64,000 bases of DNA, taken from the NCBI GenBank assembly GCA_039583875.1, contig CM077153.1, positions 70,998,482 to 71,062,481 on the forward strand, given 5' to 3'. The stretch is from Platanthera guangdongensis. Its lineage: Eukaryota; Streptophyta; Magnoliopsida; Asparagales; Orchidaceae. Position numbers and translations under genes: made by a program. This document shows positions 1 to 64,000 of this stretch, one piece after another (positions within the stretch are counted from its first letter, which is position 1; each line of letters begins with the position of its first letter). The notes beneath the pieces are model-generated. The model ran no database searches, was not told where the DNA came from, and saw only the letters and a program-made list of their open reading frames with translations.

Positions 1-970
1 ATAATGCCTTTAGGGTTTAAAATATCTAACATCCAACCTAGCATAAATCCTTCCCAGAAGCAAGTAAACAACCACAAATAGGAAAAAAAATAGCAGTTTA
101 AGTTCATACCCAGCATCGCAAGAAGCCACCAGTGGGCGTCAACAACCTGACACGAACCCACTGGTGAGTATGTATGTCTATACAGAAAGGTAAAGAACTA
201 CCTCACAAAAATCGGGGATCAGCTAACTCAGCTACCCAAGAGGCCACCAACAAGCCCCTCCAAAAGAACTAGCCGCTGAACTGGTTACAACCTGGACCTG
301 AGGCATTCAAGAAAAGAACACGTCAGCAACAAAATAATCAAAAAGGTAAATAGAGCATTAAATTTATGAGAAAATAAGAAGGGTTTACCAACCCGGCAAC
401 AACTGCTATAAGCAAAAGAAAGGGGATGACAGTAAGAAAAGAGCACTGTCTAAAGCACAGCAAAGCACACCAAGTGCGAGCAATAAAAGCAATATGCCCT
501 ACCAAAAGAGCCTGCAATAGCATCAAGACATATACATATATGCCAAAAGAAGAATCCATAGAATAGGAAAGGTACTAACAGTCCTAACACGTGGGTTAAT
601 GGCGGTGTTCAAAACATGGATCTGAATACATAACCAAAACTGGATCGAAAAAGCGCCAAGGGGTCAAACAGTGGCAGCACTAGGGTCCCACACACGCCAA
701 CCCAAACCGGGGCAAAATGCGGTGGTCACAGCTCTCCACATAAAACCACCCCTCCAGAGGCCACCAAAACTCCACCACCTGCCACAACCCAAGAGTCGGC
801 ATGCAAAAATTAGCCGAGCACCCAATACCCCCCTTGGGAAAAGTCACACTAATAATCCTAAAGAAACACACGAACCCAAGGCAAAAACGTCGGGTTCAAC
901 CGACGCGGCCTTGCACGCCTAACCCGAACTAACTTCGAGTCTTACCTGACCCAAAACTGGCACAGCAACA

Positions 971-1456
971 GGTGTCGACACGATGTGTCGACACCACAAC
1001 AGGTCGGTGTCGACACAATGTGTCGACACCACAACAGGCCGGTGTCGACACAAGGTGTCGACACCACAACAGGCCGGTGTCGACACAAAGTGTCGACACT
1101 ACTGCGGCCAGTGTCGACACAAGGTCTCGACACTACCGCGGCCGGTGTCGACACAAAGTGTCGACACTACTGCGGCCGGTGTCGACACAAGGTGTCGACA
1201 CTACCGCAGCCAGTGTCGACACAATGTGTCGACACCTCGACTGGCCGGTGTCGACACAAAGTGTCGACACCCCGACTGGCCAGTGTCGACACAAAGTGTC
1301 GACACCCTGACTGGCCGGTGTCGACACAAAGTGTCGACACCTCGACAGGCCGGTGTCGACACAAAGTGTCGACATCCTGACTGGCCGGTGTCGACACAAA
1401 GTGTCGACACCGCGACTGGCCGGTGTAGACACAAAGTGTCGACACCCCGACTGGCC
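971..1456. repeat. Tandem array of 14 palindromic units of 34-35 bp
   Basis: Units start at 971, 1006, 1041, 1076, 1110, 1144, 1178, 1212, 1247, 1282, 1317, 1352, 1387 and 1422; a partial unit follows at 1457. Each unit has two copies of the perfect palindrome GTGTCGACAC separated by 2-4 nt, then a linker of about 10 nt. The pair forms a near-perfect dyad of about 25 bp. Linkers fall into three blocks: CACAACAGGCC types, then CTGCGGCC types, then CGACTGGCC types, as expected from local duplication. Both strands lack stops over several hundred bases only because the palindrome has none. Confidence 0.95.
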
Positions 1457-2034
1457 GGTGCCCAGTCCCACTCGACACTAGCGCCAGACCCAGCAACCAA
1501 CCAAAACAAGAACAAAACGCCTCTCTAAAATTTCATCATCTATCTGCAATTGCTAACTACTCAACCCGAACCGTACCAAATCCGTCCCTATTAGACACAT
1601 TCTCTCAGGAAAACTAAGATTTAACTAGAACTTCTCTACACTAACAACAGTATAATCGGGGACGAATCCTAGAGTACACCTAGGATCTAAGCAGGAGAGA
1701 TATAGAATTTAATCAAGAAGAAAACAAGGATCAGCCTTGGCAAGGACGAGGGAGAATCACTTGCCTCAATACCAGCAAAGCTTGGTCGGCCACTTCCCTC
1801 ACTCTCGGATCTAGCCGCAGAGCACCAAGCCGAGGAACTGAAGGAATGCAGATCCAAGCGAGAGCAATCCAGATCCACTCTCGAAATCGAATTTCGACCG
1901 CTAAATCTCCAGGAATCGGCATTCGAAGGCTAGGGTAGTCCGGCGGCTCTCTTCCTCTCGTACAGGCGGCCGCTTCTTCCAAGAAGCGACAATGAAAAGA
2001 GACAATGAACCGAGCCCTAATTTCTAACCTAAGG

Positions 2035-2043
2035 CTATTTATA
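2035..2043 (-). promoter_or_regulatory. TATA box of the reverse-strand LTR
   Basis: The reverse strand reads TATAAATAG, a good plant TATA box about 385 nt inside the LTR. CT-rich leader-like sequence follows. Function is inferred. Confidence 0.5.
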
Positions 2044-2425
2044 AGCATCAGTTTTAATAATCAATACATATTAATTACTTGCAATATCAAAATGATGTGA
2101 GAACCGAAACATCTCCAAAATTGATGAAATTCACATCGCAGCTAAAAAACCAAGCTACGAACACAACTACAAAGTCGAAATTAGCATCCGACGAACAAAA
2201 CTCAGGATATCACCACCCGAAGCCAAAACATAAGCATTCCCTAAGAGGCCCAACCGAGTCACCAAACAGACACCGGCTAGCTGGGGAATCTTGCTAACAG
2301 GATACAACCAGGCTACCCAAGGAACCCTAAGAGCTAAGACTACGCTCTACAACGGCAAAAAGCCGGAAATACGTCATCGTAACGCCAACCAAAGATCAAA
2401 CAAAACACAGAAAACCGGGGGCGTT

Positions 2426-4065
2426 ACATACACGGCCTGTGATACGGGCGTGTCACAGGGCCTTGTCCTGTTCGGTGTAAATTGATTGTATGTCACCTGA
2501 GATACACGACCGCAGACACAGTCGTGTCCAAAGGCATGTCAGGTCACACAACCTGTGATACAGTTGTGTCATGTGGTTGTGTACTGTTCTGAATGAGTCG
2601 GTTGTGTGCCGCTTAAGGTACACGGCCTGTGACACAGGCGTGTCACAGGCCGTGTTAGCCAAAATTAAGACCGTTGTGGCAACATTGTGGCCATCCATTT
2701 TCTTCTGCTGGGATCTAATGGCCCAGGCTTCTCCCTTCTACTTTAAGGCCGAGAATGAGAAGAGAATTCTCATTTGATCTTGAGCCATTCTCTTTCTAAG
2801 AAGCTAGAGAGAAGAGAGAGCAAGGAGGATGAGGAGAGGGGAGTCGACCACTAGTGGAGCTGCAGAGTTTCGATTCAAGATCCGAGGCCAGATCTGTGGA
2901 GGCAAGGCCGCTGCGGTGCTTTCCAACCGGCTAGATGTCCATGGATCTCAAGAAGTTGTCAACGGTAACGATCTTTCTACCTTGGACATGTGAAGTCCTT
3001 GATTTGGCATACACATATGTTTTCTCCCACCAAAAGGTGACTTCATAGGGGATTCCTTGGGTTGATTCTGGAGATCCCCATGATGTCTTGCATGTAGATC
3101 CGAAAACGTGAAGTACGGAATAGGCATACTGTGTGAAGCCCATCTGGACAGGTTGGTCTGTATTGGTGATGTTTTCTGTTGCACCCCGGAGAAGACTCCA
3201 TGTATGAATGACTATCCAGTAGCAGGAAGTACTGGAGTGAACGTCCACGAAACGACCCACTAACTGCTTGTGCTACATGCGATGAATGATCAGGTTAGGA
3301 TAAGGGATGGATAGTGAGTTTTGTCGCTAATGCCGGGCAAGAGTGGGTGCCACTGGCGATAGCTCCTAGTTAACCTGTGATTGTGAAGCCAGTCCTTCGG
3401 GGACACTATGGCTATTTGTGAGCTTGATGAGCTCTTTACAAGTCCTCGTGCCGAACGGAAAAGGGGATGCCGACCCGCGTTTGTCTTTGCATTGAACTAA
3501 CGGTTTGAGCAACGGGCAAAGGCTAAAATGTATTCGGGTTATCTTCCATGAGTTCCTAGGTGCCTAGAACTCGGCAGAAGTCTTAGGCCTGCGTGTACGA
3601 TACTTTGGGGGGCTACGGGCCAATCCCGGGTCATTATAAGACTAAGTCTCCAGCTGACTGCCATGGAGCAAAATGCTCAAGTTTGCCATTAGGTTTCGGG
3701 CCTTGAATGGCGGTGGGCGACTAAGTTATCTGGTACACCAATAATGTGCCCTGAGTGCACGGAACGTCAGGCCGCATGGACGACGTTTGTGATTTGTGAA
3801 TTGTGCGTCAGCGCACATTAAGTACTATATCTGCTTGTTCTTTGTTATGCCTGCAGGGAAGAAATGCCACTACCCCGGGTAAGGGGTAGGATTGTTATAA
3901 GTTGGTCAGCTGAGCGCTGACCGTTGCATTGTTTTCCACCATTTCGGTGCACTATCCGGTGTAGGTGCAGGTGAGACGAGCGAGAACAGGGGACTTAAAC
4001 CCTTGATGTTGTTGTCTCTGCCGCTGCTTCTATGCTGGCCGTAGAAAGCCAAAGAAGTGTATATG
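2426..4065 (+). repeat. E0 5' LTR, left part (truncated start)
   Basis: This aligns by eye with the E0 3' LTR from about 26167 onward. It holds degenerate acacggcc..gtgtc hairpins (2428-2680), then a putative first exon and donor near 2935-2964, then a long non-coding stretch. The 5' copy keeps about 125 bp near 2640-2760 that the 3' copy has lost. It continues at 14141 after T1. No gene lies in it. Confidence 0.8.
2935..2964 (+). CDS. E0 putative gag exon 1 (in LTR)
   Basis: An ATG opens ten codons (MSMDLKKLST) ending exactly at a GTAACG donor, in phase 0. The 3' LTR equivalent (26525) reads MYMDLKRSSR followed by GTAATG. The E0 gag frame from 14680, after a TAG acceptor, is also phase 0. 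T1 and T3 share this arrangement. Splicing is inferred from sequence only. Confidence 0.5.
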
Positions 4066-4141
4066 TGTAACACCCCAAAATTTGAGAGAGGGTCGACCAG
4101 CATTTTCTGGCCAAGTTTAGTTTCTAGCAGGGGGCACACGG

Positions 4142-4472
4142 CCTGGGACACGGGCGTGTCCTAGGGATTTTCAGGCTCCCGTCGACGTTTTTGTCGAGAG
4201 GTTGACGAATTTCGCTCGACGATGTGTCGAGACAAGGCACACGGCTTGAGACACGGGTGTGTCTCAGGGCGTGTCGAGCCCATGTCGTCGATCGGTCCGG
4301 GGAGTCGACGATTTTAGCTCGACGATGTGTCAAGACAGGGCACACGGCCTAGGACACGGGCGTGTCCAAGGCCTTGTCAGTTAGTTGACGAACTTCGCTC
4401 GACGAAGTTCACTCGACGTGTGTCGAGTGTCAAGACCGGTGCACACGGCCTGTGACACGGGCGTGTCACAGG
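4142..4472 (+). repeat. Covarying hairpin array in T1 U3
   Basis: Four hairpins share arms of the form CCTNNGACACG/CGTGTCNNAGG or close variants. Here 4142 is GG with one mismatch, 4245 is AG/CT, 4348 is AGG with an A/A mismatch, and 4449 is TG/CA and perfect. The 3' LTR copy at 11688-11711 is a perfect AG/CT stem. TCGACGA-rich spacers separate them. Confidence 0.85.
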
Positions 4473-5070
4473 GCGTGTCTCGCTTGGTCGACGAACTTCG
4501 CTCGACGAAGTGTCGAGACAGTGAACGCGGCCTGGAGCCCAGGCGTGTTAAGGTAGACACGGGTAAGGACACGGGCGTGTCCAGTACCCGTGTAGTTCTC
4601 GGGTTGTTATCGGGGCTGTGTCGATAGAGGCACACGACCGACAACACGTCCGTGTCAGCAGGGACACGGGCGTGTCGGGTTGAACACGGGCATGTCAGAT
4701 GCCCGTATGTCATTCCAGGCGCGTCGATTCGGGACGGCGAATGGGGGACACGGCCTTGGACACGGCCGTGTCACAAGCCGTGTTCGGCCCATGTGTTTTA
4801 TTTTTCAGGCGGATCGTGGCCATTCTTTCCCTTATTTTGGGATCTGACGGTTCAGGACTGATCTTGGGGAGTTAAGTCCGAGATTAGGGTTAGAAACCCT
4901 CATCCTTCTCCAAGCTTTCTCTTACTAAAATTCTAGAGAGAAGGGAGAGCAAGGAAGAAGGCGAAGTAGAGATCCGGCTGTTGGAGATGCTTCGGTGCTC
5001 CAAATCGCGAGCCGAGTCCAGATCCGTGGAGGCTAGATCTTTGCGAAGGTTTTCATCTGGCTATTTCTCC

Positions 5071-5094
5071 ATGGCTAGGAAGAGGAGTCGGAAG
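5071..5094 (+). CDS. T1 putative gag exon 1 (in LTR), MARKRSRK
   Basis: ATG (context TCCATGG) opens eight codons encoding a very basic peptide and ends at AAG followed by GTAACG, a strong plant-type donor, in phase 0. The proposed acceptor is at 6831 (TTTTCCTGAAG), after which the gag frame is open from 6832 although it has no ATG between its upstream stop (6784) and the gag core. The intron would be 5095-6831. The same layout occurs in T3, E0 and the solo LTR. The 3' LTR copy is at 12514. Confidence 0.6.
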
Positions 5095-6692
5095 GTAACG
5101 ACACTTCTCCTCTCAGTTTTAGGATGCACGTTCTAGCATCTTTCTTTTCTGGTTTTTAGGCACCAAACACTCAAATGAGAGGGGTTTGGCTCACTAAGGT
5201 TCAAGAGGAACCTCCGGGTCGATTGAGTCCGTCCCCGGCATGTTTTTGCATTAGAGATCCACTCCGTTAGTGGATTAGGGATGGTGTGTGAAGCCGTAGT
5301 CGTGACCGTTAGTCCGACTCGGTGATGTTGCATACGAGCTTTAAGGATTCGTAGAGATCCGTTGCGGCAAGATGTCGTTTGTGATGTGATGATGTTTTCC
5401 CCTTTTTCTCGAGTAAGTAAGTGTAGTCGGAACCGGAAAAGATTAGCTCCTCAATGGTGGTAGACGGTTTCCTTGGTGGACAAGGTTAGCTCCACATGAG
5501 CGGTAGATGGTTTCCTTGGTGGACAAGGTTAGCTCCGCATGAGTGGTAGATGGTTTCCTTGGTGCGCGGGAACGCTGCAGTACAAATGAGGGACTAGGGT
5601 GGAATTGTCTTGGTTTGTGATGTGCCAAGGCGTGGTTGTATCTTCGTGGTCGGCTGGCTATCCCGTGATGTACACGTCATGTGCGGAGAGTGTCCTGGCG
5701 AGACTAGTCCCCTTCTGTGAGACTGACGAGAATGCCAAGCATGGGGGTAAGCCCGGGCAATGAGGCCATGTGCGGGTGGGGTCCAGCAAGGCTTCTTAGA
5801 ATCGGTCAGTTGTGTTTGTTGGAATCCTGATATGAGACGTCAGATCTTGCAGGCAAGCCCGGGTCTAAGACCTTGAGCGGGTGGGGCCTTGGCAAGAGTT
5901 CCATGTGGCGGCTTGTGTGCCGATGGAGGGAATTGTGTTTCCCTTTTGTTTGCGGCTTTATTCCAATAGGGAAACGATGAGTACCCAATTGATGTGATGT
6001 TGTGCTAGATGCATACGCTATAGGGTGCCTTGGGTGAAGCCCGGGTCGTTGCATACATATTGCATAAGTAGGCCCCTTTTTATTATGTGCTCAACTAGTA
6101 GAGAACGTGTATGTTGTTTGAGACATCCAAGCTTGTTCTTAATGTATTTCTTATTTATATTTATATGTCGCATACGAAGTGCTGACTTGCAGGTTGGAGG
6201 GTTCCTCGGGGTCCGTTAGGGGCGGCCGGGAGGAGATGTGTTTGTTACACAGTTTGAGGTCAACCTTTGCTGACCCACGTTACTAATAATTTTTATAGGG
6301 CAAGGATCAAAAGTAGGTGCTAGCTCGCTGACCAGAAAGGCCTAAGCCTCATGAAGTGTTCCCCTCTTTTGTAACTCTACTTATGATGTTGTATGTTTGA
6401 GACTCTTGTTGTCCGGCTTGCACGCCGAGGTAGACTAGGAGTGCTTATGCACTTTCATGACTTTTGTATTATGTGAGTTTGGACTCTCCTTTGTTGTAAG
6501 GCCATAAGGCCATCGTTTATTCTCTAGTAGTGGTGGATAACTTCTAGTCGTGCTTGTGTTTCTGCTGTGTTGTGCAAAGAGTTTTGAGCGTTGGTAGTTA
6601 TATCATCTTATAATTCTAAAGATGTGGCGTCCGTATGTTGTGGGGCCCCGGCCGGACCCATATTATACGGTCATTACAGGGGAGGTGTTACA

Positions 6693-6708
6693 ATTTGCTA
6701 TCAGAGGG
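6693..6708 (+). other. T1 primer-binding site
   Basis: ATTTGCTATCAGAGGG directly follows the LTR. It matches the initiator Met-tRNA complement (TGGTATCAGAGC) with substitutions. Confidence 0.85.
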
Positions 6709-6831
6709 AGGTTAGATTCAAGGTCAGTGCGTAGAGAAGTTATCCACATAAGAGTAACGTGGGACCATGAGTGTCTTTATGTTTAAGTCTTGAGATTAGA
6801 GACTGATCCCTTGTTTCTTGTTTTCCTGAAG

Positions 6832-7993
6832 AGTGCAAGCAATGAGGCAGGTACGTCGAGAGAAAGAGAAGAACTTTCGGCGAGCAGTGCCACTGCTCCA
6901 GGTCTTTTGGGCACGGGTGTAAACCCGGCCGACTTCTGCCGCATGCTTGCATAAGCGATGGTGGCAGCCCAAGCTGCAGCGGCAGCTCAGGTAGCAACCC
7001 CTGCTACACCGGACACGGCGACGGCCGTTCCATGCGGAGAAGCCAGGCGAGTGGAGCCTTTGGCAGAAAGGGTGGTTGTCGGACACAGAGATCGGCACAT
7101 GAAGTATTTCTTGAGCTTCCATCCCCCGTCGTTCAAGGGAGTTGGTACGCCAACGGATGCGGAGGATTGGTGGGTTCAAATTCAAGAGCTTTTGAGGGCG
7201 GCAGAGACGCCTGGAGAAAAAAAATCTGAGTATGCGACGTTCATGTTGGAAGGAGATGCCAAGTTATGGTGGGTGAGCCATAGCGGCCGTCAGTTCCCTG
7301 GACGCACCCCATCGATGGAGGAGTTTGGGGATGCTTTTCTAAAGAGGTACATACCCGTTTCTACACGGTTGGCCATTCAGAGGCAGTTTCTGCACTTAAT
7401 GCAGCGCGACGAGACGGTGGACGAGTATGTGCTGGACTTCACCCGGTTGGGTCGTTACACGGGAACGACGATGGCAGATGATGTAGAGAGGGATAACCTC
7501 TTCTACCAGGGGCTGAGGGAGAATCTGAGGAAACCCCTCATTTCCATGAAGAGGGCCAGTTTTAATGAGCTTGTCGAGGCGGCCAGGATGTTGGAAAGTG
7601 ATCTGGAGCGAACCCAACATCGTAAGAGTTTCACTCCCAAGCAAGGGGAAGGGAAGCCTCCCCAATCCCAGGGAAAGTCTGAAGGGAGTAGGTGGAGGAG
7701 AAAGCCTCACACTTCCAGGTCCGGTAAGAAGAGCAGGTGGACGCCTGGAGGTTCTCACTCTAGGGGACCACCGACGTGCTACAACTGCGGTAAGGTGGGG
7801 CACATAGCTCGTGTTTGTCCTCAAGGAGGAGCAGAGCAAGGGACAAGGCAGGAGTAGACTGTGCGCTCCGGCCCCAGTGCCGCAGAGAAAGGAAAGATGG
7901 CGGAGTCAAGCGCTTCTCGGTTCCAACCGGTGCAACCATGGTCCTACAACCTTGGACAGTAGGAAGCGATCCGCCAAACCGATGTGGTGACAG
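6832..7993 (+). pseudogene. gag: T1 gag, exon 2, with stop codons
   Basis: This is the structural Gag of a Tekay-type element. The long open part is 6958-7857. It shows the retrotransposon gag domain (SFHPPSFKG, AEDWW, EGDAKLWW, FTRLGRYTG at about residues 50-160 of that part), a basic region, and one CCHC zinc knuckle (CYNCGKVGHIARVC, 7779-7820) for RNA binding. In-frame stops fall at 6952, 7855 and about 7951. The frame is otherwise continuous from the proposed acceptor (6831) to the gag-pol donor (7993), so these are point mutations. It has no usable ATG upstream of the core, which fits a spliced first exon. Confidence 0.85.
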
Positions 7994-8064
7994 GTATGAG
8001 GAAATTTAAGTGTAAATTTTGCGCTTCATACTTTTAGACTTTTTGTGTGACGTCTATGTTGTAG
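7994..8064 (+). other. T1 putative gag-pol intron, 71 nt
   Basis: The donor is ACAG|GTATGAG and the acceptor TATGTTGTAG|G; the interior is T-rich and the phase is 1. Splicing joins the gag frame to the pol frame just before the protease. Retention hits TAG within about 15 codons. T3 has the same junction with the same flanking residues (VVTG). Confidence 0.65.
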
Positions 8065-11000
8065 GTTTCGTATTAGTGTCTGGATACCCCACTAGGGTAT
8101 TGTTCGATACAGGAGCATCGCACTCCTTTCTTGCGGAGAGCTTCGTCCAGAGAATAGGAGTTGAGTCCTTCTTGGAGGACGCGGAGCTGAAAGTGCGCAT
8201 GCCCAATGGGTCATCCATGACCACCGTGGCCAAAGGGCGCATCTGTTGGGAGCTGGACGGAGTTGACTTCATTTTGGTAGCAGCGGTTTTACCATTGGTT
8301 TAGTTCGATGTCATTTTGGGCATGGACTGGATTGCAGAGCAGCGCGCCAGTATTGATTGCTTATCTAAGGTATTGACCCTAAGGAGCAAAGGTTAGGCGG
8401 AAGTCAAATTCGAGGGCCTTTGTGGAGTTGCCTATTCCCTAATTTTGGCCATGCAATTGATGCAGGCGGTTAACCAGGGTGGTGTAGCGCTTGTAGCGTT
8501 ATTGGAGGTTCGTCTCTTCCAGTTGTCTATTGAGGAGGTGCCCGTGGTGGCAGAGTTCAAGGATGTGTTTCCAGATGAACTTCCTGGAGCGCCTCCTCGG
8601 CGGGAGATCGACTTCTCGATCGAGTTGGTGCCAGAGGCTAGGCCGGTGTCACGTCCTCCGTTTAGGATGGCACCAAAGGAGTTGTCTGAACTCAAAGTAC
8701 AGTTACAGGAACTGTTGGAGCAATGGTATATTAGACCCAGTTCTTCGCCGTGGAGAGCGCCAGTGTTGTTTGTAAGGAAGAAAGACGGTAGTATGCGGCT
8801 GTGCATAGACTACCGAGAGCTGAACAAACTGACCGTTAAGAATAAGTATCTGATTCCTCGGATAGACGACTTGTTCGACAAGTTAGTGGGGTCAGTTGTG
8901 TACTCAAAATTGGACTTGAAGTCAGGCTATTATCAGTTGCGAATTCGGAACGAAGACATACCCAAGACTGCTTTTGGTATGAGGTATGGACACTTTGAGT
9001 TTACGGTGATGCCGTTCGGGCTGAAGAACGTGCCTTCTGTGTTCGTGGACCTTGTGAATCGGGTATTTCGGGAATACTTAGATTCTTTTGTGGTTGTCTT
9101 CATCGATGACATCTTGGTGCATTCCAAATCGGAAGTGGAGCATGAGACCCACTTGAGAGTGATCTTGCAAGTGTTGAGGGAGAATCACTTGTATGCAAAA
9201 TTCTCAAAGTGCGAGTTCTGGTTAGCGAAAGTGGCATTTTTGGGCCACGTGATTAGTGGGGATGGGGTGGCAGTGAATCCAACAAAAGTGGAAGCCATCA
9301 GAGATTGGCCAGTTTTGAGGACCGTGGCGGAAGTCCGATGTTTTCTTGGACTAGCCGGGTATTATAGGTGATTCGTGGAGAATTTTTCGCGGATAGCTCT
9401 ACCCCTCACCTCACTCACTCGTAAAGATCATAAGTTTGTGTGGACTCAGGAGTGCAGTCAATCATTCGAAGCACTAAAGGAGAGACTGATGATGGATCCA
9501 ATCCTAAGTCTACCGCAAGGGACCGAGAGATTTCAGATCTTCAGTGACACATCGGGATGCGGTTTGGGTTGCGTTTTGGTGCAACATGTCAAGGTGATAG
9601 CTTTTGGATCTAGACAGCTGAAGCCTCATGAGAGGAATTATCCCGTCCATGACTTGGAGTTGGCGGCGGTAATTTTTGCGTTGAAAATATGGAGACATTA
9701 TGTGTATGGTGCAAAGTTGGAGATCTTCACGGATCATAAAAGCCTGAAGTATCTCTTGGATCAAAAGGACTTGAACATGCGGCAATGCAGGTGGCTTGAG
9801 TTTCTCGGAGACTACGAGGTGGCGATTCAGTACACGCCAGGTAAAGACAATGTGGTGGCGGATGCCTTGAGTAGGAAGTACTCGGGGCAAGGGAATTGGA
9901 TCGAAGCTCATGATGAGCGGTTGGTACAGGAATGGGAGTCCCTTGGTTTGGAATATGTGGCGAGAGGCGAGTCCAGCATGGCTCGGTTGAACTGGATTGA
10001 AGTGCAGAACGACTTATGCGATCACATTCGGAAAGCGACTCGGTTGGATGTGGAGTTTCAACCATATGTGTTGGAGGCTCAAAAGGGAGAGATCAGCGCC
10101 TGGGAAATGATTGATGAGATTCTGAGGAAGGACGGAAGGGTTTGTATACCGCAGTTCGGCAAAATCCGTGAGGAGTTGATGTTTGAGGCTCACTTCACAA
10201 AGTACTCCATTCACTCGGGCAGTACAAAGAGGTACTTGGATATGAAGAAATCCTTTTGGTGGCCGGGGCTGAAGCGGGACGTAGCTTTGTATGTGAATCG
10301 TTGCCAAACTTGCGGCTTGGTTAAGGCCGAATGTTAGAAGCCGGGCGGGTTCCTGAAGCCCCTTCCAATCCCTGAATGGAAATTTGATGACATCTCCATG
10401 GATTTTCTACATGGTTTGCCTAGATCGCAGCAAGGTAATGATGTTATTTGGGTGATCGTGGATCACTTAACCAAAGTGGCCCACTTCATCCCAAATCGGA
10501 AGGAGGACAGCGTGGAGAAGCTGGTGGAGTTGTATGTTCGCAATATTGTGCGACTGCACGAGATTCCTAAGAGCATAGTCAGCGATCGAGATGGACGGTT
10601 TACGTCCAAGGACTAGAGATTGGTTCAGAAGAGTTTGGGCGCGAAGCTAAAGTTCAGCACGACGTTCCATCCTCAAACTGATGGGCAAACCGAAAGAACG
10701 AACCGTACTATGGAGGATATGCTGCGAATGTGCATTCTTGACTTCGGCAAGAAGTGGGAGGATCACCTCTTCATGGTGTAATTCGCGTACAATAACAGTT
10801 ATCAAGCAAGTATAAAAATGATGTCATACGAAGCTTTGTATGGGAGATGGTGTCGAACACCGATGTCTTGGATATAGGAGGGAGACACCAAAATTTTGGG
10901 AAATGAAGTGGTAGTTGACGCTTGTAAGTTGGTACGGACCATTCAAGAGCGTATGAAGGTGGCGCAAGACCGGCAAGCAAAATATTCTAATGCTCATCAC

Positions 11001-11450
11001 AGGAAGTTGGAGTTTACGCTAGGTGATTGGGTCTATTTGAAGATCAAGCCGTTCAAAGGCGTCTCACGGATTCGCCGACTCAAGAATTTGAGTCCAAGGT
11101 TTTTGGGGCCTTTTGAAATTGTTGAACGAGTGGGAGAAGAAGCCTATCGGTTGGCGTTGTCCGCGTAGTTGAGTGGACTGCATGACGTATTTCATGTCTC
11201 CGTCTTGAGGAAAGCATTGGTGGAGGCTAGTGTGGTGATCGAGCCGGCATCGGTGCCAATAGAAGAATATTTGAGGATGCGAGTCCGTCCAATTTCCATA
11301 GAGGACTCGGAGACTTGGCTGTTGCGGAATAAAGAGGTTAAACTCGTGAAAGTCCGGTGGGACAATTGCGGTCATGAGGAGCTCTCTTGGGAGCGAGAAC
11401 AAGCCATGCGGGAAGAGTATCCAGAGCTCTTCATTTCAGGTACCATTTAA
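8065..11450 (+). pseudogene. pol: T1 pol (protease, RT, RNase H, integrase, chromodomain), eight stops
   Basis: One frame holds all domains: protease with [10 protein letters not shown] (about 8100); RT with [14 protein letters not shown] (about 8790) and FIDDILVHS (about 9105); RNase H ending ADALSRK (about 9870); the integrase zinc-binding region; the DDE core ([29 protein letters not shown]); and the C-terminal GPF...LHDVFHVSVLRK with a chromodomain (VKVRWDNCGHEELSWERE, about 11350). In-frame stops lie at 8301, 8394, 9369, 10335, 10614, 10779, 10875 and 11166. There is no frameshift, so decay has been by point mutation. Intact T3 serves as the reference. Confidence 0.93.
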
Positions 11451-11472
11451 GCATTGTTTCCTTTTGCTTTGT

Positions 11473-11489
11473 AATTTCGGGACGAAATT
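11473..11489 (+). other. T1 3' UTR hairpin before the polypurine tract
   Basis: AATTTCG/CGAAATT arms flank GGA. The same element occurs at matching positions in E0 (25801-25819) and T3 (48492-48509). I recognise it as a widespread feature of plant chromovirus 3' ends. Confidence 0.75.
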
Positions 11490-11495
11490 CTTTTA

Positions 11496-11508
11496 ATGGG
11501 GGAAGAGT
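11496..11508 (+). other. T1 polypurine tract
   Basis: ATGGGGGAAGAGT lies immediately before the 3' LTR. It primes plus-strand DNA synthesis in this family. Confidence 0.85.
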
Positions 11509-14135
11509 TGTAACACCCCAAAATTTGAGAGAGCGTAGACCAGCGTTTTCTGGACAAGTTTGGTTTCTGGCAGGGGGCACACGGCCTGGGGCACGGGCGT
11601 GTCCCAGGGCGTGTCAGGGTCCCGTCGACATTTTTGTCGAGAGGTCGACGAATTGCGCTGGACGATGTGTCGAGACAAGGCACACGGCCTGAGACACGAG
11701 CGTGTCTCAGGGCATGTCGAGCCCGTGTCGTCGATCGGTCCGGGGAGTCGACGATTTTAGCTCAACGATGTGTCGAGACAGGGCACACGGCCTAGGACAC
11801 GGGCGTGTCCAAGGCCGTATCTGTTAGTCGACGAACTTCGCTCGACGAAGTTCACTCGACGAGTGTCGAGTGTCGAGACCGGGGCACACGGCCTGTGACA
11901 CAGGCGTGTCACGGGGCGTGTCCCGCTTGGTCGACAAACTTCGCTCGATGAAGTGTCGAGATAGTGAACACGGCCTGGAGCCCAGGCGTGTTGAAGTAGA
12001 CATGGGTAAGGACACGGGAGTGTCCAGTACCCGTGTAGTTCTCGGGTTGTTTTCGGGGTTGTGTCCATGGAGGCACACGGCCGACAACACGGCCGTGTCA
12101 GTAGGGACACGGGTGTGTCGGGTTGAACACGGGCATGTAGGATGCCCGTGTGTCGTTCCAGGCGCATCGATTCGGGATGGCGAATGGGGGACACGGCCTT
12201 GGACACGGCCGTGTCACAAGCCGTGTTCGACCCAGGTGTTTTATTTTTCATGCGGATTGTGTCCATTCTTTCCCTTATTTTGGGATCTGATGGTTCAGGA
12301 CTGCTCTTGGGGAGTTAAGTCCGAGATTAGGGTTGGAAACCCTCATCCTTCTCCAATCTTTCTCTTACTAAAATTCTAGAGAGAAGGGAGAGCAAGGAAG
12401 AAGGTGAAGTAAAGATCCGACTGTTGGAGAGGCTTCGGTGCTCCAAATCGCGAGCCGAGTCCAGATCCTTGGAAGCTGGATCTTTGCGAAGGTTTTCATC
12501 CAGCTATTTCTCCATGGCTAGGAAGAGGAGTCGGAAGGTAACGACACTTCTCCTCTCGGTTTTAGGATGCACGTTCAAGCATGTTTCCTTTTCTGGTTTT
12601 TAGGCACCAAACACTCAAATGAGAGGGGTTTGGGTCGCCAAGGTTCAAGAGAAACCTCCGGGTCTATTGAGTCCATCCCCGGCATGTTTTTGCATTAGAG
12701 ATCCGCTCCGTTAGTGGATTAGGCCTGGTGTGTGAAGCCGTAGTCGCGACCGTTAGTCCGACTCGGTGATGATGCATACGAGTTTTAAGGATTCGTAGAG
12801 ATCCGTTGCGGCAAGATGCCGTTTGTGATGTTATGATGTTTTCCCCATTTTCTCGAGTAAGTACGTGTAGTCGGAACCGGACAAGGTTAGCTCCTCAATG
12901 GCGGTAGATGGTTTCCTTGGTGGACAAGGTTAGCTCCGCATGAGCGGTAGATGGTTTCCTTGGTGGACAAGGTTAGCTCCGCATGAGTGGCAGATGGTTT
13001 CCTTTGTGCGCGGGAACGCTGCAGTACAAATGAGGGACTAGGGTGGAATTGTCTTGGTTTGTGATGTGCCAATGCGTGGTTGTGTCTCCGTAGTCGGCTG
13101 GCTATCCCGTGACGTACACGTCATGTGCGGAGAGTGTCCCGGCGAGACTAGTCCCCTTCTGTGAGATTGACGAGAATGCCAAGCATGGGGGCAAGCCCGG
13201 GCAATGAGGCCATGAGCGAGTGGGGTCCAGCAAGGCTTCTTAGAATCGGTCAGTTGTGTTTTTTGGAATCCTGACATGAGACGTCAGAGCTTGCAGGCAT
13301 GCCCGGGTATAAGACCTTGAGCGGGTGGGGCCTTGGCAAGAGTTCCATGTGGTGGCTTGTGTGCCGATGGAGGGAATTGTGTTTCTCTTTTGTTTGCGGA
13401 TTTATGCCAATGGGGAAACGATGAGTACCCAATTGATGTGATGTTGTGCTAGATGCATACGCTATAGGGTGCCTTGGGTGAAGCCCGGGTTGTTGCATAC
13501 ATGTTGCATAAGTAGGCCCCTTTTTATTATGTGCTCAACCAGTAGAGAACGTGTATGTTATTTGAGATATCCAAGCCTATTCTTATTGTATTTTTGTTTA
13601 TATTTATATGTCGCATACGAAGTGGTGACTTGCAGGTTGGAGGGTTCCCCGAGGTCCGTTAGGGGCGGCCGGGAGGAGATGTGTTTGTTACATAGTTTGA
13701 GGTCAGCCTTTGCAGACCCACGTTACTAATAATTTTTACAGGGCAAGGATAAAAAGCAGGTGCTAGCTCACCGGCCAGAAAGGCCTAAGCCTCATGAAGT
13801 GTTACCCTCTTTTGTAACTCTACTTATGATGTTGTATGTTTGAGACTCTTGTTGTCCGGCTTGCACGCCGAGGTAGACTAGGAGTGCTTATGCACTTTCA
13901 TGACTGTTGTATTATGTGAGTTTGGACTCTCCTTTGTTGTAAGGCCATAAGGACATCGTTTATTCTCTAGTAGTGGTGGATAACTTCTAATCGTGCTTGT
14001 GTTTCTGCCGTGTTGTGCAAAGAGTTTTGAGCGTGGGTAGTTATATCATCTTATAATACTAAAGCTGTGGCGTCCGTATGTTGTGGGGCCACGGCCGGAC
14101 CCATATTATACGATCATTACAGGGGAGGTGTTACA
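11509..14135 (+). repeat. T1 3' LTR
   Basis: It has the same 2,627 bp length and termini as the 5' LTR, followed by the ATATG duplication. Point differences are scattered. It carries the hairpin array (11587-12230), the second exon-1 copy (12514) and the 49-bp tandem units (12880-13000). There is nothing coding. Confidence 0.93.
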
Positions 14136-14140
14136 ATATG

Positions 14141-14462
14141 ATATGTTGTTAATGTGTGGCCGGCCTGCGTGCCGATGTACTGAAGCTATATGTACTAAGC
14201 TTAATTGTAAGGCCATAAGGCCAAGCTTGTTGTATACTTGTATAACATTCCTTCGTGGTGTGATATATAAAGGTTTGTTTATATATTGTGGAGATTCTAA
14301 TGAGCTGAGTTCAATCAACGTAAAAGCTTCCGCTAGAATGCTCTATGTTCGGTTGTGCAACTCTGATATTAACCCGTAACGTCGCTGCCTGTTTGTGGCA
14401 TATGGTGTGAGGCCCCGGCCGGACCTTATATTATATTTCATGTAACAAATGGAGGTGTTACA
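14141..14462 (+). repeat. E0 5' LTR, right part
   Basis: This resumes the E0 LTR after T1. It matches the end of the E0 3' LTR (27690-28011) and ends in GGAGGTGTTACA. Confidence 0.88.
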
Positions 14463-14475
14463 ATTTTGGTATCAG
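14463..14475 (+). other. E0 primer-binding site
   Basis: ATTTTGGTATCAG directly follows the LTR and matches the initiator Met-tRNA complement. Confidence 0.8.
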
Positions 14476-14679
14476 TTTGTATTGCTCCTTCCATTTCGAA
14501 TTCGTGGTCGAATTCTTTTGTGGGGTGGCGAGCACGTGCACATGGGACCCACTATAACAATAATGAACTCAAGAATGTCCACTAAGGAATGCAACTACAC
14601 TTATTTGTGGATCCTGTGCGTTCCTGGTATTTCTGTTGGCACTATGTTTGTTGCTTACTTGTGTGTTTCACGACTGTAG

Positions 14680-15122
14680 GAGACTATTCTGCATACAGGG
14701 CAGCAGGAACCACAATATTCGATGGGACTGATGACACCAACTGTGGGACCACCACCTCCTCCTTTGGTAGAGACGGTCTGAATGACCACTGAGGTGGTCT
14801 ACGCAATGATCAAGGCTCAACATGAGGGGCGGGGACAACCCTCTGTTTCGGTGGTGCGTCCTATGCAGGTCGGCGTACTTGAGCACACTGCAAGGGAAAG
14901 AGCATCACCTTCGTCGTTGAACATGAGCTTGACCCAAGTAGTGGACACGGTTGAGGAATATTTTCATGCATTTGTTGCGCTGAGACAACATCCAGAGTTT
15001 GTGTTTGAAACCAAGGAAACAAAAATCAACAGGTTTTATGATGGGCTACATCAGGAACTATGTTTTCTATTGATTGGTCCGAACTTAAAAGTGTTCCAAC
15101 CATTGGTGGTGTCAGCTAGACT
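14680..15122 (+). pseudogene. gag: E0 gag, N-terminal piece
   Basis: The frame starts after TTTCACGACTGTAG, which resembles a splice acceptor. That acceptor lies 217 nt after the LTR, against 218 nt in T3. A proline-rich stretch precedes a TGA at 14779. The EEYFHAFVALRQ...NRFYDGLHQEL part matches T3 Gag, but the central gag core (about 100 residues) is deleted. The reading ends at 15122, where the palindromic block begins. Excising that block and one TAGACT continues the frame into LLEMDL at 19833. Confidence 0.75.
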
Positions 15123-15520
15123 GATGCAGTAGCCCCGAGACGACCCCTCTCAGTTGGCCTAGCCAGAGGACCACGTTCTGGGGACCACTGTCGGGCTGCA
15201 GCCCAAGCACCCCACCCATGACCGCACCTATTCTCAGCGCGGCGGGATGTTGGGGCGAGGTCTCGAACCCAGCCCCCTTGATAAAGAGCTTTCCTAACAG
15301 CTCTCATCACCAACTGAGCTGCAGCTTAGTTGGTGATGAGAGATGTTAGGAAAGCTCTTTATCAAGGGGGCTGGGTTCGAGACCTCGCCCCAACATCCCG
15401 CCGAGCTGAGAATAGGCGCGGTTATGGGTGGGGTGCTTGGGCTGCAGGCCGGCAGTGGTCGCCAGAACGTGGTCCTCTGGCTAGGCCAACCGAGAGGGGT
15501 CGGCTCGGGGCTACTGCATC
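15123..15520. repeat. 398 bp palindrome, copy 1
   Basis: Two 199 bp arms meet at AGCTGCAGCT with no spacer and end in GATGCAGTAG/CTACTGCATC. Each arm, read outward from the centre, has a pol III A-box-like CAGCTTAGTTGG and a B box GGTTCGAGACC about 45 nt later, then about 120 nt of GC-rich tail. The tRNA-like part most resembles a Lys-tRNA by eye. No acceptor stem closes, so it is not a working tRNA. Confidence 0.9.
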
Positions 15521-15538
15521 AAAAAAGTGCACATTTTC

Positions 15539-15936
15539 GATGCAGTAGCCCCGAGCCAACCCCTCTCGTTTGGCCTAGCCAGAGGACCACGTTCTGGCGA
15601 CCACTGCCGGGCTGCAGCCCAAGCACCCCACCCATGACCGCGCCTATTCTCAGCTCGGCGGGATGTTGGGGTGAGGTCTCGAACCCAGCCCCCTTGATAA
15701 AGAGCTTTCCTAACAGCTCTCATCACCAACTGAGCTACAGCTCAGTTGGTGATGAGAGCTGTTAGGAAAGCTCTTTATCAAGGGGGCTGGGTTGGAGACA
15801 TCGCCCCAACATCCCGCCGCGCTGAGAATAGGCGCGGTCATGGGTGGGGTGCTTCGGCTGCAGCCCGACAGTGGTCGCCAGAACGTGGTCCTCTGGCTAG
15901 GCCAACCGAGAGGGGTCGGCTTGGGGCTACTGCATC
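15539..15936. repeat. 398 bp palindrome, copy 2
   Basis: Same length and arms as copy 1, separated from it by 18 nt (15521-15538). A/B-box-like motifs face outward on both arms. The arms differ by a few substitutions. Confidence 0.9.
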
Positions 15937-15941
15937 GAAGT

Positions 15942-16148
15942 TTGGTGATGAGAGATGTTAGGAAAGCTCTTTATCAAATGGGCTATGCCTTAGGGATACT
16001 TTGATAGCACCGAAATACATGTGATGCAGTAGCCCCGAGCCGGCCCCTCTCGTTTGGCCTAGCCAGAGGACCATGTTTTGGCGACCACTGCCGGGCTGCA
16101 GCCCAAGCACCCCACCCATGACCGCGCCTATTCTCAGCGCGGCGGGAT
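15942..16148. repeat. Broken third copy of the palindrome unit
   Basis: 15942-15977 matches the A-box end of a forward arm. 16023-16148 matches the tail of a reverse arm and stops at GGCGGGAT. About 45 nt of other sequence lies between. At 16157-16200 a 14-bp GAGGGGTCGGCTAG-like tail motif repeats three times. Confidence 0.75.
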
Positions 16149-16189
16149 CTATCTCAACCAAGAGGGGTCGGCTAGGAGGGGTCGGCTAG

Positions 16190-16640
16190 GAGGGGTCGAC
16201 TCGTAATAATGGGGCTTCGGACATCCGGTCCTTAATCATTTGAAACGCGCGAGTGGCCGCTTTAGTCCAAGAAAATTCTCCTTTTTCATGCATTCGGTGA
16301 TTGGTGCCATGATGCTACTAAAGTTTTGGATGAACCTTCGATAAAATGTGGCCAAGCCGTGAAAAATTCTAACTTCCCGAATATTTGTTGGTTCAGGCCA
16401 ATCTTAAATCACTTGGACCTTTTTTGGGTCAACATGAATGCCTTCGAAACTCACTATGTAGCCTAGAAACTCTACGGACGTCACACCAAAGGCGCATTTT
16501 TTAAGATTAATATATAAATTTTCTTGGCGCAAGGTTGATAGGATTGTCCTTAGATGTGTGTCATGATCCTTTTGTGAACGGCTGAATACTAAGATATCAT
16601 CAAAGTATACGACTATGAATTTACCCTAAACCATAAACCC
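16190..16640 (-). pseudogene. Chromovirus RT C-terminal fragment
   Basis: Reverse-strand translation gives VVYFDDILVFS (the RT catalytic YFDD box), then NLKKCAFGV, VEFLGYIVSFEGIHVDP, a stop, [12 protein letters not shown], and [16 protein letters not shown]. It closely resembles G1 pol (37620-38000). It is cut at 16190 by palindrome tail sequence. RNase H does not follow. Confidence 0.8.
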
Positions 16641-17688
16641 TATAAAATAAGCCAAATTTGATGTAGGCTATGCCTTACGGATCCTACACGGAGGCCGTGA
16701 CTACGACCTTTACAATGTTAGCGCTCCCTAACCCGTATACAAACGAAACGCAGCGACCATAATGAATTTTATTTATCGTTCGCGCTAACATACGGATAGC
16801 CGATCCGTAAGTGGAACGGAGATTGGATATAGGCCAAAATCTTTTCCGGCTAAATGGAATAATATTGATTCTGGTCGAGCTTGGAGTTGTACCAAAATAG
16901 ATCCACCAAAAATAAATCATGATTCAAAAGTGGTAGGATCTATCCCAACAAAACAAAAGCGAGGAGCGCCAATCCTCTCGATAGATTTTATCGGAAAACC
17001 AAATGAAAATCTCAGATCTATTATTAGTAACACCGTGAAAAGTTAACGATTCGAGAAATCACGAAAAATTCGTCCACCACACGAACTAGTCAAAGAAGAA
17101 AATCTCTTGTGTAGGAATTTCGTTACCCCACTCGGAAACGTAGATCCGAGATGTTTGGATCCACAAAGAACGACCGCTCTTCCTTTTGAACCCACAGGAA
17201 ACGCACCATGGATGAAGATCTTGCTCGTCTCCTTCGCTTTCTCTCCGTGGACGATTACCCCAAAACTTTGGTTCTTCCTTGCACACGATCCCTTTCCTCC
17301 AAGGTGGCCGAAAATGTCAATGGGTTGAATATGATTTTGGTGGAGAAAAGCTAGAGAGGTGGGAGAACGATGGGTTGTTAGAGGAAGCAAGGAGTAGAAG
17401 GGCCGGCCAAGCAAAGAGGTAGAGGGGCGGCCGAACTCCTTGAGATGGAGCCTTGAGGGCGGGGCGGCTAGGAGGAGGAGGAAGAGGAGAATTAGGTTTA
17501 GGCAAGCAATTTTCTTTGATTTCAATAATAATCCCCTAACTTATGAAAATTTGGCTTTATATAAGGCTTACAACCATGTGGCTATTAGCAGCACAAGGTA
17601 AATATTGTTCCGAAATAAAATGACAGAAAATAACATTGTTTCAAATACCACATATAAAAGATAAATGCAGACCACTAGTAAAATAAAT
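16641..17688 (-). repeat. Probable chromovirus 3' UTR/LTR remnant
   Basis: This lies downstream, on the reverse strand, of the integrase/chromodomain fragment. It has C/T-rich leader-like sequence (17340-17520) recalling the G1 LTR. No confident LTR ends or primer-binding site are visible. Several short open frames here have no family resemblance and I left them out. Confidence 0.4.
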
Positions 17689-19011
17689 TTAACACTTATT
17701 CTTGTTGCGTGGGCGAAGATTGTAGCTGTGCCCGCTATGGCGCCACAAGTATTTTGTTGGAGGAGCATCATCGTCATCTTCTGCCACGGCAACACCGCCA
17801 TGGACGTCGTCATCTTCTGCCACGGCAACACCGCCATGGACGTCATCTTCATCACCCAGTTGGCCATCATGGTGGCCGTCGCCATCAATCCTCCCGCTCT
17901 TAAAAGGACTCATCATCGATGAGTGGGCTGGACGGTAACAGTGGAGGAGATCTTCATCAAGAAAAGCCAGCTCTGCCGAAGAAACCCAAGAGTCGTCCGA
18001 AACTAGACGACCACGCCATCTGACCAAAAACCTGTGAACGTCGCCGTCGGGAGTAGAAAACACCGCATCCTGCAAAATCTTGTCAGGCAAGAAATCGTTC
18101 CAGGGGAACCTTGGAAAAGCGTTAGGCGCAGAAGAAAAACAAGTTGAATCATCAATAGGCAACGTACCTCTCGAAGGATCCGAAAGGGAGAGCGGTCCAG
18201 AAATATTCTCACCCCCACCCCTTTAGTCCGAAACTGGACATAGAGTGTTAAATCCGAAATGTTAAAAACAGGGGAGATTCCCCAATCTGCAGGTAACTTT
18301 AATAAATATGCATTTTCACCTAGCTTCTTCAAAACCCGAAAAGGACTGGCTCTCCTATTCGCTAATTTTTTTATGGTGCCCGAAGACATCCGTTCAGGGA
18401 TAAGACGTACCATTACCAAATCACCAATATTTAAGGGGACTGATCGCTTATGTATGTTAGCATTCGATTGATAAATAGCATTTTGTTTAGCTAACGTCTT
18501 GCCTATGTGCTCATGGAGAGTGTGAACGTGCGAGGCGAAGTCCTGTGCAAATTGACTTGTTTTAAATGATGGTGGTAATGAAATCAAGTCAAGAGGCACG
18601 GGCGCCTTATATACATGCACTATCTCATTTGGCGATAACCCGGTGGACCTATTCTTAGAATTATTGTAGGCTAGTTGAGTGTGAGGAAGAATAAGGTCCC
18701 ATGTACCCTTATGATCACCCACTAAGCAACGAAGTAACCCACCCAAACTCCGGTTCACAACTTCCATTTGCCCATCCATTGGTGGATGATAGGCCGACGA
18801 AAACATAAGTCGAGTGCCCAACTGCTTCCAAAGTGTTTTCCAAAAGTAGCTAGTAAACTTAACATCTCTATCTGTCACGATGGTTTTGGGGACACCCCGA
18901 TGTGCCACGACCTCCTTAAAATACAACTTAGCGACATGTGAAGCATCGTTGGTGCTATGACAAGCGATAAAATAAGCCATTTTTGAGAATCATTGGAGCT
19001 ATGATACCTTC
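17689..19011 (-). pseudogene. Chromovirus integrase and chromodomain fragment
   Basis: The reverse strand encodes integrase from FSKMAYF through [12 protein letters not shown] (DDE core), SAYHPPMDGQMEVVNRS (the catalytic Glu is present), FNISDLT, then after a frame change a chromodomain (DGDVHRFLVRWRGRLVSDDSWV, about 17990-18070). It matches G1 integrase (38860-39800) closely. A 36-bp in-frame duplication (17772-17843) repeats HGGVAVAEDDD near the C-terminus. It is truncated at 19011 by the right palindrome. The part upstream of 18980 has stops. Confidence 0.85.
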
Positions 19012-19409
19012 GATGCAGTAGCCCCGAGCCGACCCCTCTCGATTAGCCTAGCCAGAGGACCACGTTTTGGTGACCACTGTCGGGCTGCAACCCAAGCACC
19101 CCACCCATGACCGCGCCTATTCTCAGTGCGGCGGGATGTTGGTGCGAGGTCTCGAACCCAGCCCCCTTGATAAAGATCTTTCCTAACAGCTCTCATCACC
19201 AACTGAGCTGCAGCTCAGTTGGTGATGAGAGCTGTTAGGAAAGCTCTTTATCAAGCGGGCTGCTTTCGAGACCTCGCCCCAACATCTCACCGCGCTGAGA
19301 ATAGGCGCGGTCATGGGTGGGGTGCTTGGGCTGCAGCCCGACAGTGGTCGCCAGAACGTGTTCCTCTGGCTAGGCCAACCGAGAGGTGTAGGCTCGGGGC
19401 TACTGCATC
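19012..19409. repeat. 398 bp palindrome, copy 3
   Basis: Same length, centre (GAGCTGCAGCTC) and termini as copies 1 and 2. Outward A and B boxes are present on both arms. Confidence 0.9.
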
Positions 19410-19427
19410 GAAAAAGTGCACTTTTTT

Positions 19428-19825
19428 GATCCAGTAGCCACGAGACGACCCCTCTCGGTTGGCCTAGCCAGAGGACCACGTTCTGGCGACCACTGTCGGG
19501 ATGTAGCCCAAGCACCCCACCCATGACCGCGCCTATTCTCAGCGCGGTGGGATGTTGGGGCGAGGTCTCGAACCCAGCCCCCTTGATAAAGAGCTTTCCT
19601 AACAACTCTCATCACCAACTAAGCTGCAGATCAGTTGGTGATGATAGCTGTTAGGAAAGCTCTTTATCAAGGGGGCTGGGTTCGAGACCTCGCCTCAACA
19701 TCCCGCCGTGCTGAGAATAGGCGCGGTCATGGGTGGGGTGCTTGGGCTGCAGCCCGGCAGTGGTCGCCAGAACGTGGTCCTCTGTCTAGGCCAACCGAGA
19801 TGGGTCGGCTCGGGGCTACTGCATC
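19428..19825. repeat. 398 bp palindrome, copy 4
   Basis: Same structure; its left end is mutated to GATCCAGTAG. It is separated from copy 3 by an 18 nt spacer (19410-19427) containing AAAAAGTGCACTTTTT, itself a palindrome and a possible pol III T-run terminator. Confidence 0.9.
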
Positions 19826-19832
19826 ATAGACT

Positions 19833-20085
19833 ATTGGAGATGGACTTGACAAGAGCCCGTCAAATGCCTGAGCTCAGGGAATTGAGTTCTTCAAGGGTTA
19901 GAAAGCATGCTCTCCGCAGGAGTGTAAAACACGAGACTTGTGCTTGATATACTTGTGGGAAGAAGGGACACCTTTCCCAAGAGTGTTGGGGTGGTGACCA
20001 GAAGCCAAAGAAGCCATACAAATGCTACTCATGTGGCAAAGAAGGACATAAAGCTCGAGATTGCCAAGTTGGTCGCTAGATGAAC
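19833..20085 (+). pseudogene. gag: E0 gag, C-terminal piece with two zinc knuckles
   Basis: It continues the E0 gag frame after the palindromic block (LLEMDLTRAR). Two CCHC knuckles follow: a damaged one (CGKKGHLSQEC) and an intact one (CYSCGKEGHKARDC, about 20023-20064), then a TAG. T1 and T3 Gag have a single knuckle. Confidence 0.75.
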
Positions 20086-20289
20086 AAGAAGGGGATTTCA
20101 ACTTTATGTATATAAATAACTATGCTCCTGTATTGTACATGTTTTGTGTGTAGAAACATGTCGTTAGTCTTCGAATGTAGGTTTCAAGTGTTCCTTGTAT
20201 ACGTCAATTGGTACAATATATATACGGTTGGAATAAACGTGCTTGCACGGTAGTTATGAATACGAATAGAAAGTTGATGGTATAATACA
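20086..20289. other. Non-coding A/T-rich stretch in E0
   Basis: About 200 bp with no resemblance to T1 or T3 and no coding potential. It lies between the knuckle pair and a third partial knuckle at 20296, so it may be a small insertion or rearrangement. Confidence 0.4.
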
Positions 20290-21445
20290 TGGGGTAACGT
20301 GGGGCATATAGCTCGTGACTGTCGGGTTGGTCAGCCAAAGGCTGAAACGATGATCGGAGCGTCAGATGGTGATAAGGGAAAGGTAATGGTGGAGTCCACT
20401 ACCGCCCAGCCGCGACCCCGAGTATTAATCTTGGCCAGCAGAAGGCTATACAACAAAGTGACATTGTCACCGACATGTGGTGATATATGGAATTGCTGTT
20501 TTGGTTCTTTCATACCTTATTTGTAGCTTCCATACGAGGTGTTTGTATTCGGCTTTGTCCGACGAGAACCCTGTTTGATACTGGTACTTCTCATTCATTT
20601 CTATCTATCGGGATTGCTGTGTGAATGCATCTATGCTACTGATATCGGAATGTGATGTGATTTTTGGTATGAACTGGCTCTCGGAACAACGTGCCTTTAT
20701 TGACTGTAAATTAGACGAGATCACACTGGTCCAGGATACCGAGCATGCGACTAAGTTCGCTGGTATGCAATGGGTGAGAGGGACCTTTATGTCTGCACTC
20801 CAAGTCGTCAATGCTGCTCGGAAGGGCACAGAGTTATTCTTCATGCTGATTCAGGCTGTTGAGCCAAAGGCCACTGTGATATTCCGATTGTATCGAAGTT
20901 TGTGGACGTGTTTACTAAGGATCTTCCTGTGCTACCACCCTAGCGGGAGATCGACTTCATGATCGAGTTGGTGCCCGGTGCGAAACCTGTGGCCCGCTCG
21001 CCATATCGTGTCACGCCAAAGGAAATGGCTGAATTAAAGGTCGAATTGCAAGAGTTGCTGGAGCAGGGATATATATGCCCAAGTATGTCACCTTGGAGCA
21101 CACCTGTTCTGGTTGTGAAAAACAAAGATGGTGGTTTGCGGTTATGTATTGACTATCATGAAAGGAATATGCTGATAGAGAAGAACAAGTATCCGATTCC
21201 ACAGATAGAGGAATTATTCGATCAGCTAGTGGGATCAACCATCTATTCCAACTTGGATTTGAAATCTGGATATTACTAGTTGAGAATTCAGGATGGTGAC
21301 CTTCCTAACGCTGAATTTGGAACATGTTACAGTCATTATGAGTTCACGGTAATGTCGTTTGTGCTATGCAATGCGCCACTGGTGTTCATGGACCTGATGC
21401 ACCGAATGTTCCGAGAATACTTGGACCGATTTGTGATTGTTTTCA
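20290..21445 (+). pseudogene. E0 gag tail, protease and RT N-terminal part
   Basis: [10 protein letters not shown] (third, partial knuckle) and a Gag tail are followed by a decayed gag-pol junction. Protease remnants (LFDTGTSHSF split by frameshifts, about 20565-20600) and ECDVIFGMNWLSEQ follow. RT starts at about 20960 ([38 protein letters not shown]) with a stop at 21277 and runs to FVIVF at 21445. There the solo LTR interrupts the catalytic F-I-D-D box. Multiple frameshifts. Confidence 0.8.
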
Positions 21446-23474
21446 TGTAACACCCCAAAGCCTAATTTGTGTTCAGGACGGGTGACACGTCCTAGGACAC
21501 GGGCATGTCCCTGGGCATGTCGTGTTTGGGTTGAGGAGTTTGGTGTCTAGTCAATGAAATTGGTTCAACGGAAGGAACAAGCCAGGTGACACGGGCATGA
21601 CCCATCTGACACGGGCGTGTCAGTGGGCGTGTCCCTCTGGTCGACGAACTATGCTCGACAATCATCGAGTAAGGTGTACACGCCCTGGGACATGGGTGTG
21701 TCCCAGGGCATGTTTGAATTCGTGTGTTGCGGGATACGGGTGTGTACAGGTGCACACGGTCTGGGACACGGGCGTGTCCCGGGGCCGTGTGACTCTCGGG
21801 TGAGATTGAGATGTGCTGAGTGAAGTACACGGGTGGTCAACACGGGCGTGTCAGGCATGATGCAGGAGTGTAGCGTGTGACACAGGCATGTCACGGGCAT
21901 GTCACAGGGCGTGTCAAGCCATGTTCATGGTATTTTTTGGTAAATCCGAGCCACTAATTTCCCTTATATTGGATCCAAAGGCCAGGCTGCTTCCAGGTGT
22001 ATCAAGGTCGGGAAAATGGGATAAATCCCCTTTATCTTCATCTCCTTCTTCTCCTTTTCATTTCAAGAGAGATAAAGAGAAATGGAGATCAAGGGAAGGA
22101 GAGAAGGAAGGGAAGTCAGCTGCTGGAGGAGCTATTGAGTGCGGATTGACGATCTGAGTGCAGATTCGTGAAGGAAAAGCCAAGGCGGTGACTTCCATCC
22201 GGCATCCATCATGGCACTGAAGCAATTTTCAAGGGTAATGATCTCCTTCTTGGACATCGAAGTCCTTTCATTATGCATGTGCGTGGAATCCTCCACCAAG
22301 AGGTGGATCTCATAAGCGATTCCTTGGTTGAGTCTGCATTTATAGCTGGAAGTGTGGAGTACGGCATAGGCATGCTGTGTGAAGCCCATCTGGACTGGTA
22401 GTCTGGATTGGTGATGATCATGGGTAAACTAGAGAAGACTCAATGGATTTAACGCTATGAAATATGTGCTTTGTGTATTGGATGAATGAACGATATGTGA
22501 TGGAGGCTTTGGTTAAGCCCCTTGAGCGCTGCGGGTGCTCTATCGGTGAAAAGCTGCGGCTTATCGGGAGGGAAAGCCGACCCGCGTCAAGCTGCGGTGT
22601 TGACGATGTGAGCATGGGAAAAGGCTGACCTCTACCTAATTATTATGGGAGATCGATGGGTTGTAATGAAAATGGGGGCTGCGGTCATACCCGGCTTGCT
22701 ACACCACAGCGGTTGGTTGATCTAAATTCTTAAGTTTACTGTGGGGTTATGACCTCTGAATAGTTTGGGCAGAATGCTCACATCATTCGTGTTGTGGTGA
22801 CTAGGACCAGCCAGCTAACAAGTTAATAACCCCTGATCGGCGGTGTACGACTGGGATATCCGGTATACCAAAAAGGTGCCCTGAGTGCACGGAGCGTCTG
22901 GTGGATACCGACGTTTGTGTTATGGTTGTGATTGCTAGATGGATAAAGATTATGATATGGCAATGCATACAGGGAAGGAACCACTGCCCCGTGTAAGGGG
23001 TAGGGTCGTTATAAGTGGTCAGCTAAAGCTGACCGTTACTTTATTTGTCGCTCTCGGGTGGATAATGAATTGCATGTATTGATGTTTAAATTGAATTGCT
23101 TGAGCGGAATGGAGGCTTGCTGCTAAAGGCCCTCAAAGGCTGTGCGAATCGTGGTTAGATTTTATGTGTGGCCGGCCTGCGTGCCGATTTACGAAAATAT
23201 ATTTGTGTAAAGAGAAACCTGTAAGGCCTTAAGGCCAGTGTGTGTCAGTTATATACATTCCTGGTTTGGATATATAAATTTGGAGTTTATATAGTAGTGG
23301 ACATTCTTTGAGTTGAGTTCATGATAACTTAAAATGTTGCGCTAGAATGTATTGGGTTAGGCTGCGGGTAGATTTTGATTTCCACACATAATTCTGCCAC
23401 ATGTCTGTGACATATGGCGTGGGGCCCCAGCCAGTCCCATCAATATATGCCGTGTGACGAGTGGGGGCATTACA
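21446..23474 (+). mobile_element. Solo LTR (Tekay type) inserted in E0 RT
   Basis: It runs from TGTAACACCCC to GCATTACA, 2,029 bp, with no internal domain. The flanks are TTTCA (21441-21445) and ATTCA (23475-23479), a 5-bp duplication with one mutation; removing it restores the RT frame exactly through the Ile-Asp-Asp codons. It holds U3 hairpins (21485-21930) and a putative exon 1 at 22211-22234 (MALKQFSR then GTAATG). It probably arose by LTR-LTR recombination. Confidence 0.9.
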
Positions 23475-23479
23475 ATTCA

Positions 23480-25735
23480 TTGATGATATCTTGGTGTACT
23501 CTCAATCAGAAGCTGATCATGCTAACCACTTACGGCTGGTGTTGTATAGCTTGCGAAGGAATAAGATATATACCAAGTTCTCAAAGTGTGAGTTTTGGCT
23601 ATCGTCGGTAGCATTTCTTGGCCATGTGGTAAGTAGAGAGGGCATAATAGTGGATCCGTCGAAGATAAGAGCCATTCAAGAGTGGCCGGTGTTGTCTTCG
23701 GTCCGAAGTCAGGAGTTCCTTGGACTGGCAGGCTACTGTAGACGTTTTGTCGAAAACTTCTCGCGGATCGCTTTGCCTCTGACCACACTGACGAGGAAGG
23801 ATCAAAAGTTCGATTGAACGCCAAAGAGCGCACGAGCTTTTGAAGAGCTAAAGAGTCGGCTGACCACGGCGTCTGTGTTGATATCGCCATGTGGTACCGA
23901 CGGATATGAGATCTATAGTGATGCTTCAGGGAACGGCTTAGGCTGCGTTCTTCTACAGTTTGGAAAGGTGATTGCTTATGGCTCACGCCAGTTGAAGGTG
24001 CCTGAGCGAAATTATCCCGTCTATGACTTGGATTTGGCAGCGATGATCTTTATACTGAAGTTATGACGACATTAACTTTCTGGCATAAAAGTGGATATCT
24101 TTACGGACCATAAGAGCCTAAAGTACTTGTTGGAGCAGAAGAATCTGAATATGTGACAACGAAGGTGGCTGGAGTTCCTTGGGGACTACACCTTTGAGAT
24201 GCATTATACTCCTAGGAAGGGAAACGTGGTCGCTGATGTCTTTAGTTATAGGACTCTGTCTAGGGCAAATTGGTTACAGATGCACGATGAGCGTCTGATA
24301 CAGAAGTTGGAAGTGTTAGAGATTTCCTGTGTTGACAAGAATTCCACAACCGAGACATGCTTGAACTGGAAGGAGGTACATTATGACCTTGCTGACAGGA
24401 TTCGACGAGCAATGGATCTGGATGAAAGTCTCCAACGCTATGCAAAGGATGGGCTAGATGGTCAATTCTCCTGGGATGATGGCCTTTTGCGGAAAGAGGG
24501 TTGTTTGTGCGTCCTGAGTATGGGTAAGTTGCGTGAAGATTTGATGTATGAAGTGCACTTTACCAAATACTCAATTCACCGTTGGAGCATAAAGATATTC
24601 AAGGCTATGAAGACATTATTCTGGTGTCTAGGACTACAGAAAGACACATCTCATTATATGGCTACATGTCAACCTTGTGCTTTGGTGAAAGTGGAATGCC
24701 AGAAGCCCGGAGGTTTTGTGAAATTGTACCGATTCCGGAATGAAAGTTTGATGATATTTCAATGGACTTCGTGCACGGGTTGCCGAGATCTCAACGCGGG
24801 AATGATTCAATCTGGGTAATTGTAGACCAGTTGACGAAATTGGTGCACGGTGTTCCTCGTAGCATCGTGAGTGATCGTGACGGGCAATTCATATCGAATG
24901 ATTGGAGGCTAATCCATCAGTTGTTGGGCACGTAATTGACGTTCAGTACGTCCTTTCACCCCCAAACGGATCGCCAAACTGAGAGGACCAACAAAACAAT
25001 GGAGGATATGCTACGAATGTGAGCCCTGGACTTTGGTAAGAGATGGGAAGATCATCTTTATATGGTGGAGTTTGCCTACAATAATAGCTACCAAGCGAGC
25101 ATCGGTAGGCACCATTTGAAGCTTTGTATGGTCGCAAGTGCCTACACCGTTAGTTTGGGCGGAAGTAGGAGAAACCAAACTTTATAAGCGTAAAGAAGTC
25201 GATGAAGCTAACTCGACGATACGCACTATTCGGGAGAGGCTACTGATAGCCCAGGATCGACAAGCAAAGTACTATAATGCCAAGCACTGTAACAGGGTGT
25301 TCGCGGTGGGCGATTGGGTATATTTGAAGATCAAACCCTTCAGAGGCGTGTCCAGCATTCGGTGTCTGAAAAATGTAAGTCTGAGATATCTTGGTCCGTT
25401 TGAAGTGGTGGAGCGAATTGGGGAAGTTGCCTATCGGCTAGCTCTTTCGGCAGACTTGGGTGGATTACATGATGTGTTTCACATCTCGGTGCTTCGGAAA
25501 GCCATCAAAGATCCAGCTCAAGTGATCGAGAATGATTGTATGCCGAGTATGGGCTATTGTCGAAAGTTAGGCCCATTCGAATCGAGGATCGAGCCGAGAA
25601 GCAGTTGCGGAACAAGGCAATCAGGATGGTCAAAGTCTGGTGGGACAACTGTTATCGTGAGGAGCTACATGGGAGCGAGAGCAGACCATGCATGCTGAAG
25701 TTCCCGAGCTATTTGTGTAAACTATTATGCAGTGC
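23480..25735 (+). pseudogene. pol: E0 pol, C-terminal half
   Basis: It runs from the RT catalytic aspartates (DDILVYS) through RNase H ([17 protein letters not shown]), the integrase zinc region, a DDE core with losses, [18 protein letters not shown], and a decayed chromodomain (MVKVWWDNCYREEL, about 25625). Stops include 23815, 24064, about 24150 and 24931, with frameshifts near 24740, 24840 and 25110. The LDQLTK to HGVPRS part has an internal deletion near 24840. Confidence 0.85.
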
Positions 25736-25800
25736 ATGTCAAGGTGTAACAAACTTTTGTGAAGGTCTAACATCTTTCGTCTAATTTCCTTACCGTGTGC

Positions 25801-25838
25801 AAATTTCGGGACGAAATTTATTATTAGGAGGGGAGGGT
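25801..25838 (+). other. E0 3' hairpin and polypurine tract
   Basis: An AATTTCG...CGAAATT hairpin (25801-25819) is followed by AGGAGGGGAGGGT just before the 3' LTR. Confidence 0.8.
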
Positions 25839-28011
25839 TGTAATACCCCAAATCCCAAATTTCGATTCAGGCTGGGAAATACGGCCTGGGACACGGGCGT
25901 GTCCTGCTCTATATGGTTGAGTAGCCCGTCGAGTGCTCGATGAGATGCACTTGATGAGTTCTCGAAAGGGAACACGCCCTGTGACACGGGCGTGTCAGAG
26001 TGCGTGTCCTCCTCTAGTCGACGAACACCACATGCTGGAGGCGTGTCTAATGCCGTGTAAGAGTACACGACCTATGACACGGGCGTGTCACATGGCCGTG
26101 TATTTCTCCGAAGTTGGCCAGGCAGTGAGGCCTGGGAACACGGGCAGGACACGGGTGTGTCTCTAGGCACACGGCCTGAGACACAGGCGTGTCACAGGGT
26201 CGTGTCCTGTTCAGGGTAAGTTGGTTATTTGTCGTCTAAGATACACGGCCGCAGACATGGACATGTCTGAAGGCGTGTCAGGTCACACGGCCTGTGACAC
26301 AGGCGTGTCATGTGGCTGTGTACTGTTCTGGATGAGTTGGTTGTGTGCCACTTAAGGTACACGGCCTGTGACATGGGAGCATGAGAAGAGAATTCTCATT
26401 TGATCTTGAGCCATTATCCTTCTAATAAGCTAGAGAGAAGATAGAGCAAGGAGGAGGAGGAGGAGAGGGGAGCCGGCCAGATCTGCTGAGGCATGGCCAC
26501 TGCGGTGCTTTCCAACCGGCTAGATGTACATGGATCTCAAGAGGTCGTCAAGGGTAATGATCTTTCTGCCTTGGACATGTGAAATCCTTGATTTGGCATA
26601 TTCATATGTTTTCCCCCACCACAAGGTGACTTCGTAGGGGATTCCTTGGGTTGATTCTGGTGATCCCCAAGATGTCTTGCATGTAGATCCGGAAATGTGA
26701 AGTACGGAATAGGCATACTGTGTGAAGCCCATCTAAACAGGTTGGTCTAGATTGGTGATGTTTTGTGTTGCACCCCGGAGAAGACTCCGTGTATGAATGA
26801 GTATGCTTGTGATCTCATTGGGTTATGCCTATGAAGGATAGTAGTAGGAAGTTCAGGAATGAACGTCCAGTAAACGACCCACTCACTGCTTGTGATGTAT
26901 ATGATGAATGATCAGGTGAGGACTAGGGATGGAAAGTGAGTTCTGTCGCCAAAGCCGGGCAAGAGTGGGTGCCACTGGCGATTGCTCTAAGTTAACTTGT
27001 GATTTTGAAGCCAGTCCTTCAGGGACAGCATGACTATTTGTGATGTTGATGAGCTCTTTACAAGGACTCATGCCAAACAGAAAAGGGGATGCCGACCCGC
27101 GTTAGTCTTTGCAGTGAACTAACAGTTTGAGCAACGGGAAAAGGATGAACTGCATCCGGGTTATCTGCCATGAGTTCCTGGGCGCCTAGAACTCGACAGA
27201 AGTCTTAGGACTGCACACAACGATACTATGGGGGGGCTACGGGCCAATCCTGGGTCGTTATAATACTAAGTCTCTGGCTGACAGCCATGGAGCAAAATGC
27301 TCAAGTTTGTCGTTGGGCTTCAAGCCTTGAATGGCGGTGGGCGACTGGGTTATCCGGTACACCAATATTGTGGCTTGAGTGCACGGAATATCAGGCCACG
27401 TGGGCAATATTTGTGATTTGTGAATTGTGCGTGAGCGCACATTGTGTACTATATCTGCTTGTACATTGCTATGCCAGTAGGGAAGAAATTCCACTGCCCC
27501 GGGTAAGGGGTAGGATTGCTATAAATTGGTCAGTTGAGCACTGACCGTTGCTTTTTTTACCACCGTTGTGGTGGACTATCCGGTGCAGGTGCAGGAGAGA
27601 TGAACGAGAATAGTGGACTGTAGCCCTTGATGTTGTTACTACTGCCGCTGCTGCTATGCTGGCCCTGGAAGGCCAAAGAAGTCTATATGAGATGTTGTTC
27701 ATGTGTGGTCGGCTTGCGTGTCGATGTATGGAAGCTATATGTACTAAGCTTATCTGTAAGGCCATAAGGTCAAGCTTGTTGTGTACTTGTATAACATTCC
27801 TTCGTGGTGTGATATATAATGGTTGGTATATATATTGTGGACATTCTAATGAACTGAGTTCAATCAACATAAAAGCTTTCGCTAGAATGCTCTGTGTTAG
27901 GTTGCGCAACTCTAATATTAACCCGTAACGTCGCCGCATGTTTGTGGCATATGGTGTGGGGCCCCGACCGGATCTTCTATTATATGTCATGTAATGGATG
28001 GAGGTGTTACA
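25839..28011 (+). repeat. E0 3' LTR
   Basis: TGTAATACCCC to GTGTTACA. Hairpins occupy about 25880-26370; a deletion near 26376 removed about 125 bp still present at 2640-2760. The exon-1 equivalent is at 26525-26554. The rest is non-coding. ACATG follows, but the matching left duplication is not available. Confidence 0.88.
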
Positions 28012-28737
28012 ACATGAGCATGGCAAACCGTTAGTGAATTCAATGGAGATATCCTCAAACTTCCACTCGGGGATGGACAACGACTGTAACAATCCTCTAG
28101 GGCTCTTGCATTCCTCCTTCACCCGTTGACAGGCCTCATAGTGTGTAACAAAATACCTGACATCTCTCTTCATTCCTGGCAAACACATGGTCTTCCGCAG
28201 GTCAGCGTACATTTTGGCAATTTCAGGATTCACTGAATAATGAGAGCAATGTAATTCTCTCAAAATATCTTCCTGAATTTTACCTCCTTCGGGAATGTAT
28301 AGCCGGCCACGAAAATTAATGAGGCTGTCTTTTAAGGATTATTCGTCAGTAGACCCATCTTCAATGACTTAAATACTAGGGCCAGAGCAACATCGTTCCC
28401 TTGCTCTGCCCGGATTCGGTCTCGAATATCACAAACTATACTCATGGTCGCCAAGTACTCCGTATACTTTTACGAATGATCACTATACACTAAAGTGATC
28501 TCCATTTCCTCGAGCAATCGAGCTAATTCCATACACATCAACCGAGACTCCGGGCTCGACTCTGGTACTTTCCTGGTCAACGCATCAGCCACAGATTTTG
28601 CTTTCTCAAGGTGGTAGTTCAGGGTAAACTCATAATCACACAAATTCCAACCATATCCGCTGCCTCGACTTCAATTCCTTTTGAGTATCAACGTACTTTA
28701 AATTCTCGTGGTCTGAAAAGATATCGTAGTGGACGCC
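28012..28737 (-). pseudogene. Gypsy pol fragment (RNase H to integrase zinc region)
   Basis: The reverse strand gives FSDHENLKYV...QKELKSRQRIWLEF (RNase H, 28640-28720) and ELHCSHYSVNPEIAKMY...PGMKRDV...ACQRVKEE (integrase HHCC region, 28100-28260), ending in FTNGLPC at the E0 junction. Stops lie between. It is an older chromovirus-like copy into which both E0 (left) and the Athila-like element (right) inserted. No RT or C-terminal part remains. Confidence 0.8.
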
Positions 28738-29629
28738 TGATGCGTCGGCAAGTGCACCGGTCACTATCAAGTAATAAATTTGGGAATAGCTTCCCCGAAT
28801 GTCGTTGTCGAGGGAATGCAGGATGGGCACGTGATAGCATTGCAGAAAGATAGTTACTAAGAGTTGAATGAAACAACAAAGGGGGTTGTTTTTTGATTCC
28901 TAATTTTAACAAAACAAAATAAAACTAATGCGGGTCGCAAGCACCGCTTCACTTGGTGGATGGACCTAGTGCAGGCCGCTATGCCGTGCTCGTGAGGCAG
29001 ATCTACGGAAAACAAGCAGATGGAATGAACTCAAGTGCAGAGTGTGAGGGTCGCAATCACCTCTTTAACCACCAACACTAGCCTTTGCTAGAGTGGTTCT
29101 AGTGCGTGAGTGAGTGGATGTGAATGGAGGCAGTGCATCACAACTAACAAAAGGGGATGTAATTAACCAAAGCATACTTAATTCATAGACAAATAAAATC
29201 AAGTTAAGGTTCATTACAAGCTTTAGAGTACAATCTACTATGGAGATGAGGTAGAATAAATCGAAAGGTGAAAGCCTAGCCTTGGTTCTTGGACGGAGTG
29301 GTGGGTTGTCAATCCACTTCATGAATCTGATCGTGGTTGCTTCCGGAGGAAAATGGGTTGTCAATACACTTGTCTTCCTTCGTCTTCTTCCCTTTACTTG
29401 AAGCTTTTCTCCCTTTTGCCCAAAGGATTTGCACCGGAAGATCTCTGTTGCATGCTGCTGGTGGCCGGAAACTCTCCAAACGATTGAAGATGGCTCCGGA
29501 TAGCGGGAGAAAGCTTCCCGAAGGGTGGAGATGAGTGGAGGACCTGCGGGGAAGAGGAATGACACTTTGCACGCAGTAGCGTTGCGGAAAATGAAGCGAT
29601 GATACCCTAATTCACGGAGCATGTGTTTA

Positions 29630-29638
29630 AATACTACA
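29630..29638 (-). promoter_or_regulatory. TATA-like box of the Athila-like LTR
   Basis: The reverse strand reads TATTTAAAC about 665 nt into the LTR. Role inferred. Confidence 0.35.
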
Positions 29639-29666
29639 GCAAAAAAATAGAGCACACAATCAGTAG

Positions 29667-29960
29667 CGTACGACCAGTGGTCGTGCGCATTGGATCCCCT
29701 GATCATGCGATTAGCAATGACAGAACTCCAGAAAAATAGAATCAACGCGCATGAGCAGTGGTGCACGACCAGAGGTCGTGCGCAATATGTCCTAAGATTG
29801 TGAGATTACACAGACAGAACTTGGAAAAGATGGAGAATAGTGTGCACGATTAGTGGCTCACAACTAGTTATCGTGGGCTATAGATCCAATTATTGTGCAC
29901 AGTATTCCTGTACAGTTTGGGGTTATATGAACAGACAGCGCACGACCAGCGGTCGTGCTC
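29667..29960. repeat. CACGACC/GGTCGTG hairpin cluster
   Basis: Hairpins lie at 29670-29684 (ACGACCA/TGGTCGT), 29763-29781 and 29940-29958 (GCACGACC/GGTCGTGC with loops AGA and AGC). Degenerate copies are near 29843 and 29994. A further copy is at 33121-33137, in the body of the same element. Confidence 0.85.
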
Positions 29961-30302
29961 TAAGGAGTCCACTGACTGTGCGCGTGTAAAAATACACGAT
30001 CAGTGGCCCTTAGGGGGAAAACATTCCCAAATGGTCCCGGAACAAACACACGACCCTTGTACCTGCAGCAAAAATAGAAGAGCCACCAAAAAGGGCATTC
30101 CACATTCTCCAGACACAAAAAAACACCAAGTAGGGCAAAAGTATAAAATCTACAGAATCACACAGAAAATGGGCGAAAAGTGCACTTAACATGGAATGGA
30201 CATAATAACAAATATGAAAAATTATGACTCTAAAGTGCAGTGCATCAACGAGAAAACTAGCCCAGATGAGTCCAAAAATATGTATATAACTTGTACTCAT
30301 CA

Positions 30303-32229
30303 CACCCGCAGACTTAAACATTTGCTCGTCCCGAGCAAATCATCACTTTGTGGACTAGAAAATAGTTAGCTGGCTTAGTAATTTCCAATTACATTAATGA
30401 GAGAAATCAAATATATCATGGGAATAGAAAATAGAATAAATAATCTTTTTAATTATACTACATAATTTATATTTTTCGACGAGCATAAATAAATATTGTA
30501 TCTACTCAAAATTGGAATTCTAGAGAATCATTTGGTTATATGTAGGAGGAAAGTAGGCAGGCCACTAATGTGAGCATTTCCAAAGATCGGGGCTTAGGAT
30601 CACCTCCAAAGAAATCCATCAATGTCGTGGACCATATGCTTGCCCGTTCACACTCTCTCCACTGTACTAGCTCGTCAAGTGTGAATCTGTAGGACTTTTA
30701 GGATAATCATGGGGCTTAGGCTAAGGTTTGGTAGTCAAATATAAACATGGAGGCTACACGCAACCGAAGCGAGCAACAATATGCTAAACCAATACAGCCC
30801 CTGAGAATTGCACGAGTGACACACCCCCAGACTTAGCTTGAAAACTGGGTGTGTACATGACCTAACCCGACCAATCATGAATAACAAGATGGGGATTCCA
30901 TTTCTAATTATAATTCTTTTTAGATTTTCACTTTAAATTCTCATTTTTTCTTCTTTTTTTTTCTTTTGCAATCCCCAAATTTTTGCAAGTAAACATTCTG
31001 GAATTCATCTACCACATCACTAGAATTCCACACATCACACCTCCTCAAAATATTTAATTCACTGCAGCTCATGGATTTGGTTGTAATATGAGGATTGGCT
31101 TTAGGCTTTGGTGAATGAAGGGTGAGTTGAATCAAAGGAGGGGTTGGCAAAAATTTGGCTTGCAACAGTTAGAAGTTAGGACAAGGTAAACAAGGCTCAA
31201 ACTAGCCAAATTGATGGCTTACTTCACGATCATGCTTGACTAACCATGCACCAATGCTTCGATGGTAGCTTGGGGTAAGTTCTTAGACATCGAGAAAGAC
31301 GATCCTTCCTCCTGACTCGAGCAAAACGAGTCTAGTGACGGCTATACACATCCCTACACTACCGATCGATTTCACCAGATTCAACATTTTTGAGTAGTAC
31401 AAAAGAAATTTACATCTGCAGAAAAAGTATAAATCTACGAGCATAAAGAAAAATTAAATCTATACTATTTCTACGCAGACCATGAGTACTCGATTAGGAG
31501 CACTGCATGAGTTTCACACTACACTGTCCTAAAATACTAAGCCAACACTACTTTTTCTAAGTTTACACACAAGCAATGTATTTGACTCGAGCCGCGCACG
31601 TGGATAAGATCACGTTCAAGTGGGTGATTTAGTGTGTGCTACAATGCTTTTGAAATAAATAAATAACAAATGGTATGCAATAAAACACGTGCTTGTGTAG
31701 TGACCACATGCTTGCTCTCCCCCGCAGACTTGAATGCGACACTAATAAAACTAAACATTCAAAATTATATCAAGAGTTATGGGTAAGAAGTACCTATGCT
31801 CAAAACTAAGCATACCAGTCATACTACGTGGTTGTCCGATAGCGGCTGGTCTGCTGTGCTTTAAAAATTTCCAACACCTGCGAATTACAGATCTCACCCA
31901 AAATAAGAAAATAGAAATATATATATATAAAAAGAAACACAACGCAAAAAACAGGACCAAGTGGTCCTACATGGGTTGTCTCCCAGAATCCCCTTTTCTT
32001 TACCGTCCTTAAGGTGGACTGAATACATGTATTAAGCATGATATATAAAAAATAACATTCTGCACCTAGAAGGGCGCCCACAAAACTAATTGTTCCGTAA
32101 CCGAACCTGCTAAATAAAATACAATACAATTTCACAGATAAATAAAATAATGGAAAATCAGGAGATGTGGTAGACTCGCTACGCGACAAACTCCCCTCAC
32201 TCATCCTCGCTATTATTGTCGACAATCTC
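30303..32229 (-). other. Athila-like 3' untranslated region
   Basis: About 1.9 kb without supported genes. On the reverse strand a polypurine-tract-like phrase (AAGTCTGSGGG-type) occurs three times: next to the LTR (30303-30315), at 30820-30836 and at 31717-31735. There are A/T-rich runs at 30930-30970 and 31915-31930. The GGACCACTTGGTCC palindrome at about 31950 recalls leader phrases of Athila/Ogre-type elements. Confidence 0.5.
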
Positions 32230-33010
32230 GATAGGAGACGGACGACAAGCAGGCGCGGTTGGAGAGAAATGCGCAGGAGGCGGTGGAATATTCAGCCCCC
32301 CCTGTCACTGCTTGCTGATATATGAAGTCTTGCATCCAGTATTGAGAGGCTTCCAAATCAGCAGGCGGTCATTCGGATGTGGAAGGCTCTACTCCTGAGC
32401 TGGGCTGTACTGGCAAGTATTCTGCCCCTCATTCTTCACTGGGGCCTACTGCTGCTGCCGACTCTGCCTGCGGTTGCTTTGGCCCTCTCCGCCTACCCAT
32501 GGCGGAAGAATCAGTCGGCCCTCCCTCATATTCCTCCTCATCTCTTCCTCCAGGTGCATCTCCAGGCATGATAACAACAATCTTCCCCAAATCAAAAGTT
32601 TACAGGAATTCCAGGGTCAGCTCCTTATACCCAAGCTCGTCACACTCGAACATTTTGATCTAATGATCGAAGGAGTAGAGAAGGAGGACGGCCTCCGCTA
32701 ACGCTCCATTGTCTCCGATCGACCGGAGTTCATTCCAATCTACAAGCCGCTGAGAGAGGAAGGTCTTCTCCTTCAAGGAATTAATACGCTGGGTGTGCTC
32801 GGCCTTGGAAAATGTCGCCATTCTTGCCAAAATTTGTGCGAGAGAAGCCAAAGAACGACTGGAGCATTGGTAGGCTTTCACCACACGACGGCTTCCCGGC
32901 TCTATGACAGCACAACAAGGAGGAAGGAGACCGGAAAAAAAGAGCTTACTAGAGGGGAAGGGGCACGCACAGCAGAACGAACAGTGGTCTACAAGAGACG
33001 GCGCACGCAC
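32230..33010 (-). pseudogene. Degenerate Athila-type ORF remnant
   Basis: The reverse strand reads RINSLKEKTFLSQRLVDW, then ECDELGYKELTLEFL, a stop, and a Pro/Ser/Glu-rich tail (GDAPGG, MGRRRGPKQ). The ELTLEFL phrase and the layout recall the Athila ORF-1/plant putative transposon protein families. Several stops and a frameshift. The family assignment is tentative. Confidence 0.4.
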
Positions 33011-33371
33011 AGCGGAACGAAGCTAGAGGAATTAGGGCTCACGCACAGTGTTCGGCCGGCTGGGTTTAACAAAAACTGGGCCGGCGCATGGCCGGTGGTC
33101 GTGAGTTGTTAAATAGTGTGCACGACCAGTGGTCGTGGGCGGAGAAATTTTTCGCGCGCCCTGTTTCGCAGTCAAACCCACACTGCTGACCACATGGGTG
33201 CACATATGAGCTCATCACAGCAGCGGGGCTACCACAGCCTCTTCGATAGTTAAATTAAGCAACAATTATAAATTAGAAATAAAAAGTACATACATTTAAA
33301 AAAAAACTAATCTAGATAACTAATCAGTTTATTGTCTCCCAAAAGGACTTATTCAAGGACCATGCACTCTT

Positions 33372-33614
33372 TTAACTGATGGGTGTATGAAATTTGAAGT
33401 GCTCAGGCAGTTGTTCAAGTTCATGTTTCAGTAGCGGGTAACAAAACGGCGACAAAACAAATATCCACATACCTGTGTAGATATACCTGTCTTGAACATT
33501 AGGCATGGGTAGAATAAATGTTATGAAGCTCGATGAATCTAACTCCACCTGCATCCGATCTCCATCAATGCTAGGCTGCATTACAGGTACATGTAGTAAA
33601 TCAACCGGTTCCAT
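33372..33614 (-). CDS. Unrecognised open frame in the Athila-like element
   Basis: Eighty codons without stops, starting MEPVDLLHVPVMQ and ending HFKFHTPIS. I see no motif, signal peptide or clear membrane segment. It follows, after two stops, the longer frame ending at 33624. It may be a decayed part of the same coding region. Confidence 0.25.
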   Translation of the reverse strand: MEPVDLLHVPVMQPSIDGDRMQVELDSSSFITFILPMPNVQDRYIYTGMWIFVLSPFCYPLLKHELEQLPEHFKFHTPIS

Positions 33615-33623
33615 AATCTAGTC

Positions 33624-33943
33624 CTACAGAGAAGTAGGCACGAGAGCGGGGTTAGGAAATAAATTAGAAGAAAGACGAAAAGTAACCTCAATCTTGGGGA
33701 TGATCCCGGTGTCATCTCCTATCGACGATATTGTGGGTGGATCTATACAGCTGTCTAGGCTGGTGCATGAATGTGCTAGAGCTGCATCCGCCTCGTCCGC
33801 GCATTGGACTTCCTTACATGGGACTGAGGCAGCAACCTCGACCATGCAAATGTCCTCCTCGACTAGATCTGGCATAATGCTACAAACACCAGCTGCTCCT
33901 TGTGAATCAACCTCCACAACTGTGTCAGAAACAAAACGAATAC
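33624..33943 (-). pseudogene. Acidic reading frame interrupted by G1 and T3 insertions
   Basis: The reverse-strand frame is Asp/Glu/Ser-rich with several cysteines, ending NPALVPTSL at 33624. If G1 and T3 are removed with one copy of each duplication, it runs without a stop back through 41162-41143 to about 51150, roughly 165 codons in all. Its product is unknown. Its position after a double zinc-knuckle frame suggests a Gag tail or spacer region. Confidence 0.45.
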
Positions 33944-35048
33944 TGATGTCGCGACATCGACGCCACTACTTGATGATGATCCGGTTGTCGTGGCGCTACA
34001 ACATAAAGATGTTAGGAGCCATGATAACGCTAACGGAAGGCAACGTTACAACCTCCGTCTGCGGCGTCCTAAGCCCACTTGAAGATTCATTTTAAAATCA
34101 TGCTCTTAGTTACGTTATTTTTATTTATATTTTATATTTGAGAATATAAAATTATTCCATACTTGAGTAATAATTTTATATTCATAAGTGAACTTATTTA
34201 TTTATTTCCTGCATTTAAAACATGTGGTGTGTAATTAACCACCCGGATGGATGAAATGTCATCTCCATTTTGGATGGTTAAATGTGTGTTTGTAACTCCT
34301 ATGTGTTGGTAACTCCTATGTGTTTGTAACTCCTATATAAGGAGACCTCTTTATGAGAATTAATAGACAAGAAGAAGAATTTGAATCCAAAAGAAACTCC
34401 CTAGGAGAATTCAGCCAAGAGGAGACCTCCAAGCCGCCTCCCCCCATGTGGTGTGAAACCGCTCCCTCTTGCTTCCTCCATCCCTCTTCAGTGCGACTCC
34501 GACGTGAATTCCTTCGGTGCGACTCCAAGGAAGAAGGTTGCAGCCCCATTCGGTGTGATGCCGGTGGATCCGTGGAGAGAGTGATTCTCCCACCATATCT
34601 TGTGTGCACGGTGAATCCGGGTTGGGTAAACTCTTCCCCTCTCTTTGTGTTTCCTCTCTTAGATTTGTGGAAGGTGAACCATCGCGTTCTCCGAGGCTTT
34701 TAAAATTCAATCGCTTTCAAATCTTTGAATTGAAATCGTTATTGTTCTTGTTTCCTATTTTTCAGACCGGGTAGGTCCATTTTGCTTGAGCAGATCTACG
34801 CCTATAGCCTTGATCTTTCTCTCAAAAGGATTGACAACCTTTGCGTTAACTTTGGGAACGATCTGACTCACTTTTCATCGCTGTTTTAGAGTCGATCATT
34901 CTCCGAATGTGTTTATGTTTTGTGCGCAAAACGATCACATATTAAGGGCGATAGATGCTTGTGTAGGTGCGGCGGATCTAGTCTGCGTTGTTGGCGAACT
35001 AGAGCCTTCTCTCGTGTAGATTTTCCATTAGCGACATACGCTACACCA
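33944..35048 (+). repeat. G1 5' LTR
   Basis: TGATGTCG to CTACACCA. A TATA-like CCTATATAAGG sits at 34332-34342 after a threefold GTAACTCCTATGTG repeat. No coding region. Confidence 0.92.
34332..34342 (+). promoter_or_regulatory. G1 LTR TATA box
   Basis: CCTATATAAGG lies about 390 nt into the LTR and is kept in the 3' LTR (40391). Confidence 0.65.
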
Positions 35049-35064
35049 ATTAGGTATCAAAGCC
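35049..35064 (+). other. G1 primer-binding site
   Basis: ATTAGGTATCAAAGCC directly follows the LTR and matches the Met-tRNA complement with changes. Confidence 0.8.
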
Positions 35065-35315
35065 GGTCGTTTCAATTTCTATATTGCAAACGTCCTTGCT
35101 CTTTTTCGTTGGTACGAATTAATTAAAAAAAGCAAAAAATAATTTTTTTCTGGTCTGCCAATATCGGTCTAAAATCTTTATTTTTCTGCGAAAATATGAA
35201 ATTTTTTTTTAACGTTCCTTGTTTCTATCACTTCGGGAAATTATAAAAATATTTTGTTTTCAGTATAGGGTCAGCACTAGGAAAATTCGTCTTTCAAAAT
35301 TTTGGGTAACCCTGT

Positions 35316-36360
35316 ATGCGCACTAGGCTAGAAATGAAGTACGCTACACCGTCTTCGTCTAGAATGGCTGCGAATGAGCATGGGGGTGCAAATGCCGAGG
35401 TTATTGAGGGACTACGAACTGAGATGACGGAACTTAGGGCCATGTTAGTCCAAATTCTAGCGAACCTTGGGCGACCACCTCCACCCGTTAACGTGGGATA
35501 GCCTAACCGGCACCAACCGGTAAGCGATTCAGACTCTGATGGGAACTCTCCCCGAGTGCCTCATCAAGATCGTCCCCACGGGCATGACTTCAATATTACT
35601 AGGGCCATTAAGATTGATTCCCCTACCTAAGACGGCATGGGAGACCCCCAGATCTTTCTCACCTGGGTAGTAGACATGGAATGTTACTTCGAATGGCACA
35701 CCCTCACAGACCCCCAGAAGGTCCAAGTCTCCAGGATGAAGTTAACTGGGCGCGCCAAGACATATTGGCAAAATGAGGAGCGTAGGCTATGGACCGGGAA
35801 CGGAGTCCCACTTATAGGATGGCCGGTGATGTAGAATTTGCTAACTGATCAATACGTCCCGGCATACCACCGAACACAGATGTTCGACGAGCTTCCCACC
35901 CTGCGGCAGGGCTCGAATTCTGTAGCTGAATATATGGGAGAGCTGAAGGACCGTATGGTGCATTGTGATCTTAGGGAAATCCCCGAGGTCACCTTATCTA
36001 GATTTCGTAAAGGGTTTCAACCCGAGATTCAAAGGAAGCTCTTGCGCTGTGGTCATACGGACCTCAATATGACCTTCAATGCCGCCCTCGACATTGAAAA
36101 ACATCTGCCCTCTAGGCCCATTCCCATTATTCCCATGCGAAGAATAAGTCCACAGTTGGAGCATCTGCTTCCACATATCCGGATAAAGGAAAGTTTAGGT
36201 CCACCGAGTCGAAGTCTGTAGTGATCACTGCTAGGAAAGCTAGGAACCCCACGAGTGAGCGTATACCCATAGGAAAGGTTAGAAAGTCCAATGATACATG
36301 TTACTCTTGCGGTATCTAGGGCCACTATGCCTATGAATGCCCAACAAAAATTAAGTCCAT
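35316..36360 (+). pseudogene. gag: G1 gag
   Basis: One frame reads through several stops: MAANEHGG...MTELRAMLVQIL; a stop (35499); gag core with MECYFEWH, RMKLTGRAKTYW, SVAEYMGELKDR (35640-36100); then a frame change. A zinc knuckle CYSCGI-stop-GHYAYEC at 36299-36343 has TAG at 36317 inside it. Other in-frame stops are at about 35628 and 35832. Confidence 0.85.
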
Positions 36361-36460
36361 CACCATATTAGACTCGACTCCCGATGACCTAGTTTATGAA
36401 GCTGCTGAAGAGGATGACCCAGATGGTGTCCCAAGTGATTTAGAGGACGATCACCACCTT

Positions 36461-38500
36461 ATGGTGATGTGTTGTATCTTGACCACCCCTCGTCCATTAT
36501 TTTATTGGAAGAGGACGAGCATATTTTCCCTGATTTTTAAAAGTAATGAGAAGCTCTTCAAGTTGATTATCGATAGTGGTAGCTGTGTGAATGTCATTTC
36601 TGAGAATGTCGTCACGCGTATGGCCCTGACCACGGAACCACACCCGACCCCATATCAGGTAGCTTGGATAAACAAGATCACCATCCCGTTTACCAAGCGA
36701 TGCCTGGCCCCCCTCTTATTCAAATCATATACTGATGAGGTATGGTGTGATGTCCTCCCGATGGACGCTTGTCACGTGTTATTAGGCCGCCCTTGCCTCT
36801 ATGACCGTGATGTGACGCATTTTGGTAGAGCCAACACGTATTAATTCAAGTTCAATGGCAAAACCATGACGTTGAGGCTGACTATACCGAAGGAACCGGT
36901 AGGACCAGTTAAGGACATCACAATCCCAGTTGAGAGGAAGGCCTGGAACGTAGTCGGAAGAAAAGAATTTATTGAGGACCCGTTTCTTGACGGAGTGATG
37001 TATGCGCTAGTTCTTCTGAGTGCGAAGGCGGAGTCTGGAGTATTGGATGAACTGCCCAGTGAGCTATGGGTATTGTTGGAAGAGTATAGGGATACGTACA
37101 CGGATGAGTTGCCACCGACATTACCTCCACTTAGAGATATTCAGCATGCGATAGATCTCATCCTGGGGTCTTCCTTGCCCAACCAGCCGCATTACCTACT
37201 CCATCCCGCTGCCCATGAGGAGTTGCAGGTTCAGATAGAGGACTTGTTGAATAAGGGGTTTATTAGGACTATTAAGAGTCCATGTGTTGTTCCAGCTCTG
37301 CTTGCCCCCAAGAAGGATGGCTCATGGAGAATGTGTGTTGATAGTCGGGCTATCAACAAGATTACTATCAAGTATAGGTTCCCTATCCCACGTTTAGACG
37401 ACCTCTTGGATATATTATCTGGCAGCACTATATTTTCTAAGTTGGATCTTAGGAGCGGTTTTCACCAGATTAGGATCCGTGAGGGTGATGAATGGAAGAA
37501 TGCGTTTAAATCTAAGGATGGGTTATATGAGTGGCTTGTGATGCCCTTTGGGTTATCCAATGCCCCCAGCACCTTCTCCCGGATGATGACACACGTCTTT
37601 CAACCATACTTGGGGAAGTTTGTGGTAGTCTATTTTGATGACATCTTAGTCTATAGCACCTCCACTACTGAGCACATCTCCCACTTGAGAGTGACTCTGT
37701 CCACCTTGAGGAAGGAAACTCTATTCCTTAATCTTAAGAAGTGCATATTCTCTGTTCCAGAGGTAGAGTTTTTAGGTTATATAGTCGGGCCTGAGGGTAT
37801 TCGAGTTGACCCTGGAAAGGTTCAAGTGATTAAGGACTGGCCTGAACCGACTAGCCTACGAGAGGTCCGTAGTTTCCATGGTTTGGCTTCTTTCTATCGA
37901 CGCTTCATACGAGACTTTAGTAGCATTATGGCGCCTATTAGTGACTGCATGAAGAAGGGTGAGTTCACGTGGACGAAGACCGCCACCTTTGCCTTCCACC
38001 GTATTAAGAAGCTCATGACCGAGGCACCGGTGTTACATCTACCTGACTTCACCAAGATCTTTGAGCTTACCTGTGACGCGTTAGGGGTAGGAATAAGAGG
38101 TGTTTTGAGTCAAGAAGGTCACCCGGTCAGTTATTTCAGTGAGAAACTTGCGGGTGCTAAGTTGAATTATTCGAACTACGACAGAGGGTTTTATGTCGTT
38201 GTTAGGTGTTTGCATCATTGGCGGCATTATCTCCTCTCCAAGGAGTTTGTAATCCTCTCCGACCATGATGCTTTACGTTTCATAAATGGTCAGCATAAAT
38301 TCAGCCTGCGCCACGCTAAGTTTGTAGCTTTCTTACAAGGGTACACTTTTAGTCTTAAGCACCTTAAGGGATCTGACAATCGAGTTGCCGATGCACTTAG
38401 CCGCCTTACCCTTCTACTGTCTACCATGCATGTCAATGCCACAGGATTCGAACGCGTTAAGGACAAATACGCCACGTGCTCAGATTTCCATGAGATGTAA
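36461..38500 (+). pseudogene. pol: G1 pol: protease, RT and RNase H
   Basis: The protease has LIIDSGSCVNVIS (about 36565) and HVLLGRPCLYDRDVTH, then a TAA at 36842. From 36866 there are 544 open codons with RT (KDGSWRMCVDSRAINK; VVYFDDILVYS at about 37625) and RNase H (TCDALGVGIRGVLSQ; ILSDHDALRFINGQ; NRVADALSRL). The frame ends at TAA 38498-38500 and resumes in the same frame with integrase, so a single polyprotein was broken by point mutations. Confidence 0.92.
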
Positions 38501-39983
38501 TTCTCCGCCCAGGATAGCTCTCCTACGACCATATCTGCATTTGTTCTTAAGGATGGTTATCTTTTTAGGCACGAGAAGTTGTGTATTCCTCGATCTTCCT
38601 TACGGCACCACATTATTTGGGAATTACATAGCGGAGGTCTGAGTGGACACTATGGAAGGGATAAGACCATTGCACTCGTTGAGGAGAAATTCTACTGGCC
38701 TAAGCTTAAGGCAATGGTTGGAGGAATAGTAAGCAGTTGCCGAACATGTCAAGTATCTAAGGGCTCTAAAACCAATGTTGGGTTATATACCCCTTTACCA
38801 ATTCCTTCCATACTGTGGGAAGACGTGAGCATGGATTTCGTATTAGGCCTCCCCACCACTCTACGTCGACACGACTCCATTTTTGTAGTTGTGCAAAGGT
38901 TTTCAAAAATGGCATACTTTATCCCATGTAGTAGGACCAACGACGCATCTCACGTAGCTAAGTTATATTTTCGAGAGGTTATTAGTCATCGCGGAGTGCC
39001 GAAGACAATTGTCTCGGATAGGGACGTGAAATTCACTAGCTATTTTTGGAAAACTTTATGGATTCTAATGGGGACCAAATTATTATTTTCCGCTGCCTAT
39101 CATCCGCAAACCGATGGTCAGACATAAGTAGTCAATCGGAGTTTGGGGAACTTGGGATCTACTTCTTCCCCATGCACAATTGGCTTATAATAACTCTAAG
39201 AATCGGTCCACGGGTATGTCCCCTAACGAGATTGTTCACGAGTATAAGGCTCCTGTGTCACTTGACTTGGTTCTGTTACCCCCTACATATAAAGAAAGTC
39301 AATTCGCACAATCCTTCATCTAACACATTCATGAATTGCACGCACATATCCGGGCAACATTAGCCTCCCAACATGAATCATATAAAACACAAGCTAATCA
39401 ACATAGAAGAGTGTCACACTTTAAAGTCGGTGATCAAGTCTTAGTCCGCTTAGTTCCCGAGCGACTGCCAATTGGCAACGTTAGAAAGTTAGCTTCAAAG
39501 CGCGCTGGACCCTTCCGGATTATAAAGAAACTCGGTGATAATGCCTTTGTCTTAGATTTGCCAGCTGATTGGGGTGTTTCACCCATTTTTAATGTCTCGT
39601 ATTTGACGATGTTTGTTTCACCTCCACAAGAGTTGACTTCTTTGTCGTCTTCTCCTTCCACTCAAAATTCTTGGGGTTTGTGGAGTGGTAGCACTGATGA
39701 TCTCTCTCCCCTGGTATCCACAGGTTTACCATCGGTTGGTAAGTTTCCTTCTTTATTCCCACTGCTGACATGTTTCCAAGGTTTCCCAAAACCTTTCTTA
39801 TAACAGACAAGATACTTGATGCTGAGCTGCTTACTACCACTGATGGTGCTACCCGACGCTTTCTCATCCGTTGGCGTGACCGCCCTCCTTCCGACGACTC
39901 TTGTGTACTCGAGCCAGAGCTTCAACAATTGGATGGACTCTTCTCCGCCGCTATCTCTTGGACCACGCATCAGATATACGTGA
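38501..39983 (+). pseudogene. pol: G1 integrase and chromodomain
   Basis: Zinc region ([14 protein letters not shown]...CRTCQVSKG), then DDE core: [27 protein letters not shown]. The next codon, normally the catalytic Glu, is TAA (39125-39127). A short deletion follows in VVNRSLG. From 39336 another frame gives the GPF-type C-terminus (KRAGPFRII, LPADWGVSPIFNVS), and a third frame at about 39770 gives the chromodomain (ILDAELLTTTDGATRRFLIR, then PPSDDSCVLEPELQQLD). Confidence 0.9.
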
Positions 39984-39988
39984 TTTTT

Positions 39989-40001
39989 AGCGGGGGAGGA
40001 T
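39989..40001 (+). other. G1 polypurine tract
   Basis: AGCGGGGGAGGAT immediately precedes the 3' LTR. Confidence 0.85.
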
Positions 40002-40520
40002 TGATGTCGCAGCATCGCCGCCACTACTTGATGATGATCCGGTTGTCGAGGCGCTACAACATAAAGATGTTAGGAGCCATGATGATGCTAACGGGAGGCA
40101 ACATTGCAACCTCCGTCCGTGGCGTGCTAAGCCCACTTGAAGATTCATTTTAAAATCATGCTCTTAGTTACGTTATTTATATTTATATTTTATATTTGAG
40201 AATATAAAATTATTCCATACTTGGGTAATAATTTTATATTCATGAGTGAACTTATTTATTTATTTCCTGCATTTAAAACATGTGATGTGTAATTAACCAC
40301 CCGGATGGATGAGATGTCATCTCCATTTTGGATGGTTAAATGTGTGTTTGTAACTCCTATGTGTTTGTAACTCCTATGTCTTTGTAAGTCCTATATAAGG
40401 AGACCACTTTATGAGAATTTATAGACAAGAAGAAGAATTTGAATCCAAAAGAAACTCCTTAGGAGAATTCGGCCAAGAGGAGATCTCCAAGCCGCCGCCC
40501 CCCTTGTGGTGTCAAACTGC

Positions 40521-40558
<38 letters not shown>

Positions 40559-41137
40559 TGGTTCCTCCATCCCTCTTCGGTGCAACTCCAGCGTGGATTC
40601 CTTCAGTGCGACTCCAAGGAAGAAGGTTGTAGCCCCTTTCGGTGTGACGCCGATGGATCCGTGGAGAGAGTGATTCTCCCACCATATCTTGTGAGCACGG
40701 TGAATCCGAGTTGGGTAAACTCTTCCCCTCTCTTTGTGTTTCCTCTCTTAGATTTGTGGAAGGTTAACCATCGTGTTCTCCGTATCTTTTAAAATTCAAT
40801 CGCTTTCAAATCTTTGAATTGAATTCGTTATTGTTCGTGTTTCCTATTTTTCGGACCGGGTAGGTCCATTTTTCTTAAGCGGATGTAGGCCTATAGCGTT
40901 GATCTTTATCTCAAAAGGATTGACAACCTTTGCGTTAACTTTGGGAACGATCTGACTCATTTTTCATCGTTGTTTTAGAGTCGATCATTCTCCGAATGTG
41001 CTTATGTTTTGTGCGCGAAACGATCACATACTAAGGGAGATAGATGCTTGTGTAGGTGCGGCAGATCTAGAGTGCGTTGTTGGCGAACTAGAGCCTTCTC
41101 TCGTGTAGATTTTATGTTAGCGACATATGCTACACCA
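40002..41137 (+). repeat. G1 3' LTR
   Basis: It matches the 5' LTR throughout, with the same termini, then AATAC. The extra length comes mainly from a run of 36 C (40522-40557) where the 5' LTR has CCCCCC-ATGTG. Transcription-related features are as in the 5' copy. Confidence 0.92.
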
Positions 41138-41162
41138 AATACTATGCAAGGTAGAGGATAGA
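41138..41162. other. 25 bp sliver between two retrotransposons
   Basis: AATAC (G1 duplication), 15 bp, then ATAGA (T3 duplication). It is what remains here of the interrupted Athila-like element; its reverse strand keeps that element's reading frame open. Confidence 0.85.
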
Positions 41163-41207
41163 TGTAACAGCCCAAAGTTCTGAAACATGCAAATTTGGGT
41201 GACACGG

Positions 41208-41582
41208 CCTGGGACACGGGCGTGTCCCAGGGCGTGTCAGGTGACACGGCCTGCGACACGGGCGTGTCGCAGGGCGTGTCGAGTTGTGTCGACGATTGGG
41301 CTTTGTCTCGACGATTTTTTTTGGTCTCGACGATTCGTCGAGAGGAGGCACACGGCCTAGGACACGGGCGTGTCCAAGGCCGTGTCGCATGCTCGACGAT
41401 TTTTACTCGACGATCGTCGAGTGTCGAGAAGTGCGTGTCGAGTGTTGAACACGGCCTGTGACACGGGCGTGTCACAGGGCGTGTCAAATCAGGCGACGAA
41501 CTCAGCCCGCCGAAAGAATTCGACAGGGCGTGTCTTTGTGCCGTGTCTGGGCACACGGCCTGGGACACGGGCGTGTCACAGG
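41208..41582 (+). repeat. Covarying hairpin array in T3 U3
   Basis: Hairpins at 41208-41231 (GG/CC, perfect), 41250-41273 (CG/CG, perfect), 41356-41379 (AGG with A/A mismatch), 41455-41478 (TG/CA, perfect) and 41559-41582 (GG with G/A mismatch). Arms are CCTNNGACACG and CGTGTCNNAGG with a GG centre. TCGACGAT-type words fill the spacers. The second copy is in the 3' LTR (48573 on). Confidence 0.9.
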
Positions 41583-42051
41583 CCGTGTGAAGTCTCGGGA
41601 TGATTTGGGATTTTTTCACCCAGGTACACGGCCACAGACACGGGCGTGTCTGAAGGCGTGTTGGTGACACGGCCCATGACACGGGCGTGTCACTGGTTTG
41701 GATAAGTCGGTTGACCACCGCTTGAGGCACACGGCCAGGCACACGGCCGTGTTCGAGGCCGTGTCGGGTCAAAATGTGTGTTTTTGGCAGAATCGTGGCC
41801 GTCCATTTCTTCAGTCTGGATCCAAGGGCTGAAAGCTCTTCTTCTTTTTCCTTAAGGGCCGAAATCAGAAAAGAATCCTCACTTTGAATTGGCCTTCATC
41901 TTTCTTCAAGAGAGAGAGAAAGAGAGAGAGAAGGAGGAGGAAGAAGGGAAGGGGGCTGCTGTTGGTGGTGCTGCGGTTTACCGGCGAGAGATCCGAAGCC
42001 AGCGTTGCGGAGGAAACGCTCTTGCGAGTCTTGCAAGCAAGCTTTCAAGCC

Positions 42052-42075
42052 ATGGCACCGAAGCGATCGTCAAGG
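42052..42075 (+). CDS. T3 putative gag exon 1 (in LTR), MAPKRSSR
   Basis: ATG in the context AAGCCATGG, a strong Kozak match, opens eight codons ending at AGG followed by GTAACG, phase 0. The matching acceptor is CCACCTTTAG at 43830, giving a 1,755 nt intron covering the rest of the LTR and the primer-binding site. The gag frame from 43831 has no ATG before codon 43 and a stop upstream at 43804, so a spliced start is the simplest explanation. The peptide is basic and could serve nuclear import or RNA binding; that is speculation. Confidence 0.65.
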
Positions 42076-43612
42076 GTAACGACTTTTCTTCCTAGCCATG
42101 TGAAGGCTTCTGTTTTGGCATATCTTTTGATTCCCCCACCAAGAGGTGGCTGCTTTTGGGAGTCATTTGGGTGGATGCTTGAAATCCCCTTGGTATTGCA
42201 TATAGATCCGGAAATGAGTACGGAATAGGCATGCTGTGTGAAGCCCATCTGGACAGGTTGGTCTGGATTGGTGACGTTGCATGAACCGGAGAAGACTCCG
42301 TGATAAACGTGTAGTGTAAGGAGTCTATGGGTTATGCCTGCGAAAAGGAGTAGCAGGAAGTACTGGGGTGGTAGTCCAGGAAAATAGCCTTGTGGTGGTT
42401 TTGGGTCCAACCTGTGGTTGAGGCACAGGAAGTACTGGTGGGACCAGGAAAGGCCCTTTTTGTGATGCTTGATGTCATAGGGTGTCCACCTGTGAAGCGA
42501 GTCACAGGAAGTACTGGTGTGCCCAGGAAAGACCCCTGACATTTGTGCTTATGCGGTGTCCACCTGTGAAGAGAATCACAGGAAGTACTGGTGCGCCCAG
42601 GAAAGACCCGTTGTTGCTGTGAGGAAATGGGTATAGTGACATACCCAGGCTTGAATGCCAGGAACAGGATTGGTGAGACCGACCCGCGCCTTTGATATAG
42701 CCGTGAGTACGCTGTACTCGGAGAAGGCAAGACGATTTGAGCAACGGGGGGTGGAGGATCCGACCTGCGCTATGTCCGTCCGACGTGAGACCAAAAAGTG
42801 CGGTCTGTTGGAGCGCATAGCAAGAGTCTTCGCCCTGCGCGCCATGACACAAAGGGGGGCTACGGGCCATCCCGGTGTCCGAGGACTAACTCCGGCTGCA
42901 CGCCATGGAGTAAATGCTCAAGAGTGTTACCGTTGGGTGATAACCCTGATACGGTGGTGGGCAAGAGGTTGCCAGAACACCAAGAATGTGCCCTGAAGTG
43001 CACGGACCGTTGGGCCGGGCGGCGAACGGTTGTGATGGCTTGTGTGCGTGAAAGCACCTTTGATGATATAGCTTGCCATACTTGTGATATGATATGCCTG
43101 CAGGGAAAATACCGCTGCCCCGAGAGGAGGGGTAGGGTCGTTATAATTTGGTCAGCTGAACGCTGACCGTTGCTTTTGTTTGCCACCGTTGGGTGGATTG
43201 TCCTTGCACAGGTGCTGGAGAGCCGAGCGGGTCGCATAGAGGTTGATGCTCCTGCTGGTGTTGCTGCTGCTGCTAGCCCTCGAAGGCTAATGTTCTTTTG
43301 AGTGTTTTCTTTTTGTGGCCGGCCTGCGCGCCAATTTGTTTAGGCCACTGCATGAAAGCCCTGTAAGGCCATAAGGCCAATACTTTATACATGTTGTCAG
43401 ACATTCCTATCTATATATATAAAATGTGGAGTTTATATTTGGACATTCATGGGGAGTTCAAGTAGCTTAGGCTTCCGCTAGAATGCTTGGGATAGGTGCG
43501 ATGCGCTGCTCTGGTATCATCCTGTACCTTCACCGACTGTTTTGTGGTATATCCTGTGGGGCCCCGGCCGGACCTTCTAGAATATATCATATGAACGGAT
43601 GGGGTTGTTACA

Positions 43613-43626
43613 TTTTTGGTATCGGT
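43613..43626 (+). other. T3 primer-binding site
   Basis: TTTTTGGTATCGGT directly follows the LTR; TGGTATC is the Met-tRNA complement core. Confidence 0.75.
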
Positions 43627-43830
43627 TGTCTTGGTCTTTCCCTCTCGAAGTCGTGGCCGACTTCTTTTGTGGGGTGGCGAGCACGTGGTTGTGCACACCA
43701 AAGTCTACGATTGAACTCCTGAATGTCCATGATAGGAATGCATTTTGTATGTTTGAGGAACCTGCGTGTTCCTATTTTGTGTTGTTTGCTTGGGTACGAC
43801 CGCTAATGTGTGTGTCTTGTCCACCTTTAG

Positions 43831-45000
43831 GTGACTCGGAGTGGAGCTGGGCAGTCTGAGCCCCAGCGTTCTGATGAAAGTACGGCACCAGCCGCGGTGC
43901 CTACACCTCCACCGTCTGTGGAACATGTCCGTTTAGTTGCGGAGGCCTTGTTTACCATGATCCAAGGCCAGCCACTTAGGCAGGAGCAAGCGGCTGTGGG
44001 GCCAGAACAGGTGGCGACAAGGCCTGAACCTGTCGTGGATGTGGTACCTCGAGCGGCCGAGAAGCAGCTAACGCGGTTTATGAGTTTCCATCCTCCTACG
44101 TTTTCGGGAGCGGGAACCCCGACGCAGGCTGAGGATTGGTTATCGCGCGTCAAGCGAGTGATGACGGCGATAGGCACGGCGGAGCATCAGAAAGTTACCT
44201 TAGCCACCTTCTTGCTTGAAGGAGAAGCTCGGTTATGGTGGGATGAGATGGAGTTGCATCATTTGGCGGGTCGTCCGTTAACCCAAGTGTCGATGGAAGA
44301 ATTCTCCCGGCTCTTCCTTGCGAAGCACCTTCCTGTGGCTCAACGGATAGCCATGGAAAATGAATTCCAACGGTTGACTCAAGGTGATGGCAGTGTTGAC
44401 GCGTACCTGCATGAGTTTACTCGCTTGGGGCGGTATGCGGGTTCGATTTTTGCTGATGAGCAGAGGAAGACTAATCGGTTCTATGAAGGACTGAGGGACG
44501 AGGTGAGGTTCCTTGTGTCTAGTTCGGTGAACCAGGGTTTCCAAGCGTTGGTTGACACTGCGACCGCATTGGAAAAAGATATGAAGAGGGTGCAAGGGAA
44601 GAGAGCGTTGGTGATGACGCAACCGGAGTGGAAGGCGCCCCGATCTGGAAAATCGTTTTATAAGAAGAGATGGGGTAAGAAGTCCAAGCCTAGTGGACAA
44701 GCTCCTTCATCAGTTGCAACGGGAGCAACTTCAGGGGCAACCTCCAAGCCAGAAACTCGTACCTGCTTCAATTGTGGTAGGATGGGGCACATTGCGCGAG
44801 ATTGCCGGATGCCGCCAAAGAGTGAAAAGAAGGCGGGAGCATCTTATGCGGAGAAAGGAAAAGCGGTGGTGGATTCCTCTGCCTCGCAAGCGCAACCCCG
44901 GGTCTACAATCTTGGCCTGCAGGAGGCCATCAAGCAGAGTGACGTGGTCACAGGTATGAGTTTAGTTTTGCTTATGCTAATGTTTGTATGCTTAGCTTAG
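43831..45000 (+). CDS. gag: T3 Gag (exon 2, read through retained intron)
   Basis: 390 codons counting from the proposed acceptor. A Pro/Ala/Glu-rich N-terminus is followed by the gag core ([14 protein letters not shown], about residues 85-98; [22 protein letters not shown] at about 200) and a basic Ser-rich region. One zinc knuckle, [14 protein letters not shown], lies at residues 312-325. The last codons ([15 protein letters not shown]) and the stop at 44998 lie within the proposed gag-pol intron, so this is the product of unspliced RNA. It forms the virus-like particle and packages RNA in this family. The GTG at 43831 is not a convincing start; see exon 1 at 42052. Confidence 0.92.
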
Positions 45001-45044
45001 TACCCCTACGTTTGTGGTTTGTGTGTGTGACATGTTTGTCATAG
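44954..45044 (+). other. T3 putative gag-pol intron, 91 nt
   Basis: Donor ACAG|GTATGAG, acceptor TTTGTCATAG|G, T-rich interior with CTAAT- and CTTAG-like branch motifs, phase 1. Splicing joins codon G|GC and puts gag (frame of 43831) exactly in frame with pol (frame of 45047). Size and composition are typical of short plant introns. T1 has the same junction at 7994-8064. Confidence 0.7.
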
Positions 45045-48000
45045 GCTTTGTGATGATTCGGGACACGCTGGCGCGAGCACTGTTTGATACAGGTGCATCA
45101 CATTCTTTTCTGTCTAGTGAATTTCTTACGCGGCTTGGGATACCCAGTCGTGCAAAGGCAGATAGCGTCAGAGTGGTGTTGCCGAATGGTTGTTGGATGC
45201 TTGCGGATCAAGCTTGCGATGTGGCGGTTCAAGTAGGAAGTCGGGATTTTTGTTTAACCGCATTTGTTTTGCCAATTTCGGAATTCGATGTGATTTTTGG
45301 GATGGATTGGCTTGCGGAGCAGCATGCTATGATCGATTGCCAGTCCAAAGAAATCACGTTGGGCCAGAATACCGAACAGGAGACCAAGTTCGCGGGTATG
45401 CGAGGAGTAGGCGGGACGTTGATGTCTGCACTCCAGGTAGTCAAAGCTGTTCGGAAGGGTGCGGAGTGTTACTTTGCACTAATTCAGGCTGTTGAGCCTA
45501 AGGCCACTTTGTGTGAGGTTCCAATTGTGGCAGAATTTGCTGATGTGTTTCCCGCAGATCTCCCTGGGCTACCACCCCAGCGGGAGATTGACTTCACAAT
45601 TGAGTTGGTGCCAGGTGCGAAACCCGTGGCCCGCTCGCCATATCGCGTTGCGCCAAAAGAGATGGCGGAGTTGAAGGTTCAACTACAAGAAATGCTAGAG
45701 CAAGGCTATATCCGCCCAAGTATGTCACCTTGGAGCGCGCCTGTGCTTTTTGTAAAGAAGAAAGATGGTGGGTTACGGTTGTGTATAGACTACCGTGAAT
45801 TGAATAAGCTGACTGAGAAGAATAAGTATCTGATACCTCGGATTGATGAATTATTTGATCAGCTAGTGGGCTCGACCGTCTATTCAAAGTTGGACCTGAA
45901 GTCTGGTTATTACCAGTTAAGGATTCGGGAAGGTGACATTCCCAAAACCGCATTTGGAACGCGTTATGGGCACTATGAGTTCACAGTCATGCCCTTTGGA
46001 TTGTGTAATGCGCCCTCGGTGTTTATGGATTTGATGCACCGTATTTTTCGTGAGTACCTGGATCTGTTTGTGATAGTGTTCATTGATGATATCCTGGTGT
46101 ACTCGAAGTCCAAAGCGGAGCATGAGATTCATTTGCGGTTAGTGTTGAATACGTTGAGGCAAAATCAGCTCTATGCCAAGTTCTCCAAGTGCGAGTTTTG
46201 GCTATCGTCAGTGGCATTTTTGGGCCATGTGGTGAGTGGAGCGGGCATTGCAGTGGATCCAGCGAAGATAAGAGCCATACAAGATTGGCCAATACTGTCT
46301 TCCGTGGCCGAAGTTAGGAGTTTCCTTGGACTTGCGGGCTATTATAGAAGATTTGTGGAAAACTTCTCGCGGATCGCTTTGCCGCTAACCACACTGACGC
46401 GAAAAGATCAGAAGTTCGTTTGGACGCCAGAGTGCGCACGAGCTTTTGAAGAGCTGAAGGTGCGGTTGACCACGGCGCCGGTGTTGTCTTCGCCATGTGG
46501 AACCGATGGGCTTGTAATATATAGTGATGCCTCAGGGAGCGGCTTAGGCTGCGTTCTTCTGCAGAGCGGAAAGGTGATTGCTTATGGCTCACGCCAGCTG
46601 AAGGTGCACGAGCGGAACTATCCCGTCCATGATTTGGAATTAGCAGCGGTGATTTTTGCACTGAAGCTGTGGCGACACTACCTTTATGGTGTGAAGGTGG
46701 AGATCTATACTGATCATAAGAGCCTTAAGTATCTGTTGGAGCAGAAAGAGTTGAACATGCGACAACGAAGGTGGTTGGAGTTCCTTGGGGACTACACTTT
46801 CGAGATTCATTATACACCTGGGAAGGGGAATGTTGTCGCGGATGCCTTGAGTCGGCGAGTTCCGGCTAGAGCGAATTGGTTACAAAGGCATGATGAACGT
46901 CTGATCCAGGAGTTGGAGGCATTGGAGATCTATTGTGTTGACAAAAATTCCACTGCCATTGCGTGTTTGAACTGGACCGAGGTGCAATGTGACCTTGCGG
47001 ACCGAGTTCGACGGGCAACGGAGTTGGATGAAGATCTCTTGCGCTATGGGAATGAAGGGCCAGAGGGCAAATTCACCTGGATTGACGGTCTGTTGCGAAA
47101 AGAAGGCCGATTGTGCGTCCCAAATGTGGGGAAACTGAGGGAAGAACTGATGTATGAAGCACATTATACGAAGTATTCCATTCACCCCGGGAGCACAAAG
47201 ATGTTCAACGATATGAAAAAGCTCTTTTGGTGGCCAGGGCTTAAGAAAGATGTTGCCCTTTACGTGGCCAAATGCCAAACATGTGCGATGGTGAAGGCGG
47301 AATGCCAAAAGCCGGGTGGTTATTTGAAGTCACTGCCGATCCCAGTATGGAAATTTGATGATATTTCCATGGATTTTGTGCATGGATTGCAAAGATCGCA
47401 GCGAGGAAATGATTCCATTTGGGTGATAGTTGACCGGCTAACAAAAGTAGCACATTTTCTCCCAAACAGGCGGGATGATTCGGTTGAAAGTTTGGCAAAG
47501 TTATATGTTGATCAGATTGTGCGGCTTCACGGTGTTCCTCGAAGCATCGTAAGTGATCGAGACGGGCGATTCACGTCAAATGATTGGAGATTAGTTCACC
47601 GACTGTTGGGCACGAAATTGACCTTCAGCACGGCCTTTCATCCCCAAACGGATGGCCAAACTGAACGTACCAACAGAACAATGGAGGACATGCTCCGAAT
47701 GTGCGCCCTTGACTTCGGAAAGAGATGGGAAGATCATCTCTATATGGTCGAGTTTGCATATAATAACAGCTACCAGGCAAGTATTGGGATGGCACCATAT
47801 GAAGCCCTATATGGCAGGAAATGTCGTACTACCTTGGCTTGGGTAGAAGCGGGTGAAGCCCGGGTTGTTAAACCAAATGAGGTGGATGAAGCAAACTCAA
47901 CCATTCGGACTATTCGAGAGAGATTGCTAGTTGCTCAAGATCGACAAGCGAAGTACTACAACGCCAAGCACCGGAACGTTGAATTTGCGGTTGGCGATTG

Positions 48001-48409
48001 GGTCTACTTGAAGATCAAGCCATTCAAAGGTGTCTCCAGGATTCGACGATTGAAAAAGTTGAGTCCAAGGTATTTGGGTCCCTTTGAAGTGGTTGAGCGA
48101 ATTGGCGAAGCAGCTTATCGGCTCGCTCTGTCGGCGGACTTGGGTGGGTTACATGATGTCTTTCACATCTCGGTGCTGCGGAAAGCCGTGAAAGATCCAG
48201 CTCAAGTGATCGCGGATGATCGTGTGCCGGTGGAGTATGGGCTAACAACGAGAGTTAGACCCATTCAGATCGAAGATCGAGCCGAGAAACAGTTGCAGAA
48301 CAAGACGGTCGGTATGGTGAAACTCCGGTGGGACAACTGCGGCCGTGAAGAGTTGACGTGGGAACGCGAGCATACCATGCGAGAAGAGTTCCCTGAGTTG
48401 TTTCTGTAA
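45045..48409 (+). CDS. pol: T3 Pol: protease, RT, RNase H, integrase, chromodomain
   Basis: The frame is open from 45014 (1,131 codons), but the splice site suggests coding resumes at 45045. Residues counted from 45014: protease DTGASHS (Asp 25); RT with [14 protein letters not shown] (about 252) and FIDD catalytic Asp 358 and 359; RNase H with [10 protein letters not shown] (about 503) and ADALSRR (about 610); integrase zinc region (HYTKYSIH...CQTC, about 715-755) and DDE residues Asp 787, Asp 848 and Glu 884 (D35E spacing); a C-terminal chromodomain [18 protein letters not shown] (about 1098-1118). Every catalytic residue I looked for is present. It ends 118 bp before the 3' LTR. Confidence 0.96.
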
Positions 48410-48491
48410 TTGGTAGCGAGACTGTTGTAACATAAACATTGAGATATTGTTACATTTTTCTTGCTGTCTTTTTGTTACTTTCCTGTCTCTG

Positions 48492-48527
48492 AATTTCGAG
48501 GACGAAATTTTTGTAGGAGGGGAGGAT
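48492..48527 (+). other. T3 3' hairpin and polypurine tract
   Basis: AATTTCG..CGAAATT hairpin at 48492-48509, then TAGGAGGGGAGGAT (48514-48527) up to the 3' LTR. Confidence 0.85.
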
Positions 48528-50990
48528 TGTAACAGCCCAAAGTTCTGAAACAGGCAAATTTGGGTGACACGGCCTGGGACACGGGCGTGTCCCAGGGCGT
48601 GTCAGGTGACACGGCCTGCGACACGGGCGTGTCGCAGGGCGTGTCGAGTTGTGTCGACGATTGGGCTTTGTCTCGACGATTTTTTTGGTCTCGACGATTC
48701 GTCGAGAGGAGGCACACGGCCCAGGACACGGGCGTGTCCAAGGCCGTGTCGCATGCTCGACGATTTTTACTCGACGATCGTCGAGTGTCGAGAAGTGCGT
48801 GTCGAGTGTTGAACACGGCCTGTGACACTGGCGTGTCACAGGGCGTGTCAAATCAGGCGACGAACTCAGCCCGCCGAAAGAATTCGACAGGGCGTGTCTT
48901 TGTGCCGTGTCTGGGCACACGGCCTGGGACACGGGCGTGTCACAGGCCGTGTGAAGTCTCGGGATGATTTGGGATTTTTTTCACCCAGGTACACGGCCAC
49001 AGACACGGGCGTGTCTGAAGGCGTGTTGGTGACACGGCCCATGACACGGGCGTGTCCCGTGGGCGTGTCACTGGTTTGGATAAGTCGGTTGACCACCGCT
49101 TGAGGCATACGGCCAGGCAAACGGCCGTGTTCGAGGCCGTGTCGGGTCAAAATGTGTGTTTTTGGCAGAATCGTGGCCGTCCATTTCTTCAGTCTGGATC
49201 CAAGGGCTGAAAGCTCTTCTTCTTTTTCCTTAAGGGCCGAAATCAGAAAAGAATCCTCACTTTGAATTGGCCTTCATCTTTCTTCAAGAGAGAGAGAAAG
49301 AGAGAGAGAAAGGAGGAGGAAGAAGGGAAGGGGGCTGCTGTTGGTGGTGCTGCGGTTTACCGGCGAGAGATCCGAAGCCAGCGTTGCGGAGGAAACGCTC
49401 TTGCGAGTCTTGCAAGCAAGCTTTCAAGCCATGGCACCGAAGCGATCGTCAAGGGTAACGACTTTTCTTCCTAGCCATGTGAAGGCTTCTGTTTTGGCAT
49501 ATCTTTTGATTCCCCCACCAAGAGGTGGCTGCTTTTGGGAGTCATTTGGGTGGATGCTTGAAATCCCCTTGGTATTGCATATAGATCCGGAAATGAGTAC
49601 GGAATAGGCATGCTGTGTGAAGCCCATCTGGACAGGTTGGTCTGGATTGGTGACGTTGCATGAACCGGAGAAGACTCCGTGATAAACGTGTAGTGTAAGG
49701 AGTCTATGGGTTATGCCTGCGAAAAGGAGTAGCAGGAAGTACTGGGGTGGTAGTCCAGGAAAATAGCCTTGTGGTGGTTTTGGGTCCAACCTGTGGTTGA
49801 GGCACAGGAAGTACTGGTGGGACCAGGAAAGGCCCTTTTTGTGATGCTTGATGTCATAGGGTGTCCACCTGTGAAGCGAGTCACAGGAAGTACTGGTGTG
49901 CCCAGGAAAGACCCCTGACATTTGTGCTTATGCGGTGTCCACCTGTGAAGAGAATCACAGGAAGTACTGGTGCGCCCAGGAAAGACCCGTTGTTGCTGTG
50001 AGGAAATGGGTATAGTGACATACCCAGGCTTGAATGCCAGGAACAGGATTGGTGAGACCGACCCGCGCCTTTGATATAGCCGTGAGTACGCTGTACTCGG
50101 AGAAGGCAAGGCGATTTGAGCAACGGGGGGTGGAGGATCCGACATGCGCTATGTCCGTCCGACGTGAGACCAAAAAGTGCGGTCTGTTGGAGCGCATAGC
50201 AAGAGTCTTCGGCCTGCGCGCCATGACACAAAGGGGGGCTACGGGCCATCCCGGTGTCCAAGGACTAACTCCGGCTGCACGCCATGGAGTAAATGCTCAA
50301 GAGTGTTACCGTTAGGTGATAACCCTGATACGGTGGTGGGCAAGAGGTTGCCAGAACACCAAGAATGTGCCCTGAGTGCACGGACCGTTGGGCCGGGCGG
50401 CGAACGGTTGTGATGGCTTGTGTGCGTGAAAGCACCTTTGATGATATAGCTTGCCATACTTGTGATATGATATGCCTGCAGGGAAAATACCGCTGCCCCG
50501 AGAGGAGGGGTAGGGTCGTTATAATTTGGTCAGCTGAACGCTGACCGTTGCTTTTGTTTGCCACCGTTGGGTGGATTGTCCTTGCACAGGTGCTGGAGAG
50601 CCGAGCGGGTCGCATAGAGGTTGATGCTCCTGCTGGTGTTGCTGCTGCTGCTAGCCCTCGAAGGCTAATGTTCTTTTGAGTGTTTTCTTTTTGTGGCCGG
50701 CCTGCGCGCCAATTTGTTTAGGCCACTGCATGAAAGCCCTGTAAGGCCATAAGGCCAATACTTTATACATGTTGTCAGACATTCCTATCTATATATATAA
50801 AATGTGGAGTTTATTTTTGGACATTCATGAGGAGTTCAAGTAGCTTAGGCTTCCGCTAGAATGCTTGGGATAGGTGCGATGCGCTGCTCTGGTATCATCC
50901 TGTACCTTCACCGACTGTTTTGTGGTATATCCTGTGGGGCCCCGGCCGGACCTTCTAGAATATATCATATGAACGGATGGGGTTGTTACA
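48528..50990 (+). repeat. T3 3' LTR
   Basis: Nearly identical to the 5' LTR. It keeps a 13 bp segment at about 49047-49059 (between two GGCGTGTC copies) that the 5' LTR lost. The exon-1 copy is at 49431-49454. ATAGA follows. Confidence 0.95.
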
Positions 50991-50995
50991 ATAGA

Positions 50996-51142
50996 GGAGC
51001 AGTGCTCGCAAAACAATCAAGCACAGGCTCCTCACAACTAACAGACTCCATACAAGATGATATATGTACATCAGGAGTAAAAACATCTGTGTCAGGGTTT
51101 AGATCAACACTTGTATCTGTGCAAATACTAGTATTTATCACT
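50996..51142 (-). pseudogene. Continuation of the Athila-like acidic frame
   Basis: The reverse strand is open here (TSICTDTSVDLNPDTD-type acidic residues) and, once T3 and G1 are excised, joins the frame at 33943-33624. It lies one frame off the zinc-knuckle frame just upstream, so a frameshift sits near 51145-51150. Confidence 0.45.
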
Positions 51143-51556
51143 TCAAAAATCTGAAGGTGGCACTAGTATGCACCCAGATACAGAAGGGGTGCTGCAACTT
51201 ATCACAGTGGAGACAATTCGAACATCCGGTTCATCATCTTCCTCCAACTGTGGCAAGTAAGCAGCACACTCCTTCAATGAGTGATCACAACTCTGACAAA
51301 ATAAACACTGCTTAGCCGGCTTTGTCTGTACAACAGGTACTGACGCCGAATGAAAGTAGTGCAACAAAGGAAACGCGGATGAGTAGCTAACAGGCTTATG
51401 TCTAGAATATTGAGTACCAGATGAGGTTGGTGCTCCATATATAGATCCATGAGTGTATTGGCTACCATACTCCTTAGGACATCTATCACTTGCATGAGAG
51501 ATATCTCCACACCAGCGATAACAGATATTAAAACTTGCCCACATTGTAGAGATCAC
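51143..51556 (-). CDS. Unassigned double zinc-knuckle protein of the Athila-like element
   Basis: Up to 137 codons. A CX3CX4HX4C motif (CYRWCGDISHASDRC, about residue 12) and a perfect CX2CX4HX4C knuckle (CLFCQSCDHSLKEC, about residues 84-97) flank a Ser/Tyr-rich linker; an acidic stretch (LEEDDEPD) follows. Knuckle pairs are typical of nucleocapsid regions, so this is probably the Gag C-terminus of the interrupted element. I do not recognise the family. The upstream part ends about 100 bp before C1. Confidence 0.5.
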   Translation of the reverse strand: MISTMWASFNICYRWCGDISHASDRCPKEYGSQYTHGSIYGAPTSSGTQYSRHKPVSYSSAFPLLHYFHSASVPVVQTKPAKQCLFCQSCDHSLKECAAYLPQLEEDDEPDVRIVSTVISCSTPSVSGCILVPPSDF

Positions 51557-51654
51557 AAATTTCTATAATTAAACTACCTTGCAAAAATTCTCAATAAAAA
51601 TATAACAATTCCAACTGACAAAAAAGCAAAAATAGACTGGAATAAAATAAATTC
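51557..51654. other. A/T-rich flank before C1
   Basis: No feature seen. The last five bases (AATTC) would be the C1 target duplication; its partner is not in the window. Confidence 0.3.
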
Positions 51655-51848
51655 TGTTGGAACCCTAGAAGATTTGGGCTAGGTTCACTAAGGTAGGATC
51701 AAATGACCCACAATATATATCCAGGGTCATGGTTGTGTCCTAGAGTCTAGGCCAAGTCCTTAGAAGCAACACTATATGAACCAATTATCAACAAGACTGC
51801 CGGAGACTCAAGACTTAGAGTTTTTCTAAAGACCAAGTAAAATGAGTT

Positions 51849-52400
51849 CGACGTTCGTCGAACTCAAGTCGACGATAGTCGTGCTCAGCTCGACGATCTC
51901 AGAGTAAATTCTTTGAGCTGAGCTAGACGAACTTGGTACTCAGGTCGGCGAACTTTGGACACTATACTTTAACACTTCAAGATCAGAAAACATCTCTTAA
52001 TTCTAAGTCTAGAGTCAGTCTTTGGTCGACGAACTTGATTCTCAGCTCGACGAACTGTGACCACAATAGCTAGAGTTATCCAGCAGCAGTTAAGTGGAAT
52101 TCAGCTCGACGAAACCAATTCTTAGGTCGACGAATTCTGGATACTTCACTTCAACACCTTCATTCAGAAGCATCTGAAATTATTCCAAGTCCAGAATCAT
52201 CTCCAGTCGACGAAGTTACAATCTTAGCTCGATGAACTTGAGACACAAAATAAGCAAGTCTGGATAATGCAGTTTTCTACTTTAGCTCGACGATCTTGGA
52301 ACTCAGCTCGACGAACAGAAGTCATCTGGTCAACGAACTCAGCAACTCAGCTCGACGAACTGTGGACTCAGCTCGACGATTTCTGCTATCAGTTTGACAA
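51849..52400 (+). repeat. TCGACGAAC word array in C1 U3
   Basis: More than a dozen AGCTCGACGAAC/GGTCGACGAAC-type words at irregular spacing of about 20-60 bp, including the palindromic GTTCGACGTTCGTCGAAC at 51848-51865. The same segment is in the 3' LTR (62491-63048). Confidence 0.9.
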
Positions 52401-52648
52401 ATCCAAACTTAGTCATTTTTCCATCCTTCTGCCCCCATTCTACTGCAATATATCCTGAGTAATTAGTGCTCTAATATTCTCTGAATATAACCGTTAGAAA
52501 AGCATTGATTATGGTATTCTCTAGGATTATTGCCTGCCATATTTCCATGGGACGGTTGGGGAAATAATTCAATGATGTTTATTCTCTAGGCCGTCCGCAT
52601 TGATTACAGAAGATTTCAAAAATTTGAAAGAACATTTTTGACAGGAAA

Positions 52649-52656
52649 TATAAAAG
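52649..52656 (+). promoter_or_regulatory. C1 LTR TATA box
   Basis: TATAAAAG, followed by CT-rich sequence, marks the likely U3/R boundary about 1 kb into the LTR. Confidence 0.7.
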
Positions 52657-53443
52657 AGATTTTCTCTCTTCTTCCTGTATGTGTGAGATCGATAAAATAC
52701 AGAAGAACAAGAGAGATAGAAACAAAAAATACAATCAGTCTGCTCTCATTTTCTTACACAAGATTTCTGATACAGAAGAAGCCCTAGACCAGAACATCAG
52801 TCACTTATGAAGAAGAAGAACAATCAATCAAATATCAAGAGTCTTCCTTCTTCATCCTTGCATGACACTTCAAAGGGCAACATGAAATCCATCTGTCAAA
52901 AAAGTTCCTGGAGATTTCTCTGGTCAATACTATACATTGGAGGCCTACTCACCCTGTGCAAAGCTTCCCAGCCTGAACCCTTTTACATCTCAGGGGAGCT
53001 TTGACAACATCACTGAATCCACATAGTATTCTCATTGTGATTGAGAAAAGAAGACTTTCATCACTCTCTCATCCCCACCTCTGTACACGGTTTTAATTCC
53101 TTTCAAAATTATTCTGGTTTGCAAGTCTCCTTCCAAAAGACTTGAGGTTTGGTTTTAACCACCTGATCAAAAGCTCATTGGTGTCAGGCACCTGATCAAA
53201 AATCTGAGTGGATTCCTACCAGGGTGGTAGAAGAGTGGATACACCCAAGTTTAGGGGAATCACTATAAATTCTTATGTTATCTGGATTGCTCTTTTTCTT
53301 TTGTTTTTGTGCTGTGGCTGTTTGTTAGGATTGTTGTTTTATTTTGTTCTTGCACTAGATTAAATTAGAAGAAAATTTTATAAACCCTGAATACTCTATT
53401 CACCCCCCTCTAGAGTATTCCTGATCTAACAGCTCACTCTCAA

Positions 53444-53457
53444 TTAGTACCATAGCA
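53444..53457 (+). other. C1 primer-binding site, degenerate
   Basis: TTAGTACCATAGCA aligns with the TGGTATCAGAGCA expected for a Met-tRNA primer, with four or so changes. Confidence 0.6.
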
Positions 53458-53551
53458 GGTTCCTTTGGTTGTACAAGTTAACCCTTGAACCAAAGATACT
53501 TTGTTAGATCTAAATTTTATTTTTATTTCCAGTTAGATTATATACACAATA

Positions 53552-54991
53552 ATGGCACAGAAGAAAGACTATGCAACCACCAGACCTCCAGTTTGTAACC
53601 TAAATAGGTTTGCCATCTGGAAGGCAAGAATCAAATTGTATACGAACTCTATTGATGTAGAATCTACAACTCCATCTTGACAGGTCCTCCTCAAGCCACT
53701 GCTTCTACATCCACAACATCCTCAAGCACAAATGCAGTTCCACCACCTGAGTGGACTGAGGCTCAGAAGAAGGCCAAGGTTGCTGATGCCAAGGCAATGA
53801 ACATACTGGCATAGACTATGTTAGATGAGATCTTCCAAAAGGTTGCTGAATGCACTTCATACAAAGCCATCTGGGATTCCCTAAACCAAATGGTGGCTAG
53901 ATCAGCAGATGAAAGGTAAGATAGAAGATCAAACCTCATCACACAATATGAAAACTTCAAAAAGGATGAAGCAGAAACAGTTGAAGTGATGTAAAACAGG
54001 CTTAGCTCCATCATCCGTGAGCTAAGGACCTTAGATAAAGAAATCACCTTGACTGAAGTAAATGACAAGATCATTATGTGCTTCCCAAGCTCATGGGATT
54101 CGAGGATCTGGCCCATCAAGGAGGCCAGAAGCCTAAATGAGATCTCCATTGAATCTCTTTTAGGCAAGTTAAAGTCCTATGAACAGCTGATCAAGTCAAG
54201 GGAGGCAGCTGAGCAAAGAACACCTCCTCCAGCTAGAAAAGAACAAAGTATAACATTCAAGCCTACTTATGAGACAGAGACTCCCTCAACAAATGAAGAA
54301 CTGATGAGTTTATTTGCGAAGAGATTATACAAAATGGCAAGAAAAGATTTCAGGAGGAAGTCATTAAGGCAGGACGACAAGCCTAGATATGATAAGACAC
54401 CAACCAAAGAAGTTGTTTATTTTGGATGCAAGAAGCCTGAGGCACTTAATCTCTGAGTGTCCAGAGAATAAGAAGAAAGACCAGAGAAGAGAGAAAGATA
54501 CAAGGAAACATCACAACAGCAGACATTCATCCAGCAAATACAAGAAGAAGGAGAAGGGTTTTGTGGCTGAAACCTGGAGTGAGAATGAAGAAGAATCAAC
54601 ATCTTCTAGCTCCAATGAAGATGAGGAAGAGACAAGGGCCAAGGAGGTTTGCCTCGTGCCAATTGATGCTTCCAGGAGCCATTCAGAAGAAGAGGACTCA
54701 GACAATGAAGCAGTTTCAGATTCTGAAGCTGACAAGGTATTGTCTTCTTTTGATTACAGTTCTGATTCCTTTAAATTTGAATGTAAAACAATGTGTATAG
54801 ATTTGATTAATTCAAAAAAGGAGATTAAAACACTTAGGGAGAAACTAGGAATTTTAAAAAATGTAAACTCTGAAAATAATAGATTAAAAGACGAACTATG
54901 TTTAGCCAATGAACAGATCATAATGTTGAAGACTGAGCTTAGTGAGGCTAAACAACTCGAGGAAACTCTTAATGGAAGAAGCTCAAGCTGA
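53552..54991 (+). pseudogene. gag: C1 gag
   Basis: Starts MAQKKDYATTRPP. Stops lie at 53678, 53814, about 53920 and 53992, then an open part 54049-54456 (LLGKLKSYEQLIKS). A zinc knuckle is broken by a frameshift near 54440 (FGCKKP then HLISECPENKKK in the next frame). Then follows an acidic/Ser-rich tail with SEEEDSDNEAVSDSEADK and a helical stretch to 54991. Typical of a copia Gag with a UBN2-like core; family name by recall. Confidence 0.85.
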
Positions 54992-55200
54992 TGGACATCA
55001 CAAACACTGTTAATGACAGACTTAATGGCAAACTAAGCTTAGGTGCTTCATCAAGTTTGCTCCCTATTCTCAAGAAGAACATCCTGACTACCCCCATCAA
55101 ATTTGTCTTTGCTAAGGGGAAAGAAAAGATAAACAATAAACAAACAACAAAAATATTCCCAAATTAGTAGGTCAGAAAACCAAAAATCATAAAACTATTA

Positions 55201-55490
55201 AAAACAAGGTTCGCTAGAATTCGTCGAACTTAGATCAAGTAAATGTAGCCAGTTCGTCGAACCCCACTCGACGAATGCTGAACGCAAACTATAGTTATAA
55301 TTATTCGTATAACTGCGATCGACGAACTTTATATGGTTCGTCGAGCAGAGGTCGACGAAAGTGGGGCACAGAAAATGAATACATTCGTTCTCTGGGCAGA
55401 GATCGACGATCTCAACCCCATTCGTCGAACTCTGGTCGACGAACTCACAGAAATTCGTCGAACCCAGAAAGACTTAACCAAAACTTTAAT
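55201..55490 (+). repeat. TCGACGAA words inside the C1 coding region
   Basis: About ten TTCGTCGAAC or GTCGACGAA words in both orientations. They fall in an open frame (55275-55667), where they encode an Arg/Ser-rich segment (SSRGRR, RDRRSQPHSSNSGRRTHRNS). They match the words in the LTR U3. Confidence 0.85.
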
Positions 55491-55880
55491 TATAATAGAA
55501 ACTTAAATAATTCCAGGAAAGCTTTCAATCCACTAGCTGATTGGGTTATACCACCTAGGAGATATCACCCTTTAAGATATAAATCCAAACCTGAATTTTC
55601 TGTAATTTCTAGCTTTTCATTTCCGCAAAACAAAGGACCCAAGGTAACCTGGGTCAAGAACAATTAGTCATTTTCACTGCAGGTGAAGAGCTGTCCAGGA
55701 GTGAATCAACCTTGGTACCTGAACAGTGGGTGCTCCAAACATATGACAGGCAGCAAGGATAATCTAACTAATTATAAGTCCAAGCCAGGACCAAGGTTAT
55801 CTTTGGGGATTCCAAATGTGGCCAGTCAGAAGGTTATGGAGCAGTGAAGATTGGAGCTGTCATATTTAAGAAGGTACTAT
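55275..55880 (+). pseudogene. C1 spacer and protease region
   Basis: The open frame 55275-55667 covers the Arg/Ser-rich spacer and ends VTWVKNN. It is followed in the same frame by the protease: WYLNSGCSKHMTG (55723-55761), where the catalytic Asp of the usual DSG is Asn (AAC at 55732). Decay continues to about 55880. Confidence 0.8.
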
Positions 55881-56089
55881 ATGTTAGAGGACTCATGCAT
55901 AACCTCATCTCCATAAGTCAGTTATGTGATGAAGGTTATTAGGTACAATTTAACTCATCCTCTTGCATTATTTCTAATGAGGAAAATCAAACAGTTTTAA
56001 TCGGAAATGGACAAGGAAACATATATTTAGTTGATTTTCTATCTGCTAATTCTGATATCTGCTTACTTAACTTAATTAGTAACCAAAAT

Positions 56090-56872
56090 TACTTATGGCA
56101 TAAAAGACTAGGTCATGTTAATATGAAAAACATTACTAGGCTATCTAAAGACAACCTTGTTAGAGGCCTACCTTTTGGTCCCTACAAGAAGGAAGGTCTC
56201 TGCAGGGCTTGTAAACTAGGTAAGCAAACTAAATCTAGTTTTAAATCTGTAAATAAATGTGATTCACCTAGGATTTTGTATTTGCTAGATATGGATCGCT
56301 TTGGACCCATTGCTGTACAAAGCATAGGAGGGAAATCCTACACCTTGGTTATTATGGATGACTTCTCTAGGTTCACTTGGGTATCCTTTCTGAGATCTAA
56401 GTCAGATACCTTCAAGGTTCTTACAGATTTTCTCAGGACCATATAGATTGAGTTCTCTACTCATGTTGCATTGATTAGAAGTGATCATGACACATAGTTT
56501 GAGTCTCTTCTTATGCATGAGTTCTGTGAGAAGGAAGGTATCAGCCATTACTTCTCAGCTCCTAGAACTCCTCAACATAATGGTGTAGCTGCAAGGAAAA
56601 ATAGGACACTCATTGAAGCTGCAGGTACATTGCTTGCAGATGCTTACATACCACTAACCTTTTGGGTAGAGGCTGTAAACACTGCAAATTATGTCCTGAA
56701 TAGAAGCCTGATACATAAACTGAAGAATAGGACTTCCTATGAATTACTTAAAGGGAAGAAACCTAAAATCAACTATTTTAAAGTATTTGGATGTATTTGT
56801 TATATTCACAACAATAATAAAAGATACATTAGAAAGTTTGAGGTTAAGGCTGAAGAGGGAATTTTTCTATGA
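56090..56872 (+). pseudogene. C1 integrase
   Basis: Zinc region LWHKRLGHVN...CRACKLGKQ (56090-56230), then the catalytic core: LDMDRFGP, MDDFSRFTWV, RSDHDT, a stop, FES, and APRTPQHNGVAARKNRTLIE with the catalytic Glu position present. Stops at 56444 and about 56495. It continues KVFGCICYI to a stop at 56870. Confidence 0.9.
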
Positions 56873-57016
56873 TATTCCCAAGTAAGCAAAGTCTATAGAG
56901 TTTTTAATAAATCATCATTAAAAATTGAAGAGTCCATTCATATTTCTTTTGATGAAACTAACATGTCTTGCAAGGAGAAAGAGATTTCTACCAATAGCCC
57001 TTTGTAGGTACCTCAC

Positions 57017-58320
57017 TTGTGTGAGAGATTAGATGAACTAAACCTTACCCAAAAGGTTCCAACACATCCTTCTCCACAAGTTAATGAAGAGAGTGAAGAT
57101 GAAAGCATTGAAGGAATTGAACTTCCTCCAACAGCAAACACAATTCCACAAGAGGAATTAATCCAAGATGTTGTTGCACACCCAACTCCACCAACTGATT
57201 TAGTCACACTTAGGGATCACCCCAGATCTCAAGTGATTGTAGACATATCAGTAGGTGTACAGACAAGGCATCAACTCAATCAAGATGTGATGCATGCCTG
57301 TTTTCTCTCTCAGGTTGAACCTCTATCCATCCATGATGCAGAGCAAGATCCCCACTGGATCATTGCAATGCATGAGGAATTAGACCAATTTGAGAGATGT
57401 AGAGTTTTGGATTTGGTTCCAAGACCCCAAGACTATCCTGTCATTGGAACTAAATGGGTATACAGAAACAAACTTGATGCCCAAGAAGTGATTGTGAGGA
57501 ATAAGGCTAAGCTTGTTGCTCAAGGTTATAGGCAAGAGGAAGTAATTGACTATGACCAAACATTTGCACCAGTTGCAAGGTTTGAGGCCATCAGAATTTT
57601 TCTATCCTATGCAGCATACAAAAAATTCAAGGTATATCGGATGGATGTGAAGAGTGCATTTCTTAATGGAGTACTTAAAGAAGAGGTTTATGTTGAATAA
57701 CCTCCAAGTTTTGTCTCTCCAACTCACCCTTATCATGTTTTCAAATTGCATAAAGCTCTTTATGGTCTCAAGCAAGCTCCAAGAGCTTGGTATGAGACCC
57801 TATCTAGCTTTTTGATAGAGCATAAATTCATTAGAGGCATTGTAGATAGTACAGTTTTCACTAGACATCATAAGGATAAAATATTGTTAGTGCAAATATA
57901 TGTGGATGACATCATATTTGGGTCTACGGATTCCAAATTATGCAAGAGGTTCTCTGACCTCATGTATTCAAAATTTGAAATGAGTAGCATGGGTGAGCTT
58001 TCATACTTCCTTGGTCTCCAAGTGATGCAGTTACCTGATGGCATCTTCATATCTCAAGCTATGTATGTTAAAGAGCTTATACAGAAGCTTGGGATGGCTG
58101 ATGCTTCAGTAATAAAAACACCTATGGATACTAATGCTGTGATTGACTCTGATGCACATGGGAAACCTGTGGATCAGAATTTATATAGGGGCAATATTAG
58201 GTCCCTACTATATCTTATAGCAAGCAGGCCTGATATTATGTTTACCATATGCCTTTGTGCTATGTTCCAAGTGAACCCGAAAGAATCTCATCTAATTTTC
58301 TTAAAAAGGATTTTGTGATA
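57017..58320 (+). pseudogene. C1 reverse transcriptase
   Basis: Pro/Glu-rich linker, then [46 protein letters not shown] (57017-57700); a stop (57698); ALYGLKQAPRAWYE; YVDDIIFGS (the catalytic YVDD, about 57900); MGELSYFLGLQV; LYLIASRPDI. Ends TGA 58316-58318. Apart from nonsense codons it is well kept. Confidence 0.93.
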
Positions 58321-58791
58321 TATAAAGAGTTGTCCTAGTCTAGGCCTATGGTATCCAGCTGAGTCAGAGTTTGATTTAAGTGGATTTTCAGATGCTGACT
58401 TTGCTGGATGCAGGGTTGATAGGAAAAGCACCTCAGGGACTTGTCAGTTCCTTGGTATGAAGTTGGTATCCTGGTTTTGTAAGAAACAGTCACCTATGTC
58501 TACCTTAACTGTTGAGGCTGAGTATATTGCAGCTGGCAGCTATTTTCCCAGATGTTGTGGATTCAAAATCAATTACTAGACTATGTTCTCAACTTAAATA
58601 ATTCAACTCTCTTTTATGATAACACAAGTGCTATAGCAATAGCACAAAATCCAGTCCATCATAGTAGGACAAATCATATAGACATTAGACATCATTTCAT
58701 TAGAGAGTGTGTGGACAAAAACAAAATTAATCTTGTCTATATCTACACTGATTTACAAAGAGCTGATATATTCACCAAACCATTGGATTAG
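58321..58791 (+). pseudogene. C1 RNase H
   Basis: GFSDADFAGCRVDRKSTSGTCQFLG, then SWFCKKQSPMSTLTVEAEYIAA, a frameshift near 58540, then LFYDNTSAIAIAQNPVHHSRTNHIDIRHHFI...DIFTKPLD to a stop at 58789. These are the standard copia RNase H motifs. Confidence 0.92.
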
Positions 58792-58859
58792 AGAAATCAC
58801 CTATTCTTTATAAATCAGCTTGGAATGATAAATGGAGAAGACTTAGTTTAGTTTTTGTC

Positions 58860-59110
58860 CGCACTCGACGAATTATCCATAGTTCGTCGAATGGAGCTCG
58901 ACGAACTAGGGAAAGTTCGGGAGATATTCGTCAAACAGAGGACGACGAACTCTCCGAGAGTGAAATTGTTTTTGTTGAACGGAGATCGACGAATCCACTT
59001 CAGAAAACTTTGGTCGAATGGAGCTCGACGAAATGTCTTCAACTCTTCCAGCTGAGCTTGATGAATTATTTCACTATCAATTATTTCATCGATCTCAGGT
59101 CGAAGAACTT
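58860..59110 (+). repeat. TCGACGAA words between C1 pol and env-like ORF
   Basis: Eight or so ACTCGACGAA, GTTCGTCGAA and GAGCTCGACGAA words, many mutated, in the stretch just after RNase H. Third site of this word set within C1. Confidence 0.8.
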
Positions 59111-59220
59111 CTTATTTTTCGTGGAACGGAGTTTGTCGATTCATATTCCAGAAAAACTTATAACTAGGTTTTCTTCGACCTCCGTCCCGCGCTTTCTATT
59201 CCCTCTGCACTTGATCGCCG

Positions 59221-59236
59221 TTTCTCTCTTTTGTAG
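59221..59236 (+). promoter_or_regulatory. Putative splice acceptor before the C1 env-like ORF
   Basis: TTTCTCTCTTTTGTAG, a strong polypyrimidine-AG, lies 8 nt before ATG 59245. A spliced subgenomic mRNA for the downstream ORF is the natural reading. Inferred. Confidence 0.5.
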
Positions 59237-59244
59237 GTGATTTC

Positions 59245-62114
59245 ATGGCGATTCAAGCAGGAGCCCTAGCCGCTATGAAGTTTGACACAGGATTTGATAT
59301 CGACTTCGACTCATTTCATCACTCGGATCCAATTTTTTTGAACATTCTGACTCTACTGGAAGAACAGAATTTGAAAAACCTGATGACAACAAGAATAAAG
59401 CTGGCTGGAACAGAAATTAGAGAATGGGTCTATACTTCATCTACATCAGAGGAAAACAGCATGATAGGAACAATCGAGGGTAATGCTGTTTCTTTGACTC
59501 CGGCAGTTTTAACTGAAATTTTTGATCTGAGTAATGGAGAAGAAGATTTAGAAATTGATTCTGAAGAATATGATATGATGTTGAGTTTAATGGTTATGCT
59601 GGAGATAACCCCAATAAGTTGTTGAAGAAACACTTATCGGTAGAATACAAATTTCTGGCAGATATAGTGGGAAAAGTCTTGCTGGGCAAGGACACTGCCC
59701 ATGACTACATCACAGATCATTTTTGATCTTATTAGGAAAAAGTGTAATAAGAAAGAAGTTTGCTTTGGAAGGATCCTGGGGATCTTCCTGAAGGAGAAGG
59801 CTGTTGAATCCCTAGTCTCACAAACCATTTTCATTAATGCCAGCAAGAGGCTCACATGCACCTTGTTTGGCAGGTGGGAGAGGACCACAACTAAGCCATC
59901 CAAGGCTTCAACCTCTTCCACCCCAGCTTCTAAAATCACCAGGGCTGTAAGCGCCACTCCCCGCCCTACTGAAGAGATCATCTCCACACCTCCATCTCTT
60001 CCACCAACTCAACAACACTCACCCTCCACAGTTCATACTCCCTCTCCTCAACCATATCCATAACTACAACAACAACTCCACCAAGTTCATGTTCCTACTA
60101 CAGTTCCATCTTCTGCCACCTCTCCACCCCTAGATCTTACCAACATCCCCTCATCTCCTATTCAGGAATACCATCAACCCACTCCACATCAATCACCTCA
60201 GTCCCCCACTAATTTACCAGCTCCAACACGACCATCATCTCCTCTTCCACCTCACCTATCCTCCATTCAAACTTTTGATCTTCTGACTTCCCCCCTCAAC
60301 TCTCCCTCCCCTCCAGATTCACACATGCAAGATGTCCCTCCTCCATCATCTCCAACATCTACCATCCCTCCAAATGTCTCCACCCAACATTCTACTGAAC
60401 CATATACTACTCCACCTCTAGATCCCTCCACCATTTCCTCTGTAATTACTCTCATCACTCCTCTACTCAAATCTCTCATAGTAGAGGTCATTACACCTCT
60501 TGCTACTTCTATCTCTACTCTTTCTTCTCAAATCTCTGCCCTCACTACTGCCCCCTCTTCATTCAGGGGCCTGGATCCAGTTATTACTGAAACTAGGCAG
60601 GGGGAGATGCTTGATAAAGAAGCTGCAGCAACAACAACAGTTCAAGCAGCAGCTCCAGCTCCAACAGTGATAGAGGTTGCAACAGCAGCAGTAATTGATA
60701 CAGATTATAATGATACAGATTTAATTGATTTAATTCAATTCATTGATACTGACATGGACTTAGAAGAGTCAGTACCAGAGGATATTATTACTGTTGGTGA
60801 TTTCATTTTAAATCCCACAGTAGATATAGTTAATCTGTTGAGCATTTTTGATACTGCATATTTGAGATTTCCTACATCAGAGTATACTAAGCCATTCTTG
60901 GCTATTGTACCATATACTTCCCCAATAAGTCATCAAGTTGCAAAGCAACTTAGTGACAGTTTTGTTGTTCCTAAGCCCATAGTCATTCCAGCTTCCCCAG
61001 AAATTTCTTCTGCACCAAGTTATGTCATGGATGACTCTCCATTGCTAGATCTGGATGACTTGATCCTGCCTGATATTGAAGAAGAGGAAAAGGCAGCTGC
61101 TGAAAGCACTTTCAGAATTGGTTCTCCAGCTTCTCCTGTGGCTTCTCCTCCAGCTCCTGTTGAAGTTCCTGCTCAAGCTCCATCTCTACCTAAAAAGCCT
61201 GTCATTTCTGCTGAGGCTCTAAAAGCTTTAAAAGAGTTATATGATAACCCCCAGAGATCTGATGATGATGATGAGGATGATGATGATGATTATGATGATG
61301 AGCCCAAGAGGAAGCCAGTTTCCAATAAAAGAAAAGCTTCTCCTCCTCCTGCTCCAAAGCCAAATCCAAACAATGACACTCCCTATTATATTCTCCAAAA
61401 GATAACTCCATATAAAGGGATGCCATCTTGGATGTGGTTATCCAAAAATCAGCAGAAGGAGAGGAAGAAAATAGAAGGTACTCTCCTCCTCCAGTTCAAA
61501 GATTCAGAAAAGATCCACCTCCTCCACCTCCTCCAGCTACTGGTGCTTCAGGCACAACCACTCAAAGATCTGCCCCTGTTCAAACATATCAGAGACACCA
61601 TAAGAGATCTTATTCTGAAAGCAGCAAGCATAGGTATTACTCTTATGGCAAACAGCATCAACCACAGCAGTAGCATCAACAACAGCTATCATCCCCTGCA
61701 AATCAGAAAGCTGAAAGTCCTAAAAGGCCAAACTCTCCTCCTGTTCCTTTTGAAGATCTAGAAACAGCTACTACTGCTAGAATTGCCAGGTTCCAGGAAC
61801 TAGCAGGCCTTTCTATAATTAACAAAGCCAAAGCTGAAGGAAAGGATCCTTCTGAATATTCAACAATGTCAAAGTTGAGGAAAGAGGAACTTAAGAGATT
61901 TGAGAAAGCAAACAAATTTTTCAATGTAGATGACTATATGAAGTTGTACCCAGAAGCAGTTGTCCCCAGAGCTACATCTTTGAAGATTATAGGGGTTGCT
62001 GATATGACCATGACAAAAGTGCAAGATTCAGATCCAAACAGAGAGATTGTGTTTACAAAGCCTGGAGAGAAGAGCAAGCAAGAAATGCCAAAGGAAAAGA
62101 AACAGAAGAAGTAA
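59245..62114 (+). pseudogene. C1 env-like coding region
   Basis: It starts MAIQAGALAAMKFDTGF. An N-terminal globular part (to about 59860) recalls the plant putative transposon protein domain found in Sirevirus third ORFs; a frameshift near 59620 moves it to the next frame. A long Pro/Ser/Thr-rich stretch (59900-60580) has a stop at 60061, then an open frame 60325-61761 with an acidic run (DDDDEDDDDDYDDE, about 61260-61305) and a basic segment. A frameshift near 61430 leads to the C-terminus, whose end (61866-62114) has a Lys-rich tail. I see no signal peptide or convincing membrane span, so envelope function is unproven. Confidence 0.65.
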
Positions 62115-62288
62115 ATTTTGAACTATTTTATTTTTTTCAATTATCTATAACTGCTCTATATTCTGAACAAAGCTTATGTATATATATATCTGCTGCATGT
62201 GTTAGTGATCTCTGCCAGATATATGTTTTTTCTGCTTTGTTTATTTTCAATTTTGATTTGAGTCTGTAATTAGTGACCTCACCCAAAT
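62115..62288. other. C1 3' untranslated region
   Basis: T-rich, no gene; TGTATATATATATCTGC at about 62177. Leads to the polypurine tract. Confidence 0.6.
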
Positions 62289-62297
62289 AGGGGGAGA
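62289..62297 (+). other. C1 polypurine tract
   Basis: AGGGGGAGA just before the 3' LTR TGTTGG. Confidence 0.9.
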
Positions 62298-62298
62298 T

Positions 62299-63051
62299 TG
62301 TTGGATCTCTAGTAAGATTTGGGCTAGGTTCACTAAGTTATTATCAAATGACCCACAATGTATAGCTAGGGTCATGGTTGTGTCCTATAGTCTAGGCCAA
62401 GTCCTTAGAAGCAACACTGCATGGACCAGCTATCAACAAGACTGCCAGAGACTTAAGACTTAGAGTTTTTCTGAAGACCAAGTAAAATGAGTTCGACGTT
62501 CGTCGAACTCAGGTCGACGATAGTCGTGCTCAGCTCGACGATCTTACAGTAAATTCTCTGAGCTGAGATCGACGAACTTAGTACTCAGGTTGACGAACTT
62601 TGGACACTATACTTCAACACTTCAAGATCAGAAAACATCTCTTTATTCTAAGTCCAGAGTCAGACTTTGGTCGACGAACTTGATACACAGCTCGACGAAC
62701 TCTGACCACAATAGCTAGAGTTATCCAGCAGCAGTTAAGTGGAACTCAGCTCGACGAAACCAATTCTTAGGTAGACTAATTCTGGATACTTCACTTCAAC
62801 ACCTTCATTCAGAAGCATCTGAAATTACTCCAAGTCGAGAATCATCTCCAGTCGACGAAGTTACAATCTCAGCTCGACGAACTTGAGACACAGAATAAGC
62901 AAGTCTGGATAATGGAGTTTTCTGCTTTAGCTCGACGATCCTGGAACTCAGCTCGATGAACAGAAGTCATATGGTCGACGACCTCAGCAACTCAGCTCGA
63001 CGAACTGTGCACTCAGCTCGACGATTTCTACTATCAGTTCGACGAATCCAG
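62299..63051 (+). repeat. C1 3' LTR, truncated by insertion
   Basis: Matches the 5' LTR from its first base to about 52398, including the TCGACGA array. It is broken at 63051 where a TGTAACGCCCC LTR begins. The remaining LTR is presumably beyond the window. Confidence 0.92.
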
Positions 63052-64000
63052 TGTAACGCCCCGAAACTCAAAAGAGCAATGGGTGACGTTTTGGGCCAGT
63101 TTGGGGTTCTGGAAGGAGGCACACGGCCTGGGACACGGGCGTGTACAAGGGCATGTCAGGCTTGTGTCGTCGAGTTGGTCGAGAGGTCGACGAATTTCAC
63201 TCGACGTTGTGTCGAGACAGGGCACACGGCCTGCGACACGGGCGTATTGCAGGGCGTGTCGACCTGTGTCGACACTCAGCCCTCGAAGTCGACACTCTGC
63301 GCTCGACGAAGTGTCGAGACATAGCACACGGCCTGCGACGCGGGCGTGTCGCAGGACGTGTCGACCCGTGTCGACACTCGTCCCAGGGAGTCGACGAATA
63401 TTGCTCGACGATGTGTCGAGACAAGGCACATGGCCTAGGACACGGGCATGTCCATGGCCGTGTCGTGAGGTCGACAAACTTCGCTCGACGAAGTGTCGAG
63501 TGTCGAGACCGTGTACATGGCCTGGAGCCCAGGTGTGTTCGATTGGACATGGGTTAGGACACGGGCGTGTCCTAGAACCCGTGTAGTTCTCGGGTTGTTT
63601 TCGGGATAAATCAATGGGGGTACACGGCCGACCACACGACCATGTCAGGTGGAACACGGGCGTGTTAGGTCGAACACGAGAGTGTTCAATGCCCGTGTGT
63701 TGTTCTAGGCGCGTCGATTTTGATGGCGAATGAGGCTCACGGCCCTAGACACGGTCGTGTGCCAGGCCGTGTTCGGTCTAGATTGTACATTTCAGTCCCG
63801 AATCAAAGCCGTTCGTTTCTTTAACTTGGGATCCGATGGCTGGGGGTTGTTCCTGATGGTATATACCCGAGATTGGACCCTTGAAACCCTCACTTTTACT
63901 TGTGTGGTTATCTTTCTAAAGCTTAGAGAGAGAGGAGAGCCAAGGAAGGAAGAAGAAGCTAGATCCGGCCATTGGAGGAGCTTCGAAGCTCCTAATCACG
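63052..64000 (+). mobile_element. Start of a further Tekay-type LTR
   Basis: TGTAACGCCCCGAAACTC start, then hairpins at 63127-63150, 63230-63253 (CG, decayed to CGTATTGC), 63332-63355 (CG/CG) and about 63435, with TCGACGAA spacers. From 63780 the sequence resembles the T1 leader (GGGATCCGATGGCT, GAAACCCTCA), ending before the exon-1 position. Probably closest to T1. The rest lies off the right edge. Confidence 0.85.

Follow-up and report, generated by a model that had tools for sequence, protein, structure and literature searches.

Section 13 of PMC6317226 describes most plant LTR retrotransposon groups as encoding one polyprotein and treats the single-ORF layout as relatively insignificant for classification. 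The same section places an intron between GAG-PROT and RT in Ogre, a Ty3/gypsy element of the Tat lineage found in pea and Medicago, and gives Bianca of plants spacer-separated ORFs, the description there naming no intron. In the Ty1/copia elements BARE1 and EVD, splicing near the gag/protease boundary decides between Gag and Gag-Pol according to the parts of PMC3735527, PMC8892269 and PMC12786077 used here; spliced RNA gives Gag and unspliced RNA gives Gag-Pol. Foamy viruses express Pol from a spliced RNA, as a separate protein (PMC7828637, in part). Tyl3 of Yarrowia also has ORFs separated by a spacer, in which the authors' scan found no intron, as stated in the portion of PMC5014426 used here.

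We analyzed a window of 64,000 nt at 70998482-71062481 on contig C7 of a 4.25-Gb Platanthera guangdongensis assembly. In the Tekay-like elements found there an intron lies before the protease and measures 70 to 91 nt in the group. The splicing logic is the same as in Ogre, at another boundary and in another lineage. Compared with BARE1 and EVD, the roles of the two RNAs would be reversed. As in foamy viruses, Pol would come from spliced RNA, but as Gag-Pol fused in frame; as in Tyl3 and Bianca, a spacer separates the ORFs. No description of a gag/protease intron in a Tekay-like element was found in the parts of the literature searched, mostly openly accessible papers. To our knowledge, it is largely open how plant LTR retrotransposons with a single polyprotein make excess Gag. 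An abundant group in this orchid seems to rely on a short intron for this, and the genome, with many copies that differ by exactly this intron, keeps a natural record of its removal. With such a record, copy counts and cDNA can test how often the RNA is spliced, whether spliced RNA is packaged and what becomes of copies limited to Gag-Pol.

Results

Elements in the window and their classification

The window holds several Ty3/gypsy elements (Table 1). T3 is a young copy by its LTRs, with open frames for gag (43831-45000) and pol (44996-48409). T1 is older than T3 and has stops within gag, and T2, a third copy, is a nested, decayed relative. A further gypsy element at 33944-41141 has a likely LTR pair (33944-35052 and 40002-41141, 90.8% identity), and its pol-like stretch at 36992-39632 shows 31 to 39% identity to T3 pol.

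Table 1. Coordinates of features in the window (strand as given; position 1 is the first nucleotide of the window).
Feature	Position	Strand	Basis or remark
T1 5' LTR	4066..6701	+	94.2% identical to 11509-14144
T1 gag exon, broken by in-frame stops	6955..7993	+	
T1 intron, 71 nt, GTATGAG...TGTAG, phase 1	7994..8064	+	kept in 20/21 exon-2-selected copies read
T1 pol exon, broken, spread over several ORFs	8065..11435	+	67% aa identity to T3 pol
T1 3' LTR	11509..14144	+	LTR self-comparison
T2 gag/pol boundary; resembles an intron but lacks both splice sites (GT changed to AC, TAG to TCG)	20293..20650	+	
T3 5' LTR	41154..43612	+	98.7% identical to 48522-50990; Jukes-Cantor distance 0.013
Possible second 3' splice site CCACCTTTAG/GTG at gag start	43829..43831	+	acceptor-like; gene models enter gag here
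T3 gag exon (capsid + CCHC knuckle), ends at splice donor	43831..44953	+	Pfam Retrotrans_gag 7e-17, zf-CCHC 7e-8
T3 intron, 91 nt, GTATGAG...CATAG, phase 1	44954..45044	+	in 40/40 exon-2-selected copies
T3 pol exon: protease, RT, RNase H, integrase	45045..48409	+	Pfam RVP_2, RVT_1, RT_RNaseH, Integrase_H2C2
T3 3' LTR	48522..50990	+	LTR self-comparison

The domains of T3 follow the Ty3/gypsy order (gag, PR, RT, RH, INT), which fits the Tekay clade of chromoviruses. Pfam finds one RNase H region in T3 (two overlapping models), as judged with general models that are not specific for the aRH of the Tat lineage, and the Ogre arrangement, an intron between GAG-PROT and RT, is not that of T3. No Pfam chromodomain match was obtained for T3 at E<=1; its C-terminus (...FPELF) may resemble a type II chromodomain. 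Tekay is our working name for the group, assumed from motifs and domain order. The intron-bearing T3 is not a single-ORF polyprotein, while in intronless T1-type copies a single frame continues across the junction.

The gag/protease intron in T3 and T1

The first-pass annotation had pointed to ACAG/GTATGAG...TAG/G in phase 1 at the gag-pol boundary of T3 and T1, and this GT-AG intron pattern is confirmed at both. As had also been noted, the frame that retains the intron ends soon after the donor: the T3 tail has 15 residues, Gag being ended by an in-frame TAG at 44998-45000, and the T1 tail reads GMRKFKCKFCASYF followed by a stop. The spliced frame enters the protease with like flanking residues; the fused reading of T3 is open, and the T1 exon pieces give DVVTG and FVLVSGYPTRVLFDTG. 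Both introns are T-rich as described (T content 0.46 in T3 and 0.44 in T1), a content matched by only 23 of 4638 (T3) and 14 of 4596 (T1) stretches of the same length elsewhere in each internal region. The intron interiors, said to differ between the two elements, do so but not throughout, the last ~25 nt being partly alike.

All GTs and AGs of each internal region were ranked with a plant splice matrix composed for this analysis. By this matrix the donor is the top-scoring GT in both elements, out of 343 in T3 and 339 in T1; 27 of 344 AGs score above the acceptor in T3 and 1 of 412 in T1. The T3 boundary offers 67 GT-AG pairs, 12 of them with an open fused frame, and the intron pair scores highest at 7.2 (next, -1.0). 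The T1 pair is not among the open fused-frame pairs because T1 gag has upstream in-frame stops, and T1 by itself proves little. By coordinates, pol lies in the +1 frame relative to gag in T3 and in the -1 frame in T1.

Abundance and intron types

In the 4.25-Gb assembly the 11-mer ACAGGTATGAG, which spans the donor, has 13,647 matches versus 1,267 for the reversed control. Of its first 48 places on one contig (C1), a script identified 26 as gag/pol junctions of the group and inspection by eye another four, 30 in all. The remaining 18 lie in other sequence, and the 11-mer is therefore not specific by itself. The script did not find the acceptor in five of the 26 scripted junctions. Extrapolated from this sample of one contig end, the genome would hold several thousand junctions. 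Three intron types were seen, of 90-91, 77-78 and ~71 nt, and like residues flank all of them. A comparison of substitution rates between intron and flanks had been suggested. Pairwise divergence in exon 1, intron and exon 2 was 0.043, 0.088 and 0.063 for the 91 type (13 donor-selected copies), 0.085, 0.105 and 0.116 for the 77 type (eight donor-selected copies) and 0.08, 0.21 and 0.13 for the 71 type (two donor-selected copies). The intron is thus the fastest-changing segment in the 91 and 71 types, but in the 77 type it is not above exon 2. In one T1-type copy (L020) the intron after GTATGAGG is filled by repeat units of ~22 nt instead of the normal interior.

Copies selected by the protease exon alone

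With the T3 protease exon as query, the best 40 copies were taken, T3 among them. The intron is present in 40/40, with GT in 40 and AG in 39 (the acceptor AG is lost in L055). Their exon identity is 99 to 100%; being nearly identical there, they say little on long-term constraint. The T1 protease exon likewise gave a best 40 that include T1, and 21 of the other 39 were read: 20 carry the intron and one (L103) lacks exactly the intron. Ten loci (L089-L098) stood outside the scoring. Pooling both types, GT is intact in 60/60 introns and AG in 59.

The 20 T1-type introns show no deviation in 80 GT/AG cells and 67 deviations in 1400 interior cells (14/120 at +3 to +8, 41/820 in the middle and 12/460 in the last stretch before AG). 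At the interior rate ~4 GT/AG deviations would be expected; splice-site change, which the first-pass annotation had proposed to compare with neutral sequence, goes in the expected direction, with modest statistical strength. The length test is stronger. Intron lengths of 70, 71, 72, 73 and 74 nt occur in 1, 6, 10, 2 and 1 of the 20 copies, and the lengths modulo 3 (0/1/2) divide 10/3/7. The flanks stay fixed: 19/20 copies have 49 nt between a fixed anchor in exon 1 and the donor, and 38 nt separate the acceptor from the FDTG codons in 19/20. All three frame classes therefore occur at fixed exon distances, which argues against frameshifting, since frameshifting needs a fixed frame relation and splicing does not.

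An in-frame stop is present in every located intron, namely 40/40 of the T3 type, 20/20 of the T1 type and 8/8 of the 77-nt type (nine loci tried, eight located), or 68/68 in total. In the copies read, the retained intron ends Gag after 3 to 28 more residues.

Intronless copies

The junction of L103 was then used as query, and 40 of 1482 candidates were scored, L103 among them. All 40, and so at least 40 T1-type matches, span the fused junction with no net gap, at 89 to 100% identity. Exact absence of the intron was found in 21/21 fused matches read (L103 and 20 more), and in all 20 newly read copies ...GACAG or GACAT is joined directly to the protease exon with the frame open across the junction. 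The exact exon-exon product of a spliceosomal intron thus occurs in the genome as T1-type intronless copies. Such precise removal of a GT-AG stretch is what reverse transcription of spliced RNA leaves behind. The best 40 of the T3 type include no intronless copy; all are intron-bearing, and the fused copies are therefore shown for the T1 type only. An inverted stretch that resembles an LTR from another family (L119:1306-2221) interrupts the gag of L103; it is 86% identical to window positions 63051-64000.

A tree was built from exon columns only, with 18 intronless and 19 intron-bearing rows; L103, L124, L132, L153 and L154 had been dropped after a first FastTree run (insertions or long branches). 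Intron state changes five times on the best tree and six times with the outgroups counted as intron-bearing; FastTree parsimony with the five dropped rows kept gives seven changes. The AU test rejects a tree in which all intronless rows group together as a single clade (p 0.00023), none of 200 bootstrap trees (0%) has one change, and well-supported branches alone force only two. The intronless rows are clustered, with five changes versus a mean of 12.6 to 12.7 after shuffling, and small intronless groups seem to have multiplied. Several intronless rows sit closest to the root of the T1-type tree, but with outgroup branches as long as 0.39 and 0.54 this root is unsure. Given the clustering, the rootward intronless rows and the two forced changes, we are unsure how many separate losses there may have been, and recombination between genomes could move the intron state about. 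That the intronless rows are not one clade fits a spliced RNA reverse transcribed more than once. Given the intronless groups, the intron may be dispensable or its function may be supplied in trans.

Protein models

The protein search listed 120 of 356 matches. Seven Platanthera models (P0002, P0008-P0012 and P0023) have DVVTG or NVVTG joined to F at the junction. Among the six other Platanthera matches listed, P0001 ends DVVTGTV and P0024 has DVVTGIL, and the motif did not locate the junction in the remaining four, P0025 and P0028-P0030. Outside Platanthera, the matches listed are gene models for polyproteins in other plants, compared at the protein level only. According to the part of PMC9023349 used here, the P. 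guangdongensis genome was annotated by MAKER with RNA-seq. Some of the fused models may derive from intronless copies. A search of IMG/VR for gag relatives gave three pattern matches, none confirmed, in a collection that may omit the window's own genome.

Discussion

We consider it probable that this Tekay-like Ty3/gypsy group carries a 70 to 91 nt, phase-1 spliceosomal intron through which one transcript would serve two ends. The unspliced RNA would be both genome and Gag mRNA and presumably founded the intron-bearing copies. The spliced fraction would be the Gag-Pol mRNA, fused in frame, and the efficiency of splicing would set the ratio of Gag to Gag-Pol. Spliced RNA would sometimes be packaged and reverse transcribed, leaving intronless single-frame copies. 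Removal of the intron by the spliceosome in vivo is strongly implied, since there are copies that lack exactly the intron and these do not form a single clade. The first-pass annotation had attributed the ratio of Gag to Gag-Pol to intron retention, which would replace frameshifting or readthrough. Its spliced intron is strongly supported by the intronless copies, by splice sites and a junction kept under length drift, and by the fused protein models; for control of the ratio by retention versus splicing we infer a role from the layout, with its stop in 68/68 introns. A two-way switch is possible, though we lean against it: unspliced RNA would yield Gag and intron-bearing copies, and spliced RNA would yield Gag-Pol and intronless copies that make Gag-Pol only and depend on intron-bearing relatives for free Gag, a partnership in which the splicing rate would set both the ratio and the birth of dependents.

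Gag-Pol might instead be made by programmed frameshifting, readthrough or reinitiation over a degenerate spacer, the GT-AG look being incidental. The gag and pol frames do abut or overlap in T3 and T1, and a Met follows soon after the junction in T3 pol, but this Met is missing in T1 and P0008, the pol frame differs in direction between T3 and T1, and exactly intronless copies are left unexplained. Frameshifting and readthrough were rejected on the frame classes of the T1-type spacers, which span all three, and we regard the whole proposal as very improbable. Splicing of the kind used by EVD of Arabidopsis and BARE1 of barley, where the product is an RNA for Gag alone, would share the boundary and an intron size near that of BARE1 (104 nt, in the part of PMC3735527 used here). 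The reading frames have the opposite polarity: the fused frame is the spliced one, and the stop lies in the retained intron. On these frames the EVD/BARE1 polarity was rejected, and we give it almost no credence.

Two further explanations accept the intron and concern its use or its history. Splicing could be constitutive and host-like, aiding export or expression with no ratio switch, the unspliced RNA being genome only and excess Gag coming from elsewhere. The top-ranked donors and the fused gene models would agree with this. We think it unlikely, however, in view of the in-frame stop past the donor in all introns examined and of the close T3-type copies, 40/40 of them intron-bearing; these copies indicate that unspliced RNA reaches particles, and it could therefore also be translated. 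As to history, the intronless state could be the old one in the T1 type, the intron having been passed on when co-packaged genomes recombined instead of being lost repeatedly. Template switching is established for LTR elements, change counts cannot separate gain from loss, and the rootward intronless rows would fit. Against this, the intron has the same site, phase, donor and reading in the T3 and 77-nt types, so that an ancestral intron is simpler, and the T1-type root is itself unsure with such outgroup branches; we judge an intronless ancestor to be rather improbable.

Start of gag and repeats in the window

In the T3 gag frame the first ATG comes only at codon 43. Gene models reach the gag start from differing leaders, two of them with residues also found in an LTR (43318), and P0025 begins MTRSGAG. 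Around 43747-43831 there may be a leader intron whose removal would take out the primer-binding site. One candidate donor at 43747 (ATG CAT TTT/GTATGTTT) fits well in T3, but phase is lost in L005 and L006. Repeats occur elsewhere in the window. At 15122-19826, two stretches of ~814 bp (15123-15936 and 19012-19825) resemble one another, and each also itself, in direct and inverted orientation (92 to 96%). Element LTRs at 41200-41590 and 63112-63465 contain short repeats of ~40 and 100 to 250 nt, some of them inverted.
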